Both the position numbers and the translations under genes were made by a program. From Algoriphagus pacificus (GTDB lineage Bacteria > Bacteroidota > Bacteroidia > Cytophagales > Cyclobacteriaceae), in NCBI RefSeq assembly GCF_017254845.1, contig NZ_JAFKCU010000005.1:234953-298952 (forward strand): a stretch of 64,000 nt of DNA. The letters run 5' to 3'. How positions within the stretch are numbered: position 1 is the stretch's first letter; each line of letters opens with the position of its first letter. A model generated the notes under the pieces. The model had not been told where the DNA came from, searched no databases, and saw only the letters and a list, made by a program, of their open reading frames with translations. This document shows positions 1 through 64,000 of this stretch, piece by piece.

Positions 1-1
1 A

Positions 2-3000
2 AGGAATATTCTGATTGATCCAGAAAGTGGTGATCTCAGAATCATTGACTTCAGCAATTCTTCAGAATTATCCCGAGAGCATCAAGAGTCAACTTTAGCA
101 AAAAACATTGAAGGTTCTCTTCCTTACATGGCTCCGGAGCAAACGGGCCGTATGAACAGGGACATCGATTACAGAACTGATTACTATACTTTGGGCATTA
201 CCTTTTATCAGATGCTAACAGGAAAACTCCCTTTTCAGGCCAATGATGCCTTGGAGTGGGTTCATTGTCATATCAGTAGGCAACCATCACCTGCGATTGA
301 AATCAATCCTAAGCTTCCGATTTCTCTTTCTTTGATTGTGGAAAAAATGATGTCTAAAAATGCAGAAGATAGATATCAGAGTGGTTATGGATTGATTGCG
401 GATCTCAAAAAATCTCAAGAAGCCTACTTAAAAGGAAGCCTGGAAGAGACATTTCAGTTGGCAACTTTGGATAATTCCAGTCATTTTCAAATTCCGCAAA
501 AGCTGTATGGTAGGATAAACGAGTTAAAAAAGCTGGTAGCTTATTTTGAAAAAACCACTCAAGGGAATGTAGAATTTGTCCTGGTTTCCGGCTATTCAGG
601 AGTTGGGAAATCAGTATTGGTTCAGGAATTAGGTAGATCCATTGTCAAAAAGCGGGGCTATTTAATCCAAGGAAAATTCGAGCAGTTCAGGCAAAACTCC
701 GCCTACATTGCTTTGTCTAAAGCCTTCCGGGATCTAATCCGCCAATTACTAGGCGAACCTGCTGAACGATTGGAGTTTTGGAACAAAAAGCTGACGAAAG
801 CACTCGAAACCAATGCTCAGTTAATTATTGAGCTCGTTCCTGAACTAGAATTGATTATAGGCACGCAGCCTCCTGTACTTGAATTATCACCAAATGAAAC
901 CCAAAACAGGTTTCTAATAGTATTCATCAACTTTGTTAAGGTTTTCACAGCAGAGCAACATCCTTTAGTCATTTTTCTGGATGATCTACAATGGAGTGAT
1001 ATTCCCACACTCAATTTGATCCAACGTTTGGTAACTAGCCAAGAATTGAATCATTTGATGATTATCGGAGCTTTTCGAGACAATGCAGTGGATGATGCAC
1101 ATCCTTTGACGCTGACTCTTGAGGAGATTCATAAAAAAAGACCAGTAGAAAATCTAGCCCTTCAACCACTTACAAAAGAGACTGTAGATCAGATAATCAT
1201 GGACACCATGAATATAAGCCATGAGCAATCTACCGAATTGAGTGAATTACTATTTGAAAAAACTGGTGGAAATCCATTTTTCACCATTGAGATACTAAAG
1301 AACCTTCATGATCAATCAGTTATTTATTTTGATCAACATTCAGGTATCTGGACTTGGGACATCGAAAAAGTCAAAAATGTAGAACACTGTGATAATGTGG
1401 TGGATTTTTTGGTAGCCAGTCAGCATAGGCTTCCCGAGTCCACTCAGTATGTGTTGCAGTTGGCAGCATGTATCGGGGCAACTTTCGACCTTAAAAACCT
1501 TTCTATAATTCGGGAAGGATCGATGGAGGAGACAGCCAGCGAACTTTATGAAGCACTCAAATCCAACATTATCATTCCTCTGAATGAAAATTATAGGTTA
1601 GTTGGCTTGACCAATAGTTTGCTCAAAAATCAAAAAAACAACCTGGCAGAAACGAGTGAAAATCTGGTTAACCCAACCTATAAATTCCAACATGATCGGG
1701 TACAGCAAGCGGCTTATTCGCTGATTGAACCATGTAAAAGAAAAGCACTTCATCTTTCTATTGGAAGGTTAATCCTCAGCCATTTGGACCCAGACGAGTT
1801 TGATGAAAAACTAATGGACATTGTTGGACATTTAAATGAGGGTAGATCCTTGGTAAATGACCCAAAAGAGCAAGAGGAAATTGCTGAATTAAATCTTCAC
1901 GCAGGTATTAAAGCCAAGCAGTCTTCGGCTTATTTGGCGGCTTTGGAATATTTAAAAATAAGCTTTGAAATCGTCAAAGAGCAGGCATGGGAAAGCAATT
2001 ACCCTTTCATGTGGAAGCTCAGTGAAGAAATACAAAACTGCTTTTACTTGACCGGGGATTGGGAAAATGCCAACACCTGGACAGAGATTATGCTTTCGCA
2101 TGCCAAAACTCCAATTGAAAAGGGTTTGGTACTTTCTGCAAGAACCAGACAGTATGCCACAATCGGCAAAATGCAGGAATCAATTCAAGCTGCTTATGAA
2201 GGGCTTTCCATTTTGGGATTTGACTTTAAAAAGGTGCCTTCGGAGACAGATGTAGCAGAAGAGATCAAGTTAGTAGCAGTTCATCTTCAAGAAAGAGAAA
2301 TTGCAGATTTGATTAATATGCCTGCTCTGAGCGACCCAAAGGCCAGAATTGCAAGCAATCTCTTGATGGAAATTTTTCCAGCGGCCTTCCTATCAGGTTC
2401 AGGAATGACATTTCCATACCTGGTTTTGAAGTCTGTAAACATCTCTCTTGAGTTTGGTAATTCTCCCGAAACTGCATTTTCCTACGCAGCCTATGGCATG
2501 TTGCTTTGCGGATATTTCGATGATCAGGCCAAAGGCTTTCAGTTCGGAAAACTTGGAGTAGATCTGATAGAAAAATATGAGGACATATCTCTGAAATCCA
2601 GAATCCTCTATGTCTATACCATGTTTGTGCACCACTGGAGCAATCACTGGTCATCCATGACACCATGGTTCAGAAAGGGAATTGAAACAGGGTATCAATC
2701 CGGTGATTTATTATACTTGGCATATAGTGCCCAGGATTGTGTGATTTGGGATCCACAACTGGATTTGGAGACTGCTTCAAATGAACAGAGAAAGCTGCTC
2801 AAAATTGTAAAGGAATGTGATTATCAGGATTCTTACGATTCAGGCACGTTGTTTCTTCAGATGCAACTCAATTTCCAAGGCCTTACTAAAGATCTTTATT
2901 CTTTGACGGATGAATCTTTTGATGAGTCTCTCTGTGTTCAAGGGATGTTTGATCGGCATTTCATGACTGGAATTGCCAATTATCATATTTACAAAGCAGA

Positions 3001-4981
3001 AATCCATCTCTTATACAATGATTTCCAAGGAGCACTTTCTCATGTTTTAGAACAGGAAAAACTCATGGCATCAGTCATGTCTTTGCCTCAATTGGTCAGA
3101 TTTCATATCACTTCTTTTTTGGTTAAATCAAGTTTACTGGAAGGACTAAAAACTGATCATCAGGCAGCATTCCAAAAAAGCATGGAGGAAAGTCTGGAGA
3201 GAATAACTCATTGGGCTCAAAACTGTCCTGAGAATTTTCTACATCTACAATACCTGATGGAGGCAGAACTTACCGGATTGACCGGTAACCTGGAAAAAGC
3301 TATCAAGTTGTATGAAAAATCCATCTCCTCAGCCAATAAAAATAATTTTGTGAGGGATGAAGCTGTGGCAAATGAGAGAGCTGCTCTTTTTCTAATCAAA
3401 AACGGTCTCTCAAAAGCTGCTGATGGTTACTTACAAGCCTCGCACTATTTATACTACCGCTGGGGGGCATATAGAAAAACCGAAGAACTCGAAAAAGCCC
3501 ATCAAATATTCAGTGGGGCGAATAAATACTCTTCAAATAGAACTGTCAAAGAAACTCTAGGCTCTGCAAATTCTGATACTTTCTCAATGGATTTTCTGGA
3601 CTTAAGTTCAGTTTTCAGAGCTTCTCAGACCATTTCTGGGGAATTGGTTTTAGATAAACTTCTGAAAGCAACACTTCAGATTTTAATAGAAAATGCTGGA
3701 GCACAAGATGGTTTTTTGGTTGAGCAAAAAGATGGTCAAATCATCATTCAGGCACAGAATGGAAATGAAATATCTTCGAAAAAGAAAAATCAGGTTTTGG
3801 ATCAATCAAATTTCTCAAAACTTCCTTTAAGCCTGATCAATACTGCTTTACGAACCAATCAATCCATAGTAATTGATAATGCCAAAGAGGAAAACTCTTT
3901 CTCTTCAGATCCTTATTTTCAGATCAATCAGCCTCTTTCTATTATGTGTGTACCACTTTCTAACCATAGTCAATGGAAAGTTGCGGTATACTTGGAGAAT
4001 AACCTGACCCATAGTGCTTTCACTGAAGAACGAGTCAAAATCATCAAACTGTTGGCTGGTCAGGCGGCTATTTCGATCGAAAATGCCAGAATTTATGAGG
4101 AGCAAGACAAGCTTCTAAAAGCACAACAGCGCTTTGTTCCAATTCAGTTTTTGAAGCATTTGGGACACAATGACATTGCAAAGGTCAAACTTGGAGAATC
4201 AGTCTCTATGGAAATGAGCGTCTTGTTTTCTGATATTAGAGAATTCACACCTTTGGTAGAATTGCTTTCTCCTCAGGCTGTAATTGAACTCCTAAATCAA
4301 TATTACAGCAAATTGGGTCAGCATATTTCGGAAAGCGGTGGGTTCATAGATTCCTATGCAGGAGATGAGATTTTAGCGCTTTTCGCAGTACCTGCCACTC
4401 AGGCAGTGGAAGCAGGAATCAAGATGGGCCAATCACTTTGGAAATTCAATCATGAATCAGGAGTCAAGGGAAGGCCGATTTTAAAAATGGGCATTGGAGT
4501 AAATACGGGGCCTCTTGTATTAGGAACTATGGGTGGCCAGGACAGAATGCAATGCACAGTTTTAGGTGACACCGTTAATTTGGCTTCGCGGATTGAGCAG
4601 TTGACAAAAGTCTATAATTCCCAGTTTATCATTGGAGAGAACACGTACGAAGCCCTGGAAAATCCTGAAAAATACACGATTCGAATGATCGATCGGGTAG
4701 CTGTCAAAGGGAAAATGAAAGCTGTAAAACTATATGAAGTGTTGGATGCGGAGAGTGATGAAAGAAGATTTGCCAAAGAGTCAACCTTAAAGCTTTTGCG
4801 AGAAGGAATGGAGGTTTACTATCAGCAGAATTTCTCTCTAGCTCACCAATTATTTCGACAGGCATTTGCTATTGATCCTTTCGATCCTGTTTTGTCTTCA
4901 TTTATTTCCAGATCAAAAAGGTATATTGAAAATCCTCCTCCCAAGGATTGGGCGGGATATGAAAACTTGAATACCAAATAA
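2..4981 (+). CDS. Ser/Thr kinase - AAA ATPase - TPR - GAF - class III nucleotidyl cyclase sensor, 5' partial
   Basis: The frame is open from base 2, so the start lies outside the window. Translation upstream of the Met at 128 gives the end of a protein kinase domain (motifs NILID, IIDFS and GSLPYMAPEQTGRMNR). Numbering from that Met: rest of the kinase lobe 1-95; an ATPase with Walker A GYSGVGKS at 155-162 and Walker B VIFLDD near 281-286; a long helical TPR-like region about 580-1120; a GAF domain about 1180-1330; a class III cyclase domain about 1355-1545. The cyclase keeps the metal-binding Asp in FSDIREFT (about 1367) and in AGDE (about 1411), and the catalytic Asn/Arg in NLASRIE (about 1480). 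The site that is usually Lys in adenylyl cyclases (IDKY-GD) reads IDSYAGDE, so substrate choice is uncertain. Family knowledge suggests a cytoplasmic multi-input signalling protein. A short TPR-like tail follows the cyclase. Confidence 0.93.
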   Translation, partial: RNILIDPESGDLRIIDFSNSSELSREHQESTLAKNIEGSLPYMAPEQTGRMNRDIDYRTDYYTLGITFYQMLTGKLPFQANDALEWVHCHISRQPSPAIEINPKLPISLSLIVEKMMSKNAEDRYQSGYGLIADLKKSQEAYLKGSLEETFQLATLDNSSHFQIPQKLYGRINELKKLVAYFEKTTQGNVEFVLVSGYSGVGKSVLVQELGRSIVKKRGYLIQGKFEQFRQNSAYIALSKAFRDLIRQLLGEPAERLEFWNKKLTKALETNAQLIIELVPELELIIGTQPPVLELSPNETQNRFLIVFINFVKVFTAEQHPLVIFLDDLQWSDIPTLNLIQRLVTSQELNHLMIIGAFRDNAVDDAHPLTLTLEEIHKKRPVENLALQPLTKETVDQIIMDTMNISHEQSTELSELLFEKTGGNPFFTIEILKNLHDQSVIYFDQHSGIWTWDIEKVKNVEHCDNVVDFLVASQHRLPESTQYVLQLAACIGATFDLKNLSIIREGSMEETASELYEALKSNIIIPLNENYRLVGLTNSLLKNQKNNLAETSENLVNPTYKFQHDRVQQAAYSLIEPCKRKALHLSIGRLILSHLDPDEFDEKLMDIVGHLNEGRSLVNDPKEQEEIAELNLHAGIKAKQSSAYLAALEYLKISFEIVKEQAWESNYPFMWKLSEEIQNCFYLTGDWENANTWTEIMLSHAKTPIEKGLVLSARTRQYATIGKMQESIQAAYEGLSILGFDFKKVPSETDVAEEIKLVAVHLQEREIADLINMPALSDPKARIASNLLMEIFPAAFLSGSGMTFPYLVLKSVNISLEFGNSPETAFSYAAYGMLLCGYFDDQAKGFQFGKLGVDLIEKYEDISLKSRILYVYTMFVHHWSNHWSSMTPWFRKGIETGYQSGDLLYLAYSAQDCVIWDPQLDLETASNEQRKLLKIVKECDYQDSYDSGTLFLQMQLNFQGLTKDLYSLTDESFDESLCVQGMFDRHFMTGIANYHIYKAEIHLLYNDFQGALSHVLEQEKLMASVMSLPQLVRFHITSFLVKSSLLEGLKTDHQAAFQKSMEESLERITHWAQNCPENFLHLQYLMEAELTGLTGNLEKAIKLYEKSISSANKNNFVRDEAVANERAALFLIKNGLSKAADGYLQASHYLYYRWGAYRKTEELEKAHQIFSGANKYSSNRTVKETLGSANSDTFSMDFLDLSSVFRASQTISGELVLDKLLKATLQILIENAGAQDGFLVEQKDGQIIIQAQNGNEISSKKKNQVLDQSNFSKLPLSLINTALRTNQSIVIDNAKEENSFSSDPYFQINQPLSIMCVPLSNHSQWKVAVYLENNLTHSAFTEERVKIIKLLAGQAAISIENARIYEEQDKLLKAQQRFVPIQFLKHLGHNDIAKVKLGESVSMEMSVLFSDIREFTPLVELLSPQAVIELLNQYYSKLGQHISESGGFIDSYAGDEILALFAVPATQAVEAGIKMGQSLWKFNHESGVKGRPILKMGIGVNTGPLVLGTMGGQDRMQCTVLGDTVNLASRIEQLTKVYNSQFIIGENTYEALENPEKYTIRMIDRVAVKGKMKAVKLYEVLDAESDERRFAKESTLKLLREGMEVYYQQNFSLAHQLFRQAFAIDPFDPVLSSFISRSKRYIENPPPKDWAGYENLNTK

Positions 4982-5069
4982 AACAGCGAATTCTCTGCCT
5001 ATTTTTGATTATTGGGGAGATCGCTGGCATTTTTAAATTATTCTAACCTCACTTGAAAAAGCGGTACCC

Positions 5070-6059
5070 ATGAAGCCCATTCGAATCGGTTTTGTGATGG
5101 ATCCCATAGCATCCATCAATCCAAAAAAAGACAGTACGCTTGCCCTGATGCTAGAGGCTCAAAAAAGGGGCTGGGAAGTATCTTATTTGGAGCTAGGTGA
5201 CTTGTTTATTTCAAATGGAATTCCAGAAGGAAGAATCCATCACGTGGAAGTTTTCAACAATCTTGAAATCTGGTATAAAGATCTTAAAACCACTTTTGAA
5301 CCCTTGTATAAGCTTGATGTATTGGTTATGCGAAAAGACCCTCCATTTGATATCGAATTCATTATGGCAACCTACATCTTGGAAAAAGCCGCAGATGAGG
5401 GTGTTCTTATCTTAAATCAGGCTAACTCCCTTAGAGATGTAAATGAAAAGGTTTATACAGCTTGGTTTCCCCAATGCTGCCCACCTAGCCTATTGACTCG
5501 TTCCAAAAGTACGCTATTGGATTTTCTACAAACTCACCACAAAATTGTAGTGAAACCAACCCACAAAATGGGAGGTCAATCAATTTTTGTCTTGTCCGAA
5601 GGAGATCCTAATACCCAGGTGATTTTAGAGGAAATCACGAAAAAGGAAACTTGCTTCATTCAGGCCCAGGCATACATTCCTGAGATAGAAACTATTGGCG
5701 ACAAGAGAATTCTCCTTATTGATGGAACTCCTATTCCATACGGGATCGCAAGAAAACCCAGACCGGGAGATCATCGAGGAAATCTCGCTGTCGGCGCTTC
5801 TGCTGAAGGATTCACATTGACTGAAAGGGATCTTTGGATCTGCGAACAGCTGAAACCTATGCTTTTGGAAAAAGGTCTCTTTTTCGTTGGAATCGATGTA
5901 ATTGGGGATTATCTAACAGAAATCAATGTAACCAGCCCAACTGGAATTAAAGAAATTAACCATCATTTCAATCTGGATATTGCAGCAACATTTTTCGACT
6001 CCTTGCATCAAAAATTAATCGATCATCAAACTTTTAAAAATCATGATTTCTCCACTTAG
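5070..6059 (+). CDS. gshB: Glutathione synthetase-like ATP-grasp ligase
   Basis: A 329-aa protein of the usual length for prokaryotic glutathione synthetase (about 315-330 aa), which joins gamma-glutamylcysteine and glycine using ATP in the cytosol. The N-terminus (RIGFVMDPIASINPKKDST) is the typical GshB pre-ATP-grasp start. The ATP-grasp core shows KPTHKMGGQSIF around residues 163-174, RILLIDG near 215, RKPRPGDHRGNL near 229-240, and the metal/ATP end EINVTSPTG near 287-295. It is the first gene of a tight plus-strand operon: the next ORF overlaps its last 17 bases, and a glutamate-cysteine ligase lies one gene further on. The pairing of both pathway enzymes supports the glutathione role. 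Start chosen at the ATG at 5070, before the conserved N-terminal strand. Confidence 0.9.
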   Translation: MKPIRIGFVMDPIASINPKKDSTLALMLEAQKRGWEVSYLELGDLFISNGIPEGRIHHVEVFNNLEIWYKDLKTTFEPLYKLDVLVMRKDPPFDIEFIMATYILEKAADEGVLILNQANSLRDVNEKVYTAWFPQCCPPSLLTRSKSTLLDFLQTHHKIVVKPTHKMGGQSIFVLSEGDPNTQVILEEITKKETCFIQAQAYIPEIETIGDKRILLIDGTPIPYGIARKPRPGDHRGNLAVGASAEGFTLTERDLWICEQLKPMLLEKGLFFVGIDVIGDYLTEINVTSPTGIKEINHHFNLDIAATFFDSLHQKLIDHQTFKNHDFST

Positions 6060-7113
6060 CAATCAATCAGGAAAGCCAGTTGACTGGTGGTTTTTGTACA
6101 AACTTCCTATGAAAATCGGTCCTGAAAATAACACAACAGGCTTTGAATTTCTTTATATGGATTCGAGTTCTACGGAAGGATTGTCCTTATCTCCGATCCA
6201 TTTAGATCATGATCAATCTGCCTTTGGATTGACCTTGAAACAAGTTTTTTCAGATGATCCAGACCATGGCTATGTGCTATGGAATGATGAAATCCCTCCC
6301 TCGACAACAGTACCTAATCCTGTCAATGTAGGGACAAAAGGACATTCCAAAGGAATCCTTGCTTTCTGTAAAAAAACCAATTCCGCATTTTATTTGCTTC
6401 ACTCGACACCGAGATTCCCTCTAAAGGGCCAGCTGGATCTACCGGAAGACGAAAAAAAGTTTGGGCAAACCTTTTTATGTGTTTCCCTAAAAGATATGGA
6501 TACAGCAAACAAACTTGCTGAATCTATACAAATGCAGGTTGAAGCCCAAGTGTATGATAGTCTCTTGCCAGGAATTGAAAGCACAGACGCAATTTATAAG
6601 TTGGCAAAAAACGAAGGGTTTGTGGCACCAAGCTCTACCGCCAAAATTGATTTTTTATCTGCCAAAGGAGAGAAATTCACCTACATCGCCAAAAATAAAA
6701 GATGGAGCGAACCGCCACATGGAGTCCAGTATGGAAAGGATTTTTGGAAAGATTTAGTTGCTCCAGGACTTAACTGTAAACTGGATGTAGAAACATGGAG
6801 AAGAGGCTTAGTCTTTGGAGATTCCACCGGTAGAGTTGCAGGAGAAACAGAAGATATTGTTGACTTGGATTTTGGTAAAATTGGCCTCACTGGATATACA
6901 TGGCCATTCTCAAAAGATCATGCGAAATGGGGGATTTCAATAAAAAGCGATCCTGGATATATCATCATTGCAGATATCAACAGGCAAGTCAGCCAAGAGA
7001 AAAGAGGTGGAGGAGGTATTGCATTTCAAAACACTAGCCTTTGGAAAAATCTAGATGCAGTGGAAATAATTGAAAAAACAATAGAAGACGATCCCCATCA
7101 TGACGTCAGCTAA
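6043..7113 (+). CDS. Deoxyribonuclease II family protein
   Basis: A 356-aa protein with the full signature of DNase II, an acid endonuclease family best known from animal lysosomes and rare in bacteria. It is a pseudo-dimer of phospholipase-D-like halves, each giving one HxK site. I see HSK at residues 101-103 inside GTKGHSKGIL, and HAK at 293-295 inside KDHAKWGIS. Other family landmarks are VDWWFLYKLP (13-22), FLYMDS, YVLWNDEIPP, LLHSTPRFP, GQTFLCV, VETWRRG and DINRQVSQEKRGGGG. No signal peptide is visible, unlike the secreted or lysosomal members. The ORF starts inside the last codons of gshB (17-base overlap) and is followed 21 bases later by gshA, so it is probably co-translated with glutathione enzymes. 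The family call is firm; its role here is unknown. Confidence 0.9.
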   Translation: MISPLSNQSGKPVDWWFLYKLPMKIGPENNTTGFEFLYMDSSSTEGLSLSPIHLDHDQSAFGLTLKQVFSDDPDHGYVLWNDEIPPSTTVPNPVNVGTKGHSKGILAFCKKTNSAFYLLHSTPRFPLKGQLDLPEDEKKFGQTFLCVSLKDMDTANKLAESIQMQVEAQVYDSLLPGIESTDAIYKLAKNEGFVAPSSTAKIDFLSAKGEKFTYIAKNKRWSEPPHGVQYGKDFWKDLVAPGLNCKLDVETWRRGLVFGDSTGRVAGETEDIVDLDFGKIGLTGYTWPFSKDHAKWGISIKSDPGYIIIADINRQVSQEKRGGGGIAFQNTSLWKNLDAVEIIEKTIEDDPHHDVS

Positions 7114-7134
7114 TTTTCTTGTATCTTCCAATCC

Positions 7135-8478
7135 ATGAGCGCAGATTTTTTGAGTCAGGACACCGTAAATGAGTGGATAAAAAGGGAACTTTTTCAGCCC
7201 AAAAAATCAATTTATCCTACCGGTGAAGTAGGCAAAATTGGAATTGAACTTGAAGCTTTTCCCTATACTTTTTCAAAAGAAAACAAGCCTATTCCTGTTC
7301 CGCTTAATGATCAGAACTTTTCTCTTATGGATAGATTGGCTAGCCTTTCTCAAGAAAAAAGAGCAGAACTCATTTATGGCGGATCACAATTGGATAAAAT
7401 CCTTTTTCCAAACGGCACGAGCATCCAATTTGAACCAGGAGGACAAGTAGAAATTGCTACTACCCCTCATCCAAGCTTAAGTGAATTGGAGGCTGATTTG
7501 GAATCAAAACAGCAAATCTTTGATCAACTCACTGCTGAAAATCAAATTCATTTTGGCCAATATGGAACAAATCCCTGGTTTCAAAACTCTGAAATTGGCC
7601 TCCAATTACAGAAACCCAGATACCAGGCTTTAGAGTCTTATCTAGACAAAATCTCACCTTTTGGAAGACAAATGATGAGACAAACTTGCTCTCTGCATGT
7701 CAATTTAGATTTGGGTGAGAATGAAGAAATCCAAGTAAAACGGATACTTGTATCGAATCTGCTGGTCCCATTTATAGCTGCTATTTTTGCCAATTCAGCT
7801 CATTTAGGAGGAAAAGCAACAGGTAAGCTTTCTTATAGAAGAATGCTTTGGCAGCAGTTAGATCCATTAAGAACAGGGCTTTTTCCAAAACTTGAAAATA
7901 TCAAATCAATCCAAATAGAAGACTTGGTTCAGGCTTATGAAAAATTGATTTGGAACGCGCCATTGGTCTTTGTGCCTGATTTTGGTAGTCAGGAATTTTC
8001 ACACCCTTTTACCTTTCAAAACTGGGTGGAAAACCCAATTCAATCGACATCTCCAAATTTCAATCACCTAAAAAATCATTGTTCTCTACTTTTTCCGGAG
8101 GTGAGAATGAAAGGATTTTTGGAAATAAGAACAGCTGATTCGCTTCCTCGAAAATGGCAACTTACTCCTGCTTATTTTCTGGCAGGAATTCTCTATTCAA
8201 ACAGACATTTGGATGAAGCATTTGAACTTTTGGCTAACCTATCCCCAAAAATCCAGCAACAATTAGATCTGTGTACAGACGGGCTCAAATCAGAACTTCT
8301 ATTTCAACCCGCAAAAGAACTGATGGGAATTGCAATCCATGGGCTCAAAGAATTGCCTGAATCTTTTGTGGGAAAAAAAAGTATTCCGGTACTCACAGAA
8401 TTTTCAGAAAGATTCACTCAAAAAAGACTGACAGTTGCCGAAGAAATGATATATGATTTTTTTAATGGTAAAACATGA
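7135..8478 (+). CDS. gshA: Glutamate-cysteine ligase (GCS2 / EgtA-plant type)
   Basis: A 447-aa protein resembling glutamate-cysteine ligases of the plant/EgtA type, which make gamma-glutamylcysteine from Glu and Cys with ATP. Visible landmarks are KIGIELEAFPY near residue 36 (metal-binding Glu), QFEPGGQVEI near 97-106, RQTCSLHVNLDLG near 182-194, the substrate-region motif LRTGLFP near 246, and the late MKGFLEIRTADSLPRKWQ block near 324-341. It sits 21 bases behind the DNase II gene and 65 bases before the HAD gene. With the upstream gshB it completes glutathione synthesis, a pathway many Bacteroidota lack or do differently. It could instead be an ergothioneine-type EgtA, but gshB next to it favours glutathione. 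Confidence 0.85.
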   Translation: MSADFLSQDTVNEWIKRELFQPKKSIYPTGEVGKIGIELEAFPYTFSKENKPIPVPLNDQNFSLMDRLASLSQEKRAELIYGGSQLDKILFPNGTSIQFEPGGQVEIATTPHPSLSELEADLESKQQIFDQLTAENQIHFGQYGTNPWFQNSEIGLQLQKPRYQALESYLDKISPFGRQMMRQTCSLHVNLDLGENEEIQVKRILVSNLLVPFIAAIFANSAHLGGKATGKLSYRRMLWQQLDPLRTGLFPKLENIKSIQIEDLVQAYEKLIWNAPLVFVPDFGSQEFSHPFTFQNWVENPIQSTSPNFNHLKNHCSLLFPEVRMKGFLEIRTADSLPRKWQLTPAYFLAGILYSNRHLDEAFELLANLSPKIQQQLDLCTDGLKSELLFQPAKELMGIAIHGLKELPESFVGKKSIPVLTEFSERFTQKRLTVAEEMIYDFFNGKT

Positions 8479-8543
8479 TTTTTTCTATATATTGAATCAT
8501 TAACGATTATTTTTCTAATATCTCAACTTTATAAATCTCAATA

Positions 8544-9311
8544 ATGAGTGATTTTTCTCAACTCCAACAGGTCCTTTCCAAAATCAAATCCGAAAAGAAT
8601 TTACCGATAGTAGTTTTTGATTTGGATGACACTCTGTTTTCCACCGCACGAAGAAACCTGGTAATTATCCAGAACTTCGCAGCTATTCAAGGGGACGACT
8701 TCCCTGATTTTGTCGCAGTTGCCAATAAGCTGAAACTCTCAGATATGAATTGGAGTGTGACCTACGCCCTGACCAATTCAGGACTTGATCCCAACAGTCA
8801 ATCCTTAGATCCTTTTATCAAGTATTGGGGATCAACCTTTTTTACTGATACTTATGTTTCTCTCGATTTACCTAATCCTGGAGCTGTGGATTTTGCCAAT
8901 GCCTGTCATGAGGCTGGCGCCTTAATCTACTATCTAACTGGAAGGCATATCGGTGATCGAGGCTTGGATAATGGAATGGGCCAAGGAACTACGCTTTCCC
9001 TGACTAACAATGGATTCCCCTTTTGGAAAGGGAGATGTGAGCTTAATTTAAAAGCTGACAAATCCGAAAAAGATGTGGATTATAAAAACCAGGCTCTGGC
9101 AGCAATAAAATCCCTGAAAGGAACTGTGGTAGCTACTTTTGACAATGAACCTGGAAATGCAAATCTATTCCATCAAAACTTTCCAGATGCCTCCAATTTT
9201 TGGGTAAAAACCACTTGGAATCCCAACGACAAAGCTCCAACCGATGGACTATATGTAATTCCTGATTTTTCAGAATGGAAAAATGATAAAACCACTAAAG
9301 CATCCTACTGA
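8544..9311 (+). CDS. HAD-like superfamily hydrolase, substrate unknown
   Basis: A 255-aa protein with a HAD phosphatase core. Motif I is VFDLDDTLF (residues 24-32), with the nucleophile Asp and the acid/base Asp. Motif II is probably YYLTGRHIGDRG near 132-143. Motif IV is probably TFDNEPGNANLF near 200-211; a motif III Lys lies somewhere in the Lys-rich stretch about 165-185. No signal peptide or membrane segment is seen, so it is probably cytosolic. The stop and the next gene's ATG share a base (TGATG at 9309-9313), so translation is coupled to the 442-aa partner. Its place behind gshB-DNaseII-gshA suggests processing of a small phosphorylated compound, but no substrate can be named. Confidence 0.75.
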   Translation: MSDFSQLQQVLSKIKSEKNLPIVVFDLDDTLFSTARRNLVIIQNFAAIQGDDFPDFVAVANKLKLSDMNWSVTYALTNSGLDPNSQSLDPFIKYWGSTFFTDTYVSLDLPNPGAVDFANACHEAGALIYYLTGRHIGDRGLDNGMGQGTTLSLTNNGFPFWKGRCELNLKADKSEKDVDYKNQALAAIKSLKGTVVATFDNEPGNANLFHQNFPDASNFWVKTTWNPNDKAPTDGLYVIPDFSEWKNDKTTKASY

Positions 9312-10639
9312 TGAATAACTCTTTTGAATATTGCCTGGGTCCGGCAAGAAAAATAGCACAACTGTACCCACCTGCAAAATATGCCAATGCAGATTTAAAA
9401 TTTAAAAAATTGACTGATGTCATCGAGCACTACACAAAACATTCTTTAAAGGCCGATGGGATAAAAGGAATTGAAAATGTAAGCGCAAGACTCCAAAAAG
9501 GTGAATACCATATCAAAATAGAGGGTAGTACAGACAAAAAGATTTTAAAATCATTTGCAAAAAGACATGTAAAAGTTTTTGGGCCAGAGTATGCTCAAAA
9601 AGCAATCAAAGGCATGAAATTGATGAAGAAATTGGGAGTTTGGAATCCCATGAAAGACTATCATGTCAACCTCAATCCAAACGATGGTACTTCCAAGTGG
9701 CAGCTTTTCCCTCCCTTAGGTCTGAATATGATTGGACAAAGAGGATTGCTATTGATGCATTATCCACCTTGGGCAGTATTGCAAGCAGGATCATTTGACA
9801 ATGCCATGACTATGCAACGCTGGTCAAGGATGTTGACTTCTTCCGGTGTAGCTGAAGAAGATGTGGATTATTATAAGACTTTTATCGACGTGAATCCAGT
9901 GGCAGCCCCAGGTTCAGGTGAAAGCGAATATCCAAATGATTACATGCCTATCATGATGGCTTCTGCTTTTTTTGATAGGCCAAAAGACCGAGACTATATC
10001 AAGTCCATGCTGGAACTCTTTTTAAATCCTCCTGGAATGGATAAAGACAGTAAATACACTTTGCCACTTTTGATTTGTGGCTCTCCCCTATACGATCCAC
10101 AGGCTCCAGGATGGTTTAGAACGGCCTATCCTGATATTCTTCCTCAGGTAGATAATATCCCTCAGGTGAATGTACTGCAAGCTGGAAAATTCAAGATTTT
10201 CCCAGATTCAAAAAAAGAAACCCCTTACCTCATTGGCAATCATATGATCGCAGCTGGAGTAACAGGAAAATGTACTCCTGATTCAAGCAAAATGCCAGAT
10301 ATAAGATTGTATGAAGCACAGGATTTGGTAGCAGCTACTTTCTTACAACTCTATTCACAAAACCCTGATATCGATCCGGAAGTAGCCAAAGCCCAAGCCT
10401 GCAAAAGATGGTTTGGGAATGAGGAAGGAACAGGTAGTCCTGAACCAGAAAGTGAAGATGATAAACTAGCAATTTGTGCCCTTGCACAAATGGATCTGTT
10501 TTTTGCGTCAAAACCCACTTCTCACCCTTTGTATTCCTATGAAGAAGCCTGCGAAAGATGCAAGCAAAAAGGTGTTATGGATAATCCATGCTTTGATTCC
10601 ATCAAACCTACGGATCCCAGAAAAATTTCGAATTGTTAA
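9311..10639 (+). CDS. Unrecognised 442-aa protein coupled to the HAD gene
   Basis: I do not recognise a family. The protein is soluble in appearance, without a signal peptide or membrane segment, and mixed alpha/beta in composition. It has a Pro/Trp/Met-rich middle (LMHYPPWAVLQAG near residue 153, then MTMQRWSRMLTSSG) and a C-terminal third richer in Cys, with CERCKQKG and NPCFDS in the last 40 residues. An acidic Pro/Glu/Ser linker (GSPEPESEDD) lies near residues 377-386. The start overlaps the HAD stop by one base, and the gene is last in the operon, 21 bases before the terminator at 10661. Its Cys content and operon suggest a link with thiol or redox chemistry, which is only an inference. 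Confidence 0.7.
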   Translation: MNNSFEYCLGPARKIAQLYPPAKYANADLKFKKLTDVIEHYTKHSLKADGIKGIENVSARLQKGEYHIKIEGSTDKKILKSFAKRHVKVFGPEYAQKAIKGMKLMKKLGVWNPMKDYHVNLNPNDGTSKWQLFPPLGLNMIGQRGLLLMHYPPWAVLQAGSFDNAMTMQRWSRMLTSSGVAEEDVDYYKTFIDVNPVAAPGSGESEYPNDYMPIMMASAFFDRPKDRDYIKSMLELFLNPPGMDKDSKYTLPLLICGSPLYDPQAPGWFRTAYPDILPQVDNIPQVNVLQAGKFKIFPDSKKETPYLIGNHMIAAGVTGKCTPDSSKMPDIRLYEAQDLVAATFLQLYSQNPDIDPEVAKAQACKRWFGNEEGTGSPEPESEDDKLAICALAQMDLFFASKPTSHPLYSYEEACERCKQKGVMDNPCFDSIKPTDPRKISNC

Positions 10640-10660
10640 ACCACTAACTTTTATAAAAGG

Positions 10661-10693
10661 AAAAACCCGAGACCTAATAGGTTTCGGGTTTTT
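10661..10693. terminator. Bidirectional Rho-independent terminator
   Basis: A 15-bp stem (10661-10675 with 10679-10693, one G-T wobble) with a 3-base AAT loop and A-run/T-run flanks. It separates converging operons: the plus-strand gsh operon ends at 10639 and the minus-strand sus locus ends at 10730. The A and T runs allow it to act in both directions. Confidence 0.85.
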
Positions 10694-10729
10694 TATTCCA
10701 AATCAGACCTGATTTGACTTAACGCTCTA

Positions 10730-12643
10730 TTATTTACTATCCAGTGAATTGATCCATCGAGCAATTTTCAATGCATCTTCTCTTTTCACCTGTGGCATTG
10801 GAGCCATTGGAGTTGCATATCCTGGCCAGTTTTCAGGCTTTGGATTATAGATCAACTCAACAATTTTTTCTGGAGTATATTTTCTTTTCGCAATCTCATT
10901 AAATCCTGGTCCTACCACTTTTTTATTTGGAGCATGACATGCCACACAAGTGTTTTTGGCAAGCAAAGTCTTGATCTCAGCTTCTGAAGGAATTGCATTG
11001 GAAGCTACTGCCTTAGAAGTTGTTGCCTTTGGCTCTGGCTTTTTCTCCTCCACAACTGGAACCGGCTTTGGCTTGATCACCATTTTAGCACCAGTAGGAA
11101 TATTATTCAAAGTATAATAAGCATCCATATGTACCAATTCATGAGAATCCTGCGCTTCACGGATTCCCGGAAGACTGATTTTATGAACATGGTATTGCTT
11201 GATATCTTTTACTGCAATTCTTACGGTCATTCCATCTTCAGATACTTCCACACCCAAGATTTCATGGCTCATGTTTCTAACCGGAGGGCTACCGTAAACT
11301 GGATGATATTTATAGGTATAGCTATCAACTGCATAAGAAGCTAGATCTTCTGCTGAGTTTTTGTCTACCGGTTTGGTGAATTCAATTTCAAATCCATCAG
11401 GTTTTGCCTTGACTGTTCTCATTTCAAATGGAAGCTCACGGTTCCAAACCAATCGCTGCAAACCTTCATTCGCATCTCCTGCAGAACCCCATCCTCTATT
11501 TGTTTCACCTACGAAAAGTGATTGATCTTCCGCAAATACCATTCTAAGAACACCAGACTGGAATCCACTTCTGAAGTCGATAGAAGCACCTTGATACTCA
11601 CCATTTACTTTTTCAAGGAAAACACGCATGATTTTACTCTGACCTTGATCACCTACCAGAATCTGACCTGCGAATGGACCATAGAAATTATCTGGAATAA
11701 CGATTGGCTCAGAAGTGGAAATCCCATGAACACCATAAGGGAACCAAACAGCAGGAAGTTTAATTTGAGGAAGAGATTTCTTTGCTTCGTAAAGCGTTAT
11801 GAAATTATCATCTACCACATTTTCCGGCTTGATATATCGTCCATTCTCATCCTTTACTCGCTGAGGATCAACAATCTTATCAAACTGTTCTGTTGTCATC
11901 TTGATTGGAGAATTAGGAATCCCAGACCATTTCAACCCTGCCGGATGGCCAGTGAAATCACCTTTTTCCACATGCCAAAGACCACCTGATCCTTGGTAAT
12001 CTCCTTGATTTTCTGTGTAAAACACTTCACCATACAACATTCCTACCCCAGCTGGAGATCGCATACCAGTAGCAAAAGGCTCGATCGTTCCATCTCTATG
12101 GATTTTCATAGTCCAACCTCTGAAAGGTACTCGACTCTCTCCTCTCCACCATTCTTGGTCACCAAAAGCCACATTGCCAGTCACGATGAAATTACCATCA
12201 CTCGCTACTTTTGGACCAAAGCTGTACTCATGATAATGAGAAGATAATGGCCATGCAGCAACTGTTTCATACAAATCAGCTTGACCATCTCCATTGGTAT
12301 CTACCATTTTGGTCAATTCTCCTCTTTGCGCAGCATAAAATGCTCCGTCTTCGAAATAAAGACCTAAGGCCTCATGAAGACCGGAAGCAAATTTCTTGAA
12401 ATATGGTCGAGTCGAAGTTGGGTTTTCAACCACAAACACGTCTCCTCTACGGGTAGAAACACCCAAATTACCATTTGGCAACATGGTAAGTCCTCCCACT
12501 TCCAAAAGCAAACCTTCTGGAGCAGGAACTCTTGCTATTTTAAAGTAATCTTCCTCTTTTGGAGATTCCTGAGCTAGGGTGGCATGTACTAATCCGAAAC
12601 AAAGTGCCCCTAGTAATATTTGTTTAATAGTCATCTTTTTCAT
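10730..12643 (-). CDS. Sorbosone/glucose dehydrogenase-like beta-propeller fused to cytochrome c
   Basis: About 637 aa from the ATG at 12643, which gives a normal signal peptide (MKKMTIKQILLGALCFG then ATLAQ). An in-frame ATG at 12676 would add 11 residues and overlap the upstream gene. The bulk is a beta-propeller of the kind found in predicted quinoprotein sugar dehydrogenases (LGLYFEDGAFYAAQRGELTK, GWTMKIHRDG, RSPAGVGMLYGEVFYTENQG, LVGDQGQSK). After a Pro/Lys/Glu linker comes a class I cytochrome c with haem site CVACH about 72 residues from the end and an axial Met in ATPMAPMP. Probably periplasmic: it could oxidise a sugar-derived compound and pass electrons to the haem. It lies 16 bases behind the DUF1080 gene and is last in the sus-locus operon. 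Confidence 0.85.
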   Translation of the reverse strand: MKKMTIKQILLGALCFGLVHATLAQESPKEEDYFKIARVPAPEGLLLEVGGLTMLPNGNLGVSTRRGDVFVVENPTSTRPYFKKFASGLHEALGLYFEDGAFYAAQRGELTKMVDTNGDGQADLYETVAAWPLSSHYHEYSFGPKVASDGNFIVTGNVAFGDQEWWRGESRVPFRGWTMKIHRDGTIEPFATGMRSPAGVGMLYGEVFYTENQGDYQGSGGLWHVEKGDFTGHPAGLKWSGIPNSPIKMTTEQFDKIVDPQRVKDENGRYIKPENVVDDNFITLYEAKKSLPQIKLPAVWFPYGVHGISTSEPIVIPDNFYGPFAGQILVGDQGQSKIMRVFLEKVNGEYQGASIDFRSGFQSGVLRMVFAEDQSLFVGETNRGWGSAGDANEGLQRLVWNRELPFEMRTVKAKPDGFEIEFTKPVDKNSAEDLASYAVDSYTYKYHPVYGSPPVRNMSHEILGVEVSEDGMTVRIAVKDIKQYHVHKISLPGIREAQDSHELVHMDAYYTLNNIPTGAKMVIKPKPVPVVEEKKPEPKATTSKAVASNAIPSEAEIKTLLAKNTCVACHAPNKKVVGPGFNEIAKRKYTPEKIVELIYNPKPENWPGYATPMAPMPQVKREDALKIARWINSLDSK

Positions 12644-12659
12644 CTTCTTCAGGCCAGGA

Positions 12660-14453
12660 TTAAAACAATAAAACATAGCTCAACTTCGATTTAAGCGGCA
12701 AGTAAATACCTTCCGATCCCACTTGAGGCGTAGCATCCTCTGTCAACACTTCCAGATATGCCCCTGTATCTTCCACGAGATATAATGTTTTTGACACCTT
12801 TTTCAAGGATTTACCAGGCATGATTTTTACTTGATATCCTTGAGAAGTTCCTGAAATTTCCATTTCTCTAACAACTCCTTTTCCGTCTTCCATCAGCTTA
12901 ATATGATCTTTCAGAGTCAGTCCTGATGCGGATTTTGCTCCAAATTCCATATCACCATTTCCTAAGATTTGGTAACCTGTACCTTTCAAAGCGATGTCAG
13001 ATGGTTGAAAAGATGGAGTCAATAATAATGGAGTATCCAAGCTTAATTCGGTAACTACTCCCAAAGGTCTTGAAACACCATTTCCTCTGCTATGCCACAT
13101 AGGCGTGGCATCTATAAATGCACCTCTCCAGACTCTGATCAATTGATTTGTTTCAAGGTCATAAGTGAAATGAGTTCCAAATTCACTGGATACAGAAACT
13201 GCATGTGAAAGCTTGGTTCTATTTGGTAGCTCAACAAAACTTCGCAAAACAGGAGTTTCATTGCTTTCCACCCAAATTGGATCCACTGAATTGTCAAAAG
13301 ACAAAACAGGAGCGCTCAGTTCGGTTGGCCACATACCATCTGCAAAAGCAGAAAGGTTAAATCCTTGTGCTGTCCAATCTCTTGGTTTGGAAACCCAAAG
13401 TACATAAGGAACGTCTCCTTGCGGAAGTGATTTTTCGACTCTGGTTCTTCCACCTTTTAAATCAACTGCAGTGCTTCCTGCACCGATTTGCAATGCACCT
13501 AAACCTCTTGGCACATCAAGATCGAATGTGTAATTACCAGCTTCTTTAATTTGGATTGTTCCTTCAAATTTGGTCATCGAAGCTCCTGAAACTCCGGATT
13601 TAAAATCATCAAATGAATTGATTTTCCCAGAATTATCGGCTTTCAAAGCACTTGCTTCCGGAAACTCATTAAATGATCCAGGATAAACAGTATAAGAGAT
13701 GGATTTAAAATCAGGTGCACTGATATCCATTCTTTTTACCTCTAATGATTGGATGGCAACTGGGCCATGGTCACCTTGAATACGGATTGGTCCTTCAGCA
13801 ACTTCACCTCCTGCCAAGGCTCCTCTTGTAGGGCCAAAAAGTTCTAAATTTTCATGAATTGTTACGCCATTAAGTCTTACATAGCGAAGTATTGCATTCT
13901 GGGTTTTCTCTCCATTTGAAGCAAATCTTGGAGCTTGAAATCCAACTTCCAGAGTCTGCCAAATCCCAGGTGCTTTGCTTACGTTTTGTCTTGGAGCATA
14001 ACCTTGAAACCCATTTTGTCCAGCTGGCTTTGATTCATCCCAACGCTCATAGACTCCACCATTACTGCCTGACTTTGGATTGGTTTCCTGCCAGCTGTCA
14101 AGTAATTGGATTTCATATTGGCCCTGTAGGTACAATCCTGAGTTGGATCCTTCAGCCATCATGTAAACCAGTTTGAGCTCTACATCTCCAAATTTCTCTT
14201 CAGAGATCAGATCAGCTCCAGGTTTTTTCTTAGCTGGGGCATTCAATAAAATGGTCCCATCTCCTTCAGCATACAAGGTATGTTCTTTAGCAGATAGGTC
14301 TGTCCAAACCTTTCCCACTTCTTTCCAGCTTCCTTTATTATTTGTGAAGGAATCCAGCGTCAGTTTAGATACGGTTTGAGCCTGCGAATTGAAAGTTGGA
14401 GCTGCAATAGTCAAAGCTATTCCTAGCCCAAGCAATCTAGGGTTCAAAAGCAT
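12660..14453 (-). CDS. Secreted DUF1080 (3-keto-disaccharide hydrolase-like) protein
   Basis: A 597-aa protein with a signal peptide (LLGLGIALTIAAPTFNSQAQ). The N-terminal third is a DUF1080 / concanavalin-like fold: SEEKFGDVELKLVYMM, SNSGLYLQGQYEIQLLDSW, NGGVYER and the motif GIWQTLEVGFQAPRF around residues 160-175, ending in ARGPIRIQGDHGPV-like residues near 220-235. This family includes 3-keto-disaccharide hydrolases. The rest (about 250-597) is beta-rich with no clear family. It lies between the SusD gene (hairpin at 14491-14524 in between) and the propeller-cytochrome gene, so it probably acts on the glycan or glycoside imported by the SusCD pair. Substrate unknown. Confidence 0.85.
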   Translation of the reverse strand: MLLNPRLLGLGIALTIAAPTFNSQAQTVSKLTLDSFTNNKGSWKEVGKVWTDLSAKEHTLYAEGDGTILLNAPAKKKPGADLISEEKFGDVELKLVYMMAEGSNSGLYLQGQYEIQLLDSWQETNPKSGSNGGVYERWDESKPAGQNGFQGYAPRQNVSKAPGIWQTLEVGFQAPRFASNGEKTQNAILRYVRLNGVTIHENLELFGPTRGALAGGEVAEGPIRIQGDHGPVAIQSLEVKRMDISAPDFKSISYTVYPGSFNEFPEASALKADNSGKINSFDDFKSGVSGASMTKFEGTIQIKEAGNYTFDLDVPRGLGALQIGAGSTAVDLKGGRTRVEKSLPQGDVPYVLWVSKPRDWTAQGFNLSAFADGMWPTELSAPVLSFDNSVDPIWVESNETPVLRSFVELPNRTKLSHAVSVSSEFGTHFTYDLETNQLIRVWRGAFIDATPMWHSRGNGVSRPLGVVTELSLDTPLLLTPSFQPSDIALKGTGYQILGNGDMEFGAKSASGLTLKDHIKLMEDGKGVVREMEISGTSQGYQVKIMPGKSLKKVSKTLYLVEDTGAYLEVLTEDATPQVGSEGIYLPLKSKLSYVLLF

Positions 14454-14490
14454 AGGTGAATAAATTGATTGATTTTACTAGATATAAAAT

Positions 14491-14524
14491 GAGAAGGTTC
14501 GGCAACTGAATGCCAAACCTTCTC
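14491..14524 (-). terminator. Intercistronic stem-loop between susD and DUF1080
   Basis: A 14-bp inverted repeat (14491-14504 with 14511-14524, one mismatch) with a 6-base loop, just after the SusD stop and 37 bases before the DUF1080 start. On the minus strand it is followed by an AT-rich tract (ATTTTATATC) rather than a clean U-run. It may be a partial terminator or an mRNA-stabilising hairpin that keeps SusCD expression above the downstream genes. Confidence 0.6.
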
Positions 14525-14531
14525 AAGCTTT

Positions 14532-16151
14532 TTAATAACCTGGATTCTGTACCAGGTTAGGGTTTGAGTTCACTTGAATTTCTGGAATAGGGAATAATTC
14601 TAAGTTCGGATCAGAACTTGGCTCATGATCCCACCATTCTCCGGTCGTAAACTTACCAAATCTTATTAAGTCTGTTCTACGTTTTCCTTCAAAGATAAAT
14701 TCTCTTCCACGTTCGGCCAATAACTCATCTAAAGTCAAAGTAGCTGTTGTATAGGCTTCTGAAGCCCAATCTTCGTCCGAAAAAGCTCTTTTCTTAGATT
14801 CATTAATCAAAGCAACTGCTTCAGCTGTAGCTTGACCTCCATTTTTACGCATCAAAGCTTCTGCTTTGTTGAAATACAGTTCAGTAAGTCGATAGATGAT
14901 ATAATCATTTTCTTGATAATCAGGATCATCTTTCGTTCCGGACTTATACTTGTTGAATCTAGCACCAGAGTTTTCTTCACCTTCAGTCATGGAACCTTCA
15001 CCTGTTGCGCCTTCACTGTTTCTTCTGATAGTGTTGACATATACAAGTGGTTCTCCGTCATACTCCTCAGTTCCGATTACCGGCTCATTTGACTGATATT
15101 TATATTGAGGACCAAATAGGAACCATTCCTTCTTTCTCACGTCATTTTCTTTGTATGCATCAAAAGCTGAAGGGATAACAACAAACGCATTCCATCCACT
15201 GTAAGTCACATTTAAAGCCTCCGACATATTGGAGTATCCCATAAAGAAACCACCCCATCCAAAAGAGAATCCACCTTGTCGGCTAAAAGCAAATTGGAAG
15301 ATGTTTTCAGGAGAGTTGTGATTGTCATTTCTGAATGGACCGTTAATATCTGGATCCAATCCCATAGCTCCGGTCAATGATCCACCTTCTCCATTGATCA
15401 CTTTATCTGCATAGGCAATTGATTCATCCCACATAGGAGTACCATTCCATTTTTCAGCATTCAAGTATAGCTCAGATAGCATTGTATAACCAGCTGCTTT
15501 GGAAACTCTACCTACCAATTCTTGAGAAAGAGGCTCAAGGTTTTCTACATTCTCCTCAAGTTCATTTTTCACAAATTCAAAAACCTCAGATCTTGGAGCT
15601 GTAGGAGGGCTCAATGGCTCACCAACTTTAGTAACAATCGGCACATTACCCCACATATCCATCAGTCTCATGTAGTGATAAGCTCTCATTACTTTGACCT
15701 CGGAAATGATGCTTTGTCTTTCTTCTTCAGTCATACCAGCTTTCTCAATGTCTAGGCTCTCTACATCTTCTAGGATAGCATTTACATACCCAACTCCACT
15801 CCACATTAAGCTCCAGGCAGAACGCATTCTTGGCTCATTAGCTGTCCAAGTATGGTAGTGAAGACGAATATGATCACCACCATCGTATCCATGACGTCCT
15901 TTCTGTGGCCAAGCAATTTGGTCAGCTGCAGACTCACTATGATAGTAAAAACCATTTTGACCTGTAGGCGCCAACCATGCTTGCATGTGAGTAAAAGGCC
16001 TTAAGACCCCTTGCATCACCTCCAATTTATTATTGTAAAAATTATCTTTGGACAACTCACTGTAGAAAGTCTCAGAAAGGTCCATACATCCTGCAAATCC
16101 CAAAACGAGAAGTGCGATGGCTATGCTATATATTCTTTTGATATTTTTCAT
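14532..16151 (-). CDS. RagB/SusD family nutrient-binding outer membrane lipoprotein
   Basis: A 539-aa SusD homologue, the usual length. The lipoprotein signal ends at a Cys (LALLVLGFAGC-like lipobox near residues 14-22, then MDLSETFYSELSKDNFYNN). Family landmarks are the TPR-type helices with VMRAYHYMRLMDMWGNVPIVTK (around residues 155-176), SEVFEFVKNELEENVENL, then the C-terminal DYIIYRLTELYFNKAEALMRKNGG and LAERGREFIFEGKRRTDLIRFG. It caps the SusC barrel at the outer membrane and hands it an oligomeric ligand. It starts 12 bases behind SusC. Confidence 0.95.
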   Translation of the reverse strand: MKNIKRIYSIAIALLVLGFAGCMDLSETFYSELSKDNFYNNKLEVMQGVLRPFTHMQAWLAPTGQNGFYYHSESAADQIAWPQKGRHGYDGGDHIRLHYHTWTANEPRMRSAWSLMWSGVGYVNAILEDVESLDIEKAGMTEEERQSIISEVKVMRAYHYMRLMDMWGNVPIVTKVGEPLSPPTAPRSEVFEFVKNELEENVENLEPLSQELVGRVSKAAGYTMLSELYLNAEKWNGTPMWDESIAYADKVINGEGGSLTGAMGLDPDINGPFRNDNHNSPENIFQFAFSRQGGFSFGWGGFFMGYSNMSEALNVTYSGWNAFVVIPSAFDAYKENDVRKKEWFLFGPQYKYQSNEPVIGTEEYDGEPLVYVNTIRRNSEGATGEGSMTEGEENSGARFNKYKSGTKDDPDYQENDYIIYRLTELYFNKAEALMRKNGGQATAEAVALINESKKRAFSDEDWASEAYTTATLTLDELLAERGREFIFEGKRRTDLIRFGKFTTGEWWDHEPSSDPNLELFPIPEIQVNSNPNLVQNPGY

Positions 16152-16163
16152 TTTTCAGAGTCT

Positions 16164-19100
16164 TTAGAATGTAACTTTCAAACCTAGCGTATACGAATTG
16201 GTGCGGGGATAGAACCCACGATTGTCGATACCAGTCGTAAATCCAGTGTCTTGAAGTTCAGGATCTAGCCCTGAATAGCTGGTGAAAGTCGCCAGATTTC
16301 TACCTGTTGCGTACAATCTCAGGTTCTTAACTGTGTTACCTTTCAAATTGAAGTTGTAACCCAAAGTGACATTGTCAAGCTTCACAAAGCTTCCACTTTC
16401 TAAGTAATAGTCAGAGAATTGAGGATTATCGTTCAGCTCATTATGTTTGGTAATAGCACTTTCTAAAAGGTTGTTTGGCAACCATGCTTTGTTTCCAAAA
16501 TAAAGATCTTGGGTGTTCAGGATGTCATATCCAAACTTACCTCTGAAGAAGACAGTCAAGTCAAAGTTTTTATAACGGAAAGAGTTATTCAAACTCGCCA
16601 TGTATTTAGGCACCCCGTTTCCAATGATTGAAAGATCTTCTGGAGCAATTTGATCAGCAGTAACAGCAGATCCATCAGCTTTTAAGAATAACCACTTTCC
16701 ATCTTCATTGAATCCTGCGAATTTTTTACCATAGAAGTTACCTACTTTTCCACCTTCAGTCACTCGGATAGCTGCACCTAGGTTTCCTGGAGATGGCAAG
16801 AATCCAAATTCTAAATAATCAGCAGAATAAAACTCATTGGAAAGTTGAGTAATCTCATTTCCAATCACGTTTCCTGTGAAATCAATGGAGTAGGTAAAGT
16901 CATCTTTGCTAACTAACATAGCATTTAAATACAATTCAACCCCTCTATTTCTGATACTACCTACGTTTGTATAAATGTTATCTCTTACGAAAGGAGGTTG
17001 CTGTGCTGTATATCTATTCAACAAGTCAACAGTCTCTCTTTGATAAACATCCAATGAACCTGATAACTTATTGTTGAAGAAGGCAAAATCAACCCCGAAG
17101 TTCCACTCTTGCTTTTTCTCCCACTTCAAGTTTGGATTTGGGTTTCTAGCTGGACCATAAGTCTGATAGTACACTCCATTTTGTGGATATACACCACCTG
17201 TACTTAAAGTAACCAAAGACTGATAGTTTGGAATACCTTGGTTACCAGTCACACCATAACCCAATCTCAACTTTAGGTTTTCAACAGAACTTGAGTTTTG
17301 AAGGAAAGATTCTTTAGAAAGATCCCATCCAACGGATGCTGCAGGGAAGTTACCCCACTTGTGATTCTCACCGAATTTGGAAGAACCTTCACGTCTCATG
17401 ATCAATTGACCGAAGATTTTCTCTTTGTAGCTATAGCTTACTCTACCAAATAAGGCAATCAAAGTATTATCTTCTTTGAATGATCCCATTCCTGGTCTTG
17501 GCAATTGTGTATTGTTGATAGCAGTACCAGCACCTAAGTTCCAATCCTGAAAAGCATCAGTTGTAAAACCTGAGTTATTGACTGCAAAATCCTCAAAAGT
17601 ATTGTACTGATAACTATATCCTCCCAAGACATCAAATGAATGATCTCCAACAACTCTCTTGTAGTTCAAAGTAGACTCAAATACATCTGACCAAGTCAAG
17701 GCATTATATTTTCTGGCATAACCTGTTCCTTGGAATTCAGCATTTGGTCTCTGAGCAAAATCTTTCAAAGATCTATATTGTCTATCATTATAAGTATTCT
17801 GGGTATGAGCACCAAAAGCACTGATATTCAAGCCTTCTAGAATCTCAAAAGTCAATCTTAAATCACCAGAAAAAGTCTGCTGGTTTCTTTCGTCAGTTCT
17901 GTATTCGTATCTCGAAAGTGGATTGTAATTGTTATATGCTTGAGTTTCTACAAAAGTCCCATCAGGGTTTCTGATCGGAGCAGTAGGGTTTCTCTGGATA
18001 GCTTGCTCGAAGTCTCCTCCTCCACCACCAAGTAGATTTGCTTTGTTGAAGTTAGTAGCAAGGTTTGCTGCCAATTGTAATCTTCCGTTTACACCGGTTT
18101 GATTCAAGTTGATACGAGCACCATACTGTCTTCTTGAATTTTCTTTCGCGATACCTTCCATATCATTGATATAAAAAGATGCACGGTAATTCGAATTCAA
18201 AGATCCCCCAGAAGCTGAGAAATTATGATATTGACTGAGGTTTTGTTTGTTGATCAATTCATCATACAAATCTGTAGATGCTCCTAAGTCATTTACTTCT
18301 CCAATTAATCCATCAGCAATCAAGCCACGGTATTGAGCTGGAGTCAAGAAGTCAGGCTTTCTTGCTACTGCATCTTTTGAGAAGTAAGTATTGTAATTGA
18401 AAGTTGGCTCACCAGCTTTTCCTTTTTTAGTAGTGATCAAAATTACACCGTTGTTACCACGGGTACCATAGATAGCTGCTGCAGATCCATCTTTCAAGAC
18501 TTCAAAAGAAGCAATATCATCTTGCTGCAACAGGTCCAGATTACCACCTGGGATCCCGTCAATAACGATCAAAGGAGCTAAATTACCAGTGATGGAAGTC
18601 ACACCTCTCATCTGAATCGCAACGCCAGAGTTAGGATTGTTACCTTCAGTACGAGTAATGCTTAGACCAGCCACTTTACCTTGGATCAGATCCAATGGGC
18701 TTCTAACATTGCCCTGAACAAAGCTTTCTTGATCTACTTTGGCTACAGAAGAAGTAATTTCTCTTCTTTTCTGAGTACCATAACCTACTACGACTACCTC
18801 ATCCAGAGATTTGGTATCGTCTTCCAAAGTCAGGTTAAACATTCTTCTGGAACCGACTTCTAACTCAATGGTTTTCATTCCTATGAAGCTGAAAACAACA
18901 ACAGACTGCTCAGAGTCAACCGTTAGAGTAAATTTCCCGTCGAGGTCAGTTACTACACCATTGGTAGTGCCTTTTTCAATAACTGATACTCCCGGTAGAG
19001 GAGTATTTGTCTCATCTACAATGACACCGGAAATAGTCTCCTTTTTAGCCTCTTGAATCATCACAGAGTTTTGAAGAGGGGAATTACCTCCATTACTCAC

Positions 19101-19445
19101 ATGGATGTTGTTGTTTATTTGTTTGAACTTCAATCCGGTCTGGAGTGAGAATTCAACCAACATATCATAAAGAGAACCGTTTGTCTGAATTGATACCTCT
19201 GGGATATCTTTCAGCACTTTGTTGGTATATACAAAGTTGAAACCGGTCTCCGCTTCGATCCTTGCAAACGCCTGGAGTACACTTGAATTGGTGAACTCAA
19301 GTGAAATAGGTACTTCATCTATTTTTTTTACCTGCGCATTGCCATTATTGGCAAATAACAGGCTCATAGACAAGCACTGAATAAAGAAAATATAGAGTAT
19401 TCTTTTGGACATAGCCAATACATGTAAGAGTATGACTTTTTTCAT
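16164..19445 (-). CDS. SusC/RagA TonB-dependent transporter with N-terminal STN domain
   Basis: A 1093-aa outer membrane TonB-dependent transporter. Order: long signal sequence ending ANNGNAQ (about residue 38); an STN domain (about 45-115) of the kind that contacts a FecR anti-sigma factor; a carboxypeptidase-regulatory-like domain starting ISGVIVDETNTPLPGVSV (about 135-210); plug domain starting VVVVGYGTQKRREITSSVA; then a 22-stranded barrel ending GRNLATFTSYSGLDPE and TLGLKVTF. The STN domain fits the sigma/FecR pair just upstream and implies substrate-induced trans-envelope signalling. An internal Met at residue 12 is an alternative start; the longer one matches SusC proteins of this class. 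Confidence 0.95.
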   Translation of the reverse strand: MKKVILLHVLAMSKRILYIFFIQCLSMSLLFANNGNAQVKKIDEVPISLEFTNSSVLQAFARIEAETGFNFVYTNKVLKDIPEVSIQTNGSLYDMLVEFSLQTGLKFKQINNNIHVSNGGNSPLQNSVMIQEAKKETISGVIVDETNTPLPGVSVIEKGTTNGVVTDLDGKFTLTVDSEQSVVVFSFIGMKTIELEVGSRRMFNLTLEDDTKSLDEVVVVGYGTQKRREITSSVAKVDQESFVQGNVRSPLDLIQGKVAGLSITRTEGNNPNSGVAIQMRGVTSITGNLAPLIVIDGIPGGNLDLLQQDDIASFEVLKDGSAAAIYGTRGNNGVILITTKKGKAGEPTFNYNTYFSKDAVARKPDFLTPAQYRGLIADGLIGEVNDLGASTDLYDELINKQNLSQYHNFSASGGSLNSNYRASFYINDMEGIAKENSRRQYGARINLNQTGVNGRLQLAANLATNFNKANLLGGGGGDFEQAIQRNPTAPIRNPDGTFVETQAYNNYNPLSRYEYRTDERNQQTFSGDLRLTFEILEGLNISAFGAHTQNTYNDRQYRSLKDFAQRPNAEFQGTGYARKYNALTWSDVFESTLNYKRVVGDHSFDVLGGYSYQYNTFEDFAVNNSGFTTDAFQDWNLGAGTAINNTQLPRPGMGSFKEDNTLIALFGRVSYSYKEKIFGQLIMRREGSSKFGENHKWGNFPAASVGWDLSKESFLQNSSSVENLKLRLGYGVTGNQGIPNYQSLVTLSTGGVYPQNGVYYQTYGPARNPNPNLKWEKKQEWNFGVDFAFFNNKLSGSLDVYQRETVDLLNRYTAQQPPFVRDNIYTNVGSIRNRGVELYLNAMLVSKDDFTYSIDFTGNVIGNEITQLSNEFYSADYLEFGFLPSPGNLGAAIRVTEGGKVGNFYGKKFAGFNEDGKWLFLKADGSAVTADQIAPEDLSIIGNGVPKYMASLNNSFRYKNFDLTVFFRGKFGYDILNTQDLYFGNKAWLPNNLLESAITKHNELNDNPQFSDYYLESGSFVKLDNVTLGYNFNLKGNTVKNLRLYATGRNLATFTSYSGLDPELQDTGFTTGIDNRGFYPRTNSYTLGLKVTF

Positions 19446-19533
19446 AACTTTACGAAGTGTTTATACTGTGAAGAATAGTGTAATCATCTGGATCTGAAAG
19501 AAAAGTAGTCTTATGACTTTCAGTCCGTAATCT

Positions 19534-19568
19534 GCTGGAGGTGTTGCCGCACCTTCAGCTTTTTTTTT
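19534..19568 (+). terminator. Plus-strand terminator antisense to the fecR-susC interval
   Basis: A 10-bp stem (19534-19543 with 19550-19559, one G-T pair) with a 6-base loop, followed by nine T residues on the plus strand. The genes on both sides are on the minus strand, where the hairpin is preceded by A's and has no U-run, so it would stop antisense transcription entering from susC. It could also act as a leader stem-loop in the minus-strand mRNA. Confidence 0.6.
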
Positions 19569-19599
19569 AAAAATGAGTTTCGTTCATAGGCTAATAGAA

Positions 19600-20691
19600 T
19601 TAGGGTTTAAATTTTAAGTTGACTTTTTTACCATCGATGGTATAGCTAAACCGAGAAGAATAGCTCATCCCATCCAATATATTTTTAAGTGATTCATCTT
19701 TGAATTCACCCGTTACAAATAGGTTCTTTGGAATATCATTTTCAAAAGTAAAAGTGACTCCAAACCATTTTTCAAGTGAGTGGACAGTCGTAATGAATGG
19801 GGTTTTATCAAAAATCAAAGTTTTGTTCATCCAAGCCAATGCTTGTTTAAGATCAAATTGCCCCTTTATCCAAGTAGAGTTATCCAAGGTGGCGAACATT
19901 TCTTCGCCGGGAACAAGCTTCTCTTTAAAATCAGAAACTTCACTATTTGTCACCAAAACAGAACCTCTGATCAATGAGACAGAAATGGGTTCCTCTGGAT
20001 AAGCTTTAATATTAAATGCAGTTCCTAATGCTTGCGTGGAAACTTGTTGGGTTTTGACGATGAAAGGCCTTAAAGAATCTTCAGCTACATCAAAAAATCC
20101 CTCACCAACTAATTCAATTTCTCTGATGTCTCCTGAAAAGTTTTTTTCAAAAGTTATTTTACTCTGGGAGTTCAAGGTAACTTCAGTACCATCAGGAAGA
20201 AGATAATTTGATTTCACTCCTGCAGGCACTTCCATTGTTTCATAGGACAATTCTACCTCTTGAGTATCATCAAATTTTTGAGATTGGAACCAAACTGCAA
20301 AAATGAAACAACCTAAAGCAGAAAAAGCAAATACGGCTGTTCTTATAAAGTTCCTTTTTCTTTTTTGTCGAGATTGTTCTTTATGGTGTTGAATGGCTGA
20401 CCAACTATCCAGAGAGACTACTTTGGTTTGTCTTTTCAGACCTTCCATATGATCAATCTTATCATTGATCATATTCCACTGTAAATCAATTTCAGAATCA
20501 GGCAAAGCAAACCTTTCCTGAGACAAATGAATCAGGATTTTTCTGGCCTTCTCAACCTCTTGAATTTTACTCTTATTGGTAGAAAGAAATTCTTCCCAAT
20601 ACCGCTTGGCTTCAGGATCATTTGTCAAAACCCATTTTCTAAATTCTGGGTCTAAAACAAAATCTTCGGTATTGTATTCTGATTTACTCAT
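19600..20691 (-). CDS. FecR-family anti-sigma factor with DUF4974-type C-terminus
   Basis: A 363-aa anti-sigma regulator. The cytoplasmic N-terminus (DPEFRKWVLTNDPEAKRYWEEFL) binds the ECF sigma factor; one membrane segment lies near residues 115-133 (FAFSALGCFIFAVWF). A periplasmic FecR domain follows (VPAGVKSNYLLPDGTEVTLNSQSKI, VELVGEGFFDVA, FIVKTQQVSTQALGTAFNIKAY), and the end is the DUF4974/STN-like module (WFGVTFTFEND...LFVTGEFKDESLKNILDGM). It sits between the sigma gene (130 bases upstream) and SusC, whose STN domain is its expected partner. Confidence 0.93.
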   Translation of the reverse strand: MSKSEYNTEDFVLDPEFRKWVLTNDPEAKRYWEEFLSTNKSKIQEVEKARKILIHLSQERFALPDSEIDLQWNMINDKIDHMEGLKRQTKVVSLDSWSAIQHHKEQSRQKRKRNFIRTAVFAFSALGCFIFAVWFQSQKFDDTQEVELSYETMEVPAGVKSNYLLPDGTEVTLNSQSKITFEKNFSGDIREIELVGEGFFDVAEDSLRPFIVKTQQVSTQALGTAFNIKAYPEEPISVSLIRGSVLVTNSEVSDFKEKLVPGEEMFATLDNSTWIKGQFDLKQALAWMNKTLIFDKTPFITTVHSLEKWFGVTFTFENDIPKNLFVTGEFKDESLKNILDGMSYSSRFSYTIDGKKVNLKFKP

Positions 20692-20821
20692 AAAGTCCGC
20701 ATTCTTTAGATAAGTACAGACTTGGCAAAAGTTATCCTTCCAAAAAGATGTTTTTTTTACAAAAATTTAAATTCAATAGAATATTCCGTAAAACCTTAAA
20801 AAATAAAATTTACCACTGAGG

Positions 20822-21388
20822 TTAAAGCGTTTTCTTAAGGCTAGACAAAGCCTTCCAGGCCAGGGTATAAACTGATTTTAGATTGATCTCCATCAATTTC
20901 GACGTTTGTTCGTACGAAAGCTGATCAAAAAATAAATGGTTGATTACTTCCTTTTGGCGCAAAGGTAATTCTACCACAGCTGCATGAAGTTTCTTGCGTA
21001 AATTCTCATCCCTATTCAGATTAATCAGCTCATTTTCAGGACTGTCAAAAACATATTCTAATTCTGAAACATGTTCCTGAACAATTCCCTTCCGCTTCGT
21101 CTCATCCTTTACACCCTTATAGATTTTATTGGATAAGCATTTGAAGAGATAATTTTTGACATTATCCGTTTTTTGAAGATTGGAATGATATTTCCATAAG
21201 TCTATAAAGACCTCTTGGATATAATCCTTGACCTGATCTGGCTCATGCAACAAGGAGCAACCAAATCGAAATAAATCATTGATATAGGCTCTATAGATCT
21301 TTTCAAGAGCTATTCTATCGCCCTTAATAAAAGAATTCCAGCACGCTACTTCATCAAAAAAATCCTGACTGAGATCAAGGTTTTTCAT
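20822..21388 (-). CDS. ECF RNA polymerase sigma-70 factor
   Basis: A 188-aa ECF sigma factor of the Bacteroidota SusC/FecR-linked type. Region 2 runs from EKIYRAYINDLFRFGCSLL through VKDYIQEVFIDLWKYHSNL (about residues 28-70) and NVKNYLFKCLSNKIY; region 4 is LPLRQKEVINHLFFDQLSYEQTSKLMEI with KSVYTLAWKALSSLKK at the end. It is first in the minus-strand cascade sigma - FecR - SusC - SusD - DUF1080 - propeller/cytochrome and should direct transcription of the sus genes when FecR is relieved. Confidence 0.95.
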   Translation of the reverse strand: MKNLDLSQDFFDEVACWNSFIKGDRIALEKIYRAYINDLFRFGCSLLHEPDQVKDYIQEVFIDLWKYHSNLQKTDNVKNYLFKCLSNKIYKGVKDETKRKGIVQEHVSELEYVFDSPENELINLNRDENLRKKLHAAVVELPLRQKEVINHLFFDQLSYEQTSKLMEINLKSVYTLAWKALSSLKKTL

Positions 21389-21533
21389 TCACAAATTTTT
21401 CAGGGTCTATCTTTAAAATCCAATTTTTTAAAATAATTTTTAAAAATCAAAACGAATCTGCGGTAATCGGAATAATTAATCCTTCAATAGAAATTTTTCT
21501 GATTAGAGGGAAAACTCGGTTTCAACATAAAAC

Positions 21534-21567
21534 AAAGTCCTGTAAATCAAGTGGTTTACAGGACTTT
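21534..21567 (-). terminator. Terminator hairpin downstream of the tRNA-Pro 3' fragment
   Basis: A perfect 13-bp inverted repeat (21534-21546 with 21555-21567) with an 8-base loop. On the minus strand it is followed by TTTGTTTTATG. It lies about 25 bases past the tRNA-Pro 3' remnant in the tRNA's own direction, so it is probably the original tRNA transcript terminator left on the chromosomal side. Confidence 0.75.
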
Positions 21568-21592
21568 GGTATAAATAAACTTTTTAGTTTTG

Positions 21593-21615
21593 TCGGGGTG
21601 GCGGGATTTGAACCC
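21593..21615 (-). other. 3' fragment of tRNA-Pro, probable attachment site (left end of an integrative element)
   Basis: Reading the minus strand, 21615 to 21593 gives GGGTTCAAATCCCGC, then CACCCCG, then A. This is the 3' side of the T-arm and the 3' acceptor strand of a tRNA whose 5' end would be CGGGGTG, the tRNA-Pro pattern. Similarity stops inside the T-stem: the two pairs that should continue it are lost, and no D-arm or anticodon arm follows. Such 3' remnants are the usual attL/attR scars of tyrosine-recombinase elements. The orientation predicts that the element extends to the right and that an intact tRNA-Pro lies at its far end. Confidence 0.7.
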
Positions 21616-21939
21616 AAACTTATTAAACCTTTATTTTCAGATAGTTACAAATATTAATTTTTATCAGGTCACCTTAATGGTCTCATTTCTTTTGAGCTTA
21701 TTTGATCTTTTTTGGAATTTGAATCTACAGTTTTTTCTCAATTAATTGTGCAAAAACCAATAATATATTGATGCTCAATAGGATTTACTAATTCCTTGAC
21801 AAGGAGATCCTTATACTTAAAAGATTAATTTAAAATATTTTTCGATACCACGTTTTTGCAGATAAACGACCAAAATTTCGTCAAACTCCTTCCTCCTCAA
21901 TTTCCTTAAGAAATTATTCTAACTTCTTACTTCCTTTTT
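21616..21939. other. AT-rich stretch without a recognisable gene
   Basis: About 320 bases between the tRNA-Pro fragment and the decayed radC. It is very AT-rich, with no ORF of note and no clear promoter or repeat. As the first DNA inside the putative element it could hold recombinase arm-binding sites, but I see no repeated motif that shows this. Confidence 0.4.
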
Positions 21940-22198
21940 CTTTACATCCACCACAGTACCAGCAGCTCCTCCGGTTGAAATGGTCACCATTCCCAATACC
22001 CTATTGGTACGGTTCAGTAGCATCACTTTGAAGTGCTCAACAAAGTCCAAGCTCTTTATCCCAGGATTCAACCAACACTTCTTAAACCTGTCTGGAACAG
22101 GTCACCTTGGGTCTTTGACTTGCTTTAACGTTGTTACTGTAACTCAACTGTATTTCAGCTACAATACCTAAATCAATTTTTCTTTCGGAAGTCTCCAT
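21940..22198 (-). pseudogene. Decayed radC (JAB/MPN-domain) gene
   Basis: From the ATG at 22198 the minus strand reads METSERKIDLGIVAEIQLSY and then SNNVKASQRPKVTCSRQV, aligning with the intact RadC at 36902-37372 (VAEITLGYSPKVKSSQRPKVGCSRQV). A stop codon follows directly. After it the similarity continues in shifted frames: one gives WDKEL, another FVEHFKVMLLNRTNRVLG and then TISTGGAAGTVVDVK. Coding similarity stops near 21940, before the catalytic HNHPSG region. So it is a remnant with a nonsense codon, at least one frameshift and loss of the C-terminal half. The upstream DNA also resembles that of the intact gene (hairpin repeat at 22270). Confidence 0.85.
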
Positions 22199-22269
22199 AA
22201 TCTTTTTCGTTTTTGTGGAACAATGAATTATGAAGCATCTCCAGATCTTGGGCGACAAAGACCTGAAGG

Positions 22270-22310
22270 AAAAGGAATAAAAAGTGAAGTGAAGCAAACG
22301 GCTTTATACC
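22270..22310 (-). repeat. Leader repeat, copy A (upstream of radC pseudogene)
   Basis: Degenerate copy of a motif found three times in the window: an A-rich GGAATAAA block, a GC-containing spacer (GCGCAGCGG in the better copies) and CGGCTTTATGCCG. Here the second half is CGGCTTTATACC. It starts 72 bases upstream of the radC pseudogene start. GGAATAAA and CTTTATGCC are imperfect inverted repeats. Confidence 0.6.
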
Positions 22311-22460
22311 AGAAGCTTCAGGTTGCCCAGAGCCCTCGATCTAATTTTCTGAGGAATTCAAAGGACCAGAAAAGGAATAAATTTTCTTAAAATTAAACAG
22401 GTGTTAAAGTGTATTCGGTTTTATTTAAAAAGAATCATTGGATATCACTATTTCAAAAAA

Positions 22461-23861
22461 TCAATTGAAATCAAACTCCGGCAGGAAACCAGCTTTCGAG
22501 TCAACTTTATCCGTAATGGATTCCAGGGAAGCCTTTTCTTTGATTTCCTTTTTAAGAAACTTGAAGGACCCTATTTCAAAACCGATCTTGAGCTGAACCC
22601 TACTTTTGTAAAAAGAGCTTTGTTCATTAAAAAAAGGATCGATTGATCCGATCACCACTGAACGGATAAACTTACCCATGGGAATCGTTCTTCCAATGGC
22701 CATACTAGAAGCCCAGGCTTTTCCTGCATAGTCTCTGGATTCATAGCCTGCCGGGTTGGTAACTGTCACCTGGTTTCTATTGACTGTCCCTTGGGCAAAC
22801 CAGTTTCCCTTTGCAAACCGGATTCCGGAATAGTAACCAAAGCCTTCCCGGATCAAAGGCTCCTCCTCATCAAACTGCTTTTTCCAGGTAATTCCTCCAA
22901 GAAGTGAAAACTGATGCCTCAATCCATAAAAGACTCCACCATCCAACAAAAGACCCTCCCCAAAGGAAGTCAATGGATCATACCAGAGGTTTAAACCAAT
23001 CCTATGGATAAACTTCTCACCCTTGAGTTCATTGGGTTCGATGAATGCCTTTCGTTTCTTTTCCAATGAAGCAGGAATGGTTTTGATGTTACCCAGAGAA
23101 TCCACTTTGATTTTGCTGAAGTCCTTTCCAGATTTTTGGATGAATTCATCACTGATATGTGCAGCTTTCTCTGAAGCCAATGCCTTTGCCTGATCATAAG
23201 GCATTTCAGATGGTAGTCCGTTTTTGGTCAGCTCTTCCAAGGCTCCCTTTCCATAAAAATCAGGGATTTGCATATTCCTTGGATCTATCTCACCACTTAT
23301 TTTCCCTGTCAACTGCTCTTCTATTTTGGGCATGATCCACTCATTGGTCAGGGCCTTCAGGTTTTCATTGTTCTGGTCCACCAAGGTTTCCAGATCAGAA
23401 ACATTCGTCAACTCATCAAGTCTGTTTTGGGATTCCTCTACCCTATTCAATATATTCTGAGAGGCATTTTTGATTTCCTCTCCGGGAATATCCTCACTTT
23501 GAACTAAACTCTCCAAAGTCTTCTTTTCATTATCCAACAACACTTTGGTCCTCTCCTTTGCTACTTTCAATAAGCTATCACGCTGGACAGAGTCAGCGGA
23601 AACCTCCTTTAATTCTTTGATCTCTTTTTGAAGGGAATCATAGGACTTCTTCAGATCCCGGATCTGCTTGAGTTCTTCCAGGTAGGGGATTTCAGGTTTG
23701 TCTGGTAAATTCAGGTCACTTAAACCCGAAGGAAGTCCTTTGGAAAATTGAGAATGAGGAGATTTAATCCCAAAACCTTTTTTTGGGATATTCTGAGCTA
23801 TTATTGAGGAATTACTCAATAAATAAAGAACAAAAAGTATGTAAACCCTCAATCTCACCAT
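22461..23861 (-). CDS. Secreted coiled-coil protein with predicted beta-barrel-like C-terminus
   Basis: A 466-aa protein I cannot assign to a named family. A signal peptide (VYILFVLYLLSNSSIIAQ) is followed by a long charged heptad-like region, about residues 55-210 (LKKSYDSLQKEIKELKEV, NRVEESQNRLDELTNV), predicted coiled coil. From about residue 280 the pattern becomes amphipathic strands rich in Gly and aromatics (GLNLWYDPLTSFGEGLLLDGGVFYGL, GFGYYSGIRFAKGNWFAQG), ending FEIGSFKFL then a Lys/Glu-rich tail. This looks like a small outer-membrane barrel with a periplasmic stalk. It is last in the Rhs operon, 4 bases behind the 203-aa fibre-like gene. Confidence 0.7.
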   Translation of the reverse strand: MVRLRVYILFVLYLLSNSSIIAQNIPKKGFGIKSPHSQFSKGLPSGLSDLNLPDKPEIPYLEELKQIRDLKKSYDSLQKEIKELKEVSADSVQRDSLLKVAKERTKVLLDNEKKTLESLVQSEDIPGEEIKNASQNILNRVEESQNRLDELTNVSDLETLVDQNNENLKALTNEWIMPKIEEQLTGKISGEIDPRNMQIPDFYGKGALEELTKNGLPSEMPYDQAKALASEKAAHISDEFIQKSGKDFSKIKVDSLGNIKTIPASLEKKRKAFIEPNELKGEKFIHRIGLNLWYDPLTSFGEGLLLDGGVFYGLRHQFSLLGGITWKKQFDEEEPLIREGFGYYSGIRFAKGNWFAQGTVNRNQVTVTNPAGYESRDYAGKAWASSMAIGRTIPMGKFIRSVVIGSIDPFFNEQSSFYKSRVQLKIGFEIGSFKFLKKEIKEKASLESITDKVDSKAGFLPEFDFN

Positions 23862-23865
23862 AATA

Positions 23866-24477
23866 CTACATTTCAGGTTCTTGGCTCTTTCTTAGAGATT
23901 CAATCAATTTTTCCTGCTCAAGCAATTTCTTATTTAGGTCAATGACATATAAGGTCAACTCCTCTATCTTCTGTAGTAATTTAGCATCCATTGCCCCTAA
24001 CTCAATCCCGTTTGTTAAAACCTCTTTTTCGTCTGGAACTTCAGGCAAATGCCCATTTTCAAGAATATAGGATTCAAGTTGATTTAGGGGTAGCAAATTA
24101 TAAGCAGGTTTAAATACAAAATCTGACCAACCGCTTAATTCCACCTTAACTTCTTTTGCTTTAATGTCACCATTCACAGACAGCCTACTGGTAGGATTTA
24201 CAGTTCCAACACCTAGATTCCCATTAACAATTACTTTTCCAGGCTGAGGAGGTGTACCACCTTGTACATATTGCCAAATCTCTAATGCAGCATCACCTTG
24301 ATGACCATAATCAGTACCCACTCTCATATGGGATTCGGAAGTATTGTTACCATATGCCCAAAGAAAAAAAGGATTACCTCCACTATTATTTGGGACCGTA
24401 ACGGCCTGGGCTTGAGCCCATGTAGGACCAACCATTAGTAAAAGAAAAAATATTATTTTAAAAGTATTTTTTTTCAT
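23866..24477 (-). CDS. Fibre-like surface protein with shared C-terminal module, paralogue 1
   Basis: A 203-aa protein with a signal peptide (IIFFLLLMVGPTWAQAQA). A short body has the repeat-like phrase GNLGVGTVNPTSRLSVNGDIKAKEV, typical of Bacteroidota tail-fibre-like proteins. The end matches two other proteins in this operon (35009-35767 and 35764-36654): GWSDFVFKPAYNLLPLNQLE, GHLPEVPDEKEV, then KLLQKIEELTLYVIDLNKK, the last part a probable trimeric coiled coil. The module resembles the C-terminal regions of fibre proteins with S74-type chaperone ends, but I cannot see catalytic residues. A surface role beside Rhs toxins is inferred. Confidence 0.75.
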   Translation of the reverse strand: MKKNTFKIIFFLLLMVGPTWAQAQAVTVPNNSGGNPFFLWAYGNNTSESHMRVGTDYGHQGDAALEIWQYVQGGTPPQPGKVIVNGNLGVGTVNPTSRLSVNGDIKAKEVKVELSGWSDFVFKPAYNLLPLNQLESYILENGHLPEVPDEKEVLTNGIELGAMDAKLLQKIEELTLYVIDLNKKLLEQEKLIESLRKSQEPEM

Positions 24478-24515
24478 ATCGTGAAGATTTAATCATTATA
24501 AATTATAAGAATAAA

Positions 24516-24872
24516 TTAGTGTGTATTTTTCATCTTTTTTATAGCCTCACAATCAGTAAGCAATAAAGGAGCGATTTTTTGTTGAAAATAAAGCTTACCA
24601 GATTCATAGCCTGATTTATAACTTGAATCTTTAACACTTTCAAAATATAATTGCAACTCTTCTTTATACTTTATAGCCGTATGCTTGCTACAACCCTCTA
24701 AGAAGTCTCTTGTTTGTGTATTCCATACGGTAAAACCATTGCCATCAAAGCACTCACAAATATCATTAGCTATTCGAACCTCAAGTGTTATTTTTTTCTG
24801 AGAAAAAACAAAATTTGGTAAAACAAACACAATAAGACCAATAAAACACCTTATAATAACTGAACTATTCAT
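24516..24872 (-). CDS. Small secreted protein of unknown function
   Basis: A 118-aa protein with a signal peptide (FIGLIVFVLPNFVFSQ) and a mature part with four Cys (NDICECFDG near residue 40, EGCSKH near 59, LTDCEAIKK near 108) that could form two disulfides. I do not recognise the family. Its start overlaps the end of the DUF1493-like gene by 8 bases. Position among toxin-tip and immunity genes suggests an accessory or periplasmic immunity role, not supported by a motif. Confidence 0.6.
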   Translation of the reverse strand: MNSSVIIRCFIGLIVFVLPNFVFSQKKITLEVRIANDICECFDGNGFTVWNTQTRDFLEGCSKHTAIKYKEELQLYFESVKDSSYKSGYESGKLYFQQKIAPLLLTDCEAIKKMKNTH

Positions 24873-25179
24873 GCCATTTCTTATTCTGTATTACTCTTAA
24901 TAAATGCCTTACAGTTAATTTTTTCTTTCCTTTCATTGATGTTCCAAACAGTATTCGAAAGATTGAAAGAAGAATAAATTGATCCTCTTCATAATATTTA
25001 TAATAAGGAAATGAGCTCATATCTATATTAAACTCTAATTCAAAAGATCGTATAAAATAATCGTTATCTTCTGAAATAGTCTTAAATTCATTTATCACTG
25101 TATCAAATTCTATATTTTCAATCCCATAAATTTCTTTAATTAGTAATCTAAGTCTTGTAAAATCTTGGCTTTTTTTCAT
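24865..25179 (-). CDS. DUF1493-like small protein, candidate immunity factor
   Basis: A 104-aa cytosolic protein. The pattern SEDNDYFIRSFELEFNIDMS followed by SFPYYKYYEEDQF resembles DUF1493, an acyl-carrier-like helical family often found near polymorphic toxins. No signal peptide or membrane segment is seen. It is the first of two ORFs with an 8-base overlap, behind a 148-base gap after the 122-aa candidate immunity gene. The immunity role comes from the neighbourhood; the family match is moderate. Confidence 0.6.
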   Translation of the reverse strand: MKKSQDFTRLRLLIKEIYGIENIEFDTVINEFKTISEDNDYFIRSFELEFNIDMSSFPYYKYYEEDQFILLSIFRILFGTSMKGKKKLTVRHLLRVIQNKKWHE

Positions 25180-25327
25180 TTTGTTAATCTTGTAAATATT
25201 GAGCTAGCCAATTACTATTCCACTTTATTTTTAAAAGCTATGACAATCCATTCAAACTAAATAACAATAAAAGAATTTTAAAATTTACAATATGAGAGCA
25301 GCTTCTCCTTTAATGACCTAGATCAAT

Positions 25328-25693
25328 TTATATAGATTCTATAATATTAGTAATTATATCATCAATTTCAGAAAGTTGGACTTGTTTATGAAAATCTATT
25401 CTACTTCTTGCAACTTTTAATTGATTTATATTGAAATTAGACTTTAATATTTTATAATCAATAACTAAGATTCTATAAACTACAGAATTCCTAAACTGGC
25501 TCTTACTTAGCTCTTTCAAAGGAAGAAATGAAAGATGTTCAACTGCGCTTTCAATGTCATCATATATATTCTCAAAAAACTCATCATCACTCAAGGATTC
25601 TGGCCATAAAAAATAAAGCTCATTCAATGAAATCTCTCTTTTAAATAGTACCATTTCAATTATCCCTAAAATTTCTTTTATTTCATTCATCAT
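25328..25693 (-). CDS. Small acidic protein, candidate immunity to the orphan Rhs tip
   Basis: About 122 aa from the ATG at 25693 (a GTG at 25723 would add 10 residues and overlap the tip module by 19 bases). It is all-helical in appearance, acidic, with no signal peptide: MMNEIKEILGIIEMVL, WPESLSDDEFFENIYDDI, SFLPLKELSKSQFRNSVVYR. I do not recognise a family. It lies directly behind the toxin-tip ORF, the normal place for the matching immunity gene, which is the main reason for the call. Confidence 0.6.
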   Translation of the reverse strand: MMNEIKEILGIIEMVLFKREISLNELYFLWPESLSDDEFFENIYDDIESAVEHLSFLPLKELSKSQFRNSVVYRILVIDYKILKSNFNINQLKVARSRIDFHKQVQLSEIDDIITNIIESI

Positions 25694-25704
25694 CTTAATT
25701 TTTA

Positions 25705-26412
25705 TTATACTCCTCTCTTCCACTTATCTATTTGATGCCATGGCCAATGTTTAACCTTTCCGGGAATATCAATATGGGGTCTCCAAACATTATACCCTGT
25801 TTTCCTCCCTCCTAATCTAAAAGTATGCACATCAAACCTAATTGAACCAAAATCAAATCCAAATCCATTTGCTCTTGGATAAGTTTTAAAACTGCCAACC
25901 AATTTTCTTGTTGCTAATATTTCTAAAGCTTTTTCACTTCCAAACCCAAAGTCATAACCCATTTGATAGGCTGTCATATTTGGAATATTCTGAATATACG
26001 AATATGTATTATTAGCAAGCTGAGATCTCATTAACATTCCTTGAGGACATGTTTGACAACCTAGCATTGCAAAATCAACCATCCCAATTCCCAAATCTTT
26101 CCAACCTTGTTCTGTTGTTAGACTTTTGAAGAAATCTACAGTACTATCAACCCCACCTCCAAAGCCATCGACAAACCCACTTCCAAATTCACTTACAATT
26201 CCTCCTTTAGTTAATCCTGCTCCTTCTGAACTACTCCCACTACTATCTCCTGAATCAGAAACTGTGAATTCATCCAACGTGCCACCTTCAGCTGTCCATT
26301 TTCCGTCGCTACAGGTATATTCCCTCTCCCCATGTGGATTTGCTGTATCTACTTCTTTCCCAGTAGAAAAAGAAAATTTTGAAAAATTTCTACTTATATC
26401 TAAAGAAGCCAA
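25705..26412 (-). CDS. Orphan Rhs C-terminal toxin-tip module
   Basis: A 235-codon ORF whose only N-terminal start is a TTG (26412) right after an in-frame stop; there is no ATG before residue 111. Residues 22-49 repeat almost exactly a segment of the intact Rhs protein at 26892-31529 (DTANPHGEREYT then SDGKWTAEGGTLDEF). So this is a displaced alternative tip with part of the pre-tip linker, not an independent secreted protein. After a Gly/Ser-rich linker (about 50-85) comes a toxin-like domain ending RFDVHTFRLGGRKTGYNVW then RPHIDIPGKVKHWPWHQ, a His/Trp-rich motif that suggests a nuclease-like toxin of unknown class. It may be silent until recombined onto the full-length rhs. Confidence 0.75.
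   Translation of the reverse strand: MASLDISRNFSKFSFSTGKEVDTANPHGEREYTCSDGKWTAEGGTLDEFTVSDSGDSSGSSSEGAGLTKGGIVSEFGSGFVDGFGGGVDSTVDFFKSLTTEQGWKDLGIGMVDFAMLGCQTCPQGMLMRSQLANNTYSYIQNIPNMTAYQMGYDFGFGSEKALEILATRKLVGSFKTYPRANGFGFDFGSIRFDVHTFRLGGRKTGYNVWRPHIDIPGKVKHWPWHQIDKWKRGV
26267..26355 (-). repeat. Rhs linker repeat, copy 2 (orphan tip)
   Basis: 89 bases nearly identical to 27421-27509 within the full-length rhs; I count only a handful of differences. This is the homology where recombination could swap the orphan tip onto the rhs gene. Confidence 0.85.
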
Positions 26413-26542
26413 TCAACTGCAAATTTATCAATAACAATATATTCACCAGTATCTCAATAATTTAGACATCCATTTTTCTTAATAATCTTAGTATTGCAGT
26501 AAACCGAAAACTATTACCATTTATCAAATCAAATAACCAAAT

Positions 26543-26890
26543 TTAAGATATCACAAATAACAACATAGTAAATGTCAATAATATATAAAGTAATCCAAAA
26601 TAATAATATTTATTATTAGCAGGAGTTAATTTAACAAAACTATTCACTACAGACCTTTTAACAAAATAGTAAAAATTAAATATCGCAACTGGCGCACCGG
26701 CTAATCCGACAGACCAATATTGAGTTGACCATCCTAAATCGTTCAACGGCAAAAAATAAAATAATATTGTAAAAATGTTCAACATCAATAAGAAAGAAAA
26801 AAGCATTGCAGTTTTAAAAACAATATCATAATTCCCCATTCTAATTAAAACTTTGTATATACACATATACAATTTTTCATATAGGTTCAT
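26543..26890 (-). CDS. Three-pass membrane protein, candidate immunity to the Rhs tip
   Basis: A 115-aa protein with three hydrophobic segments: MLFSFLLMLNIFTILFYFL (about residues 28-46), YWSVGLAGAPVAIFNFYYF (about 58-76) and YYFGLLYILLTFTMLLFVI (about 96-114). The ATG at 26890 is one base past the rhs stop (26892), so it is the gene coupled to the intact Rhs tip. Such position plus inner-membrane topology is typical of immunity proteins against membrane-acting toxins. No named family is recognised. Confidence 0.65.
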   Translation of the reverse strand: MNLYEKLYMCIYKVLIRMGNYDIVFKTAMLFSFLLMLNIFTILFYFLPLNDLGWSTQYWSVGLAGAPVAIFNFYYFVKRSVVNSFVKLTPANNKYYYFGLLYILLTFTMLLFVIS

Positions 26891-26891
26891 A

Positions 26892-29800
26892 TTATTTAAT
26901 CTTAATAATTGTATTTCCTCCAGTTATTGGAATTGGGACAACGATAAAGCCTCTATTCTCAATTTTATCTGCATAATCATATAATTGTTGGAATTGATTA
27001 CCTGCCTCAAGTAAACCTAATCCTATTCCGATACCAGTTGATATAGGCTCTGGCGTAACTGTTAAGCCAAATATTAAAGAATTCATCCCCAATTTTGTAT
27101 AATCCCCGTAACTTTTATCCGAATTGGCAAATTGTCCAATTGCCATCAATCCTCCAACATAGGTCATACCAGTGCCAATCCTAGAGAGATTTCTAAGTAC
27201 TTTTGCGCTCCTAGAAATTTCATCTGAATAATTTAGTCCAAGATCGTAGACTTCTGACTCTTTTTGTAATGAATTGAAATTGTTTAAAACTTCTCTTAAA
27301 AGTCCTTTAGTCTCTTCCGTTGCGGTCCCTGCCAAGGTTGAAACAATACCACCAATAGTCAATAACTTGCTACTTGCTCCAGATGAACTTTCAGGATCAT
27401 CCTTTTCTGGCGTAAAGACAAATTCATCCAATGTGCCACCTTCAGCTGTCCATTTTCCGTCGCTAAATGTATATTCCCTCTCCCCATGCGGATTTGCTGT
27501 ATCTCCTTCCTTCGCAGTGGAAGGATCGGGACAATCAGGACATTTTCCATCAGGATCCGTAAATATTATTGGATTGTTCCACATAGCTGAATAGGGAGAC
27601 ATTCCTAGCTGATTTGGATGCTCTGCCATTGGATCTACCACGCCCCATCTACCAATAGTTGGATCATACATCCGTGCCCCATAATCATAATACTGAAGAT
27701 TATTATCCTCAATCAGTTCTTTGCCGTTAAATAGGTACTTGTTTGTTTTGATGCTAGCATATTGAAAGCCCAACCCTTTAAGTTCTACTCCCCATGGGTC
27801 ATAATGTGTTTCCTGAACTACAGCCGGACTTATACTCATCACCATCATATTGTCAAACCAGACATCCATTGAGGTTTCATTCACAACAAAAGTTTCCAAA
27901 TACCCATCTTTGGAAATATACATCTCTTCTTCCAGGATCTCATGCTGGTTTGATGCGTTTTTGCTCAGAACTTTCTTGCCTACTTCATATCGATTACTGT
28001 CCTGATCGTACAGCGCATACATTAAATATGCTTCAGGAACTTCTTTCTTCTGTATATCCTTTGCAAGGATATCTACAAGATTCAGTAAAGCTATCGGGTT
28101 TGCTCCGCCTGCCCGCTGATTATTTAATGTAAGTTCGTTTAAGTCAGCCAAAAGCCTTTCCTTTCCCCCGGCTGCCATAAAGCTGGCAGCTTTACTTTTC
28201 TGCTTTTTGACTTCAAGATATTTTCCATATACTTGAAGTTTCAGACTGTCCCCTGCATAGATTTCCTGAGTTCTTCCGGGTCCTACCATTCTTCCCCTTT
28301 TTGCATTCAGCCAAGCAACTTGATTTCCGTCTTTAGTTACATTATGTGCCGGTTCAGTTTGTCTGGATTCTGATACCATCGAAAATTCCATCTCCTCCGA
28401 TGCTAAGCGACCGGACTCCATTGTCGCAATATAGCTCTGGCTCACCGGACTCCGAAGCACTTGACGTACATTTCCTAAGTGGTCTTTTACAAAGAACTCA
28501 CTCCAAAGTTCGCTGTTTTCGGCCACTATTCTGCCCTCTTCGTGATTTATGTAGTCCAATGCACCATCTAAAAGCACCACCTCTCCCAAATAATCCTGGG
28601 TCTTTGTTAGAGTTCCGCTACTATTATAAACTTTCTGAGTCAGCTTGCTTCCTTCTGCATCATAAGTAAATTTTACTTTCCCCCCTGTAGTTAAACTGAT
28701 CTCTTCTGGAAGATTTAAATGATTATATGTAATTAAACTGATCTTTTTGTCCAGATTACTTTTTAGATTTCCATTTAAATCATATCCATAAACAGTTGCA
28801 CTCTGCTCTTTAAAATCATTGGACAGATAGCCCAAATTAGTAATACCATCGCTTACCTGTGAAAGTCTGTTGCTATTTGAAAAATAAGAATAAGTCAAAT
28901 TATCAACCTCTCCCCAAGTAGAGCTTGTCCTTTGATTATTCCTTTTCATGGTAAGTATATTCCCGTTTCCATCATAGCCAATAGAACTTAAACTGTAATT
29001 TTCACCACTGGCACCAGTATATGCAGCAGCTTTGATTCTATTTGCATTATCATAACTATAGGTATAAGTTCTTGTGGTGGTATTTTGACCACCAACCCAA
29101 GATACCTGGGCAATGTTCCCGTTGTTTATAGTGGTACTATTGTAACCTATCGATTGTGTAAAAATGCCGTTATAGTCAGTACCTATATCTTTAATCCAAT
29201 CCCTTATATTGAAAGAAAAGGTTTGATTTGCATTTGAGGCCACAAATGGAAACGTTTTTTGCTTTGGTCTCCCTAAATCATCATAAGTATATTGTGCTAG
29301 AGTCTTGGATGATCCATTTCCTAAAGTGTGGGTAATCGATTCCAACAATCCAGCTACATTATAGGCATAGATACGAAGAACAGTATAATTAGATGATAAG
29401 GAATTCGTCGTAAGATTTCGTGTAGGCAAACCTTCAAAATTATAGGCTGTGGAAGAACGAATTGTCGCCCCACGTTGGTGCTGCGATAATGTTTGAATAA
29501 CTCTCTCTTGATCATCGTAATAAATAGCAGTTGCGTAAAACTCACCTGTTTCTAAATTTTTTACTTTTTTCCCAGTCAAAAGTCCGTGAACTTTAGTGCT
29601 AGCCACTGGTACAAACGGTGAACCTGGATTTTGGAAATCCATCCCAGGTAAAAAATTATAAGAATCGTAATAATTTACAGTCAATATTTCTCCTTCTTCC
29701 ATTGGCCAAGCTCCTGTCTCTCCTGAGGCTGGAAGTGTTCCGATTCTCGCAGTAAAACTCTGGTTACTTGTTGCTTTTATATTAAATCCATTCTGGAGAG

Positions 29801-31529
29801 TAATTGAGCTTGAAGCTACATATTCTTGGTAACCATCATATTTCGAAGAGGAGATGGTAGTGCCAGTTTTTATCTTTGCCGTATTTTGCTTTACCTCTGC
29901 ATTATTTCCTGAGAGGTTATTAATAATACCCTGAAGAGTTACCCTATTAGAATTTTCTATAATCTTCCCTGTAAGAACAATCCGCCCTAACCCATCGTAT
30001 TTATTGTAAAGCCATTCTTTGTTTCCTGAGACGGGAGCCATATTTGCATCCTGAAAACCTACCAGCCTATCCTGGTTATCATATAGCATAGATTCCAACC
30101 CTTTTCCGGGAATATATTTTTCAACCAATCTTCCCTTTATATCATAGGTATATCTAAAATATTGTTCATTTGCTAGATTAGCATTTGTACTTGTTGCTGA
30201 TGACCAATTAGCTGTTATCAAGATCTCGACTGCCTTAGGGGGTATCACGACTCTAAGTTGTCCTAAATCATCATAAACATAATAGGTGCATAACCAACCA
30301 TTATGACCATCAGCACCAGATAAAGCAGTATTCTGGACTTTTTTCAATACTATCCTCCCTTGTTTATCAAGATACTGTATTGTTCGTTTATTGTCTTCAT
30401 CATCAACTATAGTAGTCCATAATGAATTTTCAGCATAGGCCGAGGAAGTAATAGGAAGTCCATTTGTGTCAATTGTAAATATCCTTACCTGATCGTTGGT
30501 TGTATTTGGTCTTCTAAAAAACTTTAGTTCTTTTCCTGAGCCCATTTTCCAAGAATTTCCAGGAGCAGCTTGTTTGTCAATATTATTAAGAGGTGTTGGC
30601 TCAAATTGCTTCTCCGAATAGCCAAAAGTATCTCCATAAATCGCATTTGTCTGGCTAGCATGCATAGCTATGCCATTAGTTCTGAATCGACCATCCTGTG
30701 TCCCTGAACCTTCATAATAGGGAAGGAACTCTAAAACCTGTCTACCAAACTGATCGTAATCCATTGGATAAATAAGATCTTTACCATTCACTGTCTGTTG
30801 CTTCAATACAGTTTGAATTGGTCTACCTATTCCATCTGAATAATTGAATGTTTTGTAAGATATACTTGGACCACCTGTTATTATTGAATTTTTATTTGAA
30901 GTGGCAGTTCTCGCCGAATATTTCTTTACCGAATTATAATCATTAATTTGGGCTTTAACTGGAACTAAAGCTGAAATACAATTTGTCGCCGTATGTTTAT
31001 AACCTAAATAATACGTTTTAGTGTTTGAAAGAGTAGGAGTCGGAAAATCCTTACTAGTATACACAAGTGTAGTTTGGTTTGTGTCATACCAAACGTAACT
31101 AAAGCCTGCAGGTGCAGGGTCTGCGCTTAAGAGGACACTTCCTGTCCCTAACCTACTCCCATCAGGTGCGGATGCTGTAACATTAGAACAATAATCCCCA
31201 ACAATTGAAATAGAAAAAGAATCGAAATAATAATTTCCCGCATTTGAATATTCATATCCTACAATATAATTGCCTGCCTGGGTAAACTGCCCAATAAGAG
31301 AATTCATAGAACTAGTTGAATTAGACATTCCACTATTTTCCCAGAAATACCCCCCACTTGAAGGGGGGGAAATTTGATTACCGTTACTATAATACCAAAC
31401 TTCAAATTGAACTGTTTCTCCCACATTGGCTTGAGTTGGCCCTTGGATAACAACATCTGTTACGCCTTGTCCAAAGGATTTTGAACAAATGATAGCCATA
31501 AGTCCCAAAAAACATATAAAGTCTTTCAT
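26892..31529 (-). CDS. RHS-repeat polymorphic toxin with DUF6443-type N-region
   Basis: A 1545-aa exported Rhs protein. Order: signal peptide (FICFLGLMAIICSKSFGQ); Ig/PKD-like region to about residue 190; DUF6443-type block with YKTFNYSDGIGRPIQTVLKQ (about 225) and YPMDYDQFGRQVLEFLPYY; many YD repeats (YDDLGQLRVV, YDIKGRLVEKY, YDNQDRLVGF, YDANGNL-like) through about residue 1000; RHS core motif YLFNGKELIEDNNLQYYDYGARMYDP and then GRWGVVDPMAEHP at about 1325-1365; linker GDTANPHGEREYT; variable tip (about 1430-1545) rich in Gly and small hydrophobics (ISTGIGIGLGLLEAGNQF), perhaps membrane-acting. The Rhs shell encloses the tip until delivery. Immunity candidate directly downstream. Confidence 0.93.
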   Translation of the reverse strand: MKDFICFLGLMAIICSKSFGQGVTDVVIQGPTQANVGETVQFEVWYYSNGNQISPPSSGGYFWENSGMSNSTSSMNSLIGQFTQAGNYIVGYEYSNAGNYYFDSFSISIVGDYCSNVTASAPDGSRLGTGSVLLSADPAPAGFSYVWYDTNQTTLVYTSKDFPTPTLSNTKTYYLGYKHTATNCISALVPVKAQINDYNSVKKYSARTATSNKNSIITGGPSISYKTFNYSDGIGRPIQTVLKQQTVNGKDLIYPMDYDQFGRQVLEFLPYYEGSGTQDGRFRTNGIAMHASQTNAIYGDTFGYSEKQFEPTPLNNIDKQAAPGNSWKMGSGKELKFFRRPNTTNDQVRIFTIDTNGLPITSSAYAENSLWTTIVDDEDNKRTIQYLDKQGRIVLKKVQNTALSGADGHNGWLCTYYVYDDLGQLRVVIPPKAVEILITANWSSATSTNANLANEQYFRYTYDIKGRLVEKYIPGKGLESMLYDNQDRLVGFQDANMAPVSGNKEWLYNKYDGLGRIVLTGKIIENSNRVTLQGIINNLSGNNAEVKQNTAKIKTGTTISSSKYDGYQEYVASSSITLQNGFNIKATSNQSFTARIGTLPASGETGAWPMEEGEILTVNYYDSYNFLPGMDFQNPGSPFVPVASTKVHGLLTGKKVKNLETGEFYATAIYYDDQERVIQTLSQHQRGATIRSSTAYNFEGLPTRNLTTNSLSSNYTVLRIYAYNVAGLLESITHTLGNGSSKTLAQYTYDDLGRPKQKTFPFVASNANQTFSFNIRDWIKDIGTDYNGIFTQSIGYNSTTINNGNIAQVSWVGGQNTTTRTYTYSYDNANRIKAAAYTGASGENYSLSSIGYDGNGNILTMKRNNQRTSSTWGEVDNLTYSYFSNSNRLSQVSDGITNLGYLSNDFKEQSATVYGYDLNGNLKSNLDKKISLITYNHLNLPEEISLTTGGKVKFTYDAEGSKLTQKVYNSSGTLTKTQDYLGEVVLLDGALDYINHEEGRIVAENSELWSEFFVKDHLGNVRQVLRSPVSQSYIATMESGRLASEEMEFSMVSESRQTEPAHNVTKDGNQVAWLNAKRGRMVGPGRTQEIYAGDSLKLQVYGKYLEVKKQKSKAASFMAAGGKERLLADLNELTLNNQRAGGANPIALLNLVDILAKDIQKKEVPEAYLMYALYDQDSNRYEVGKKVLSKNASNQHEILEEEMYISKDGYLETFVVNETSMDVWFDNMMVMSISPAVVQETHYDPWGVELKGLGFQYASIKTNKYLFNGKELIEDNNLQYYDYGARMYDPTIGRWGVVDPMAEHPNQLGMSPYSAMWNNPIIFTDPDGKCPDCPDPSTAKEGDTANPHGEREYTFSDGKWTAEGGTLDEFVFTPEKDDPESSSGASSKLLTIGGIVSTLAGTATEETKGLLREVLNNFNSLQKESEVYDLGLNYSDEISRSAKVLRNLSRIGTGMTYVGGLMAIGQFANSDKSYGDYTKLGMNSLIFGLTVTPEPISTGIGIGLGLLEAGNQFQQLYDYADKIENRGFIVVPIPITGGNTIIKIK
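27421..27509 (-). repeat. Rhs linker repeat, copy 1 (full-length rhs)
   Basis: Partner of the 89-base block at 26267-26355. It encodes the pre-tip linker just after the RHS core of the intact protein. Confidence 0.85.
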
Positions 31530-31537
31530 GGTAAAAA

Positions 31538-31978
31538 TTATTGTTTAATCAATTCAAACTTTTTTATCTGCCCTTTCTCCTGCCCTTCGGGAACCATTAA
31601 TAAGCGATTCTTACCTATGAAAGTAAATGAGTATGTTAGATGGGTATCATGCGTAATCAAATGAAGCTTATATTTATCATCAAGACTCCATTTTCCCTCC
31701 TCAAAAAAATTGTCTTTTTCATACTTCCATCCAACACTTACTTTTCCATCAATAAAAAAAGAATACTCTCTTGAACTCATAGATGCCTGAAGCCTTTTAA
31801 ACTTATTGGAAGACAAAGACTGTTCTTTATCAAAATTTGAATATTTATCTTCCATTGAAAGAAATTGATCATCATTACTTACCTTCCAATCTCCAATAAA
31901 CCTTTCATCAAGTTTTTGAGAAAAAGATATATTTGTAGAAAAAAGTATCAACCAAAAAACACTTAAAATTATTCTCAT
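31538..31978 (-). CDS. Small secreted lipocalin-like protein
   Basis: A 146-aa protein with a signal peptide (ILSVFWLILFSTNISFSQ) and a lipocalin-like beta pattern: FIGDWKVSNDDQFLSM at the start, EGKWSLDDKYKLHLIT in the middle and SFTFIGKNRLLMVPEG near the end. This is the layout of the Bacteroidota lipocalin-like / DUF families found as small exported proteins. It lies between the 1005-aa YD protein (11 bases upstream) and rhs (8 bases downstream), so it belongs to the operon. Function unknown. Confidence 0.65.
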   Translation of the reverse strand: MRIILSVFWLILFSTNISFSQKLDERFIGDWKVSNDDQFLSMEDKYSNFDKEQSLSSNKFKRLQASMSSREYSFFIDGKVSVGWKYEKDNFFEEGKWSLDDKYKLHLITHDTHLTYSFTFIGKNRLLMVPEGQEKGQIKKFELIKQ

Positions 31979-31989
31979 ATTATTTTTTT

Positions 31990-34900
31990 TTAATTGCCAA
32001 ACATATACTCGTATTCCACAACATCTATTAAATAGCCCAGGTCATCTTTGACAGATATCAATCTACCCCAACTATCATACTCATAATAAAAAGTTTTATT
32101 CTTGCTATCAGTATAACTTAGGACTCCCAATAATGGCTGGTATGTATAGGTATTAAAGCTAGAGCCTTTAGGATGAAGCCTGAGCTCATCTATCAACACT
32201 CCACTGCCACTAAGAGTAAATGAATTAGTGGTTATATCTCTTTGAACAAGTCTCCACTCTGTGTCACTAAGAGCTACAGAACTGCCAAGAATATTCCAAG
32301 ATGTTGGCCCAGATGCAGTCCTCTTAGCCCAAAAAGTAAGCTTAAAAACGTTGGTACTACTTCCTCCATAACCTGACTTGGTTAAAGCTGCACTACCTAA
32401 ATTATAATGTTTCTTTCCTGTTTTAGAAGGACCTGTGATTGTATTTGATTCTGAATAACTCCAATTTAGATTGTCGCTTGCTGATTCAAAAGAAGTATAT
32501 CCTACATTTGAGAGATTTGCATTTGCTACAAAAAGGATTGGATATTCATTATTATACCCCCAGTGCAAACTTGAAACTTCAAATCCATTCTTTATATAAT
32601 TTACAAGGCGATTATTTGTATAAGTATTATAAACTAACTTAGATTTAAACCTCGAGTCTCTGGAATAATTACCGACTGGACCAGCAGGAAAAACACTACC
32701 AGTGGCTCTGCTTGAAAATTTAAAAGCAGAGCTAAGAATGGGGCTTGAAATTTCAAGCTGATACATTTTATCTTTAAGCCCTTTACCATCTGATTTAAAC
32801 TCATAAGAGGTCCCCCCTATTATTCTATATGTAGAACCATTACTTATTGCTTTTACCTCTTCAACAACAAGATTTAGAATATGATTATTTTTCAATAGAG
32901 TTAAAGAAGTATTCCCTGTAGAATAATCAAAAGGATACTGATAAAAACTCCATTCCGTCTCATTATTACTTTTCGCTACAGACTTACGCGTTAATTGCAT
33001 ATGACTAGCATTATCATAATAAAATTTTTCAAGTTTTATAGTTTTTTGAACTCCATTTTCATCGAAATAATAGTGCTTACCCTCATCAATATATTTCCAG
33101 TTAGAATTAATGGGAAAAGTTTTCGATTCAAAACCTGATCCTACGTAATTTGGCAAGTTAACATTAGCTGTTACAACGGTGGGATTTGTTAAGTTTACAT
33201 TATAATAATGTTCTTCCACAGACTTATAACCAGTTCCATTCTTTTTTAATAGTAACAGTATTTGGAGGTAACCATTTTTATTTTCAATGAACTTTGGTAC
33301 ACCGGGGATTTCAGCGGTAACATCAGCGACATTGTAAAAAACAAACTCCTTTTTACCATTATCACCCTGATTTTCATATACTTCAGAAACTGATCCATAG
33401 CCAATTTCATACCCCCCAGCACCTATTCCAGTGGCGAAATTCGATTCTGACATTTTCATAGTATAATTGTATGTTATTAGTTGACCACAAGTGGGATTAT
33501 ACACAAGATCACTTGCATTCTGATTATATCTACTTCCAGTCATTCTATATCCATTCAAATATTTATATTCCTTAAAACCTAGGCTATTATTAGAATGGTC
33601 AAAATTTTCTATTTTTGCAATTCTGCATCCAGGACCAATTTTTCCTCCATAAGAACTATTTGGGGGGTTTTCATCCATCAATGATGAATTAAAATTAACA
33701 TAGTTATTCGACTCAAAAGTATATATAGTTTTTCCCCCAGTAGGATAACGAATAGACTTCAAAAGATTTGCTTTAGCATAAGATGGGTTTGGTTCCCTAT
33801 TTCCGAAAATAGTAGTGTTAGGTTGCCCATTATAAAATCCCCAATAATCTTTTGAATTAGAATTTTTGTCAGGGAGATTAACATTATCATAATCAAAATC
33901 ATAGCTGCTTACAATATCAGTGTTTGATTTTTCATAAATAGATTGAAGTTTTAATCTTTTAGACAGTTTATCAGCCGATCCTGAACCACTATTAAAATAA
34001 AATTGTTTAAACTCAATTTCTTTATAATATTCAAGAGCATTTGAGCTAATAATAATCTTTGAATATTTTAAAGGAAGATTTGATCCTTCATAATTTAAAT
34101 CGACTCTGGTGCTAGTTTGAAAAGTAATTGATCCGTTAGGTAAAGTAATCAGAGATAACAACAACTGATCAGTAACAGTCTTTACTATTGTATTATAAAT
34201 TTGGTCGTTTGGAATTGTATTACAAGGATATGGACCGGAAACACTTGTATATTGAATAGCAGTACTACTAACATACTCATTGACTATCTTCCTTGGATTA
34301 CTAGCATATTGAAATGAAATTTGATCTCCAATTGGACTTATCATACTCGTCAAAAACCAACTAGAAATATAATTTGTAATTTGAGGATTACCACTATTGA
34401 GTTTTATTTCTCTTCTAGTATTCTCTTTAGTGTTAAAATTAAAAATTAACCCAGATTCATCGGTCACTTTAAAATTTGAATTAATTAGTTCAATTTTAAA
34501 AGGGGCTTTATTAAGAATTACTACTTTATAGTTACCAGGCGAAGCAGGATCATAGTCTAAAACAAAACGTCCGGAACTGCCCAGAATATTATACTTGAAA
34601 ATATCAGGAGCAGCATCCAAACCTTCACCAGGATCATAATTTGCTGGATTATTCTTGTAAAAACCTTGAGTGGATAAATCGTCTAGACTTCTTAGTTCAC
34701 GTGTAATGACTGCTGTTGCATCTAAACTCCACCCCAATCCTATAGCTGACGCTTCTTCTTGAACCTTAAATCCTTGAGCAAAATAGGATAACCCTAAATT
34801 ATAATTTAAAGACGGTCCAGAATAACCATATAAAGGAATTGAAATATCAGGGATTCCTGAATACGTTGCATTGGGGAAATCCGAGTATTTTGTTAAAGAA

Positions 34901-35007
34901 GCCGCATCGGGAGATGCCGGTGCAACTATTGGAGCAAAGGATTGGGCTATTAACCATTTTGAATTAAGAAAAGCAACCACCAAAAAAACATAAAATTTAA
35001 ACTTCAT
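31990..35007 (-). CDS. Large YD/SpvB-like shell protein without RHS core
   Basis: About 1005 aa from the ATG at 35007, which gives a clean signal peptide (KFYVFLVVAFLNSKWLIAQ); the ATG at 35028 overlaps the gene before. The N-terminus (KYSDFPNATYSGIPDISIPL, GLSYFAQGFKVQEEAS, IGLGWSL) is the beta-rich start seen in Bacteroidota Rhs-like and SpvB/TcdB-like shell proteins. The end has a single clear YD repeat (FYYEYDSWGRLISVKDDLG) and stops at EYEYMFGN, with no RHS core and no toxin tip. It therefore looks like the N-terminal half of an Rhs cocoon encoded separately from the C-terminal half in the next rhs gene. Whether the two proteins assemble is an inference. Confidence 0.8.
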   Translation of the reverse strand: MKFKFYVFLVVAFLNSKWLIAQSFAPIVAPASPDAASLTKYSDFPNATYSGIPDISIPLYGYSGPSLNYNLGLSYFAQGFKVQEEASAIGLGWSLDATAVITRELRSLDDLSTQGFYKNNPANYDPGEGLDAAPDIFKYNILGSSGRFVLDYDPASPGNYKVVILNKAPFKIELINSNFKVTDESGLIFNFNTKENTRREIKLNSGNPQITNYISSWFLTSMISPIGDQISFQYASNPRKIVNEYVSSTAIQYTSVSGPYPCNTIPNDQIYNTIVKTVTDQLLLSLITLPNGSITFQTSTRVDLNYEGSNLPLKYSKIIISSNALEYYKEIEFKQFYFNSGSGSADKLSKRLKLQSIYEKSNTDIVSSYDFDYDNVNLPDKNSNSKDYWGFYNGQPNTTIFGNREPNPSYAKANLLKSIRYPTGGKTIYTFESNNYVNFNSSLMDENPPNSSYGGKIGPGCRIAKIENFDHSNNSLGFKEYKYLNGYRMTGSRYNQNASDLVYNPTCGQLITYNYTMKMSESNFATGIGAGGYEIGYGSVSEVYENQGDNGKKEFVFYNVADVTAEIPGVPKFIENKNGYLQILLLLKKNGTGYKSVEEHYYNVNLTNPTVVTANVNLPNYVGSGFESKTFPINSNWKYIDEGKHYYFDENGVQKTIKLEKFYYDNASHMQLTRKSVAKSNNETEWSFYQYPFDYSTGNTSLTLLKNNHILNLVVEEVKAISNGSTYRIIGGTSYEFKSDGKGLKDKMYQLEISSPILSSAFKFSSRATGSVFPAGPVGNYSRDSRFKSKLVYNTYTNNRLVNYIKNGFEVSSLHWGYNNEYPILFVANANLSNVGYTSFESASDNLNWSYSESNTITGPSKTGKKHYNLGSAALTKSGYGGSSTNVFKLTFWAKRTASGPTSWNILGSSVALSDTEWRLVQRDITTNSFTLSGSGVLIDELRLHPKGSSFNTYTYQPLLGVLSYTDSKNKTFYYEYDSWGRLISVKDDLGYLIDVVEYEYMFGN

Positions 35008-35008
35008 A

Positions 35009-35767
35009 TTAAAACTTTTTAGACTCAATTTTCTTTTCTAACTCTATCACATACAAGGTCAATTCTTCTACCTTCTCCAATAATTTTATATTCATCTCTA
35101 ATAAGTTGACCCCATTTTCAATGACTTCTCTCTCAGAAGGTATATTTGGTAGATGACCTCTTTCAGAAATATATCTTTCCACTTCATTCAAAGGCATCAA
35201 ATCATAATCTGCCTTAAACACATAATCCGCCCAGCCTGAGGTTGTAATATTCACTTCATGGGCTTTTATTTTCCCATTCACAGATAGCTTTTCCGAAGGT
35301 GCAACAGTCCCGATTCCCAAATTACCTGTGGGACTCAACACCATCAGGTTGTTAGTATAATTCCTCCACAAAAAAACATTCCTGTTGGATACAAAGGATC
35401 CACTTGATCTTGCATCAAAGACTACAACTGCAGAACTACCATTATCATTAGTTGAAGTTATTTCCCCTCCAAAAAATATTGCAGACCTATTATCTCCTGT
35501 GTAATACGCTTTTATTGATGGGATGAAAATATTTCCCAAACTTGTAGCATTTGAAAACTCTAAGTAATCATTTGGGGAATCTGTTACACTTAAACGTAGG
35601 ACTTTTTCAATACCCGAAACTGCTGTGGAAACAATATCTAATTTATAACTTGCTGGGTTAACACCTAACCCTACATTCCCAGATGGAGGGTAGTTATTTG
35701 CCTGCCCTAGGACATTATTTGCTAATGAGATCATTAGCGAAACACATAAAAGTAAACTTGCTCTCAT
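35009..35767 (-). CDS. Fibre-like surface protein, paralogue 2
   Basis: A 252-aa protein with a signal peptide (LLLCVSLMISLANNVLGQ). Body motifs are YPPSGNVGLGVNPASYKLDI and GNLGIGTVAPSEKLSVNGKI, followed by the shared C-terminal module GWADYVFKADYDLMPLNEVE, GHLPNIPSEREV and LLEKVEELTLYVIELEKK. The start overlaps the stop of paralogue 3 by 4 bases (35764-35767), so the two are translationally coupled. Predicted to form a trimeric fibre by its coiled-coil end; surface location inferred. Confidence 0.8.
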   Translation of the reverse strand: MRASLLLCVSLMISLANNVLGQANNYPPSGNVGLGVNPASYKLDIVSTAVSGIEKVLRLSVTDSPNDYLEFSNATSLGNIFIPSIKAYYTGDNRSAIFFGGEITSTNDNGSSAVVVFDARSSGSFVSNRNVFLWRNYTNNLMVLSPTGNLGIGTVAPSEKLSVNGKIKAHEVNITTSGWADYVFKADYDLMPLNEVERYISERGHLPNIPSEREVIENGVNLLEMNIKLLEKVEELTLYVIELEKKIESKKF

Positions 35768-36654
35768 TTATCGTTTTTATTAGATTCAATTTTTTCCACT
35801 CTTTTTAAAAGGGTGTTTAGAAGCTTTTCCTGGCTCTCAATTATAGACCTCTGAGAAAGTATATACAGAGTTAGCTCCTCCACTTTCTCCAAAAGCTTCA
35901 CGTTCATTTCAGACAGGTTAATCCCATTTTCCAACACTTCTGCCTCAGAAGGGACATTGGGCAAGTGACCGTTCTTTTCTACAAATTCCTCGAGCTCGCT
36001 CAGGGGCATTAGTTTATACCCAAACTTAAATACATAATCAGGCCATTCCGAAGCAGTCACATTGACTTCTCTTGCCTTTACTGTACCATTAACATTTATA
36101 CCTCCATTATCAAAAAATGCCTGGACCCCGTCGGTATGGGAATATCCCCTGATTAACCAGCTTTGTGTCAAACCATCATTGCCATATTGCCGCATGTATT
36201 GACCCGAAGAATTTGAATTGACTTCGGTATAACTTGAGGCATTTCCTGTCCATTTTGAATTCCCAGCAACCTGAAGTTTATAGGTAGGACTTGAGGTTCC
36301 AATTCCAACATTTCCATTGTTTTGAATCCTCATTTTTTCTGTAGTGGATGAATTGTTTGTCCAAAAAGAAATATAGCCTGTGCCTCTTGTGGCTCGGATT
36401 TTAATGCCATTATAGGACCCCGCTTCACCTGAGGTTTCTATATTCCCAGCATCATTTCCATCTGGGCTTTGTAATCTTATATTCCCTTGAGACCTTATTT
36501 CTCCAACGACATGAAGCTTTGAACTAGGCCCAGTCGTCCCAATCCCAACGTTTCCTGAGGTGGGAAACGTGTTGTTTTGAGCAATTGTATAAATTGGAAT
36601 TAAGAGAAGTAACCCTATTAAAGAGCCTAAAAACTGTCGTCTGATTGAAAGCAT
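35764..36654 (-). CDS. Fibre-like surface protein, paralogue 3 (first gene of the Rhs operon)
   Basis: About 296 aa from the ATG at 36654, chosen because it precedes a signal peptide (FLGSLIGLLLLIPIYTIAQ); an ATG at 36696 would add 14 residues. Repeated tail-fibre phrases occur: SGNVGIGTTGPSSKLHVVGE and NGNVGIGTSSPTYKLQVAGN. The C-terminal module is EWPDYVFKFGYKLMPLSELE, GHLPNVPSEAEV and KLLEKVEELTLYILSQ, shared with the genes at 35009 and 23866. It opens the operon just downstream of a 20-base palindrome, so its promoter is probably at 36655-36900. Confidence 0.8.
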   Translation of the reverse strand: MLSIRRQFLGSLIGLLLLIPIYTIAQNNTFPTSGNVGIGTTGPSSKLHVVGEIRSQGNIRLQSPDGNDAGNIETSGEAGSYNGIKIRATRGTGYISFWTNNSSTTEKMRIQNNGNVGIGTSSPTYKLQVAGNSKWTGNASSYTEVNSNSSGQYMRQYGNDGLTQSWLIRGYSHTDGVQAFFDNGGINVNGTVKAREVNVTASEWPDYVFKFGYKLMPLSELEEFVEKNGHLPNVPSEAEVLENGINLSEMNVKLLEKVEELTLYILSQRSIIESQEKLLNTLLKRVEKIESNKNDK

Positions 36655-36698
36655 ATGAATAAATTTCTGTGAAAAAACGACAGATTTATAAATCAAAA

Positions 36699-36718
36699 AA
36701 TACCCTATATAGGGTATT
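36699..36718. promoter_or_regulatory. Perfect 20-base palindrome upstream of the Rhs operon
   Basis: Two 10-base half-sites, AATACCCTAT and its reverse complement, with no spacer, lie 45-64 bases upstream of the first operon ATG (36654) in AT-rich DNA. Size and symmetry fit a dimeric repressor operator. No regulator with an obvious match is adjacent. Confidence 0.55.
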
Positions 36719-36901
36719 GAAAACGAAAAGTTTTTAACACTAAAAATGAAATACTAATTTCTTAAAATAAAACATCATAAGATGTATGCAAAAATAATTA
36801 GACAAACGAAAAATAATTTAAATTATTGTATCGGGTGGGATTTTATTTTCAATTCATTCCCATTTTCTACTTTCAGGAATTTAATTTTATTAAAAAGGAG
36901 C

Positions 36902-37372
36902 CTAAAGCTCCCCTTCATCAGCAAAGGAATAATATCCATCTGCAGTAACGATAACATGATCTAGGACTGGCAGGTCCAAAACCTTACCTATTTCCACCAA
37001 TCTTCTGGTAATTCTTTTATCCTGTTCAGAAGGAATTAGATTCCCACTCGGATGGTTATGTGAAACCACTATTGACTGGGCAGCTCCTTTTAGCGCTGTA
37101 GCAAATACCAGTTTGGCATCTACCACTGTACCGGCAGTTCCGCCTTTTGAAATCGTACAAATTCCAAGTACCCTATTCGCCCTGTTTAACAACATCACCT
37201 GAAAATGTTCCGCCAGTTCCAGGGTATCCTTATCCCAAAAATTATACAATACTTCATACACCTGTCTTGAACATCCTACTTTTGGGCGTTGGGATGATTT
37301 TACTTTTGGAGAATAGCCCAGTGTAATTTCTGCTACCTGGTGAAGATTGATTACTTGATTTACAGCTTCCAT
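36902..37372 (-). CDS. radC: RadC-like JAB/MPN-domain protein
   Basis: A 156-aa protein carrying the JAB/MPN+ metal-site motif SHNHPSGNLIPSEQDKRITR (around residues 107-126), with the preceding FQVMLLNRANRVLGICTISKGG and VVDAKLVFATAL strands. It lacks the N-terminal HhH part of chromosomal RadC, the normal form on Bacteroidota mobile elements. Its DNA-repair role is doubtful in general for the family. A decayed copy lies at 21940-22198 in the same orientation, with similar upstream DNA. Confidence 0.9.
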   Translation of the reverse strand: MEAVNQVINLHQVAEITLGYSPKVKSSQRPKVGCSRQVYEVLYNFWDKDTLELAEHFQVMLLNRANRVLGICTISKGGTAGTVVDAKLVFATALKGAAQSIVVSHNHPSGNLIPSEQDKRITRRLVEIGKVLDLPVLDHVIVTADGYYSFADEGEL

Positions 37373-37439
37373 AATGCATTCATTTAAGTTAGGATTTATT
37401 TAGGATGCCGTATCCAGGTGCACAGGGAGCAAGGAAGCA

Positions 37440-37474
37440 GGAAACGGAATAAATAGCGCAGCGGCTTTATGCCG
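37440..37474 (-). repeat. Leader repeat, copy B (upstream of radC)
   Basis: GGAAACGGAATAAA, then AGCGCAG, then CGGCTTTATGCCG, starting 68 bases upstream of the radC ATG. CGGAATAAA and TTTATGCCG pair with one mismatch. The element shares its pattern with copies at 22270 and 38898. The surrounding 292-base gap (37373-37664) shows nothing else. Confidence 0.7.
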
Positions 37475-37664
37475 AACGCTGCTGAACGTCCCCGACCGGA
37501 GCACCTATCTTTGTACCGAAATAATAAGAACTAAAAACCCACCTTATTTTTTGGGAGCTTAACCTGTCTTTTCAGATTCAATCCTTGAAAGCTTACCAGA
37601 AACAACTTTTACAAGCTACTGAAAGGCTAAATGATGGATTTCAGGGGTGAAAAAATACGGCGGG

Positions 37665-38759
37665 TCATACAATACGACCCACCTTATTTAAATCAATTGC
37701 ATCCCAGTCCAGCCCATCAGTAGAAAAAGCCTGACAGAGATTAAATGCTTTCTGCCCTTTGGTTTGAGCAGTTCCTCCGAAGAGGATGGACTTCATTTTC
37801 TCCTCCTCTGTTTTGTAGTTTTTGACATTCTGAAAGTATCCTGTCACTGCATTATAAGCACCGAAGAGCGTGCCTTCTGTAGTTGGAAGCAATTGGGTAT
37901 CGCTCATCATGGCGTAGGCGAACGCCTGTTCTGCCTGATTTTTGAAATTGGTACTTAATTCATCGTATGCGCCTAATTTCACTTTTTGTGCCGTTTCGGT
38001 ATCAGGTGCAAGCGCCAGTTCGATCAGTTTTTTCACCTCCTTATCAGAAATCCTGATTTTGGACCAACGGTTAAAAGTAGTTTCTGCAATTTCTGCGGAT
38101 CTGGAAACAATCCCCATCAGTTGGTGGGCTTGCTTGAGTCTTTCCTTGGCTCCTGAAGTATGCCTGATTCTCACCACGTTGGATAATTTACCCAAGGCCG
38201 CATTCAGAGTGTTTTGGCAGACCACACGAACTGGGGTAAATGCTGCGGTTATGCTGCCTGTACCATCGTGTGAAGTGGTAAGAAAAATATACTGGTCAAT
38301 GCGATCATCCTTTCCCACGGTGATCCCTTCTGACAGCTTTGCTGTAATGAAAATCCGCTCCCCCTTACCCAAAGCTCCGGCGGTTTCATAGTTTATCCCT
38401 TTTCCGTCTGCTACAATAGCATCAAAAAATGCAAAAGCATCTGAATTCTGGATGATTTTATAGTCCTTTCCCACGACTCCTAGCGGAATGTTCAGATCAG
38501 TGCGGAGTGTAACAAAATGCGAAGGAACCGGAATTTCTTCAAGAGCCTTTAATTCTCGGGATTCCGTAACCTGTAATCCCTCCGGTTTGGTGTAAATGGG
38601 AGATTTGACCACCTGATAATCCAGCCCCGCAAAACGGAGCGCCTCTGCACTGTTTGGATAGTCAGTTACCACCTGACCGAGTTTGTGCCATGCGGCTTGT
38701 TTGACTGAAAAGAAGGCATGTTTTCCTGTACGTTCGTTGAAATGGATGTTGTGTCCCAT
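37665..38759 (-). CDS. DUF932 phage/plasmid-like protein
   Basis: A 364-aa DUF932 protein. The opening block (MGHNIHFNERTGKHAFFSVK then AAWHKLGQVV) is the standard start of this phage/plasmid-associated family, followed by SHFVTLRTDLNIPLGVVGKDYKIIQ near residue 80 and TSHDGTGSITAAFTPVRVVCQNTL near 170-190. It is probably cytosolic. Its biochemical function is unknown, but it is a frequent resident of Bacteroidota conjugative elements, near radC and tra genes as here. Confidence 0.9.
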   Translation of the reverse strand: MGHNIHFNERTGKHAFFSVKQAAWHKLGQVVTDYPNSAEALRFAGLDYQVVKSPIYTKPEGLQVTESRELKALEEIPVPSHFVTLRTDLNIPLGVVGKDYKIIQNSDAFAFFDAIVADGKGINYETAGALGKGERIFITAKLSEGITVGKDDRIDQYIFLTTSHDGTGSITAAFTPVRVVCQNTLNAALGKLSNVVRIRHTSGAKERLKQAHQLMGIVSRSAEIAETTFNRWSKIRISDKEVKKLIELALAPDTETAQKVKLGAYDELSTNFKNQAEQAFAYAMMSDTQLLPTTEGTLFGAYNAVTGYFQNVKNYKTEEEKMKSILFGGTAQTKGQKAFNLCQAFSTDGLDWDAIDLNKVGRIV

Positions 38760-39151
38760 GATTTTTGTGTTTTAGAGTTGAACTTTGATTCAATTCCTCT
38801 TTGCCCTTAAATCTGCTGGATGCTGCAAAACATTTTTTAAAAGAAAAAACGGCAAAAAAGAAAGCACGAAAGGCAGGGGCGAAACCTGGGACATAAAGGA
38901 AACGGAATAAAAAGCGCAGCGGAGCCAGCGGCTTTATGCCGTCCCTTTTGTCCCCCTTTTGAAAAAGTCAAAAAATACCGCCCCTATATTCGCTGCGCTT
39001 TTCTGCCGTTGATTTTAAAAATTACCAGTGGATGAAACCTCTCCACTTCCAGAAGCTCTACAACAGTAACAGAGAAAAAAAAAGTCTACATCAAAGATTT
39101 TAAACCTCATAAAAGAAACAATAAGCTGAAGCTTCAGGGCTTTTATCAAAA
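38760..39151. other. Intergenic stretch upstream of the DUF932 gene
   Basis: About 390 bases with no supported ORF. It contains leader-repeat copy C (38898-38941), and the minus-strand side should hold the DUF932 promoter. The rest is low-complexity A-rich DNA. Confidence 0.4.
38898..38941 (-). repeat. Leader repeat, copy C (upstream of DUF932)
   Basis: GGAAACGGAATAAA, AGCGCAGCGG, an extra GAGCCAG spacer and CGGCTTTATGCCG, 139 bases upstream of the DUF932 ATG. It differs from copy B mainly by the 7-9 base spacer insertion. Confidence 0.7.
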
Positions 39152-39179
39152 CAAAACCCGGCTATTACACCGGGTTTTG
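39152..39179 (-). terminator. Terminator of the tra operon
   Basis: A perfect 10-bp stem (39152-39161 with 39170-39179) with an 8-base loop. On the minus strand its 3' arm ends GGGTTTTG and runs on into TTTTGATAAAAG. It lies 35 bases past the end of the 242-aa gene, the last gene of the tra run. Confidence 0.75.
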
Positions 39180-39213
39180 AATAAAAAACCTCACTATCAC
39201 ACTATCCGAGATC

Positions 39214-39942
39214 CTACACCTTCATTCCCTTTGATCTGTTCTTCGTTTGGGAATCCTTTTTGGCTTCTCCTTTAACCTGCTCTTGCACTTCTTTCAAGAC
39301 ACTGGATTTGATACGCTTACCGGATAAATCATAAACATTCATAGTCTTATATTTGGGATTGGCTTCCAGCAGAAACCGAGAATCATTCCCTTCCAAGTCC
39401 ACCTCATGGCGGTTACCTTTCTTCAAGCTGTAAAGCAACAGGTCAAGTTGTTCCGGTGAATTCATGTTTCTTAAAGGAAGTTCACTTACCGCCTTCTCCA
39501 GTTTAAATCCATAATTCTGGTGGTATTGGGTTACCGGATGCTGCCCTTTTTCATCCTTACTACCCAATTCCAGTTGTAACCAGGCATTATATCGTTCCCC
39601 CTCTTTGTTGAACAGGCTTTTAAACACTGCCCTGCCCTCCAATAGGTTTAAGGCCTCTTTGGCTGAAATCCCCTGGTTTTGGTAAAATCGATGAGTCTGT
39701 TCTTTTCCATCTGATAGCGTCAATTTGGCATCAAAACCATTGTAATAATACTTCCCCTCATCAGATCTTCTAAAATGTAAGCTGTAATCGAGTTTTTTAT
39801 CCCCGACCTCTTTGCCCATGTCCAGGACAAAATCGTTTTTCTTGGCTTTGATCTGTTTTTCCAATTCCTTATTCATTGTCTCTCCGAACCCCGAATATTT
39901 CAGGCGGTCCTGCAGCTCGTATATATTTTCTTTGATTGTCAT
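39214..39942 (-). CDS. Conserved mobile-element protein of unknown function (242 aa)
   Basis: A charged, soluble protein without signal peptide. Visible phrases are YSGFGETMNKELEKQIKAKK, FRRSDEGKYYYNGFDAKL, RFYQNQGISAKEALNLLEGR and AWLQLELGSKDEKGQHPVTQ, with a Lys/Arg-rich tail. The HRFYQNQGISAKEA style block resembles proteins encoded with mobilization or DUF3945-type genes on Bacteroidota elements, but I cannot name a family. It lies 7 bases behind traN and just before the operon terminator. Possibly DNA-binding or a transfer accessory. Confidence 0.65.
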   Translation of the reverse strand: MTIKENIYELQDRLKYSGFGETMNKELEKQIKAKKNDFVLDMGKEVGDKKLDYSLHFRRSDEGKYYYNGFDAKLTLSDGKEQTHRFYQNQGISAKEALNLLEGRAVFKSLFNKEGERYNAWLQLELGSKDEKGQHPVTQYHQNYGFKLEKAVSELPLRNMNSPEQLDLLLYSLKKGNRHEVDLEGNDSRFLLEANPKYKTMNVYDLSGKRIKSSVLKEVQEQVKGEAKKDSQTKNRSKGMKV

Positions 39943-39949
39943 GATTGGG

Positions 39950-40789
39950 TTAGTTATGGTTTGAAATTAATATGGGATTAACCTGAAGCAGTTTCTTCCC
40001 TGAGAGTCTGACCATCGGGTTACGGTCTCCATTGGTTTCAAAAACCTGAATGGCAAACTCCTTTGCATCTGCTATCGTGAATCTGGAAAAAGCAAAGACT
40101 ATCACACCCTTGGATTTCCCTTCTGCGCCAGGAAAAGGACTGAATGAAATTGGCTCTAATTCGACCCTCCTGATGGCGGTGCGTTTCGCCTGTCTTTTAT
40201 CCTGAACTGTGAATTGCCATTTTTGAGCCAGATAATCCACCCAACTCTCATTCTCCACTACAAGCTGAAAGAACAGCAACCCGTCCTTCTCAACTATTTC
40301 ACCTAAACCCAGGCGAATCCTACCACTTCTTTTCCCCCAGACCAACTTTTCCGGAGTCCGTTGCGTCAATTCATTGATGACTGATGAAACATCGGCTGCA
40401 TTCATCGCTGTGCCTTTCAAACGGGTTGTCACATATTCTACCTCCTCTTGCTTCCCCATGTCTATGGGTCTTTCATCGGGATTTTCTGTAAACTCGACTG
40501 TAAAAGGGTATAACTTTCCCGCAGCTGTAATCACATACATGCTGGTGGGTACAAAGTGTCTGACTCCAGCCTTAAGCTTCAGTACATTTGGAGCAATCTT
40601 ATCCTTTTCAGACAACACCGCCGGACTACCAAAATCCGCACTGACCACTTCATGGGGAAATACCAGCACGGTGGTTTTATCCCATCCGATCTGAATCGGA
40701 TACGTTTCTAGCCTGGTACCGTTAAAATTTGATTGGGCATGCGTTGCCAGTGATAGTCCAAAGACTATCAACATGATTAAATGTTTCAT
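39950..40789 (-). CDS. traN: Conjugative transposon protein TraN (DUF4138)
   Basis: A 279-aa exported protein: signal peptide LIMLIVFGLSLATHAQ, then YPIQIGWDKTTVLVFPHEVV and VLKLKAGVRHFVPTSMYVIT, the DUF4138/TraN start. In Bacteroidota elements TraN is a VirB9-like part of the outer-membrane core of the type IV secretion channel. It follows traM by 16 bases, in the order traK-traM-traN, which supports the call. Confidence 0.88.
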   Translation of the reverse strand: MKHLIMLIVFGLSLATHAQSNFNGTRLETYPIQIGWDKTTVLVFPHEVVSADFGSPAVLSEKDKIAPNVLKLKAGVRHFVPTSMYVITAAGKLYPFTVEFTENPDERPIDMGKQEEVEYVTTRLKGTAMNAADVSSVINELTQRTPEKLVWGKRSGRIRLGLGEIVEKDGLLFFQLVVENESWVDYLAQKWQFTVQDKRQAKRTAIRRVELEPISFSPFPGAEGKSKGVIVFAFSRFTIADAKEFAIQVFETNGDRNPMVRLSGKKLLQVNPILISNHN

Positions 40790-40805
40790 AGCTGATTATA
40801 GTTGA

Positions 40806-42011
40806 TTAATGATTGGATTGATCCACCAATAAAAGTGGATGACCTGCTTTGACCGTAACTTTTACAAGCCTTGCTTTTTTGGATAAAATCCCTTTCAGTG
40901 TTTCCATCCCTGACATAGATGCCTGGGCTTCCCAGGAAGAAGCAAGTGACAATTGCCCCATTGATTGAATTCCTCCGCTAGTCCCTTCTTTTACGGCATC
41001 TCTGGTAATTGTATCTGGTACCCTGATTCCTTCTATTGCATCCAGATCCATGGCTGTTAGACTGACCGGAAGAATAAAATTACCAGACCTGATAGCTGAA
41101 ATCTCAATTTTAAGACGATCTCCTTGAAGCGTGCAAATTCCCGTAACAAGGGTTCCTTTTGGAAAAGACTTTCCTGCAACGTAAACCGGTTCTTTAAACT
41201 CCATTTCCAAAGTTGCTCCTGAAACAACCTCCTGATCCCTGGTAACTCTTGCAGGGATTCCGGGTGGAATGTCCGGAACATCCAATACCCTCTTTTCTTC
41301 CAGTCCATAAAATCTATTAACCGATTGGACATTGGGATTGGAATGCATTTTTGGCAATGTTTTGATGGGCTCTAAACTCACCGCATAGACATTTTCCTTT
41401 GCGGCAAGCTCAGAGGCCTCCATTCGTTCATGTACACGTTGGGGGTGTTGCACATCCAATAATTTCTCCAACATCTTATCAATCTGCTGCATTTCAGGAT
41501 CTACTTGATCAGACGCATTCAAAGAATTCATCAAAGCTTCCAATTGCTGGATTTCTCCGGCATTTACCTTCGGCTCAAATTCAGGTATTTCTTCCGAAGG
41601 GCTGACAGGCTCAACAGTTGATTCCTGAATCAACTGTTGAAAACTTTCAAGTTTTTCCTGCAAAGCAATTTCTGTTTCCAGCAGATTCCCGGATTTCAGT
41701 GTATCCGAAAGGAAGGCATCACTCCTCTTTTCGTCATAATCAGCAAAAGGATCCAGTCTCAATTGTTCCTTAAGCTCCTTTTCTCTTAAATCAGCCTGTT
41801 GGTAGCTTTCCAGTTTATCCAATGATGTTTCATTAATATCCGGTGAAGGCAACTCCAGGTTGAGCCCGGACACTTCTATCCCGGTCTCAGTACCAGATCC
41901 TTTTCCTCCTCCCAATGCCCAAAATGCAAGGCAAAGAAACGGGAAGGTCAACAATGGCAATACCATCAGGAACTTTCGCTCTTTCATCTGTTTTTCAGTA
42001 TTTACTTTCAT
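40806..42011 (-). CDS. traM: Conjugative transposon protein TraM
   Basis: A 401-aa protein with one N-terminal membrane segment (FLMVLPLLTFPFLCLAFWAL, about residues 14-33), a long acidic, Gln-rich periplasmic linker (about 50-200) and a C-terminal beta domain (VTRDQEVVSGATLEMEFKEP, FPKGTLVTGICTLQGDRLKI). This is the VirB10-like layout of Bacteroidota TraM, spanning the inner membrane to the outer core. It is separated from traK by 226 bases, where traL would normally lie. Confidence 0.9.
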   Translation of the reverse strand: MKVNTEKQMKERKFLMVLPLLTFPFLCLAFWALGGGKGSGTETGIEVSGLNLELPSPDINETSLDKLESYQQADLREKELKEQLRLDPFADYDEKRSDAFLSDTLKSGNLLETEIALQEKLESFQQLIQESTVEPVSPSEEIPEFEPKVNAGEIQQLEALMNSLNASDQVDPEMQQIDKMLEKLLDVQHPQRVHERMEASELAAKENVYAVSLEPIKTLPKMHSNPNVQSVNRFYGLEEKRVLDVPDIPPGIPARVTRDQEVVSGATLEMEFKEPVYVAGKSFPKGTLVTGICTLQGDRLKIEISAIRSGNFILPVSLTAMDLDAIEGIRVPDTITRDAVKEGTSGGIQSMGQLSLASSWEAQASMSGMETLKGILSKKARLVKVTVKAGHPLLLVDQSNH

Positions 42012-42237
42012 GTTATGATTTGTTTAGGATGTTGTGTCAATCGAATAGCATTTCTAGATTCTGAAGGATATTATCAAAATCCAGAAGCACATTTTATATT
42101 TCTTATATCCAGAAATAACTGGATAATCTAAACCTCCCTATTAGAACTGAAGCTTTTATCATGCAGGGAATTATCAATAAGCCCCGTTCAGTGGCGTGGA
42201 AAACAAAATCCACAGTTTGGAACCAAAACCGAAATCC
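42012..42237. other. traK-traM gap where traL is expected; no gene seen
   Basis: In CTnDOT-like operons a small traL lies between traK and traM. These 226 bases contain no minus-strand ORF with TraL features, only a few AT-rich inverted stretches. traL is missing or has decayed. Confidence 0.5.
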
Positions 42238-42855
42238 TTATCGCTTCTCTATTTTCAGGGTTTCATTGGCCAGTGTTTCCCATTGCTCAATCAGGAACCC
42301 ATGAGGATTCTGATCCGTCCGGTCAATGTATCTCAATCTTCCAGTAGTGATCAGGTTTCTGGTTTCCCGGGAAGAAGACCTTGTAATATGTTGTTTGCCA
42401 TAGTAGTGAAATCTAAAAGGGTACGTGTCCAATGAAACAGTAACACTGTCCATGTCAACTGTTTGGTTGATATTTGAAGACACCAGCTCTGAATAATATC
42501 CCTGCTCTCTGAGATTATCATAAACCCTTTTTGCTGAACCATCAGTCAGATAAAGACTTTGTCCGATTTGCTTTCTGATAAATTTCTCATCAGGACTCAG
42601 TGTGAAAAAGTAATGATGGAACATCTTCACATGGTCTTTAGCCTCTACTTGAATATTATCCCGCTTGTCGGAAGCGAATGCTTCCAGTGCTTTTCCTTCT
42701 GCCAAAATATAAATCCGGTTTTGAGCCTCTTCCATGGTTCGGAAAGTCATGAACCCCATGTATCCGGAAAAGGAAAGAGATAGGAAAACCACTGTAAAAG
42801 AAAGGTATTTGACATGCTGGAAAGCAGTATCAATATTTTGAAGATTTTGAAACAT
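42238..42855 (-). CDS. traK: Conjugative transposon protein TraK
   Basis: A 205-aa VirB8-like protein: one N-terminal membrane segment (SFTVVFLSLSFSGYMGFMTF) after the family's start (FQNLQNIDTAFQHVKYLS), then a soluble domain with AKDHVKMFHHYFFTLSPDEK, NRIYILAEGKALEAFASDKR and TGRLRYIDRTDQNPHGFLIE. All are TraK hallmarks. It starts 12 bases behind traJ. Confidence 0.93.
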   Translation of the reverse strand: MFQNLQNIDTAFQHVKYLSFTVVFLSLSFSGYMGFMTFRTMEEAQNRIYILAEGKALEAFASDKRDNIQVEAKDHVKMFHHYFFTLSPDEKFIRKQIGQSLYLTDGSAKRVYDNLREQGYYSELVSSNINQTVDMDSVTVSLDTYPFRFHYYGKQHITRSSSRETRNLITTGRLRYIDRTDQNPHGFLIEQWETLANETLKIEKR

Positions 42856-42866
42856 AGAATTTAAGT

Positions 42867-43847
42867 TCAGATCGATTTAGCAACTTTGGTAATGCCTGCA
42901 CCGGCAATGTTGGTGGCCTTATTCAATAGCCCATCCCTCCCTCCTGGTTGTACAATAAACCCGGCAACGTTTGGCACTGTCAAATAGCCCAAGATGGCAA
43001 TGACCATGAATACCAGGTAACCCAATGAACTGCTAAAATCACCATCCAAAACCATCATGTTCAATTGGATTTTAGAGATGATTGCACCGAAGATATTGGC
43101 TATCGGTAACCAGAGTGAAACATTGATATATCGGGCAAACCAGGCAGGAAGTGTATGATGAAATCCATCAAAAACAGATAGGCCCAAGACAATAGGACCG
43201 AGTATCGATAAGACAATCAGCTGAAATGTCCTGATGGTATTGATACAAAGTGCAGCTGCAAAAAACAGCACCTGTAGGAGGGTTGAAACCAGCTTATTGA
43301 AAATAGCAGTCAGATTGAATGCAAAGATCTCATTAGAAATCCGCTGAAAGACATTCAATTCCTCTGCATCCTGTGGAAACTGTTGTCCTACCTGCTCATC
43401 TATTTGCCCCACATAAGGCTCAACTCCGCCCTTTTCCAGTTCCTCAATATGTTTGGCAATTGCCAGATCACTTCCCTCCACCATTCCTGATGTTGCATCT
43501 ACCAAGGGCTGCATTACCCCATTGAGAAAAGCTAAAAGCTGAGGAAACATAAGGATAGCCAATCCAATCGCAAAAGGTCTAAGCAAGGGATAAAAGTCAA
43601 TGGGTTCTGCTCTCGCGATATGCCCCCACACTCTAAATCCTATGTACCAAATTGCAGCAAAACCTGCCAATGCTCTTGCGACTGAGATCAATTGATCAGC
43701 CAGAGGAATCATTTCATCGTAAAGTCCGGATAAAACCTGGTGTAGGTTTTCTACGCTTCCGGAAATCTCCTGTGCATAAACAGCAGGAGCCAAACTAATA
43801 ACCAATCCCAAAGTCAGAAATACTACCAATCCTTTCCTTTTATTCAT
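42867..43847 (-). CDS. traJ: Conjugative transposon protein TraJ
   Basis: A 326-aa polytopic membrane protein, VirB6-like. Signal/first segment VVFLTLGLVISLAPAVYAQ; then about six further hydrophobic segments including ALAGFAAIWYIGFRVWGHIA, PFAIGLAILMFPQLLAFLNG and SLGYLVFMVIAILGYLTVPN. The C-terminal GFIVQPGGRDGLLNKATN is typical of TraJ. Its start overlaps the 216-aa TraI-like gene upstream by 8 bases. Confidence 0.92.
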   Translation of the reverse strand: MNKRKGLVVFLTLGLVISLAPAVYAQEISGSVENLHQVLSGLYDEMIPLADQLISVARALAGFAAIWYIGFRVWGHIARAEPIDFYPLLRPFAIGLAILMFPQLLAFLNGVMQPLVDATSGMVEGSDLAIAKHIEELEKGGVEPYVGQIDEQVGQQFPQDAEELNVFQRISNEIFAFNLTAIFNKLVSTLLQVLFFAAALCINTIRTFQLIVLSILGPIVLGLSVFDGFHHTLPAWFARYINVSLWLPIANIFGAIISKIQLNMMVLDGDFSSSLGYLVFMVIAILGYLTVPNVAGFIVQPGGRDGLLNKATNIAGAGITKVAKSI

Positions 43848-44490
43848 TGCTTCCCGTTAGCTCCAAAATGGATTTAAATCCTCTATCAACTCTTTGCTGC
43901 TGTCTCAGCCAACCATTGACTTGGTTGTTGAGCCTTCTAATCGGTACCAATAAACCGATCATTTCGGCATGTAGTCGGTCAATGGCCTCCAGCCTCTCAA
44001 AATCAGACATCCTCAACTCACCCGATGTCAACACGAGGAACAATTCCTCCAAATTCATTAAAGACCTGGAAATCGCTTCTTTATAAATACCTTCCAGGAA
44101 ATCATGCTGTTCTTTTTTCAACCCACCGGACAATCTGAATTTCTTCATCGTCCCCGAATACTCCCGAAGAAGATATTGTTGGTACTTGATGATCTCTCCT
44201 ACCCGGTAATAATTTCTAATCTCAGGGTTAACAAGGAGTAAACTGTTCAAAAAGACTTCGTGGAGTTTAAAATTTCCCTCCGCAACATTTTTGACTTGAT
44301 TATACCCTTTACTCAAAACCTCATACCCTTCATACATCCGATTCAGTACCTGTTTCATCTGTACCAGTTTTTCATAATTCAGAACCAACTGTGTGGCCTC
44401 AAAATCCTGTGATTTAAGAGGAAAAGACAGGAAAAAAGCCATTCCAGCGCCAATGAAACAGGAAGTCCATTTCAAGCAGCCTTTATTCAT
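43840..44490 (-). CDS. TraI-like exported helical protein, paralogue 1
   Basis: A 216-aa protein with a signal peptide (FIGAGMAFFLSFPLKSQ) and an all-helical mature part. It shares a pattern with its two neighbours: KLVQMKQVLNRMYEGYEVLS, LLLVNPEIRNYY and LMNLEELFLVLTSGELRMSD then FERLEAID. Database records often call such genes TerB-like tellurite resistance, but position and pattern fit a TraI/VirB5-like conjugation component instead. It overlaps traJ by 8 bases and the next paralogue by 8 bases. Confidence 0.7.
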   Translation of the reverse strand: MNKGCLKWTSCFIGAGMAFFLSFPLKSQDFEATQLVLNYEKLVQMKQVLNRMYEGYEVLSKGYNQVKNVAEGNFKLHEVFLNSLLLVNPEIRNYYRVGEIIKYQQYLLREYSGTMKKFRLSGGLKKEQHDFLEGIYKEAISRSLMNLEELFLVLTSGELRMSDFERLEAIDRLHAEMIGLLVPIRRLNNQVNGWLRQQQRVDRGFKSILELTGSNE

Positions 44491-45133
44491 ATAATGATCT
44501 GATTATTTGTTGTTCCTTTAGCGTATTGCTTCTACCCTTTTCTAAAACCAACAGCGTATTAAAAGCTGACTTGATTTCTGAATTCAAAGATCCCATTTGA
44601 AGAAAACAGGCATCAATCACTTCCAGCCTTTCATTTTCAGAGAGCTGGTGCCTTCCTGTTTTTAGCACCATTTCGAGGTTCTCCAAAACTGCGTGGGAAG
44701 TGTTCAATAAGGCATCGGAAAGTTGAAGAGCACTTTCCTTTTCATCACTTTTCAATCTTTGGCTATCTTGAACCATGGTTTTGATCCAATCATTTACCAA
44801 ATGAACCTGGGTATAATTATGATGGATAGCCTGAACTTTTGGGTTTTCCGCCAGCTCAGGGGAAACCACCTCCAGGGATTTGAAATAGTCCGAATGAGCT
44901 ATCAAGGCTTCATTTTGTATCTCTTTGATTCCGGAAAGCCCTATGGAAACAATATCAAATCCTTCTTTCAGATACTTTTCAAAGTTCTTCATGAATAACA
45001 AGTGCTTGGTCTTATATGAAGTCTGTAATTTTTTTTGCATAGTCCATTCTTCCCATGTCTGCCCTCGGACAGTTTGCCAGCCAAGACACAGCATCCAGAC
45101 AAATCCAATAATCACCTTAGTTTTCCAGTCCAT
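44483..45133 (-). CDS. TraI-like exported helical protein, paralogue 2
   Basis: A 216-aa protein: signal peptide VIIGFVWMLCLGWQTVRGQ, then helical with KYLKEGFDIVSIGLSGIKEI, LEVVSPELAENPKV and HAVLENLEMVLKTGRHQLSE then NERLEVID, matching paralogue 1 in order and spacing. It has the same length as paralogue 1, so a tandem duplication is likely. Overlaps of 8 and 17 bases with its neighbours imply coupled translation. Confidence 0.7.
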   Translation of the reverse strand: MDWKTKVIIGFVWMLCLGWQTVRGQTWEEWTMQKKLQTSYKTKHLLFMKNFEKYLKEGFDIVSIGLSGIKEIQNEALIAHSDYFKSLEVVSPELAENPKVQAIHHNYTQVHLVNDWIKTMVQDSQRLKSDEKESALQLSDALLNTSHAVLENLEMVLKTGRHQLSENERLEVIDACFLQMGSLNSEIKSAFNTLLVLEKGRSNTLKEQQIIRSLYE

Positions 45134-45806
45134 ACATTTTCTTTAGAGCGTTCGGAAACAGATCTGTTCTGGAATGGATCAGCTTGAAGTTCTTCCGATT
45201 GACTATTCTGAGATCCAAAAGATTACTCCTGATACGCCCCTCCGTTTCATGCAAGGCCTTAAGCCTATCAGCATCATTCATCTGCACCGAAAACGAAGTC
45301 ATCACTTCAGTCACATGTTGAAGATTGTCCAGGGATTCCTCCAGCAATTCAAGGTATACTTTCTCAGAAACAGCCTTTTCGGAATCACTCAGAAAAGAGG
45401 AGTTTGATATGACTGTCCAAGCCTGATGGTATTCCTTTACTATTTGCTGTTGGAGCTTTGCTATATCCCTTACCCGCTGAATCTGGGAAATAACAGATTT
45501 GACTTTCCATAATTCCTGAAACAGATGTTCATACTGTTTTCTTTGAAGCTCATCCCAGCTGGCTATTTCCGCAAGCTTCAGTCTATTCAGTTTATTTTCC
45601 AGAAGCTTCTGGGCATTTTGCAACACGATCGTTTCATTCTGTAAGCGCTGGATCTTTAAGTCTATGGCCTGAATTACTTTCTTGACCCCTGCTGCGATAA
45701 CTTCCAGAATCACCGCTATGGGAACAGCTTTTGCCCGGGACAAGGGAACAACCGTCAAGGCCAAAAAAAGAGGCAATACGAGTACAATGATTTTTTTCCT
45801 GATCAT
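45117..45806 (-). CDS. traI: Conjugative transposon protein TraI (VirB5-like)
   Basis: A 229-aa protein with a signal peptide (IVLVLPLFLALTVVPLSRAKA) and long helices (IQRLQNETIVLQNAQKLLEN, LEESLDNLQHVTEVMTSFSV then NDADRLKAL). The position directly behind traG is the traI position in CTnDOT-type operons, and QNETIVLQNAQKLLENKLN is the typical TraI coiled region. It is more distant from the other two paralogues than they are from each other. Confidence 0.75.
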   Translation of the reverse strand: MIRKKIIVLVLPLFLALTVVPLSRAKAVPIAVILEVIAAGVKKVIQAIDLKIQRLQNETIVLQNAQKLLENKLNRLKLAEIASWDELQRKQYEHLFQELWKVKSVISQIQRVRDIAKLQQQIVKEYHQAWTVISNSSFLSDSEKAVSEKVYLELLEESLDNLQHVTEVMTSFSVQMNDADRLKALHETEGRIRSNLLDLRIVNRKNFKLIHSRTDLFPNALKKMYGLEN

Positions 45807-48247
45807 CCTTTTTGATTTGTTCTGATTTCATTGGCCAGCATCTGGATTCCTTCCTTATACCCTCCATATTTTCTGGCATATTCCTCCACCCTAATCTTTT
45901 CCATTTCCTCGGTGGTGTAAGTCAGATATTCCTCCAAACTGACTTCAACCCGGTACACCTTTTTATAAGGACTGAGATAGACTTCTTTGTAATTTCTTCC
46001 AGGCTCTCTCGCCTTGTTCATACTGAGCACAATGGACTTTTCCTGTTCAGTCAAGCCCAAAAGAGACTGGACCTCATCAAACTTGTTCTGGTATTTGGAT
46101 TGATCCAATAAGATCTTCACATCTGCATTATTGATAATTGCCTGCTTGATAATGGGACTGGAAACTATATCCTCCACCTCTTGGGTAACCACAATGGCTT
46201 CTCCAAAAAACTTCCGTACTGTTTTAAACAGATAGCGTATATATTCTGCCATTCCTTCCTTCGCAATAGCTTTCCATGCTTCCTCAATCAGGATGATTTT
46301 CCTGATTCCTTTCAACTTCCTCATTTTGGAAATAAAAATCTCCATAATCATCAAGGTGACGACCGGAAAAAGAATGGGATGATCCTTGATTGTATCCAGT
46401 TCAAATACAATAAATCGCTGCTCTAAAAGATCGAGGTTCTTCCGGGCATTCAGCAGGTAATCAAATTCTCCACCTTTGTAATAAGGTCTTAATACATACA
46501 TGAAATTGTCCACATCAAAATCACTGTCCTTGATTCTATCCTTTTCAAGCACCTCACGAAAATCCCTGTCAAGGAATTCATAAAAAGAATCAAAACAGGG
46601 AAATACTGTTTGATCTGACTCCAACCATTCAAAATATCCGCTCAGTGCATTGGACAAAGCCACATATTCTGACCGCTTATACGTTTCATCCTCTTTTTTC
46701 CAGAGTGCATAGAGTAAGGTTTTAAGACTCTCCTTTTTCTCGGTGTCTGGTCTTCTTCTGTCACTGATAAAAAATGGGTTGAAGCTGATCGGAGCCGATT
46801 CTTCATAGGTGAAATAATATCCATTTACCAGATTGCATAATCCCTTGTATGAATGCCCTACATCTACCAAGACAACATGTGCCCCTTGTTCATAATACGT
46901 ACGCATCATGTGGTTTGTAAAAAATGATTTCCCTGAACCGGATGGACCCAACACAAATTTGTTCCGGTTGGTGATCAGCCCATTACTAATAGGTTCATCT
47001 GAAATATCCACATGAATCGGGTAACCCGTAATCCTTTCTCCCAACCGAATCCCAATGGGACTGGTAGAGGTTCGATAATTGGTTTCCAGGTTAAAAAAGC
47101 TAACAGCCTGACCAAGGAAGGTGTCAAAAGACTCATTCACCGGAAAGGAAGCCTGATTTCCAGGGAGGCCTGCCCAGAATAGTTGGGGAGCACCCATTGT
47201 TTCAAGCTTCGGAACCAGGTTCATTTTTGCAAAAGCACTGGCAGCAAGGTTTCCAAGATGCCCCAATTCGGCTCTGTTATCCGTCCACACCATCACATTG
47301 AAATGGGCTTTTACAGCTTTTTTACCATGTGAGAGCGCTTCGTTTAAGAATGACTCGGTAGCATCCCGGGAAATCGCATTCTCTCTGCTATAGGTTGAAA
47401 GAGATTCCAGGCGTCTCCTTTTGGACTCAAGCGTTTTCAGCTTTTTCCTGGAATCCTCCACAAAGACAAACTGATTGTAAAGATGATTGCAGGACAATAG
47501 ACCTGAAATGGGAGCAGGAAAACCGATCGGAAAATCTTCCTTCTCCGAACTGTAAGGCTCATATCTGACAATTGGATTTACAGTACCTGGAAGTTGATCA
47601 ACATCCCCAATGCCATACAACTGAACATACTTGCTACCAATTCTGAATTCTGGTTTAAACTGGACATCTTCGAGCAGTAGAGAATCCCCCAATGATAAAT
47701 AAGACTCCAGTACTCCTTTCCTATGGCTAGTACCCGCAATCTCTACTCCACTCATAGCTTGTACACCCAAGCCTATATCCAGCAGTATTTGCTTTAACTG
47801 CCCCATTACATGTAGAAATCCCTCTCTCTCTTTGGTCTGTACAGTTACAGGGGAAAGCAAGGACTTTCTCAAAAGATTGGAGACTGCACTGGTTCCCAAA
47901 GGAATTCCCGACGGCCGTTTGGTCACAAATAAATGACAGGTATGTTCCAAATGGGGTCTTCCTGAAAAAAAACGCTCACTGGATACTGCATGAAAAGATT
48001 GCCCATCACGGCCAAAATCCCCCCTATAGAAATTGTTTACAAACCAATCTTGCTTATGGAGAATTGTCTGTTCAGGTAAAAGCCCGACAACCTTTACCCA
48101 GGCAGAATGGACTTTTTCGAAGCCTATTTTGCTCAGCGAATAGATTTCAGGAAGCTGGATTTTAAAACCTGCCGTAATATCCCCCTGACGGGAAAGAATC
48201 AGATTATTTTCCACTTTATAGATCGGAAAAACCTTGCTTAATTCCAC
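45803..48247 (-). CDS. traG: Conjugation ATPase TraG (VirB4 family)
   Basis: An 814-aa VirB4-type ATPase that powers the type IV channel. The N-terminal TraG-specific part (SKVFPIYKVENNLILSRQGD) precedes the ATPase with Walker A LGPSGSGKS near residue 432, YFTYEESAPISFNPF shortly after, and a Walker B/late block LIEEAWKAIAKEGMAEYIRY near 665. C-terminal DQSKYQNKFDEVQSLLGLTE fits the family. Overlaps of 4 bases with traI and 10 with traF place it inside one operon. Confidence 0.96.
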   Translation of the reverse strand: MELSKVFPIYKVENNLILSRQGDITAGFKIQLPEIYSLSKIGFEKVHSAWVKVVGLLPEQTILHKQDWFVNNFYRGDFGRDGQSFHAVSSERFFSGRPHLEHTCHLFVTKRPSGIPLGTSAVSNLLRKSLLSPVTVQTKEREGFLHVMGQLKQILLDIGLGVQAMSGVEIAGTSHRKGVLESYLSLGDSLLLEDVQFKPEFRIGSKYVQLYGIGDVDQLPGTVNPIVRYEPYSSEKEDFPIGFPAPISGLLSCNHLYNQFVFVEDSRKKLKTLESKRRRLESLSTYSRENAISRDATESFLNEALSHGKKAVKAHFNVMVWTDNRAELGHLGNLAASAFAKMNLVPKLETMGAPQLFWAGLPGNQASFPVNESFDTFLGQAVSFFNLETNYRTSTSPIGIRLGERITGYPIHVDISDEPISNGLITNRNKFVLGPSGSGKSFFTNHMMRTYYEQGAHVVLVDVGHSYKGLCNLVNGYYFTYEESAPISFNPFFISDRRRPDTEKKESLKTLLYALWKKEDETYKRSEYVALSNALSGYFEWLESDQTVFPCFDSFYEFLDRDFREVLEKDRIKDSDFDVDNFMYVLRPYYKGGEFDYLLNARKNLDLLEQRFIVFELDTIKDHPILFPVVTLMIMEIFISKMRKLKGIRKIILIEEAWKAIAKEGMAEYIRYLFKTVRKFFGEAIVVTQEVEDIVSSPIIKQAIINNADVKILLDQSKYQNKFDEVQSLLGLTEQEKSIVLSMNKAREPGRNYKEVYLSPYKKVYRVEVSLEEYLTYTTEEMEKIRVEEYARKYGGYKEGIQMLANEIRTNQKG

Positions 48248-48567
48248 TCTTCCCTCCTTGCCAATTGTTTGAACAAATTCCTGTTGGACACTCTGATACC
48301 CCGTGGCACCTGCTTTTCAGCCCATTTCTTCATCAGACCAAACTCCCCATACCTGGCATTTAATCTTGATACCACGACAGCCACCAAAATGGAAAGGAAT
48401 ACCAATAGGAGTAAGCAGGAATTCATCGCCACTCCCATTCCGTAAAGCATCCCAAAAACCAATAAATTGAAAAGCAATCCGGCTATCATATACCCGATGT
48501 ATTGCCCTTTCAACCCCTTAAATTCAATGGGTTTATTAATCCCCTTGTTGATCTTATAACTTTCCAA
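48238..48567 (-). CDS. traF: Conjugative transposon protein TraF (DUF4133)
   Basis: A 109-aa VirB3-like membrane protein: KINKGINKPIEFKGLKGQYI at the start, then two adjacent hydrophobic segments (MIAGLLFNLLVFGMLYGMGV, CLLLLVFLSILVAVVVSRLN), and RYGEFGLMKKWAEKQVPRGI before the end. This is the DUF4133 pattern. Overlaps traG by 10 bases. Confidence 0.93.
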   Translation of the reverse strand: MESYKINKGINKPIEFKGLKGQYIGYMIAGLLFNLLVFGMLYGMGVAMNSCLLLLVFLSILVAVVVSRLNARYGEFGLMKKWAEKQVPRGIRVSNRNLFKQLARREEWN

Positions 48568-48587
48568 TTATTCTTTCTTACTCCGTT

Positions 48588-49040
48588 TTAAAGTGTTTTT
48601 GAAACAGTCTTTTGAGCCTGCCTTCTTTCGCTGTTTTTTTGGATAAATTCCTTGATTCCCGAATCCTCCAGAGCGGTTATTCGTGCCTTATGCCTACTCT
48701 GAAACGGATATATTTTCAGAAAATAATCATCACTTAAACCATACTTTCTAGCTACTCCTACAGGATCAAGCCCCAATTCATCGGGGATTTCCAGTAACAC
48801 CACATTTTTTGGCATCTCCACCAAATTGTGTGTGGCCTGAAAAACCTGCTTTTCTGCCATGTTATAAAAGAACTTATAATGGCGATAGTCTTCTGTAGTA
48901 ACCAGCTGGTCCAACTTCAGACTCAACCAAGGCTGTTCAACATTTCGTAGCTCTCCAAAACGGACATCAATCGTATAGGAATGCCCGGCTAAATCAATTA
49001 TAGGCAGGACACCTTTCTTCCTTAATTCCAGTGATTCCAT
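48588..49040 (-). CDS. Conserved tra-operon protein between traE and traF (function unknown)
   Basis: About 150 aa from the ATG at 49040; the longer frame to 49118 would start inside traE, and the shorter start fits the start of the conserved block (MESLELRKKGVLPIIDLAGH). No signal peptide. Features are YTIDVRFGELRNVEQPWLSL, EDYRHYKFFYNMAEKQVFQA and the acidic/aliphatic NVVLLEIPDELGLDPVGVAR. It reads like a small cytosolic protein kept in many Bacteroidota elements at this place. Function unknown. Confidence 0.7.
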   Translation of the reverse strand: MESLELRKKGVLPIIDLAGHSYTIDVRFGELRNVEQPWLSLKLDQLVTTEDYRHYKFFYNMAEKQVFQATHNLVEMPKNVVLLEIPDELGLDPVGVARKYGLSDDYFLKIYPFQSRHKARITALEDSGIKEFIQKNSERRQAQKTVSKTL

Positions 49041-49051
49041 GGCCGGGGCAA

Positions 49052-49354
49052 TTAAACTCCGAAGAAACTTTGTAGCACTGTGGCCACAACAACCAAAAAA
49101 ACGCAAGATCCAAACCATGCCGCTGCTACTTTCCCGGTATCAGGTTCCCCATTATTCCATTTGTTAAATACTTTTACCGCTCCAACAAGACCGACAATAG
49201 CCCCAATTGCATACATCAGATTGGTTCCTGACTGGAAATAACCTCTTACTTTCTGGGCTGCTTCATTTATTCCGGCATTTCCGTCCTGGGCAAATAAAGT
49301 GTTGGTCAATAAAAACAGGTAGCCCATACAGAGCCAGTGGATGATTCTTTTCAT
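49052..49354 (-). CDS. traE: Conjugative transposon protein TraE (DUF4134)
   Basis: About 100 aa from the ATG at 49354, which gives a signal peptide (WLCMGYLFLLTNTLFAQ) and a DUF4134 body: GNAGINEAAQKVRGYFQSG, LMYAIGAIVGLVGAVKVFNK, WNNGEPDTGKVAAAWFGSC and a final hydrophobic segment. This is the VirB2/pilin-like TraE. The longer frame to 49396 overlaps the next gene and lacks a signal sequence at its start. Confidence 0.93.
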   Translation of the reverse strand: MKRIIHWLCMGYLFLLTNTLFAQDGNAGINEAAQKVRGYFQSGTNLMYAIGAIVGLVGAVKVFNKWNNGEPDTGKVAAAWFGSCVFLVVVATVLQSFFGV

Positions 49355-49367
49355 AGTTTTTAGAAGT

Positions 49368-49793
49368 TTAGTCGGTATTGTTTTTAATTCCTGCAAGGAA
49401 TTCTATGAGGGCATTTTCTGAAATACCCCAAGGCTTTCCTGCCACTGATTCCAAAATATGGGAGACCAAAGCTTTCTGGAAAATAGGTTCAGACCTATAT
49501 TTAAAGCCTGCCAATAGCTTCTCTATTTCAGTCAAAAACTCCTGACTGTTGCTTACTTTGGGGAGGATCTCTAGGTGGATCTGCTCTGCAAAGCCATGTA
49601 TCTCCCCGAAAATAAATCGATACTCTTCGTCTGTGAATTTCGGTTCGTTTGATGAAACATCACTGTTCTTAGAAAATTGCAGATAGCCCCAAACCTCTTT
49701 TCCATAATACCAAAGTATGAAACCCAGGTAATACAAAATCAGGAAGCCCGTTAGTCCTAAAAAGAAATCCAACCAAGAAATATTCTCCAGCAT
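49368..49793 (-). CDS. Single-pass membrane protein upstream of traE
   Basis: A 141-aa protein with one N-terminal membrane segment (FLGLTGFLILYYLGFILWYY) and a soluble helical C-terminus (EIHGFAEQIHLEILPKVS, ESVAGKPWGISENALIEFLA). I do not recognise a family; the position matches the variable small membrane protein before traE in many Bacteroidota elements, sometimes labelled TraD-like. It is the most upstream gene of the tra run and its promoter is probably at 49794-49940. Confidence 0.7.
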   Translation of the reverse strand: MLENISWLDFFLGLTGFLILYYLGFILWYYGKEVWGYLQFSKNSDVSSNEPKFTDEEYRFIFGEIHGFAEQIHLEILPKVSNSQEFLTEIEKLLAGFKYRSEPIFQKALVSHILESVAGKPWGISENALIEFLAGIKNNTD

Positions 49794-49940
49794 AACAATT
49801 CTGTTTTGAGGTTACAAACTTGGGAATGCCCGGAGTCAAAAGGTCACATCAAAACCCGAAGGGGGATTAAAAAAAGATTCAGGAATAGAGAAGATTTAAA
49901 ATTCAAAACGCTGTACACACAGAATTCAGAAGTTGATCTT

Positions 49941-50774
49941 TTACAATTCTCCTTTCCCATCAAAGTCCGTATTATCCATCCATTTTTCCAGTTTGTCTTT
50001 TAGCCTATCCAAAAAGGTGGTTCGGCTGTTTTTGCGGATCCTGATTTCTTGGAAGGTGCGGTAAAACTGGGATAAGTCCCTCTGAAATACTTTCTCTAAA
50101 TGATTGGCAATATCCCGGATAGTCACGTTCCCATGATTTACAGCTCCGGAAGCTTTCAAGGCATAAGCCAGTTCAACTAAAGCAGCTTTAGAAGCAGTCC
50201 ATTTAATCGGACCACTCAATTGCTCGGTATTGCCCTCCAGCTCCGACATCATTTTCTGCAGGAAACATTCCAGTTCCTGCAAAGCCAAAAATCTGGCATT
50301 TACCTTTCCTGCAGGAGTTGCATTCCTATCCCCTAATGGCAGTGTTTTCGTCAACCATATCGGAGAGTTGAGTTTCGACTTTGTAAAAAATACCTCATCC
50401 TGATCTTTTTTATTCAACCTGAAATAGTCATATAGAACATGATTCCTTGTTCGAAACCGATGGATAGTTAAAAACTGTTGGTTCAAGAACTTAATTGCAT
50501 CTTTTCTTCTGGGAGGAAAAAACGACAGTATAAAATAGACCTCGCCAAAATAAATCAGTTCCGCTTCAAACGAAGGTCTAATCTGTTTATAGAAATAAAT
50601 TTCCTTCAAAGGTGAATCAAACTTTTCCGGTGCACTGACTTTTTCACAATACTCATTGGCAATCAAAAAGCTTTGCTCGGCAGCTGCTAACCTATTGGGC
50701 GAAGTTTCGACGAGTTCATTGATTTTCTGTTTCATTTCCAAAAACAAGATGTTAAATGCTTCATTTTCTATCAT
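49941..50774 (-). CDS. rteC: RteC-family mobile element regulator
   Basis: A 277-aa RteC protein: AFNILFLEMKQKINELVETS at the N-terminus, RNHVLYDYFRLNKKDQDEVF in the middle, and the helical DNA-binding-like end KWTASKAALVELAYALKASG, VTIRDIANHLEKVFQRDLSQ and YRTFQEIRIRKNSRTTFLD. In CTnDOT, RteC links regulation to excision. Here rteA/rteB (a histidine kinase and response regulator) are not adjacent, but LytTR/LytS genes lie on the other side of the island. Divergent from the LytTR gene at 51053. Confidence 0.93.
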   Translation of the reverse strand: MIENEAFNILFLEMKQKINELVETSPNRLAAAEQSFLIANEYCEKVSAPEKFDSPLKEIYFYKQIRPSFEAELIYFGEVYFILSFFPPRRKDAIKFLNQQFLTIHRFRTRNHVLYDYFRLNKKDQDEVFFTKSKLNSPIWLTKTLPLGDRNATPAGKVNARFLALQELECFLQKMMSELEGNTEQLSGPIKWTASKAALVELAYALKASGAVNHGNVTIRDIANHLEKVFQRDLSQFYRTFQEIRIRKNSRTTFLDRLKDKLEKWMDNTDFDGKGEL

Positions 50775-51052
50775 GGTTTCCAGTGTTTTGGTTATTACAT
50801 ATTTTGGTTTTCACTTTTCCAAACCTACTTGGACAAGCGTTGAATAGACCCATCCCAAACCCATCTAGATCCTGAATCAGGTGATATCTTGGATGAAACA
50901 CCTGTTTTAAGGGTTGAAAAAAAGAGGACAAAATTCAAAAAGCATTTTTTACCCAAGACTTTCGTAAATTAACTATAATCAAAAAGCATCTTGGGATTAA
51001 AAAGTAAATCAAACTTACCCTGATTTTTATAAAACTTAGATAAATAAAGGTT

Positions 51053-51859
51053 TTGGGATATAAAAAGCAGCCAATAAAATATCAAAATCAAGGGGTTCGT
51101 ATCGCGCTATGTATCCTAGCTGCAGTACTAGTTGCAATGTTCGGCTCAGGAGCAAAAGTTCTCGATTCCCTCTCCAATCAGGCCTTTTATATCAAGCTGA
51201 TCGCAACCCTGATCATTTCAGGATTCTTTATAGAATTTGTACACACCGTTACGGTCCGACTTGATAAAATTTATGACTGGAAAGAAAAACCCTTAATCAG
51301 ATTTTCACTGCAGTTCATGTTGGGTATCTTTTTACCGGGACTTATCGACTTCCTATTCTTATCTCTGTACAAATGGTATTTCAATTTGACCGTCAGGGCC
51401 GAAGAGAGTGCACAGGTTGGATATTCCGCCATGTTGGTCCCAATCTTTTTGTTCAATTTTTATTATTTGGTTCATTACCACTTGTTAAAAAACAAAGACA
51501 AGCCAGAAAATTCAGGGAACAAAAAAAGAATGTTCATGGTACAGCAAGGAAGCCGGGTCATTCCTGTAAAGCTGGAGGAAATCAGAATGATCTATCATGA
51601 AGACCGGCTGAATTACCTGATAACTGCAGCTGGTAAAAAATATTACCTGAATGAAAGCCTGGAAAAATTGGAGGAACTCCTACCCCAGGAAGATTTTTTC
51701 AGGATTAACAGAAAAATGATCATCCATTATTTAGCCTGTCAACACTTCCAGTCCAATGGCCATGGTAAATTCCAGTTGAAATTAATACCGGAATTTCATG
51801 AGGATGTCTTCGTCACCCAATCCAAATCAAGCCTGTTCAAAGAGTGGATAAAAAGATAA
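51053..51859 (+). CDS. Membrane-anchored LytTR-domain transcriptional regulator
   Basis: A 268-aa protein with a TTG start; the next in-frame ATG (residue 28) would cut into the first membrane segment, so TTG is preferred. Four hydrophobic segments (ALCILAAVLVAMFGSGA, FYIKLIATLIISGFFIEFV, FMLGIFLPGLIDFLFLSLY, AMLVPIFLFNFYYLVHYHL) precede a LytTR DNA-binding domain (MFMVQQGSRVIPVKLEEIRM, DRLNYLITAAGKKYYLNESL, LEELLPQEDFFRINRKMIIH). No receiver domain. Such proteins sense a membrane signal and control neighbouring genes, here probably the LanB-type gene 286 bases downstream. Confidence 0.9.
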   Translation: MGYKKQPIKYQNQGVRIALCILAAVLVAMFGSGAKVLDSLSNQAFYIKLIATLIISGFFIEFVHTVTVRLDKIYDWKEKPLIRFSLQFMLGIFLPGLIDFLFLSLYKWYFNLTVRAEESAQVGYSAMLVPIFLFNFYYLVHYHLLKNKDKPENSGNKKRMFMVQQGSRVIPVKLEEIRMIYHEDRLNYLITAAGKKYYLNESLEKLEELLPQEDFFRINRKMIIHYLACQHFQSNGHGKFQLKLIPEFHEDVFVTQSKSSLFKEWIKR

Positions 51860-52145
51860 ATTCCAGCTTCAACAGCTAATTATACCGAAAACCATTCTTT
51901 ATCTACCCATTATTAACCAGTTAGCAGAAAATTACAGGTATTAAAAGAATGCTGGAAAACCAGGCAATCGTTGACGGGATTCATGAAATCCATCCGAATA
52001 AACCCTTAAAACCTTAAAAAATAAATTGATGTAATAAATTCAAACCCATTCACCTACACTTTATACCTCAAACACCATCGATTATGCCAATCCGGTATTT
52101 CTGCTCCCTACTTCAGGTAGGATTGGGGAAACAAACGGAAAAAAA
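51860..52145. other. Intergenic region before the LanB gene
   Basis: 286 bases. No gene of note: the ATG-initiated frames are at most 32 codons and lack coding features. It probably carries the dehydratase promoter. I see no obvious precursor-peptide gene here. Confidence 0.4.
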
Positions 52146-54716
52146 ATGGCATTTCTTTATCGCATCCCTTTATTTGATGTAGACCCAAATGATCCAATTG
52201 CAATTTCGGATCAAAAAGAAAAAATCATTGAGGCCATCCAGCTAGCTTCACCGGAATTTGCCAAGCTATTAGCCTCCAAAGACTTCATGAATTTGGAGGA
52301 TAGGTTACGAATCAAGCTTAGGAAGTACCTGCTTAGGGCAAACTACAGACCCACCCCATTTGGAAAATTTGCAGGTGTCGGGATAGCTGATTGGGGGAAC
52401 ATGTTTCATTTAGAGCACCCTTTAAAGGCCACTGAACTTAAAAATACCCATTACCAGTCAAGGACATCAGATCCTCTTTCCAACCAATACAATTTAACAG
52501 AAGGCATTTATCTCAAACATGGTTTCTATCATGCCATGGTCTACGATAAGGCCAGTCAAAAATGGAGTCCAAGGAAAATACCCTACAACAATCTTTTAAA
52601 AGTCCTGTTCAAGAAATTCAAAAACAGGTGCTTTGACTTTAATCAGTTTAAGGAATTAACAGAAAAAGAAAATCAGGAAGCGTTCGATGATCTATTAAAA
52701 GAGCTGTGGTTACAATTGATCGATTCAGGAATCTTGGTACATCAAGACATCCAACTGGAGAATCAAAACGGAACCGACATGGTTTTGGAGAACCCTGTTA
52801 CAGTGCCCTGCTCTATAAAACAAACACTCCAGGAATTTATCGAAACAGCCGGAAATCTGTTTTCCGAGGAAGAAACCCGCTACTTACATGAATATAAAAA
52901 ATGGCAAATAGAACATTTTGATGATCGCTGGATAAGCCTGCAACAGCTGATGGAGAATGGAGATTTTTTCTCCGGCCAGTTCCTACTGGAATCCAGTGTC
53001 CCCAATGAAGAGACCATAGATTTCAGCTCAAAGATTTTTGAAAACAACGGTCCGAATTCAATCGATCTTAAAAAAAATGTAGCCCACAAAAATCTGGACA
53101 GGGGTATTTTCGACATCCAACTCCTCTATAGGATGGATGAGCAAGAAAATCCGGTCATTGAAAACATCGTCTGTAATCGACCTTTTGTATACACCGGGAG
53201 ATTTAACAGAGATGCAGCAGTTAAAAACCTGACACTTGAAATCAAAAACAAAATATTTCAAAATGAACATGTCCTGTATGCACATCTCAATTTCATAGAA
53301 AACAAATCAATAGAACATATCTGTGCCGTTGAAAACATTTTCGATTATGAAATAGGCCCTTATCCTCCCAATTCACCAAAAGAACTCGCCTTTAGAGATT
53401 TGTTCCTGGGTATAGAGCAAAACAGGATCATCCTTTTCCATAAACCGAGCAAAAAACAAGTGATCCCGATTGTACTACACCCATTAAACGGAGTACATAT
53501 TACCCATCCCCTATTAAGATTATTATGGGAAGTTGCACATCAAGACCGGTTTCGATTCAAACCCTATCAAAGCAACAACTTGGAAAAGGCAGCTATCACG
53601 CCTGCACTATGCTGGGGAAAATTATGCCTGCAACCCAAAAAATGGAAACTCAAGAAAGACAAGCTGGAAACGCTTGAATCACTCCAAAGAAAACTGCATG
53701 CTTTGGATCTTCCCAAACACATATCAGTCGGAAAAATGGACCAGGAACTATTATTGAGCCTAGAAAACCCTGATGACCTGCAAATCCTAAGAGAGGAACT
53801 GAATAAACATGAAAACTTGGTTTTGAGCGAAGCTCATTGGTTTCATTCCAATGGCCGCAAAAACAAAAAAAGGCCACTTCAGCTGGTTTACCAGCATTCA
53901 AGAACTAAGAACGATCAATTTCCCGCTATCCATTTCAATCCCATTACCAAAGCAATTGCTGACTGTTTATATCTCATCATTACTATCAAAAACTCCGAAG
54001 TCCCAGAAGTCTTGCAACGGCTCTTCTTATTGCTTAAAAAATTGGAGTATTTCAAATCAAACCCCACCTGGTACTTCCTAATCTATGGCAAAAACCAAGG
54101 CACCGAAATCCGATTGAGGATTCTGGATTTCGATTCCAATAAGTCTCCCCTGCTGCTAAATAACTTGGAAGGACTATTCAGAAAAGAAAACTGGGAATGG
54201 AAAACAGCTACCTATTTCCCAGAAACATCGAAATACGGAAAAAGAAGCCTCCCTATTTCCCACAAAATATTTCATTTGGAATCTTCATTCTTAGCCAAAA
54301 AACATGGAAAAGACTTTCCCATCATGCATTCTGACAAATCAAAAATTCTATTGATTGTCAGCTTATGGAAAAAAATCATGATCCAGTCCCCTGAATCCAA
54401 AAGCCTTTTCAAACTGCTCCAAAAAGAAACTAAAATCATGGATACCCAAATTGTGCAGGCTTACAAAAAGGAATTTCAATTTTCACCTGAGGCAATACAA
54501 AGCCGGTTTAACCAGAAAAGTTATTTTTCACTCATCCTTTCACATCCTTACTTCAAAAGAAAGGGAGCCGTTCACTCCCATTTCCTAATGAATCATCTCC
54601 ATATGATGTGTAACCGCTTTTTCCCAACAGCTCCATTGGAACAGGAACGTAGAATCCGTTACCATTTATACCGGGAAATGGGAAAACATCTTTATACCCT
54701 CTCCAATCAGACCTAG
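52146..54716 (+). CDS. LanB-type (lantibiotic) dehydratase
   Basis: An 856-aa protein with the full class I lanthipeptide/thiopeptide dehydratase layout: the N-terminal glutamylation domain (LRANYRPTPFGKFAGVGIAD near residues 73-92, a family signature), YTGRFNRDAA near 352 and PLLRLLWEVAHQD near 455, and the C-terminal elimination (SpaB-C) domain from about 595 (YFLIYGKNQGTEIRLRILDF near 642, NHLHMMCNRFFPT near 820). These enzymes use glutamyl-tRNA to dehydrate Ser/Thr in a ribosomal peptide. No LanC cyclase, peptidase or ABC exporter is adjacent. The precursor could be the 48-codon ORF at 56559, the DUF6520 protein at 58000, or lie outside. Confidence 0.93.
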   Translation: MAFLYRIPLFDVDPNDPIAISDQKEKIIEAIQLASPEFAKLLASKDFMNLEDRLRIKLRKYLLRANYRPTPFGKFAGVGIADWGNMFHLEHPLKATELKNTHYQSRTSDPLSNQYNLTEGIYLKHGFYHAMVYDKASQKWSPRKIPYNNLLKVLFKKFKNRCFDFNQFKELTEKENQEAFDDLLKELWLQLIDSGILVHQDIQLENQNGTDMVLENPVTVPCSIKQTLQEFIETAGNLFSEEETRYLHEYKKWQIEHFDDRWISLQQLMENGDFFSGQFLLESSVPNEETIDFSSKIFENNGPNSIDLKKNVAHKNLDRGIFDIQLLYRMDEQENPVIENIVCNRPFVYTGRFNRDAAVKNLTLEIKNKIFQNEHVLYAHLNFIENKSIEHICAVENIFDYEIGPYPPNSPKELAFRDLFLGIEQNRIILFHKPSKKQVIPIVLHPLNGVHITHPLLRLLWEVAHQDRFRFKPYQSNNLEKAAITPALCWGKLCLQPKKWKLKKDKLETLESLQRKLHALDLPKHISVGKMDQELLLSLENPDDLQILREELNKHENLVLSEAHWFHSNGRKNKKRPLQLVYQHSRTKNDQFPAIHFNPITKAIADCLYLIITIKNSEVPEVLQRLFLLLKKLEYFKSNPTWYFLIYGKNQGTEIRLRILDFDSNKSPLLLNNLEGLFRKENWEWKTATYFPETSKYGKRSLPISHKIFHLESSFLAKKHGKDFPIMHSDKSKILLIVSLWKKIMIQSPESKSLFKLLQKETKIMDTQIVQAYKKEFQFSPEAIQSRFNQKSYFSLILSHPYFKRKGAVHSHFLMNHLHMMCNRFFPTAPLEQERRIRYHLYREMGKHLYTLSNQT

Positions 54717-54733
54717 AAAATTTAAACCCCTCG

Positions 54734-55462
54734 CTACCGGATTAGCTTATTTTCAAAAATCCGCCTGAGTTCCTCCCTGTAAGAAACACTAATAGGAATA
54801 ACATCCCCGGAAACCAATTCACATTGGGAAGCAGATAAAACTTTTACCTTTAAAATATTTACAGCAAAGGATTGGTGTATTCTGACCATGTAGGGTGATT
54901 TAAGCTTTTCCAGACTTTGATAAAAAGGTGAAACCAGGTTAAACTCTCGGTTACCCACCAGTTTTACTTTTGATATTTTCTCCTGTTGTTCCATGTATAG
55001 GATATCTTCAGGTCTTATAGGTCTTCTGTTGTAGCCAAGTTTATCTCCAATCACCACAAAATCCTCCTCTACCACATTCTTAACCCAATAGAGTCTGTCA
55101 ATTTTCTTTTTCGCTTTTTCCAAAGCCCTGCTTAATTCAATTGGATCAGGTGGTTTTCCCAAAAAATCCAAGGCATCGACTTTAAAGCCCTGAATTGCAT
55201 ATTTGGAGTGACCTGAACAAATGATGACAGGTATCCTTGAATCTATCAATCTTCTTGAAATTTCCAGTCCGCCTAAATCAGGCATCAAAATATCTGTTAC
55301 CAGGATATCTGCTTCTCCCCTTCTGATGTATTCAAGACCCTTTACCGGATCTGTTGTTGCAAAGCCTACTATAAATCCCGGCAGCATTGAAATTTCAGCA
55401 CTTAATAAATCCAATACTGATTGTTCATCATCAATTAACCCTATTTTGAAATTCTGTATCAT
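54734..55462 (-). CDS. LytTR response regulator
   Basis: A 242-aa response regulator: receiver with KIGLIDDEQSVLD at the N-terminus, phosphoacceptor Asp in ILVTDILMPDLGG (about residues 54-66), VIICSGHSKYAIQGFKVDAL and LGKPPDPIE; then a LytTR domain (EDILYMEQQEKISKVKLVGN, MVRIHQSFAVNILKVKVLSA). It overlaps the sensor kinase gene by 32 bases, so the two form a pair. Convergent with the LanB gene (17-base gap). Confidence 0.95.
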   Translation of the reverse strand: MIQNFKIGLIDDEQSVLDLLSAEISMLPGFIVGFATTDPVKGLEYIRRGEADILVTDILMPDLGGLEISRRLIDSRIPVIICSGHSKYAIQGFKVDALDFLGKPPDPIELSRALEKAKKKIDRLYWVKNVVEEDFVVIGDKLGYNRRPIRPEDILYMEQQEKISKVKLVGNREFNLVSPFYQSLEKLKSPYMVRIHQSFAVNILKVKVLSASQCELVSGDVIPISVSYREELRRIFENKLIR

Positions 55463-56537
55463 ACAATAAAGACATTTTTAAAGTATAGCATGTATCATCT
55501 GATTCCACTTCGTATCCAAATCGATCTCCAAATTGATAGCTCAGTATTTTGAAGACAGAAGAAGCCCCGAAACCAGATCGTATTTTTTCATTCCGTTTTA
55601 GCACTTTGTTGGAAATAAAGGCTGTAAAACGCCAAAAATCAGAACTGGCATCAAGAGATAAGTCAAACTCAATAATACAGGGGTTCAGTTTGTCCTTGTA
55701 ATCCCCATGGAAGAAAACATTTTCAACCAAAGTCAACAGGCAAAGCTTCGGCATCGGCAATTCACTTGCTATGGGATTCCATTGGACAACATCCGCGATT
55801 GAAATATCAGGGAACCTAATTTTCTGTATCTGAAGGTAATTTCGTACCGCAACCAGTTCATCTTCCAAAGCCTGCGGTTCCTCAAAATCCTGAAAACTAT
55901 ACCGAAGCAACGAAGTAAAATGAGAGAAATCCTTTGCCAAATCCCTTGAAAGCAACGTAATCTTTGAGGCATAAATACTGAGAACATTCATCACGAAATG
56001 AGAGCTCAATTGCATAGAGCGATGTTCAAGTTGCAGCTTTTCATGAGCCATCTCTATCTCAAATTGCTTTTTACGGAGGTCCTGTTTATCAAACTGTAAC
56101 CCGATTGCAGTTGTCAATCCTAAGAAAAAGAATACCCGGAGCAGTTCATTTATGATAAAAACCCTAGGAAATCCATTGAAAAGCGCCACATCATATACGA
56201 AAGCTTTACTTCCTATAAAAACAAGGATCAATAGCAGGAGTATAAGTATGGCCGAACCTCTTTGATTGGGGATTTTGAATTTTGGAAGTATGAATCTGAA
56301 ATAGAGGGCGACCAAAAAATAGCCGGACAAAAAATTGTACAGTGGGGAAAACCAATCACTGATCCGATCAATTATCAATAAGGTAGCTAGAAGATCTACT
56401 AACCAGTAGGCAAAGAAAACAAGAAACAAATAGTACAGAGGATAATCCATGGGATTTGCCATCCAACGAATTATCCCCGAAACCTTGCCGAATCTACCCT
56501 TAATACCAGCCAGGTCCCTATTCCCATTAATTTTCAT
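55431..56537 (-). CDS. LytS-type sensor histidine kinase
   Basis: A 368-aa protein with four to six membrane segments in the first 165 residues (LYYLFLVFFAYWLVDLLATL, GSAILILLLLILVFIGSKAF among them), then the His_kinase region: LQLEHRSMQLSSHFVMNVLS around residues 189-208 (the conserved His before the FVMN in place of the usual NPHFLFN), ELVAVRNYLQIQKIRF, and an HATPase part with LVENVFFHGDYKD and FGASSVFKILSYQFGD. The usual NPHFLFN reads SSHFVMN, keeping His but losing Asn-Pro. It pairs with the LytTR response regulator at 54734. Confidence 0.93.
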   Translation of the reverse strand: MKINGNRDLAGIKGRFGKVSGIIRWMANPMDYPLYYLFLVFFAYWLVDLLATLLIIDRISDWFSPLYNFLSGYFLVALYFRFILPKFKIPNQRGSAILILLLLILVFIGSKAFVYDVALFNGFPRVFIINELLRVFFFLGLTTAIGLQFDKQDLRKKQFEIEMAHEKLQLEHRSMQLSSHFVMNVLSIYASKITLLSRDLAKDFSHFTSLLRYSFQDFEEPQALEDELVAVRNYLQIQKIRFPDISIADVVQWNPIASELPMPKLCLLTLVENVFFHGDYKDKLNPCIIEFDLSLDASSDFWRFTAFISNKVLKRNEKIRSGFGASSVFKILSYQFGDRFGYEVESDDTCYTLKMSLLYDTEFQNRVN

Positions 56538-56558
56538 AACACTAAAAATTCATATATC

Positions 56559-56705
56559 ATGATTAACAAACAATCTATTCTCGCTTGCCAAAAGGCACTT
56601 TTGTCCACTAGAAAAATGGATAATCAATCCAACTCCACCAGTGGTAAATCATTGGTTACCGGAAGTTTTTTCCGAGAGTGCCTGACAACATTTACAAGGG
56701 TCTGA
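56559..56705 (+). CDS. 48-codon Ser/Thr/Cys-rich small ORF, candidate precursor peptide
   Basis: An ATG-to-TGA frame of 48 codons in the divergent space in front of the sensor kinase. It starts MINKQSILACQKALLSTRKM and ends CLTTFTRV. It holds 13 Ser/Thr and two Cys (10 and 41), a dehydratase-friendly makeup, with a Ser/Thr/Asn-rich middle (SNSTSGKSLVTG). A perfect 8-bp hairpin (56705-56725) and a strong terminator (56799-56826) follow on the same strand, which supports a plus-strand transcript. Against it: no double-Gly leader motif, no clear ribosome site, and a promoter would have to lie inside the kinase 5' end. It could instead be a non-coding transcript. Low confidence. Confidence 0.3.
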   Translation: MINKQSILACQKALLSTRKMDNQSNSTSGKSLVTGSFFRECLTTFTRV

Positions 56706-56798
56706 CCTGAAAACCAGTTTCAGGTAAACCGCTCGATTTTGGGCCATGTTATAAATCACAAAGTATAACCTACCAAAATGATCCAGCGGAAATGTAGG

Positions 56799-56826
56799 GG
56801 ATCAGCTAACAACTGATCCTTTTTTT
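56799..56826 (+). terminator. Rho-independent terminator (plus strand)
   Basis: A 7-8 bp stem (56799-56805 with 56813-56819, extended by a G-T pair) with a 7-base loop, followed by T7. No annotated plus-strand gene ends before it except the 48-codon ORF, so it is evidence for a short plus-strand transcript in this gap. Confidence 0.8.
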
Positions 56827-56827
56827 A

Positions 56828-57220
56828 GAACAGCTTAGGAATGCACCCTGCATGTGACATCCAGATGCTCTGATCACTTTTACACATTTTGAAGGTGTTG
56901 GCCTATCGTTTATTCCTGATAATACCACATTCCCTTGCTAAGAAGCGTAGTACCAAAAAACCTCCCGACCAATAAAGAGTAATTCAAATCACAATAGAAC
57001 TAAGATAGTAATTAAATCAGATAATACTATTTATTCTGTTAAAAAACATAGTTTATTCATTCGGAATTATTTAAAACCAAATAAATCCATCTTCATTTCA
57101 TAAACCAAATAACGAATTATACCTATTTACACACTGTATCTACCATACTAGTTGGTCAATGGATGAGGTAGTTAGGAAATTGAATCCATAAATCGGATCA
57201 AAACCAATCAACCAAAAAAA
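56828..57220. other. Intergenic region before the MauE-like gene
   Basis: About 390 bases, AT-rich towards the gene, with no ORF of note and no recognised RNA. The MauE gene start is preceded by an A-run (AACCAAAAAAAATG-like), a common Bacteroidota start context. Confidence 0.4.
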
Positions 57221-57655
57221 ATGAAACTCATTTCTCAAATAGCGGCCATCTCTCTCATCCTGGTGTGGACTTACACCGGATTTGACAAGGTGCTACAATT
57301 TGAAAAAAGCAGGAAGGCATTCCACAATCAGACCTTTCCACCAGAGTTAGCTGAAATATTGGCCTATTTGGTTCCCTTAACAGAGATACTAATTGCAGTA
57401 CTTCTTCTCTTCCATATAACAAGATGGTGGGGATTCTTATCGAGCATACTTGTTCTGGCAGTATTTACAACCTATGTAGGTCTTATCTGGACTGGTGCAT
57501 TTCCCAGAGTTCCCTGCAATTGTGCCGGAATTCTGGAAAGCCTTGGCTGGACTGGGCACTTTATTCTCAACCTTGGATTAATAGGACTGGCAATAATGGG
57601 ACTTAAAACCACCACTAAAAATGTAACTGATCAACACGACCCTAAAAAGGATTAA
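57221..57655 (+). CDS. MauE/DoxX-like redox-associated membrane protein
   Basis: A 144-aa protein with four hydrophobic segments (IAAISLILVWTYTGFDKVL; LVPLTEILIAVLLLFHI; FLSSILVLAVFTTYVGLIW; GHFILNLGLIGLAIMGLK). After the third comes VPCNCAGILESLGW, with a Cys-x-Cys pair at 99 and 101, the MauE hallmark in this family. Family knowledge: MauE-like proteins handle disulfides or thiols in the periplasm, and in Bacteroidota they are often next to DUF6520 genes, as here. This supports redox maturation of a secreted Cys-containing protein. A hairpin 7 bases past the stop probably terminates the transcript. Confidence 0.85.
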   Translation: MKLISQIAAISLILVWTYTGFDKVLQFEKSRKAFHNQTFPPELAEILAYLVPLTEILIAVLLLFHITRWWGFLSSILVLAVFTTYVGLIWTGAFPRVPCNCAGILESLGWTGHFILNLGLIGLAIMGLKTTTKNVTDQHDPKKD

Positions 57656-57661
57656 AATGCA

Positions 57662-57695
57662 AAACCCCTGAGGTTATAAATAACCTCAAAGGTTT
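57662..57695 (+). terminator. Hairpin behind the MauE-like gene
   Basis: A two-part stem: 7 bp perfect (57670-57676 with 57681-57687, TAAA loop) extended by AAACC/GGTTT (57662-57666 with 57691-57695). It lies just past the MauE stop. No long U-run follows, so termination may be partial. Confidence 0.55.
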
Positions 57696-57736
57696 ATGTA
57701 ATCAGCGTTAAGTAAATCATAAAAAGCACCGCTTAG

Positions 57737-57744
57737 TAACTTTG
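57737..57744 (+). promoter_or_regulatory. Candidate Bacteroidota -7 promoter element for the DUF6520 gene
   Basis: TAACTTTG matches the Bacteroidota -7 consensus TAnnTTTG. The expected -33 TTG-type element is not clear (only GTTAAG at a suitable distance). It would start an mRNA with a leader of about 250 bases, including the hairpins at 57853-57904 and 57965-57991. Confidence 0.4.
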
Positions 57745-57852
57745 CTTATAAGTTAACTACTTTTTACATAGGTAACAATATTCAAACAATAAATCAATAG
57801 AAATCATATCGAAAAAATTAAAATAAGACGAAGTAACAGAAAAGAAAAAGAG

Positions 57853-57991
57853 GCTCATTTCTCTTAATAGCTTGGGGTAAGAGACAGGCTGGTACCCGAT
57901 GAGTCTTAATAGGGCGACGCCGAAAACCCTTTTTCAGAGTAGGCAAACAACCAGAAACGGTTTCCCTGTTTTTGATTGGTTAAAAAACAGG
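57853..57991 (+). promoter_or_regulatory. Structured leader RNA upstream of DUF6520
   Basis: An outer 6-bp stem (57853-57858 with 57899-57904, one G-U) encloses a perfect 7-bp hairpin (57860-57866 with 57878-57884). A GC-rich AGGGCGACGCC stretch then leads into CCCTTTTT at about 57928-57935, which could form an attenuator. Just before the gene, a perfect 9-bp hairpin (57965-57973 with 57983-57991) ends 8 bases before the ATG and could control ribosome access. I do not recognise any known riboswitch class. Confidence 0.5.
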
Positions 57992-57999
57992 ACATAAAC

Positions 58000-58287
58000 A
58001 TGAAATATTTAAAAAACATAATCCCAGCACTTGCTTTGGTCCTTGGTGCTTCATTGGCAATGGCCATGAATTTTGCGGAAAATCCAACAGTTCGCTATGC
58101 AGAGGACCCAGATTCAGGAACTGAAATCTGGTACGATCTAACAGGAGTTACCCCGGGAGGATCTACCTATCAATGCAACATGTCCCCCTCCGAAATCTGT
58201 TCACATGAAGAAGATGATTTTTCTTCACCACAAGTAGAAGCCGGAGAATTTGTTAAAAATGGAACCCTGCCGTTGGCAACTCCATAA
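58000..58287 (+). CDS. DUF6520-type small secreted protein
   Basis: A 95-aa protein from the ATG at 58000 (an upstream TTG at 57976 adds 8 unlikely residues). The signal peptide (KNIIPALALVLGASLAMA) is of the DUF6520 type and is followed by a short mature region of about 72 residues with GTEIWYDLTGVTPGGSTYQC and two Cys at 59 and 67 (CNMSPSEIC), the DUF6520 hallmark. The mature part is rich in Ser/Thr, Asp and Gly. Biological function is not known to me. It could be the exported substrate of the local MauE/LanB proteins, which is inference. Confidence 0.85.
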   Translation: MKYLKNIIPALALVLGASLAMAMNFAENPTVRYAEDPDSGTEIWYDLTGVTPGGSTYQCNMSPSEICSHEEDDFSSPQVEAGEFVKNGTLPLATP

Positions 58288-58304
58288 TCAAATTGATTCA
58301 ACTA

Positions 58305-58325
58305 AAGGGGGCAAGAAGCCCCCTT
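58305..58325 (+). terminator. Terminator of the DUF6520 transcript
   Basis: A perfect 8-bp stem (58305-58312 with 58318-58325), 5-base loop, followed by CCTTTTTTCC, 18 bases past the DUF6520 stop. Confidence 0.88.
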
Positions 58326-58548
58326 CCTTTTTTCCAAGCAAGAGATTTTTTCAAACTAATCCTAAAAGTCCACCAATTAAACACTGACCTAATTTCGGTC
58401 TTCCGGTAATTTCATTGAATTTCCATCAACAATAATTGATGCCTTCAACTAGAGAATCAGATCTATTTTAACCATGTTTGCTATAAAAGTTTAAAAAAAC
58501 TCAAAAACATAAACTATTAGTTTGGAAAAAGGGTAAAAAATAAACCAC

Positions 58549-58692
58549 ATGCTTAATTCACAGCCTCAGGGAGTTGTTTATTTAAGTTCATGGTTAACAG
58601 AAAACGGATTTTCTACACAATTGCCAAACGGGTATAAAAAGAGCAAATGAATAAATTCCCTCAGTCCTGAAGCTTGGATGCGAATGGGAAAT
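58549..58692 (+). pseudogene. Remnant of an AbiEi-family antitoxin gene
   Basis: From the ATG at 58549 the plus strand reads MLNSQPQGVVYLSSWLTENG and then FSTQLPNGYKKSK, the winged-helix start of AbiEi antitoxins. An in-frame TGA follows at the place where the family has Trp, and the frame goes on with INSLSPEAWMRMGN before similarity ends. The decayed piece stops just before the attC-like site at 58723. No AbiEii toxin follows. Confidence 0.65.
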
Positions 58693-58722
58693 TTTTCTTT
58701 AAAGTTTATTCAGTTATGCCCT

Positions 58723-58747
58723 GTAACGTTTTGAGGGTCGTTGTTAC
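58723..58747 (-). repeat. Degenerate attC-like site at the 3' end of the YwqK-like gene
   Basis: GTAACG (58723-58728) and CGTTGTTAC (58739-58747) form a short inverted repeat that overlaps the YwqK-like stop codon (58744-58746). The left half TAACGTTTTGAGG matches TAACGGTTTGAGT of the better site at 60121. Core boxes deviate from the attC consensus, so this is the weaker of two sites. Confidence 0.4.
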
Positions 58748-58977
58748 CTTTTCGTCACTTTATATGGTTTCCCTTTGTCGTCATAGGTTGTCCATTCGCC
58801 AACAGGTTCTCCGTTCTCAAAATGACCTGAACGTTTGATTGTCCCGTCTATTCTATACCATTCCCAATAGCCTTCGGACTTACTTTCTATTATCTTTCCT
58901 TTAGACCAAATTGTCTTACCGTTAGCGTGATATTTTATGGTAACACCGTCAATGATTTCTTGCTTTTTCTCTTTCAT
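58744..58977 (-). CDS. YwqK-family MORN-like small protein
   Basis: A 77-aa protein made of MORN-like turns: VTIKYHANGKTIWSKGKI, YWEWYRIDGTIKRSGHFENG and EPVGEWTTYDDKGKPYKVTK, as in proteins labelled YwqK-family antitoxins. No signal peptide, so probably cytosolic. It overlaps the HTH-pentapeptide gene start region by 4 bases (58974-58977), so the two are coupled and may act as a pair. Confidence 0.75.
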   Translation of the reverse strand: MKEKKQEIIDGVTIKYHANGKTIWSKGKIIESKSEGYWEWYRIDGTIKRSGHFENGEPVGEWTTYDDKGKPYKVTKR

Positions 58978-59903
58978 GTTTTGTCGGTGCTATTTTCTTC
59001 AATAATTGCGATACCTACCATTTTCGCACCGTTACTTTTTAAAAATGCAAAAGTCAGTTTATCTACTTTGCAGTCTATGAACTGGACTTTATTGAATTTT
59101 CGGTTGTGTTTGAAAAATGAATTCAAGATTGTAGCATTTTCAAATTTAACGTCTTTAAAAAAGCAATTTTCAAAAGAACAATCTTCAATAATACCACCAA
59201 AAGTTATTTCCGTGAAGCCAATTTTTTTGAAAGATGTATGTTTCAATACAGCACTTTCGATTGAGTTCTTTTGAAAGATTGAGTTCATAAACTCTGCTCC
59301 TGAAAGATTGGAATTGTCAAAGTTGCAGTTTTTGATTTCACTTTGCTGAATTTCAGCATCAATCAAACTGGATTCTATGAATGTTGATTTTGAAATCACA
59401 GAAGCATAAATCTTTCCATTTCTAATGTCCGAATGAGAAAAGTCACAACCTGCAATTGCATTACCTTTTAGTATCAAACCTGATAGGTCGGACTTAATGA
59501 ATTTGCAGTTTTTGATATTGGATGAACTGAACTTATCTTTTAGGTTTTTTAAACCCGAGAAGTCGGCATCTACCCAATTGCTGTTTGACATATCCCAATT
59601 CCAATCGAATCGTTTTTTACCTTCTTCATTTAGTTGTTCAGTAGGTAATTTGATTGATTGTTTTTCGAAATGCTCGTCATTTGTGGCACTCTTAAAAGTG
59701 TCGGAAAAGTAGTTTAAATCCAAGCCGAAAATCTCTGCAAGACGGTTCAGGGTAGTGAAGTCAGGCATTGATTCGCCACGTTCCCATTTTCCGACTGCTT
59801 GGGGACTAATTGAAATTTTGTTAGCAAGTTCAGCTTGAGAAAGGTTAATTTTCTTTCTTGCGTCGGCAATCTTGTTGCCAATGATTGTTGAATTGAGCAT
59901 CAT
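58974..59903 (-). CDS. XRE HTH regulator fused to pentapeptide-repeat domain
   Basis: A 309-aa protein. N-terminal Xre-type helix-turn-helix: IGNKIADARKKINLSQAELA, KISISPQAVGKWERGESMPD, LNRLAEIFGLDLNYF (residues about 8-70). Then about 200 residues of right-handed pentapeptide-like repeats (DADFSGLKNL, NCDFSHSDIR-like, NSNLSGAEFMNSIF, VLKHTSFKKIGF, DVKFENATIL). The fusion suggests a DNA-binding or nuclease-mimicking sensor or antitoxin. It is the 5' gene of a coupled pair and has unusual base composition, like the other cassette genes. Function unknown; defence or TA role inferred. Confidence 0.8.
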   Translation of the reverse strand: MMLNSTIIGNKIADARKKINLSQAELANKISISPQAVGKWERGESMPDFTTLNRLAEIFGLDLNYFSDTFKSATNDEHFEKQSIKLPTEQLNEEGKKRFDWNWDMSNSNWVDADFSGLKNLKDKFSSSNIKNCKFIKSDLSGLILKGNAIAGCDFSHSDIRNGKIYASVISKSTFIESSLIDAEIQQSEIKNCNFDNSNLSGAEFMNSIFQKNSIESAVLKHTSFKKIGFTEITFGGIIEDCSFENCFFKDVKFENATILNSFFKHNRKFNKVQFIDCKVDKLTFAFLKSNGAKMVGIAIIEENSTDKT

Positions 59904-60120
59904 ATTTTTTAAATTTAAATTGATGCTGTAAAATTATTTTGTTCGAAAGCGATAAGATAAAAAACTCTGCTACTTACAGTTGTAAATTCACTACATTCAG
60001 TTGTTTTCTGGCAACCATTGGTTGTTTTTAAGTCAAGAAATCTGTTTAGTTTTTTTTCCAATCTTTTTTCACTTGTTTGTATGTCTGCTTTTTGGTTGTA
60101 TCGGTCTCTTTTACAATGCC

Positions 60121-60252
60121 AGCTAACGGTTTGAGTATTGCCGAAGGCGGGGAATTTTAGCACAAAAGTTCAATCGAAGAACAAATGCTGAACCTTGCAA
60201 AAATGCCCAATCGAGGCCGTTCAGACCCGGTTTTGGCAATACCTTGTTAGGC
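60121..60252 (-). repeat. attC-like recombination site between gene cassettes
   Basis: 132 bases with attC architecture, read on the minus strand: GCCTAAC (60252-60246, fits the R'' box RYYYAAC), inner box GGTATTGCC region (60243-60235), a long folding spacer, the inner complement GGCAATAC (60142-60135), then GTTAGCT (60127-60121), which misses the R' consensus GTTRRRY at one base. The arms pair TAAC/GTTA and GTATTGCC/GGCAATAC with unequal spacers of 7 and 3 bases, and further pairing CGGG/CCCG extends the hairpin. The AAA gene stop lies inside the R'' box. The remaining gap 59904-60120 shows no gene. Confidence 0.5.
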
Positions 60253-62436
60253 GATTGTGCATTCTAGTTCTTTTATGTCTTTATACAATGTTAGTAAATG
60301 GTCTTCTGATAAATCCATTAAAGGTTCATACATAAATGAGTTTAGATGTAAGTTTTCTGCTGTCATCAAATTCACTCTGTCGAAAATTTCAATCTCTTTT
60401 TTGTTGTTAGGGAACTCTGTTTTGTATTGTCCAATTATTTTTCCCGTTTCTTTACTCCAAATGTTAGTATGGAAATTTACATCTGTAACTTTATTGATAA
60501 TATATTCTTCGGCTTTAAACCTTATTGCAATTGATAGGCAAAGTTTTGATTTTAAGTCCAATACTGGTTCGATTGCTTTGTTTGCTTCAATTTCCTCTGC
60601 AATAGAAATAGCCAAATCATAAACCTTTTTTGTTGTGTCTGGCAAAGTTGCAGTAGTTCCAAAAATGTTATTGAAAATTTTCAAAATTTCCCCTGTTGTA
60701 TGCTCTTTGGTTTCTTTTATGTTTTCGGCTGTATTTGTTGGCTTAATGTGTAATAAGGAAGTTAAAATAAGATAGTTTGTATTTTTTGTACCTATCGTAT
60801 ATTCAATTAGATTTCTTACAAATGGAATACACGAAATAAAGGACTTTTCACAAGTAGGAAAGTTCTTTCTCAAAAGTGGAAATACGTCTTGCTTTTCGCC
60901 AGGAACTAAATTCACTTCACTTGCTGATTTAACGGCTTTTAAATTGCCTTCCCAATTGTTGACACTTTCCAATCTTTTTTTAATCGTTTTATAGAAGTCA
61001 AAATTATGTGTAAGAATAATCATTTTAAATCTATGGTCGTCTGCAATATCCTTTAAATATTCAATAATTGCGTACTTGTTTTTATAGTCGAATGAGTCGG
61101 CAATGTCATCGATTATAAATAATTGGTCAGTTGCTATCTTTTTCCTTGTTTCAATTTGAAAAATAATATTCAAAAGATAGAAAACTCTTTGTTCTCCTGT
61201 GCTTAAACTTTTATTGATTTCTGCACCGCCCAAATCTTTTGTTGAAGCACCATCTTCATAAGTGAAAATCAAAGAAGCAGGTTCGTTTTTTAAGATAACG
61301 TCTTCTTGGTTTTTTATCTTTATCTTAAATGGAATTGTAAATCTATTTTTGAATATGGCGAGGACTTTAAGCCATTCAGCTTGTTCTTTTTTTGCTTCAA
61401 TGGTAATTTCGTTTCGTCTTGTTTTGGTTTCGGTATATAGTTTTGCAAAAACATCAAATTCACTTTTGTGATTTGCTATGTAGTTAAGAATTAATTTCTT
61501 TTTGAAATTTTCTAAGTCAATAAATTCTTTGATTATATCTTGATTGTTTTCAACGTAACTTCTAAAATTACGAAGCTCATTGTTTGCGTTTAAAGCTTTG
61601 TCAATTTCATTGAATTTTGAAGTTAATTCTGGGTCATTTAAAACTTTTTCTTTCTCCTCCTTTATTACATTTTCTAATTCGTCAATATTTCCGATTTCAA
61701 CATCTTTAATTTTTACTTTATGTTCAGCTTTAAAAAAACCATTGTCTTTTAATGACTTTGTAACATTGTCTGCATTGTTGTGATTAAATTCTCCTTTCTT
61801 GAAAAATGTAGTGTTTTCGTTTACTAACTTTTCGTAAACAGCAATGTATTCTTTGATTTTTGTGTTGAAAGATTTCTCTTTTAAAAATTTTGATACCTTA
61901 TCATTGAATATTTCATTGAAAACTATGTTTGTCAAGATTGGTGTTTCAATGGCGTTAATTTCCGTTGTCCGACTCTCAATAAAACTATAAATATCTGTCT
62001 TAAAGGTATCAGATATGGTTTGTTCAATTACGTTTTCTTTAATTCCTAAATAAGGTTGGATTGTTTTTATAAATTCCTTTTTTGTGTCATTTAGTTTTAT
62101 GTTTATTGCATCGTATTCAGTTTTAAGAGTTTCGTTAGCCAAAATGGTTGACGCTTCTTTAAAATCAGCATCTTGCATTCTGTTAATCACAAAAATTTCT
62201 TCTTTTAAAATATCTCTATTGTCAACAAGAGCCGACCTATGATTTACTCTTTCACTAAAAATTCTGTCTTCTGAAACTTTGTCAAGCGAAATGTCTTCAA
62301 GTGTCTTAGCAAAAGAAGATTTCATTGCTCCATTTGGTGCGTAGATAATTTGCACTCTTGATTTTGTAAAATCGAATGTATGTTGCAGTTTTTTAATTCC
62401 ATAACAATTTTCAAAGTGTATTTTTAGTTCGTTCAT
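60247..62436 (-). CDS. AAA/ABC-type ATPase, probable defence protein
   Basis: About 729 aa from the ATG at 62436 (a longer frame starts at 62460). It is an SMC/RloC-like ATPase: N-terminal P-loop YAPNGAMKSSFAKT (about residues 28-41) where the usual Gly before Lys is Met; central coiled region about 100-400; ABC signature LSTGEQRVFYLLNIIF (about 420-435); Walker B QLFIIDDIADSFD; H-loop IILTHNFDFYKT. The C-terminus (about 520-729, including HLNSFMYEPLMDLSEDHLLTL) is family-specific and may be an effector, such as an RNA-cutting domain, though I cannot see catalytic residues. It is a single-gene cassette between attC-like ends, typical of antiphage cargo. Confidence 0.82.
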   Translation of the reverse strand: MNELKIHFENCYGIKKLQHTFDFTKSRVQIIYAPNGAMKSSFAKTLEDISLDKVSEDRIFSERVNHRSALVDNRDILKEEIFVINRMQDADFKEASTILANETLKTEYDAINIKLNDTKKEFIKTIQPYLGIKENVIEQTISDTFKTDIYSFIESRTTEINAIETPILTNIVFNEIFNDKVSKFLKEKSFNTKIKEYIAVYEKLVNENTTFFKKGEFNHNNADNVTKSLKDNGFFKAEHKVKIKDVEIGNIDELENVIKEEKEKVLNDPELTSKFNEIDKALNANNELRNFRSYVENNQDIIKEFIDLENFKKKLILNYIANHKSEFDVFAKLYTETKTRRNEITIEAKKEQAEWLKVLAIFKNRFTIPFKIKIKNQEDVILKNEPASLIFTYEDGASTKDLGGAEINKSLSTGEQRVFYLLNIIFQIETRKKIATDQLFIIDDIADSFDYKNKYAIIEYLKDIADDHRFKMIILTHNFDFYKTIKKRLESVNNWEGNLKAVKSASEVNLVPGEKQDVFPLLRKNFPTCEKSFISCIPFVRNLIEYTIGTKNTNYLILTSLLHIKPTNTAENIKETKEHTTGEILKIFNNIFGTTATLPDTTKKVYDLAISIAEEIEANKAIEPVLDLKSKLCLSIAIRFKAEEYIINKVTDVNFHTNIWSKETGKIIGQYKTEFPNNKKEIEIFDRVNLMTAENLHLNSFMYEPLMDLSEDHLLTLYKDIKELECTIA

Positions 62437-62476
62437 TTTTGTTCTGTTGTTTGTTGGCACGGTCGGTCATAGCATA

Positions 62477-62486
62477 TCGCCTAACA
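62477..62486 (-). repeat. Boundary core site at the 5' end of the AAA cassette
   Basis: ATCGCCTAAC, the reverse complement of GTTAGGCGAT at 60246-60255, so the AAA unit is flanked by a perfect 10-base inverted repeat. Read on the minus strand this is GTTAGGC, an R' core (GTTRRRY). No second arm of a full attC is visible next to it. Confidence 0.5.
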
Positions 62487-62701
62487 CCTCGCTAAACCCC
62501 ATTCTCACTTGCCTATACCGTTTATATCGCATTTGTAAACAGGAGAATTCGGTGTTGTGAAAACCAAATTAAGAATTTCGTCAATCTCATCAAGAGAGCT
62601 TTGATTATTTTTACTGAAAACGAAATATAAATACGAATAAACCTTCTTTGTCTTACTGAATTCATAGCCTTAAAACACCTATCACTACCCAACAAAAAAA
62701 A
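62487..62701. other. Stretch between the AAA cassette and the SusD terminator
   Basis: About 215 bases. A 66-codon minus-strand frame here (62522-62722) runs into the SusD terminator and has no coding features. I see nothing else. Confidence 0.4.
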
Positions 62702-62727
62702 GAGCTGTGAACCGAAATCCACAGCTC
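62702..62727 (-). terminator. Terminator of the second susD gene
   Basis: An 8-bp perfect stem (62702-62709 with 62720-62727), 10-base loop, followed on the minus strand by a U-run (A's at 62692-62701 on the plus strand), 71 bases past the SusD stop. Confidence 0.85.
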
Positions 62728-62798
62728 CACAACCCTAAAATTGTGATTTGACGGGTTGCAAAAAATAACAATTAACATTTTACCTCCTACCCTACAAA

Positions 62799-64000
62799 TC
62801 AGCGATCGTTCTGAATCATAGGGTTCAATTGCATTTCTAATGGAGGAATTTCAAAGGCATAGCGGGGACTGTTCGGAAGAAGAACAGCATCCTCCTCATT
62901 GAATTCCCTGGTCAAGGTAGTTTCATAAGCAGGATATAGATTATGCCGCTTCAGGTCCATCCATCGGATATCCCTAAAAAGTAATTCCTTCCTTCTCTCC
63001 AAGAGTACCAATTCCATCAGTTCCTCCCCTGTCACATCCTCCTCCCACTGATAGCCTTCTGCCATTCTGTTTTCCAATAGGTATTTCAGAGCTTCATTGG
63101 CTTCTGCTTCATGTCCTGACCTAGCTCCTGCCTCCGCAAGGTTCAATAAAACCTCATCGGTGGCAATTCCCCCAAACTGGTAAAAATCCCCTGTATAATT
63201 GCCCCGGAAAATAAACCGCTCCGGTCCCGAACTCTGTTTGAAAAAGAAAAACGGCCTCAGATCCAGAGAATCATATAATCCCAGCAGCTCCGGATTCACA
63301 TAGCTTTCCGCATTGCCAGTAAAGGTGGATGTAAGCTGTCTGCCATAAAAGACCGTCTCAGGATGCATCAGCTCAAATGGATAATTCAAACTTGAGTCCA
63401 GTTCATTATAATCCATCAATTCATCATCAATGGCCAAAGCCCTACTACTGGCCTCAAAGGATTCCCCAAAAGCATGCATGGTCAGATAAACCCTACCGAG
63501 CATGGCATGGGCAGCCCACTGCGAAGGTCTACTCGGGATATCCGCCTTTACCGGTAGGTTGTCCATTCCCTCCTTCAGATCGGAAACAATCTGGGCAAAG
63601 CTTTCTTTCATCGTTGCCCTGCCCGCCTTTACATTGATATCCGAACTCAAGCGGATCGGAATACCCAACTGTCCCTCAATACTTGGATCAAATGGCTCCG
63701 CAAAAAGCATCAACACTTCAAAATGTCCCATCGCCCTGTAGAATCTGGCAGAAGCCTGCAATTCCAGCATGCGCTGACGCTCAGTTTCCGATTTTGGACT
63801 AAAGGATTCCAAACCATCTAATACCACATTAGCATAAAAGACCTTTTGATAAGGATAGCTCCAGTTGGCATCATTCTCGTCCGGCAGATAGATTTCCTTT
63901 CTCCAGAAGTAAATAGCTTCCTGATTGAAGGTTAGTCTTGCCAACAGGCCTGAGCCAAAATAGGCATCATCGGAACTCACAAAGCCCCCCATGGGAACCA
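62799..64000 (-). CDS. RagB/SusD family protein, 5' part outside the window
   Basis: The frame is open to the right edge; the Met at 63992 is probably internal because a SusD protein should have a signal peptide and about 60-100 more residues. Visible landmarks: QKVFYANVVLDGLESFSP, LQASARFYRAMGHFEVLMLF (the SusD helical hairpin), HAMLGRVYLTMHAFGESFEA, and the C-terminal ATDEVLLNLAEAGARSGHEA plus LLERRKELLFRDIRWMDLKR. It is distinct from the SusD at 14532 and probably follows a SusC gene outside the window. Confidence 0.92.
   Translation of the reverse strand, partial: VPMGGFVSSDDAYFGSGLLARLTFNQEAIYFWRKEIYLPDENDANWSYPYQKVFYANVVLDGLESFSPKSETERQRMLELQASARFYRAMGHFEVLMLFAEPFDPSIEGQLGIPIRLSSDINVKAGRATMKESFAQIVSDLKEGMDNLPVKADIPSRPSQWAAHAMLGRVYLTMHAFGESFEASSRALAIDDELMDYNELDSSLNYPFELMHPETVFYGRQLTSTFTGNAESYVNPELLGLYDSLDLRPFFFFKQSSGPERFIFRGNYTGDFYQFGGIATDEVLLNLAEAGARSGHEAEANEALKYLLENRMAEGYQWEEDVTGEELMELVLLERRKELLFRDIRWMDLKRHNLYPAYETTLTREFNEEDAVLLPNSPRYAFEIPPLEMQLNPMIQNDR

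Follow-up and report, generated by a model that had tools for sequence, protein, structure and literature searches.

Nisin is a LanB-modified peptide that controls its own genes via the two-component system NisRK, in which NisR is not a LytTR regulator. LytTR sites consist of 9-bp repeats with 12 bp between them (i.e., a period of 21 bp), and direct repeats of this period are described for Sil (PMC2766830). Direct repeats are also given for AgrA (PMC4227749), and six-membered rings for some Agr peptides (PMC10301443). The latter paper reports that, in Clostridium acetobutylicum, the LanM-like protein CA_C0082 is encoded next to Agr, and describes it as devoid of catalytic residues, an output and dispensable for making the signal. 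LanC was the anchor of one large mining study (PMC7268733), so that loci without LanC would escape that collection.

The locus studied here lies in a 64,000-nucleotide stretch of the Algoriphagus pacificus genome (the window; all positions refer to it). Every gene named in a preliminary description of this DNA was found at its given position. On the plus strand, a membrane LytTR protein with a TTG start (51053–51859; PF04397, 2.2e-14) precedes a LanB-type dehydratase of 856 aa with both domains (52146–54716; PF04738, 7.4e-38; PF14028, 6.7e-16). A LytTR response regulator (54734–55462; PF00072 and PF04397) and a LytS-type sensor kinase with several transmembrane stretches by hydropathy (55431–56537; PF06580, 1.4e-11) follow on the minus strand. 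The plus strand then carries a 48-codon gene for a proposed precursor peptide (56559–56705), a terminator-like hairpin with a T-run recognized by eye 3' of it (approximately 56799–56826), a MauE/DoxX-like membrane redox protein (57221–57655; PF07291, 5.6e-32) and a DUF6520 protein (58000–58287; PF20130, 8.3e-7). The genes up to DUF6520 belong to the locus as first delimited, but DUF6520 is not its end, given that a SusD of the same module (62799–63992, minus strand; PF14322, 3.3e-28; PF07980, 6e-9) lies beyond three further genes. Because the same gene order recurs elsewhere in this genome and in other genomes, the arrangement in the window reflects more than chance. The orphan membrane LytTR regulator, which we regard as accessory, is present in 10 of 25 loci and also at a locus that lacks LanB (L088). 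In 44 of 56 loci, a small helix-turn-helix-like protein is encoded no more than 7.5 kb from the peptide gene; it had no Pfam match in the two proteins tested, and none is present at the window locus. An Rfam scan of the window returned nothing above the gathering score.

Of 57 non-duplicate loci with a LanB of this type, 53 have the peptide gene and the LytS kinase gene in divergent orientation. The other four are L112, where the contig ends 0.2 kb past LanB; L038, with a frame-broken peptide gene; L074, where a transposase-like ORF and then the contig end come after LanB and neither a response regulator nor a kinase was matched; and L106, where LanB stands alone, with regulator, kinase and peptide not found within 19 kb. 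Repeat loci, defined by an identical 500-base stretch common to each pair, were left out of this count. These were L044–L062 (19 loci repeating L025–L043; L049, from a different genome, carries the stretch of L031) and L104, a repeat of L042 that is still included in the 56 loci of the co-evolution test. Three LanB fragment rows and the ordinary LanBs (L116–L119) were not counted.

All 53 peptides contain Ser-x4-Cys (in the window, Ser36 codon at 56664–56666 and Cys41 codon at 56679–56681, plus strand), although anchoring the alignment on this pattern accounts in part for the invariant Ser. Ten of them (L029, L033, L035, L040, L042, L043, L083, L084, L113, and L114) were first located by position, having been missed by a regular expression. 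When a family-derived core expression was applied to the 4906 ORFs of the 53 loci, it matched the 53 peptides only. The core is much more conserved than the leader, as judged by eye from the alignment, and 15 hand-picked close pairs indicate purifying selection (pS 0.50, pN 0.16). Conservation, purifying selection and the specificity of the core expression rule out a chance ORF. The Thr-Thr that follows Cys was considered as an essential feature and rejected, since PP, PY, PF, PS, PT, EE, or DE takes its place in L015, L082–L084, L111, and L113–L115.

Both Lant_dehydr_N and Lant_dehydr_C were found above cut-off in the single LanB protein (130.6 and 59.7 bits), which means that the glutamylation domain and the elimination domain are both there, and the family profile of this LanB matched NisB. 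Nine residues essential in NisB/MadB are listed, with MadB numbers, in PMC12241602. Six of the nine map to invariant alignment positions (R64, R68, T70, R352, R658, and H819); in the alignment with NisB, R826 corresponds to K696 of this LanB, and neither D121 nor D299 is conserved. Residue numbers used for NisB in this mapping agree with the counts in the alignment. At approximately 860 aa, these LanBs are far from ordinary ones (rows of at least 484 bits vs. at most 179 bits). The source genome holds four complete LanB genes and two LANC_like matches (C49 and C1:1116206, one of them below cut-off), neither of which adjoins any of the four. The scan of the seven proteins encoded at 51053–58287 found no LanC, protease, or exporter, as the preliminary description had maintained, and the pairing of a dedicated exporter with a leader protease is likewise missing among them. 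The function in secretion proposed at the same time was not supported: the locus encodes no exporter.

Co-evolution was assessed over 56 loci with 500 permutations. Distance correlations were 0.91 for LanB and the response regulator, 0.93 for LanB and the kinase, 0.85 for LanB and the peptide, and 0.82 for the kinase and the peptide, each matched by none of the 500 permutations. With its presence in 53 of 57 loci and its correlation with LanB, the 48-mer, one of two substrates suggested earlier, appears to be the one modified. As in a class I lanthipeptide cluster, a small precursor with a core Cys and Ser/Thr is co-conserved with LanB; as in a peptide-pheromone system, its gene adjoins and co-evolves with those of a membrane kinase and a LytTR regulator. 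These four components are also present at the Marivirga locus L042, where MauE and DUF6520 have no match.

Direct repeats of the LytTR type with a 21-bp period were identified in the window and on average over 47–51 loci. Within loci, the kinase/peptide, lanB, and mauE promoters have such repeats in common, and among 29 spacings scanned (L070, with an inverted lanB, was omitted), 21 alone stands out. At this spacing, the lanB promoter compared with the kinase/peptide promoter scored 19.0 (11.0–14.0 at the other 28 spacings), mauE scored 20.3 (11.9–14.3 at other spacings), and the three promoters together scored 37.2 (22.0–25.1 at eight other spacings). Control regions (14.7–15.3) and pairings with distant loci (15.6 and 16.6) were lower. 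Pairings with near relatives scored as high as own-locus ones (21.8 and 21.7 vs. 19.0 and 20.3), so the agreement within loci is partly clade-wide. Of 47 loci, 18 have a strong signal and 17, including sister locus L012, score close to background (<30); sister locus L013 has a weak three-promoter score of 32.0. A matrix trained on all loci jointly was unhelpful, as clades differ in their repeat words. In a one-region test, mauE promoters of LanB loci scored 6.76 at spacing 21, whereas those of 17 loci without LanB showed no 21-bp peak (5.26 at 21, 5.66 at 20). The region upstream of DUF6520 was rejected as a further target, as it scored 14.7, similar to control regions (15.0 and 15.3).

Repeat scans of the window place predicted response-regulator sites, all given on the plus strand, upstream of lanB (51879–51907) and mauE (57116–57144), both reading ATTATACC-N13-TATCTACC, and between the kinase and peptide genes (56470–56498; ATTATCCC-N13-AATCTACC). 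The window's repeat site occurs three times in the 5.28-Mb genome, always at this locus. The site at 56470–56498 overlaps the kinase gene at its annotated 5' end. The tight signal control suggested previously agrees with the results.

We consider it fairly probable, on sequence evidence, that the LanB-modified 48-mer, sensing by LytS, and LytTR control of the kinase, peptide, lanB and MauE module form a peptide autoinduction circuit. The 48-mer would be made in the cell with a leader of approximately 33 N-terminal residues and a C-terminal core (..TGSFFRECLTTFTRV). Given the intact LanB domains and the S-x4-C motif, Ser36, and perhaps Thr residues as well, may be glutamylated and eliminated by LanB, and the dehydroalanine captured by Cys41, so that the peptide probably carries one Ser-Cys lanthionine ring, six residues wide and closed without a local LanC. 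The mature peptide would exit through a pathway for which the locus has no genes and be sensed by the neighboring LytS kinase, as divergent gene order and co-evolution suggest. The LytTR regulator is predicted to bind the 21-bp-spaced repeats and control kinase/peptide, lanB, and mauE; with a positive sign, this would close the loop and switch on the MauE(-DUF6520-SusCD) module. In this reading the locus is a self-contained switch that resembles quorum sensing, with LanB in place of an AgrB-type protease as the enzyme that shapes the signal.

The same genes could instead produce a small lantibiotic-like bacteriocin, with the two-component system merely inducing production as with nisin, and MauE, DUF6520, and SusCD as bystanders. 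LanB is the classical lantibiotic enzyme, product autoinduction has the nisin precedent, and an S-x4-C ring with a Thr tail looks like a lantibiotic ring. We nevertheless judge this unlikely, because the scanned genes include no exporter, immunity protein, or LanC, regulator repeats lie upstream of mauE as well, and the core is far more conserved than the leader. More doubtful is that the modified peptide acts unexported inside the cell or membrane, for example as a direct inhibitor or activator of the kinase, making the circuit cell-autonomous. This would agree with the lack of export and protease genes at the locus, of an evident signal sequence on the 48-mer, and, from hydropathy alone, of an evident large extracytoplasmic kinase domain, but the LytTR peptide systems described in PMC2766830 use external peptides.

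Downstream of the putative autoinduction circuit, MauE has a Cys-x-Cys pair (PF07291: 111.2 bits vs. a cut-off of 27) and is the proposed regulated output. DUF6520 (PF20130: 29.7 bits vs. a cut-off of 25.4) likely starts at the ATG at 58000, not at the TTG at 57976. Its alignment (18 sequences) shows two invariant Cys and a conserved N-terminus resembling a Sec signal sequence. A hairpin seen by eye directly 5' of its start (57965–57991, plus strand) is present in sister loci with compensatory stem changes. The earlier expectation that LanB co-occurs with MauE and DUF6520 beyond this genome was borne out. Within the genus (48 LanB rows; 47 were used, one of a split gene's two rows being dropped), a PF20130 match lies 3.3–5.1 kb downstream on the same strand in 31 of 47 rows, and by similarity MauE is found in 48 and DUF6520 in 43 of the 53 peptide loci. 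The companion suggestion that LanB modifies DUF6520 within a modification-and-secretion system, for which this downstream position and the two Cys could speak, is very improbable, because DUF6520 co-varies much more closely with SusD (0.59) than with LanB (0.18, weak yet matched by 0 of 500 permutations, vs. 0.85 for the peptide), has an apparent Sec signal, and occurs at 20 retrieved loci that have neither LanB nor a peptide of this family. From this co-variation, DUF6520 groups with SusD/SusC; the window SusD is 59% identical to that of L013.

Consistent with the view that the locus was undescribed, literature searches found nothing resembling a LanB-peptide-LytTR circuit, and no peptide-pheromone LytTR system in Bacteroidota was among the matches listed. 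A broader proposal, which we hold more tentatively but regard as a serious possibility, is that lanthionine-ringed pheromones from a LanC-less LanB subfamily of Algoriphagus and relatives switch on MauE/DUF6520/SusCD redox-uptake modules through several parallel channels per genome, as a quorum-sensing class of Gram-negative Bacteroidota. This genome would have four complete channels, each with its own core peptide. If true, Bacteroidota would gain an additional peptide signaling class and LanB a role outside antibiotics, a blind spot of LanC-anchored mining would be exposed, and DUF6520 would have a first handle as a SusCD partner. The prediction comprises one exact product (a single six-residue Ser-Cys ring) and three exact binding sites, and the circuit is therefore testable in any culturable Algoriphagus.

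Among known systems, Gram-positive Agr and Sil likewise place a small peptide gene next to those of a membrane kinase and LytTR regulator and have direct repeats upstream of regulated promoters, and some Agr peptides have a six-membered ring, as proposed for the 48-mer. The locus differs from them in having a LanB-type enzyme instead of an AgrB protease or transporter, in its Gram-negative Bacteroidota host and LytS (PF06580) type of kinase, and in a ring that would be a lanthionine and not a thiolactone. The two-domain LanB and a precursor with Ser/Thr and Cys recall Bacteroidota class I lanthipeptide clusters (pinensin etc.), which differ from this locus in its lack of LanC, exporter, and protease, its single invariant Ser and Cys, and its distant LanB of approximately 860 aa. 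As with NisRK, a LanB-modified peptide would act via a two-component system on its own genes, but here without exporter, immunity, or LanC and with mauE among the predicted outputs. The parallel with CA_C0082 is that a relative of lanthipeptide synthetases is linked to a locus for peptide quorum sensing; in contrast to that protein, the LanB studied here retains most of the nine residues and shows co-evolution with the peptide.

The gene positions and family assignments of the preliminary description were both confirmed. The window corresponds to positions 234953–298952 of contig C38 in the source genome. The window dehydratase (LanB; 52146–54716) contains both LanB domains, and its closest named relative is from Algoriphagus aestuarii (98%). 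Four complete LanB genes and one fragment are present in the source genome, and all complete loci (4/4) share a common order: lanB, a convergent LytTR response regulator (RR) and LytS-type kinase (HK), a small ORF, the membrane redox gene mauE, and a DUF6520-like gene (assigned through similarity on contig C48, where it is outside the genome's PF20130 matches). Three of the four DUF6520 matches in this genome sit 3.3–4.7 kb behind a LanB. The small ORF (45–56 codons; window 56559–56705, + strand) is divergent from the kinase gene; it had previously been described only as Ser/Thr/Cys-rich, to which we add homologues in 4/4 complete loci, with the C-termini SFFRECLTTFTRV, SFFRECLTTITTI, SIFRECHTTITTG, and SFFRECLPPFTRAR. 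In the three sister loci, convergent SusD and SusC genes come after the DUF6520-like gene. In the window, three genes (58744–62460: a MORN-like gene below the cut-off, an HTH-pentapeptide gene, and an ATPase matching the PADLOC candidate defence PDC-S46 at 3e-239) separate DUF6520 (58000–58287) from SusD (62799–63992, − strand) of the same module.

A contig scan of genomes recovered 20 loci (19 Algoriphagus, one Marivirga), and the genus search found this LanB type in 24/73 genomes. Matches to LanB were found in 19/295 (family), 36/390 (order), and 3/395 (class) genomes, with family and order matches split between ≥484 bits (this LanB type) and ≤179 bits (ordinary LanBs, mostly about 1000 aa). 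This type alone accounts for 18/295, 19/390, and 3/395 genomes, respectively; larger groups were sampled, and wider occurrence is possible. Every such genome belongs to the search-tool family of Algoriphagus (f1), as does the Marivirga genome; the NCBI taxonomy assigns the two genera to Cyclobacteriaceae (Algoriphagus) and Marivirgaceae (Marivirga). We added 41 loci from the genus, 16 from the family and order, and 19 with DUF6520 but lacking LanB. After removal of 20 repeats, 57 loci with this LanB type were retained, 53 of which contain the peptide gene (i.e., the small ORF). The four exceptions are L038 (broken frame), L074 (a transposase-like ORF and then the contig end come after LanB), L106 (LanB alone), and L112 (truncated by the contig end). 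Among the 53 peptide loci, similarity identified MauE in 48, DUF6520 in 43, and SusD in 43; several of those without one of these genes stop at a contig end.

All 53 peptides contain Ser-x4-Cys close to the C-terminus, and this Ser(−5) and Cys are the sole unvarying pair. Glu directly precedes Cys in 47/53, and Thr occupies the second (45/53) and third (46/53) places after it; exceptions to Thr-Thr include PP, PY, or PF (L015, L082–L084) and EEKGLY/DEKGLY (L113/L114). Codon variation is highest at third positions (0.61 vs. 0.34 and 0.23 at the others) and pS/pN is 0.50/0.16 (15 hand-picked close pairs), which makes it very likely that the ORF is translated and under selection. One pair (L080–L081) gives 0.98, probably due to gap-free comparison.

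Distance correlations (up to 56 loci, 500 permutations) were high for LanB–RR (0.91), LanB–HK (0.93), LanB–peptide (0.85), RR–HK (0.91), and HK–peptide (0.82), whereas LanB–MauE (0.37), LanB–DUF6520 (0.18), and LanB–SusD (0.09) were low, albeit above zero (value attained in 0/500, 0/500, and 11/500 permutations, respectively). The peptide is shorter than DUF6520; therefore, length does not cause the gap between their correlations with LanB. The locus is composed of two modules: LanB, regulator, kinase, and peptide form the first, DUF6520 and SusD (with SusC) the second, and MauE lies between them. The first occurs without MauE and DUF6520 matches in Marivirga (L042), and the second without LanB in 20 fetched loci. 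When the peptide regex was run on 1361 ORFs of these 20 LanB-less loci, it hit twice; both hits lie in other parts of the stretch, and neither resembles the peptide family. One locus of the source genome (L014, contig C47) has MauE, DUF6520, SusD, and SusC without LanB or the small ORF.

Given its co-variation with SusD (r = 0.59), DUF6520 behaves as if it were perhaps a SusCD partner or cargo. Its signal-like N-terminus (LPALALVLGATLAMAMNF, window 58000–58060) is, unusually, more conserved than the remainder (alignment of 18 sequences). A hairpin located 6–21 nt 5′ of the DUF6520 start (window 57965–57991; stem CCTGTTTTT/AAAAACAGG, loop GATNNGTTA) recurs upstream of DUF6520 in sister loci; overall, roughly half of the 41 loci carry it, and its stem varies in a compensatory manner (CCCG/CGGG, CTC/GAG, GGGA/TCCC, GCCC/GGGC). 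A different clade has a GGGAG/CTCCC stem in its place. This hairpin, for which there was no Rfam match in the window, is likely a translation or stability element.

In the window clade, the kinase/peptide gap and the region before lanB contain TTATACC-type direct repeats 21 bp apart; some loci also have them before mauE. When the best direct repeat common to two regions was scored per locus, 21 bp was the sole peak among spacings 12–40, both for lanB vs. kinase/peptide (19.0; other spacings 11.0–14.0; 51 loci) and for mauE vs. kinase/peptide (20.3; others 11.9–14.3; 47 loci). The two-way score is partly owed to the kinase/peptide repeat itself, because control regions score 14.7–15.3 at 21 bp. 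The three-way score was 37.2 at 21 bp compared to 22.0–25.1 at eight other spacings, reaching ≥40 in 18/47 loci (at most three at any other spacing) and falling below 30 in 17/47. Swapped pairings scored lower with distant-LanB loci (15.6 and 16.6) and did not drop with near relatives (21.8 and 21.7); thus, the repeat words are a clade property. The window's words occur three times in the source genome, all within the window locus, a count that describes circuit privacy and not significance because the pattern was built from the same three.

Conjugative-transposon genes (TraG, TraJ, TraM, DUF4138, RadC, DUF932, RteC) occupy window 36902–50774, the end of which adjoins the LanB cassette. RteC flanks further LanB loci (e.g., L013, L036, L037) and LanB-less MauE loci (L088–L090, L100–L102), and is replaced by DUF5675 and DUF6266-type genes in many other LanB loci (L012:3442–6290, L015:6599–7741, among others). 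A small protein (63–111 aa; L013:12135–12347) with the pattern I-Y-A-Q-D-I-M-x-F-T-G-R-S and no Pfam match in the two copies scanned probably binds DNA. It lies ≤7.5 kb from the peptide gene in 44/56 loci, mostly between this gene and mauE, and exclusively upstream of lanB in L027 and L032.

The most economical reading is that the locus would encode a peptide autoinduction circuit, which we infer from what is directly established, namely sequence, co-evolution, and promoter repeats. LanB would modify the peptide, the adjoining kinase would sense the modified form, and the regulator would control kinase, peptide, lanB, and mauE. The predicted product is likely one six-residue lanthionine ring, because Ser and Cys alone are invariant. 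Dehydration by LanB is likely but not certain: of nine NisB-essential residues, six correspond to invariant positions, Lys stands in for one Arg, and two Asp lack conservation. The LANC_like proteins of this genome lie in other loci (L016 and L017; contigs C1 and C49), together with small proteins of GG-leader-like type and what by eye appears to be an ABC exporter of the peptidase type.

Our literature search, with subscription papers mostly outside its scope, found nothing joining lantibiotic dehydratase or peptide pheromone with LytTR and Bacteroidetes, and DUF6520 was named nowhere. The sole match for Algoriphagus and lanthipeptide concerns Pedobacter, and related topics gave nothing of this kind among the matches listed. 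In the portions available, a RiPP survey of Bacteroidales found no LanB in that order (PMC10352776), and a Bacteroidetes natural-product survey has nothing on these loci (PMC9248904). E. coli has served as a production host for class I lanthipeptides of two further Bacteroidota (PMC9993889). The predicted repeats have the same 21-bp period as described LytTR sites (9-bp repeats, 12-bp spacer; PMC2766830). The nearest published idea found (PMC10301443) is a Clostridium LanM-like effector that lacks catalytic residues and lies beside Agr.
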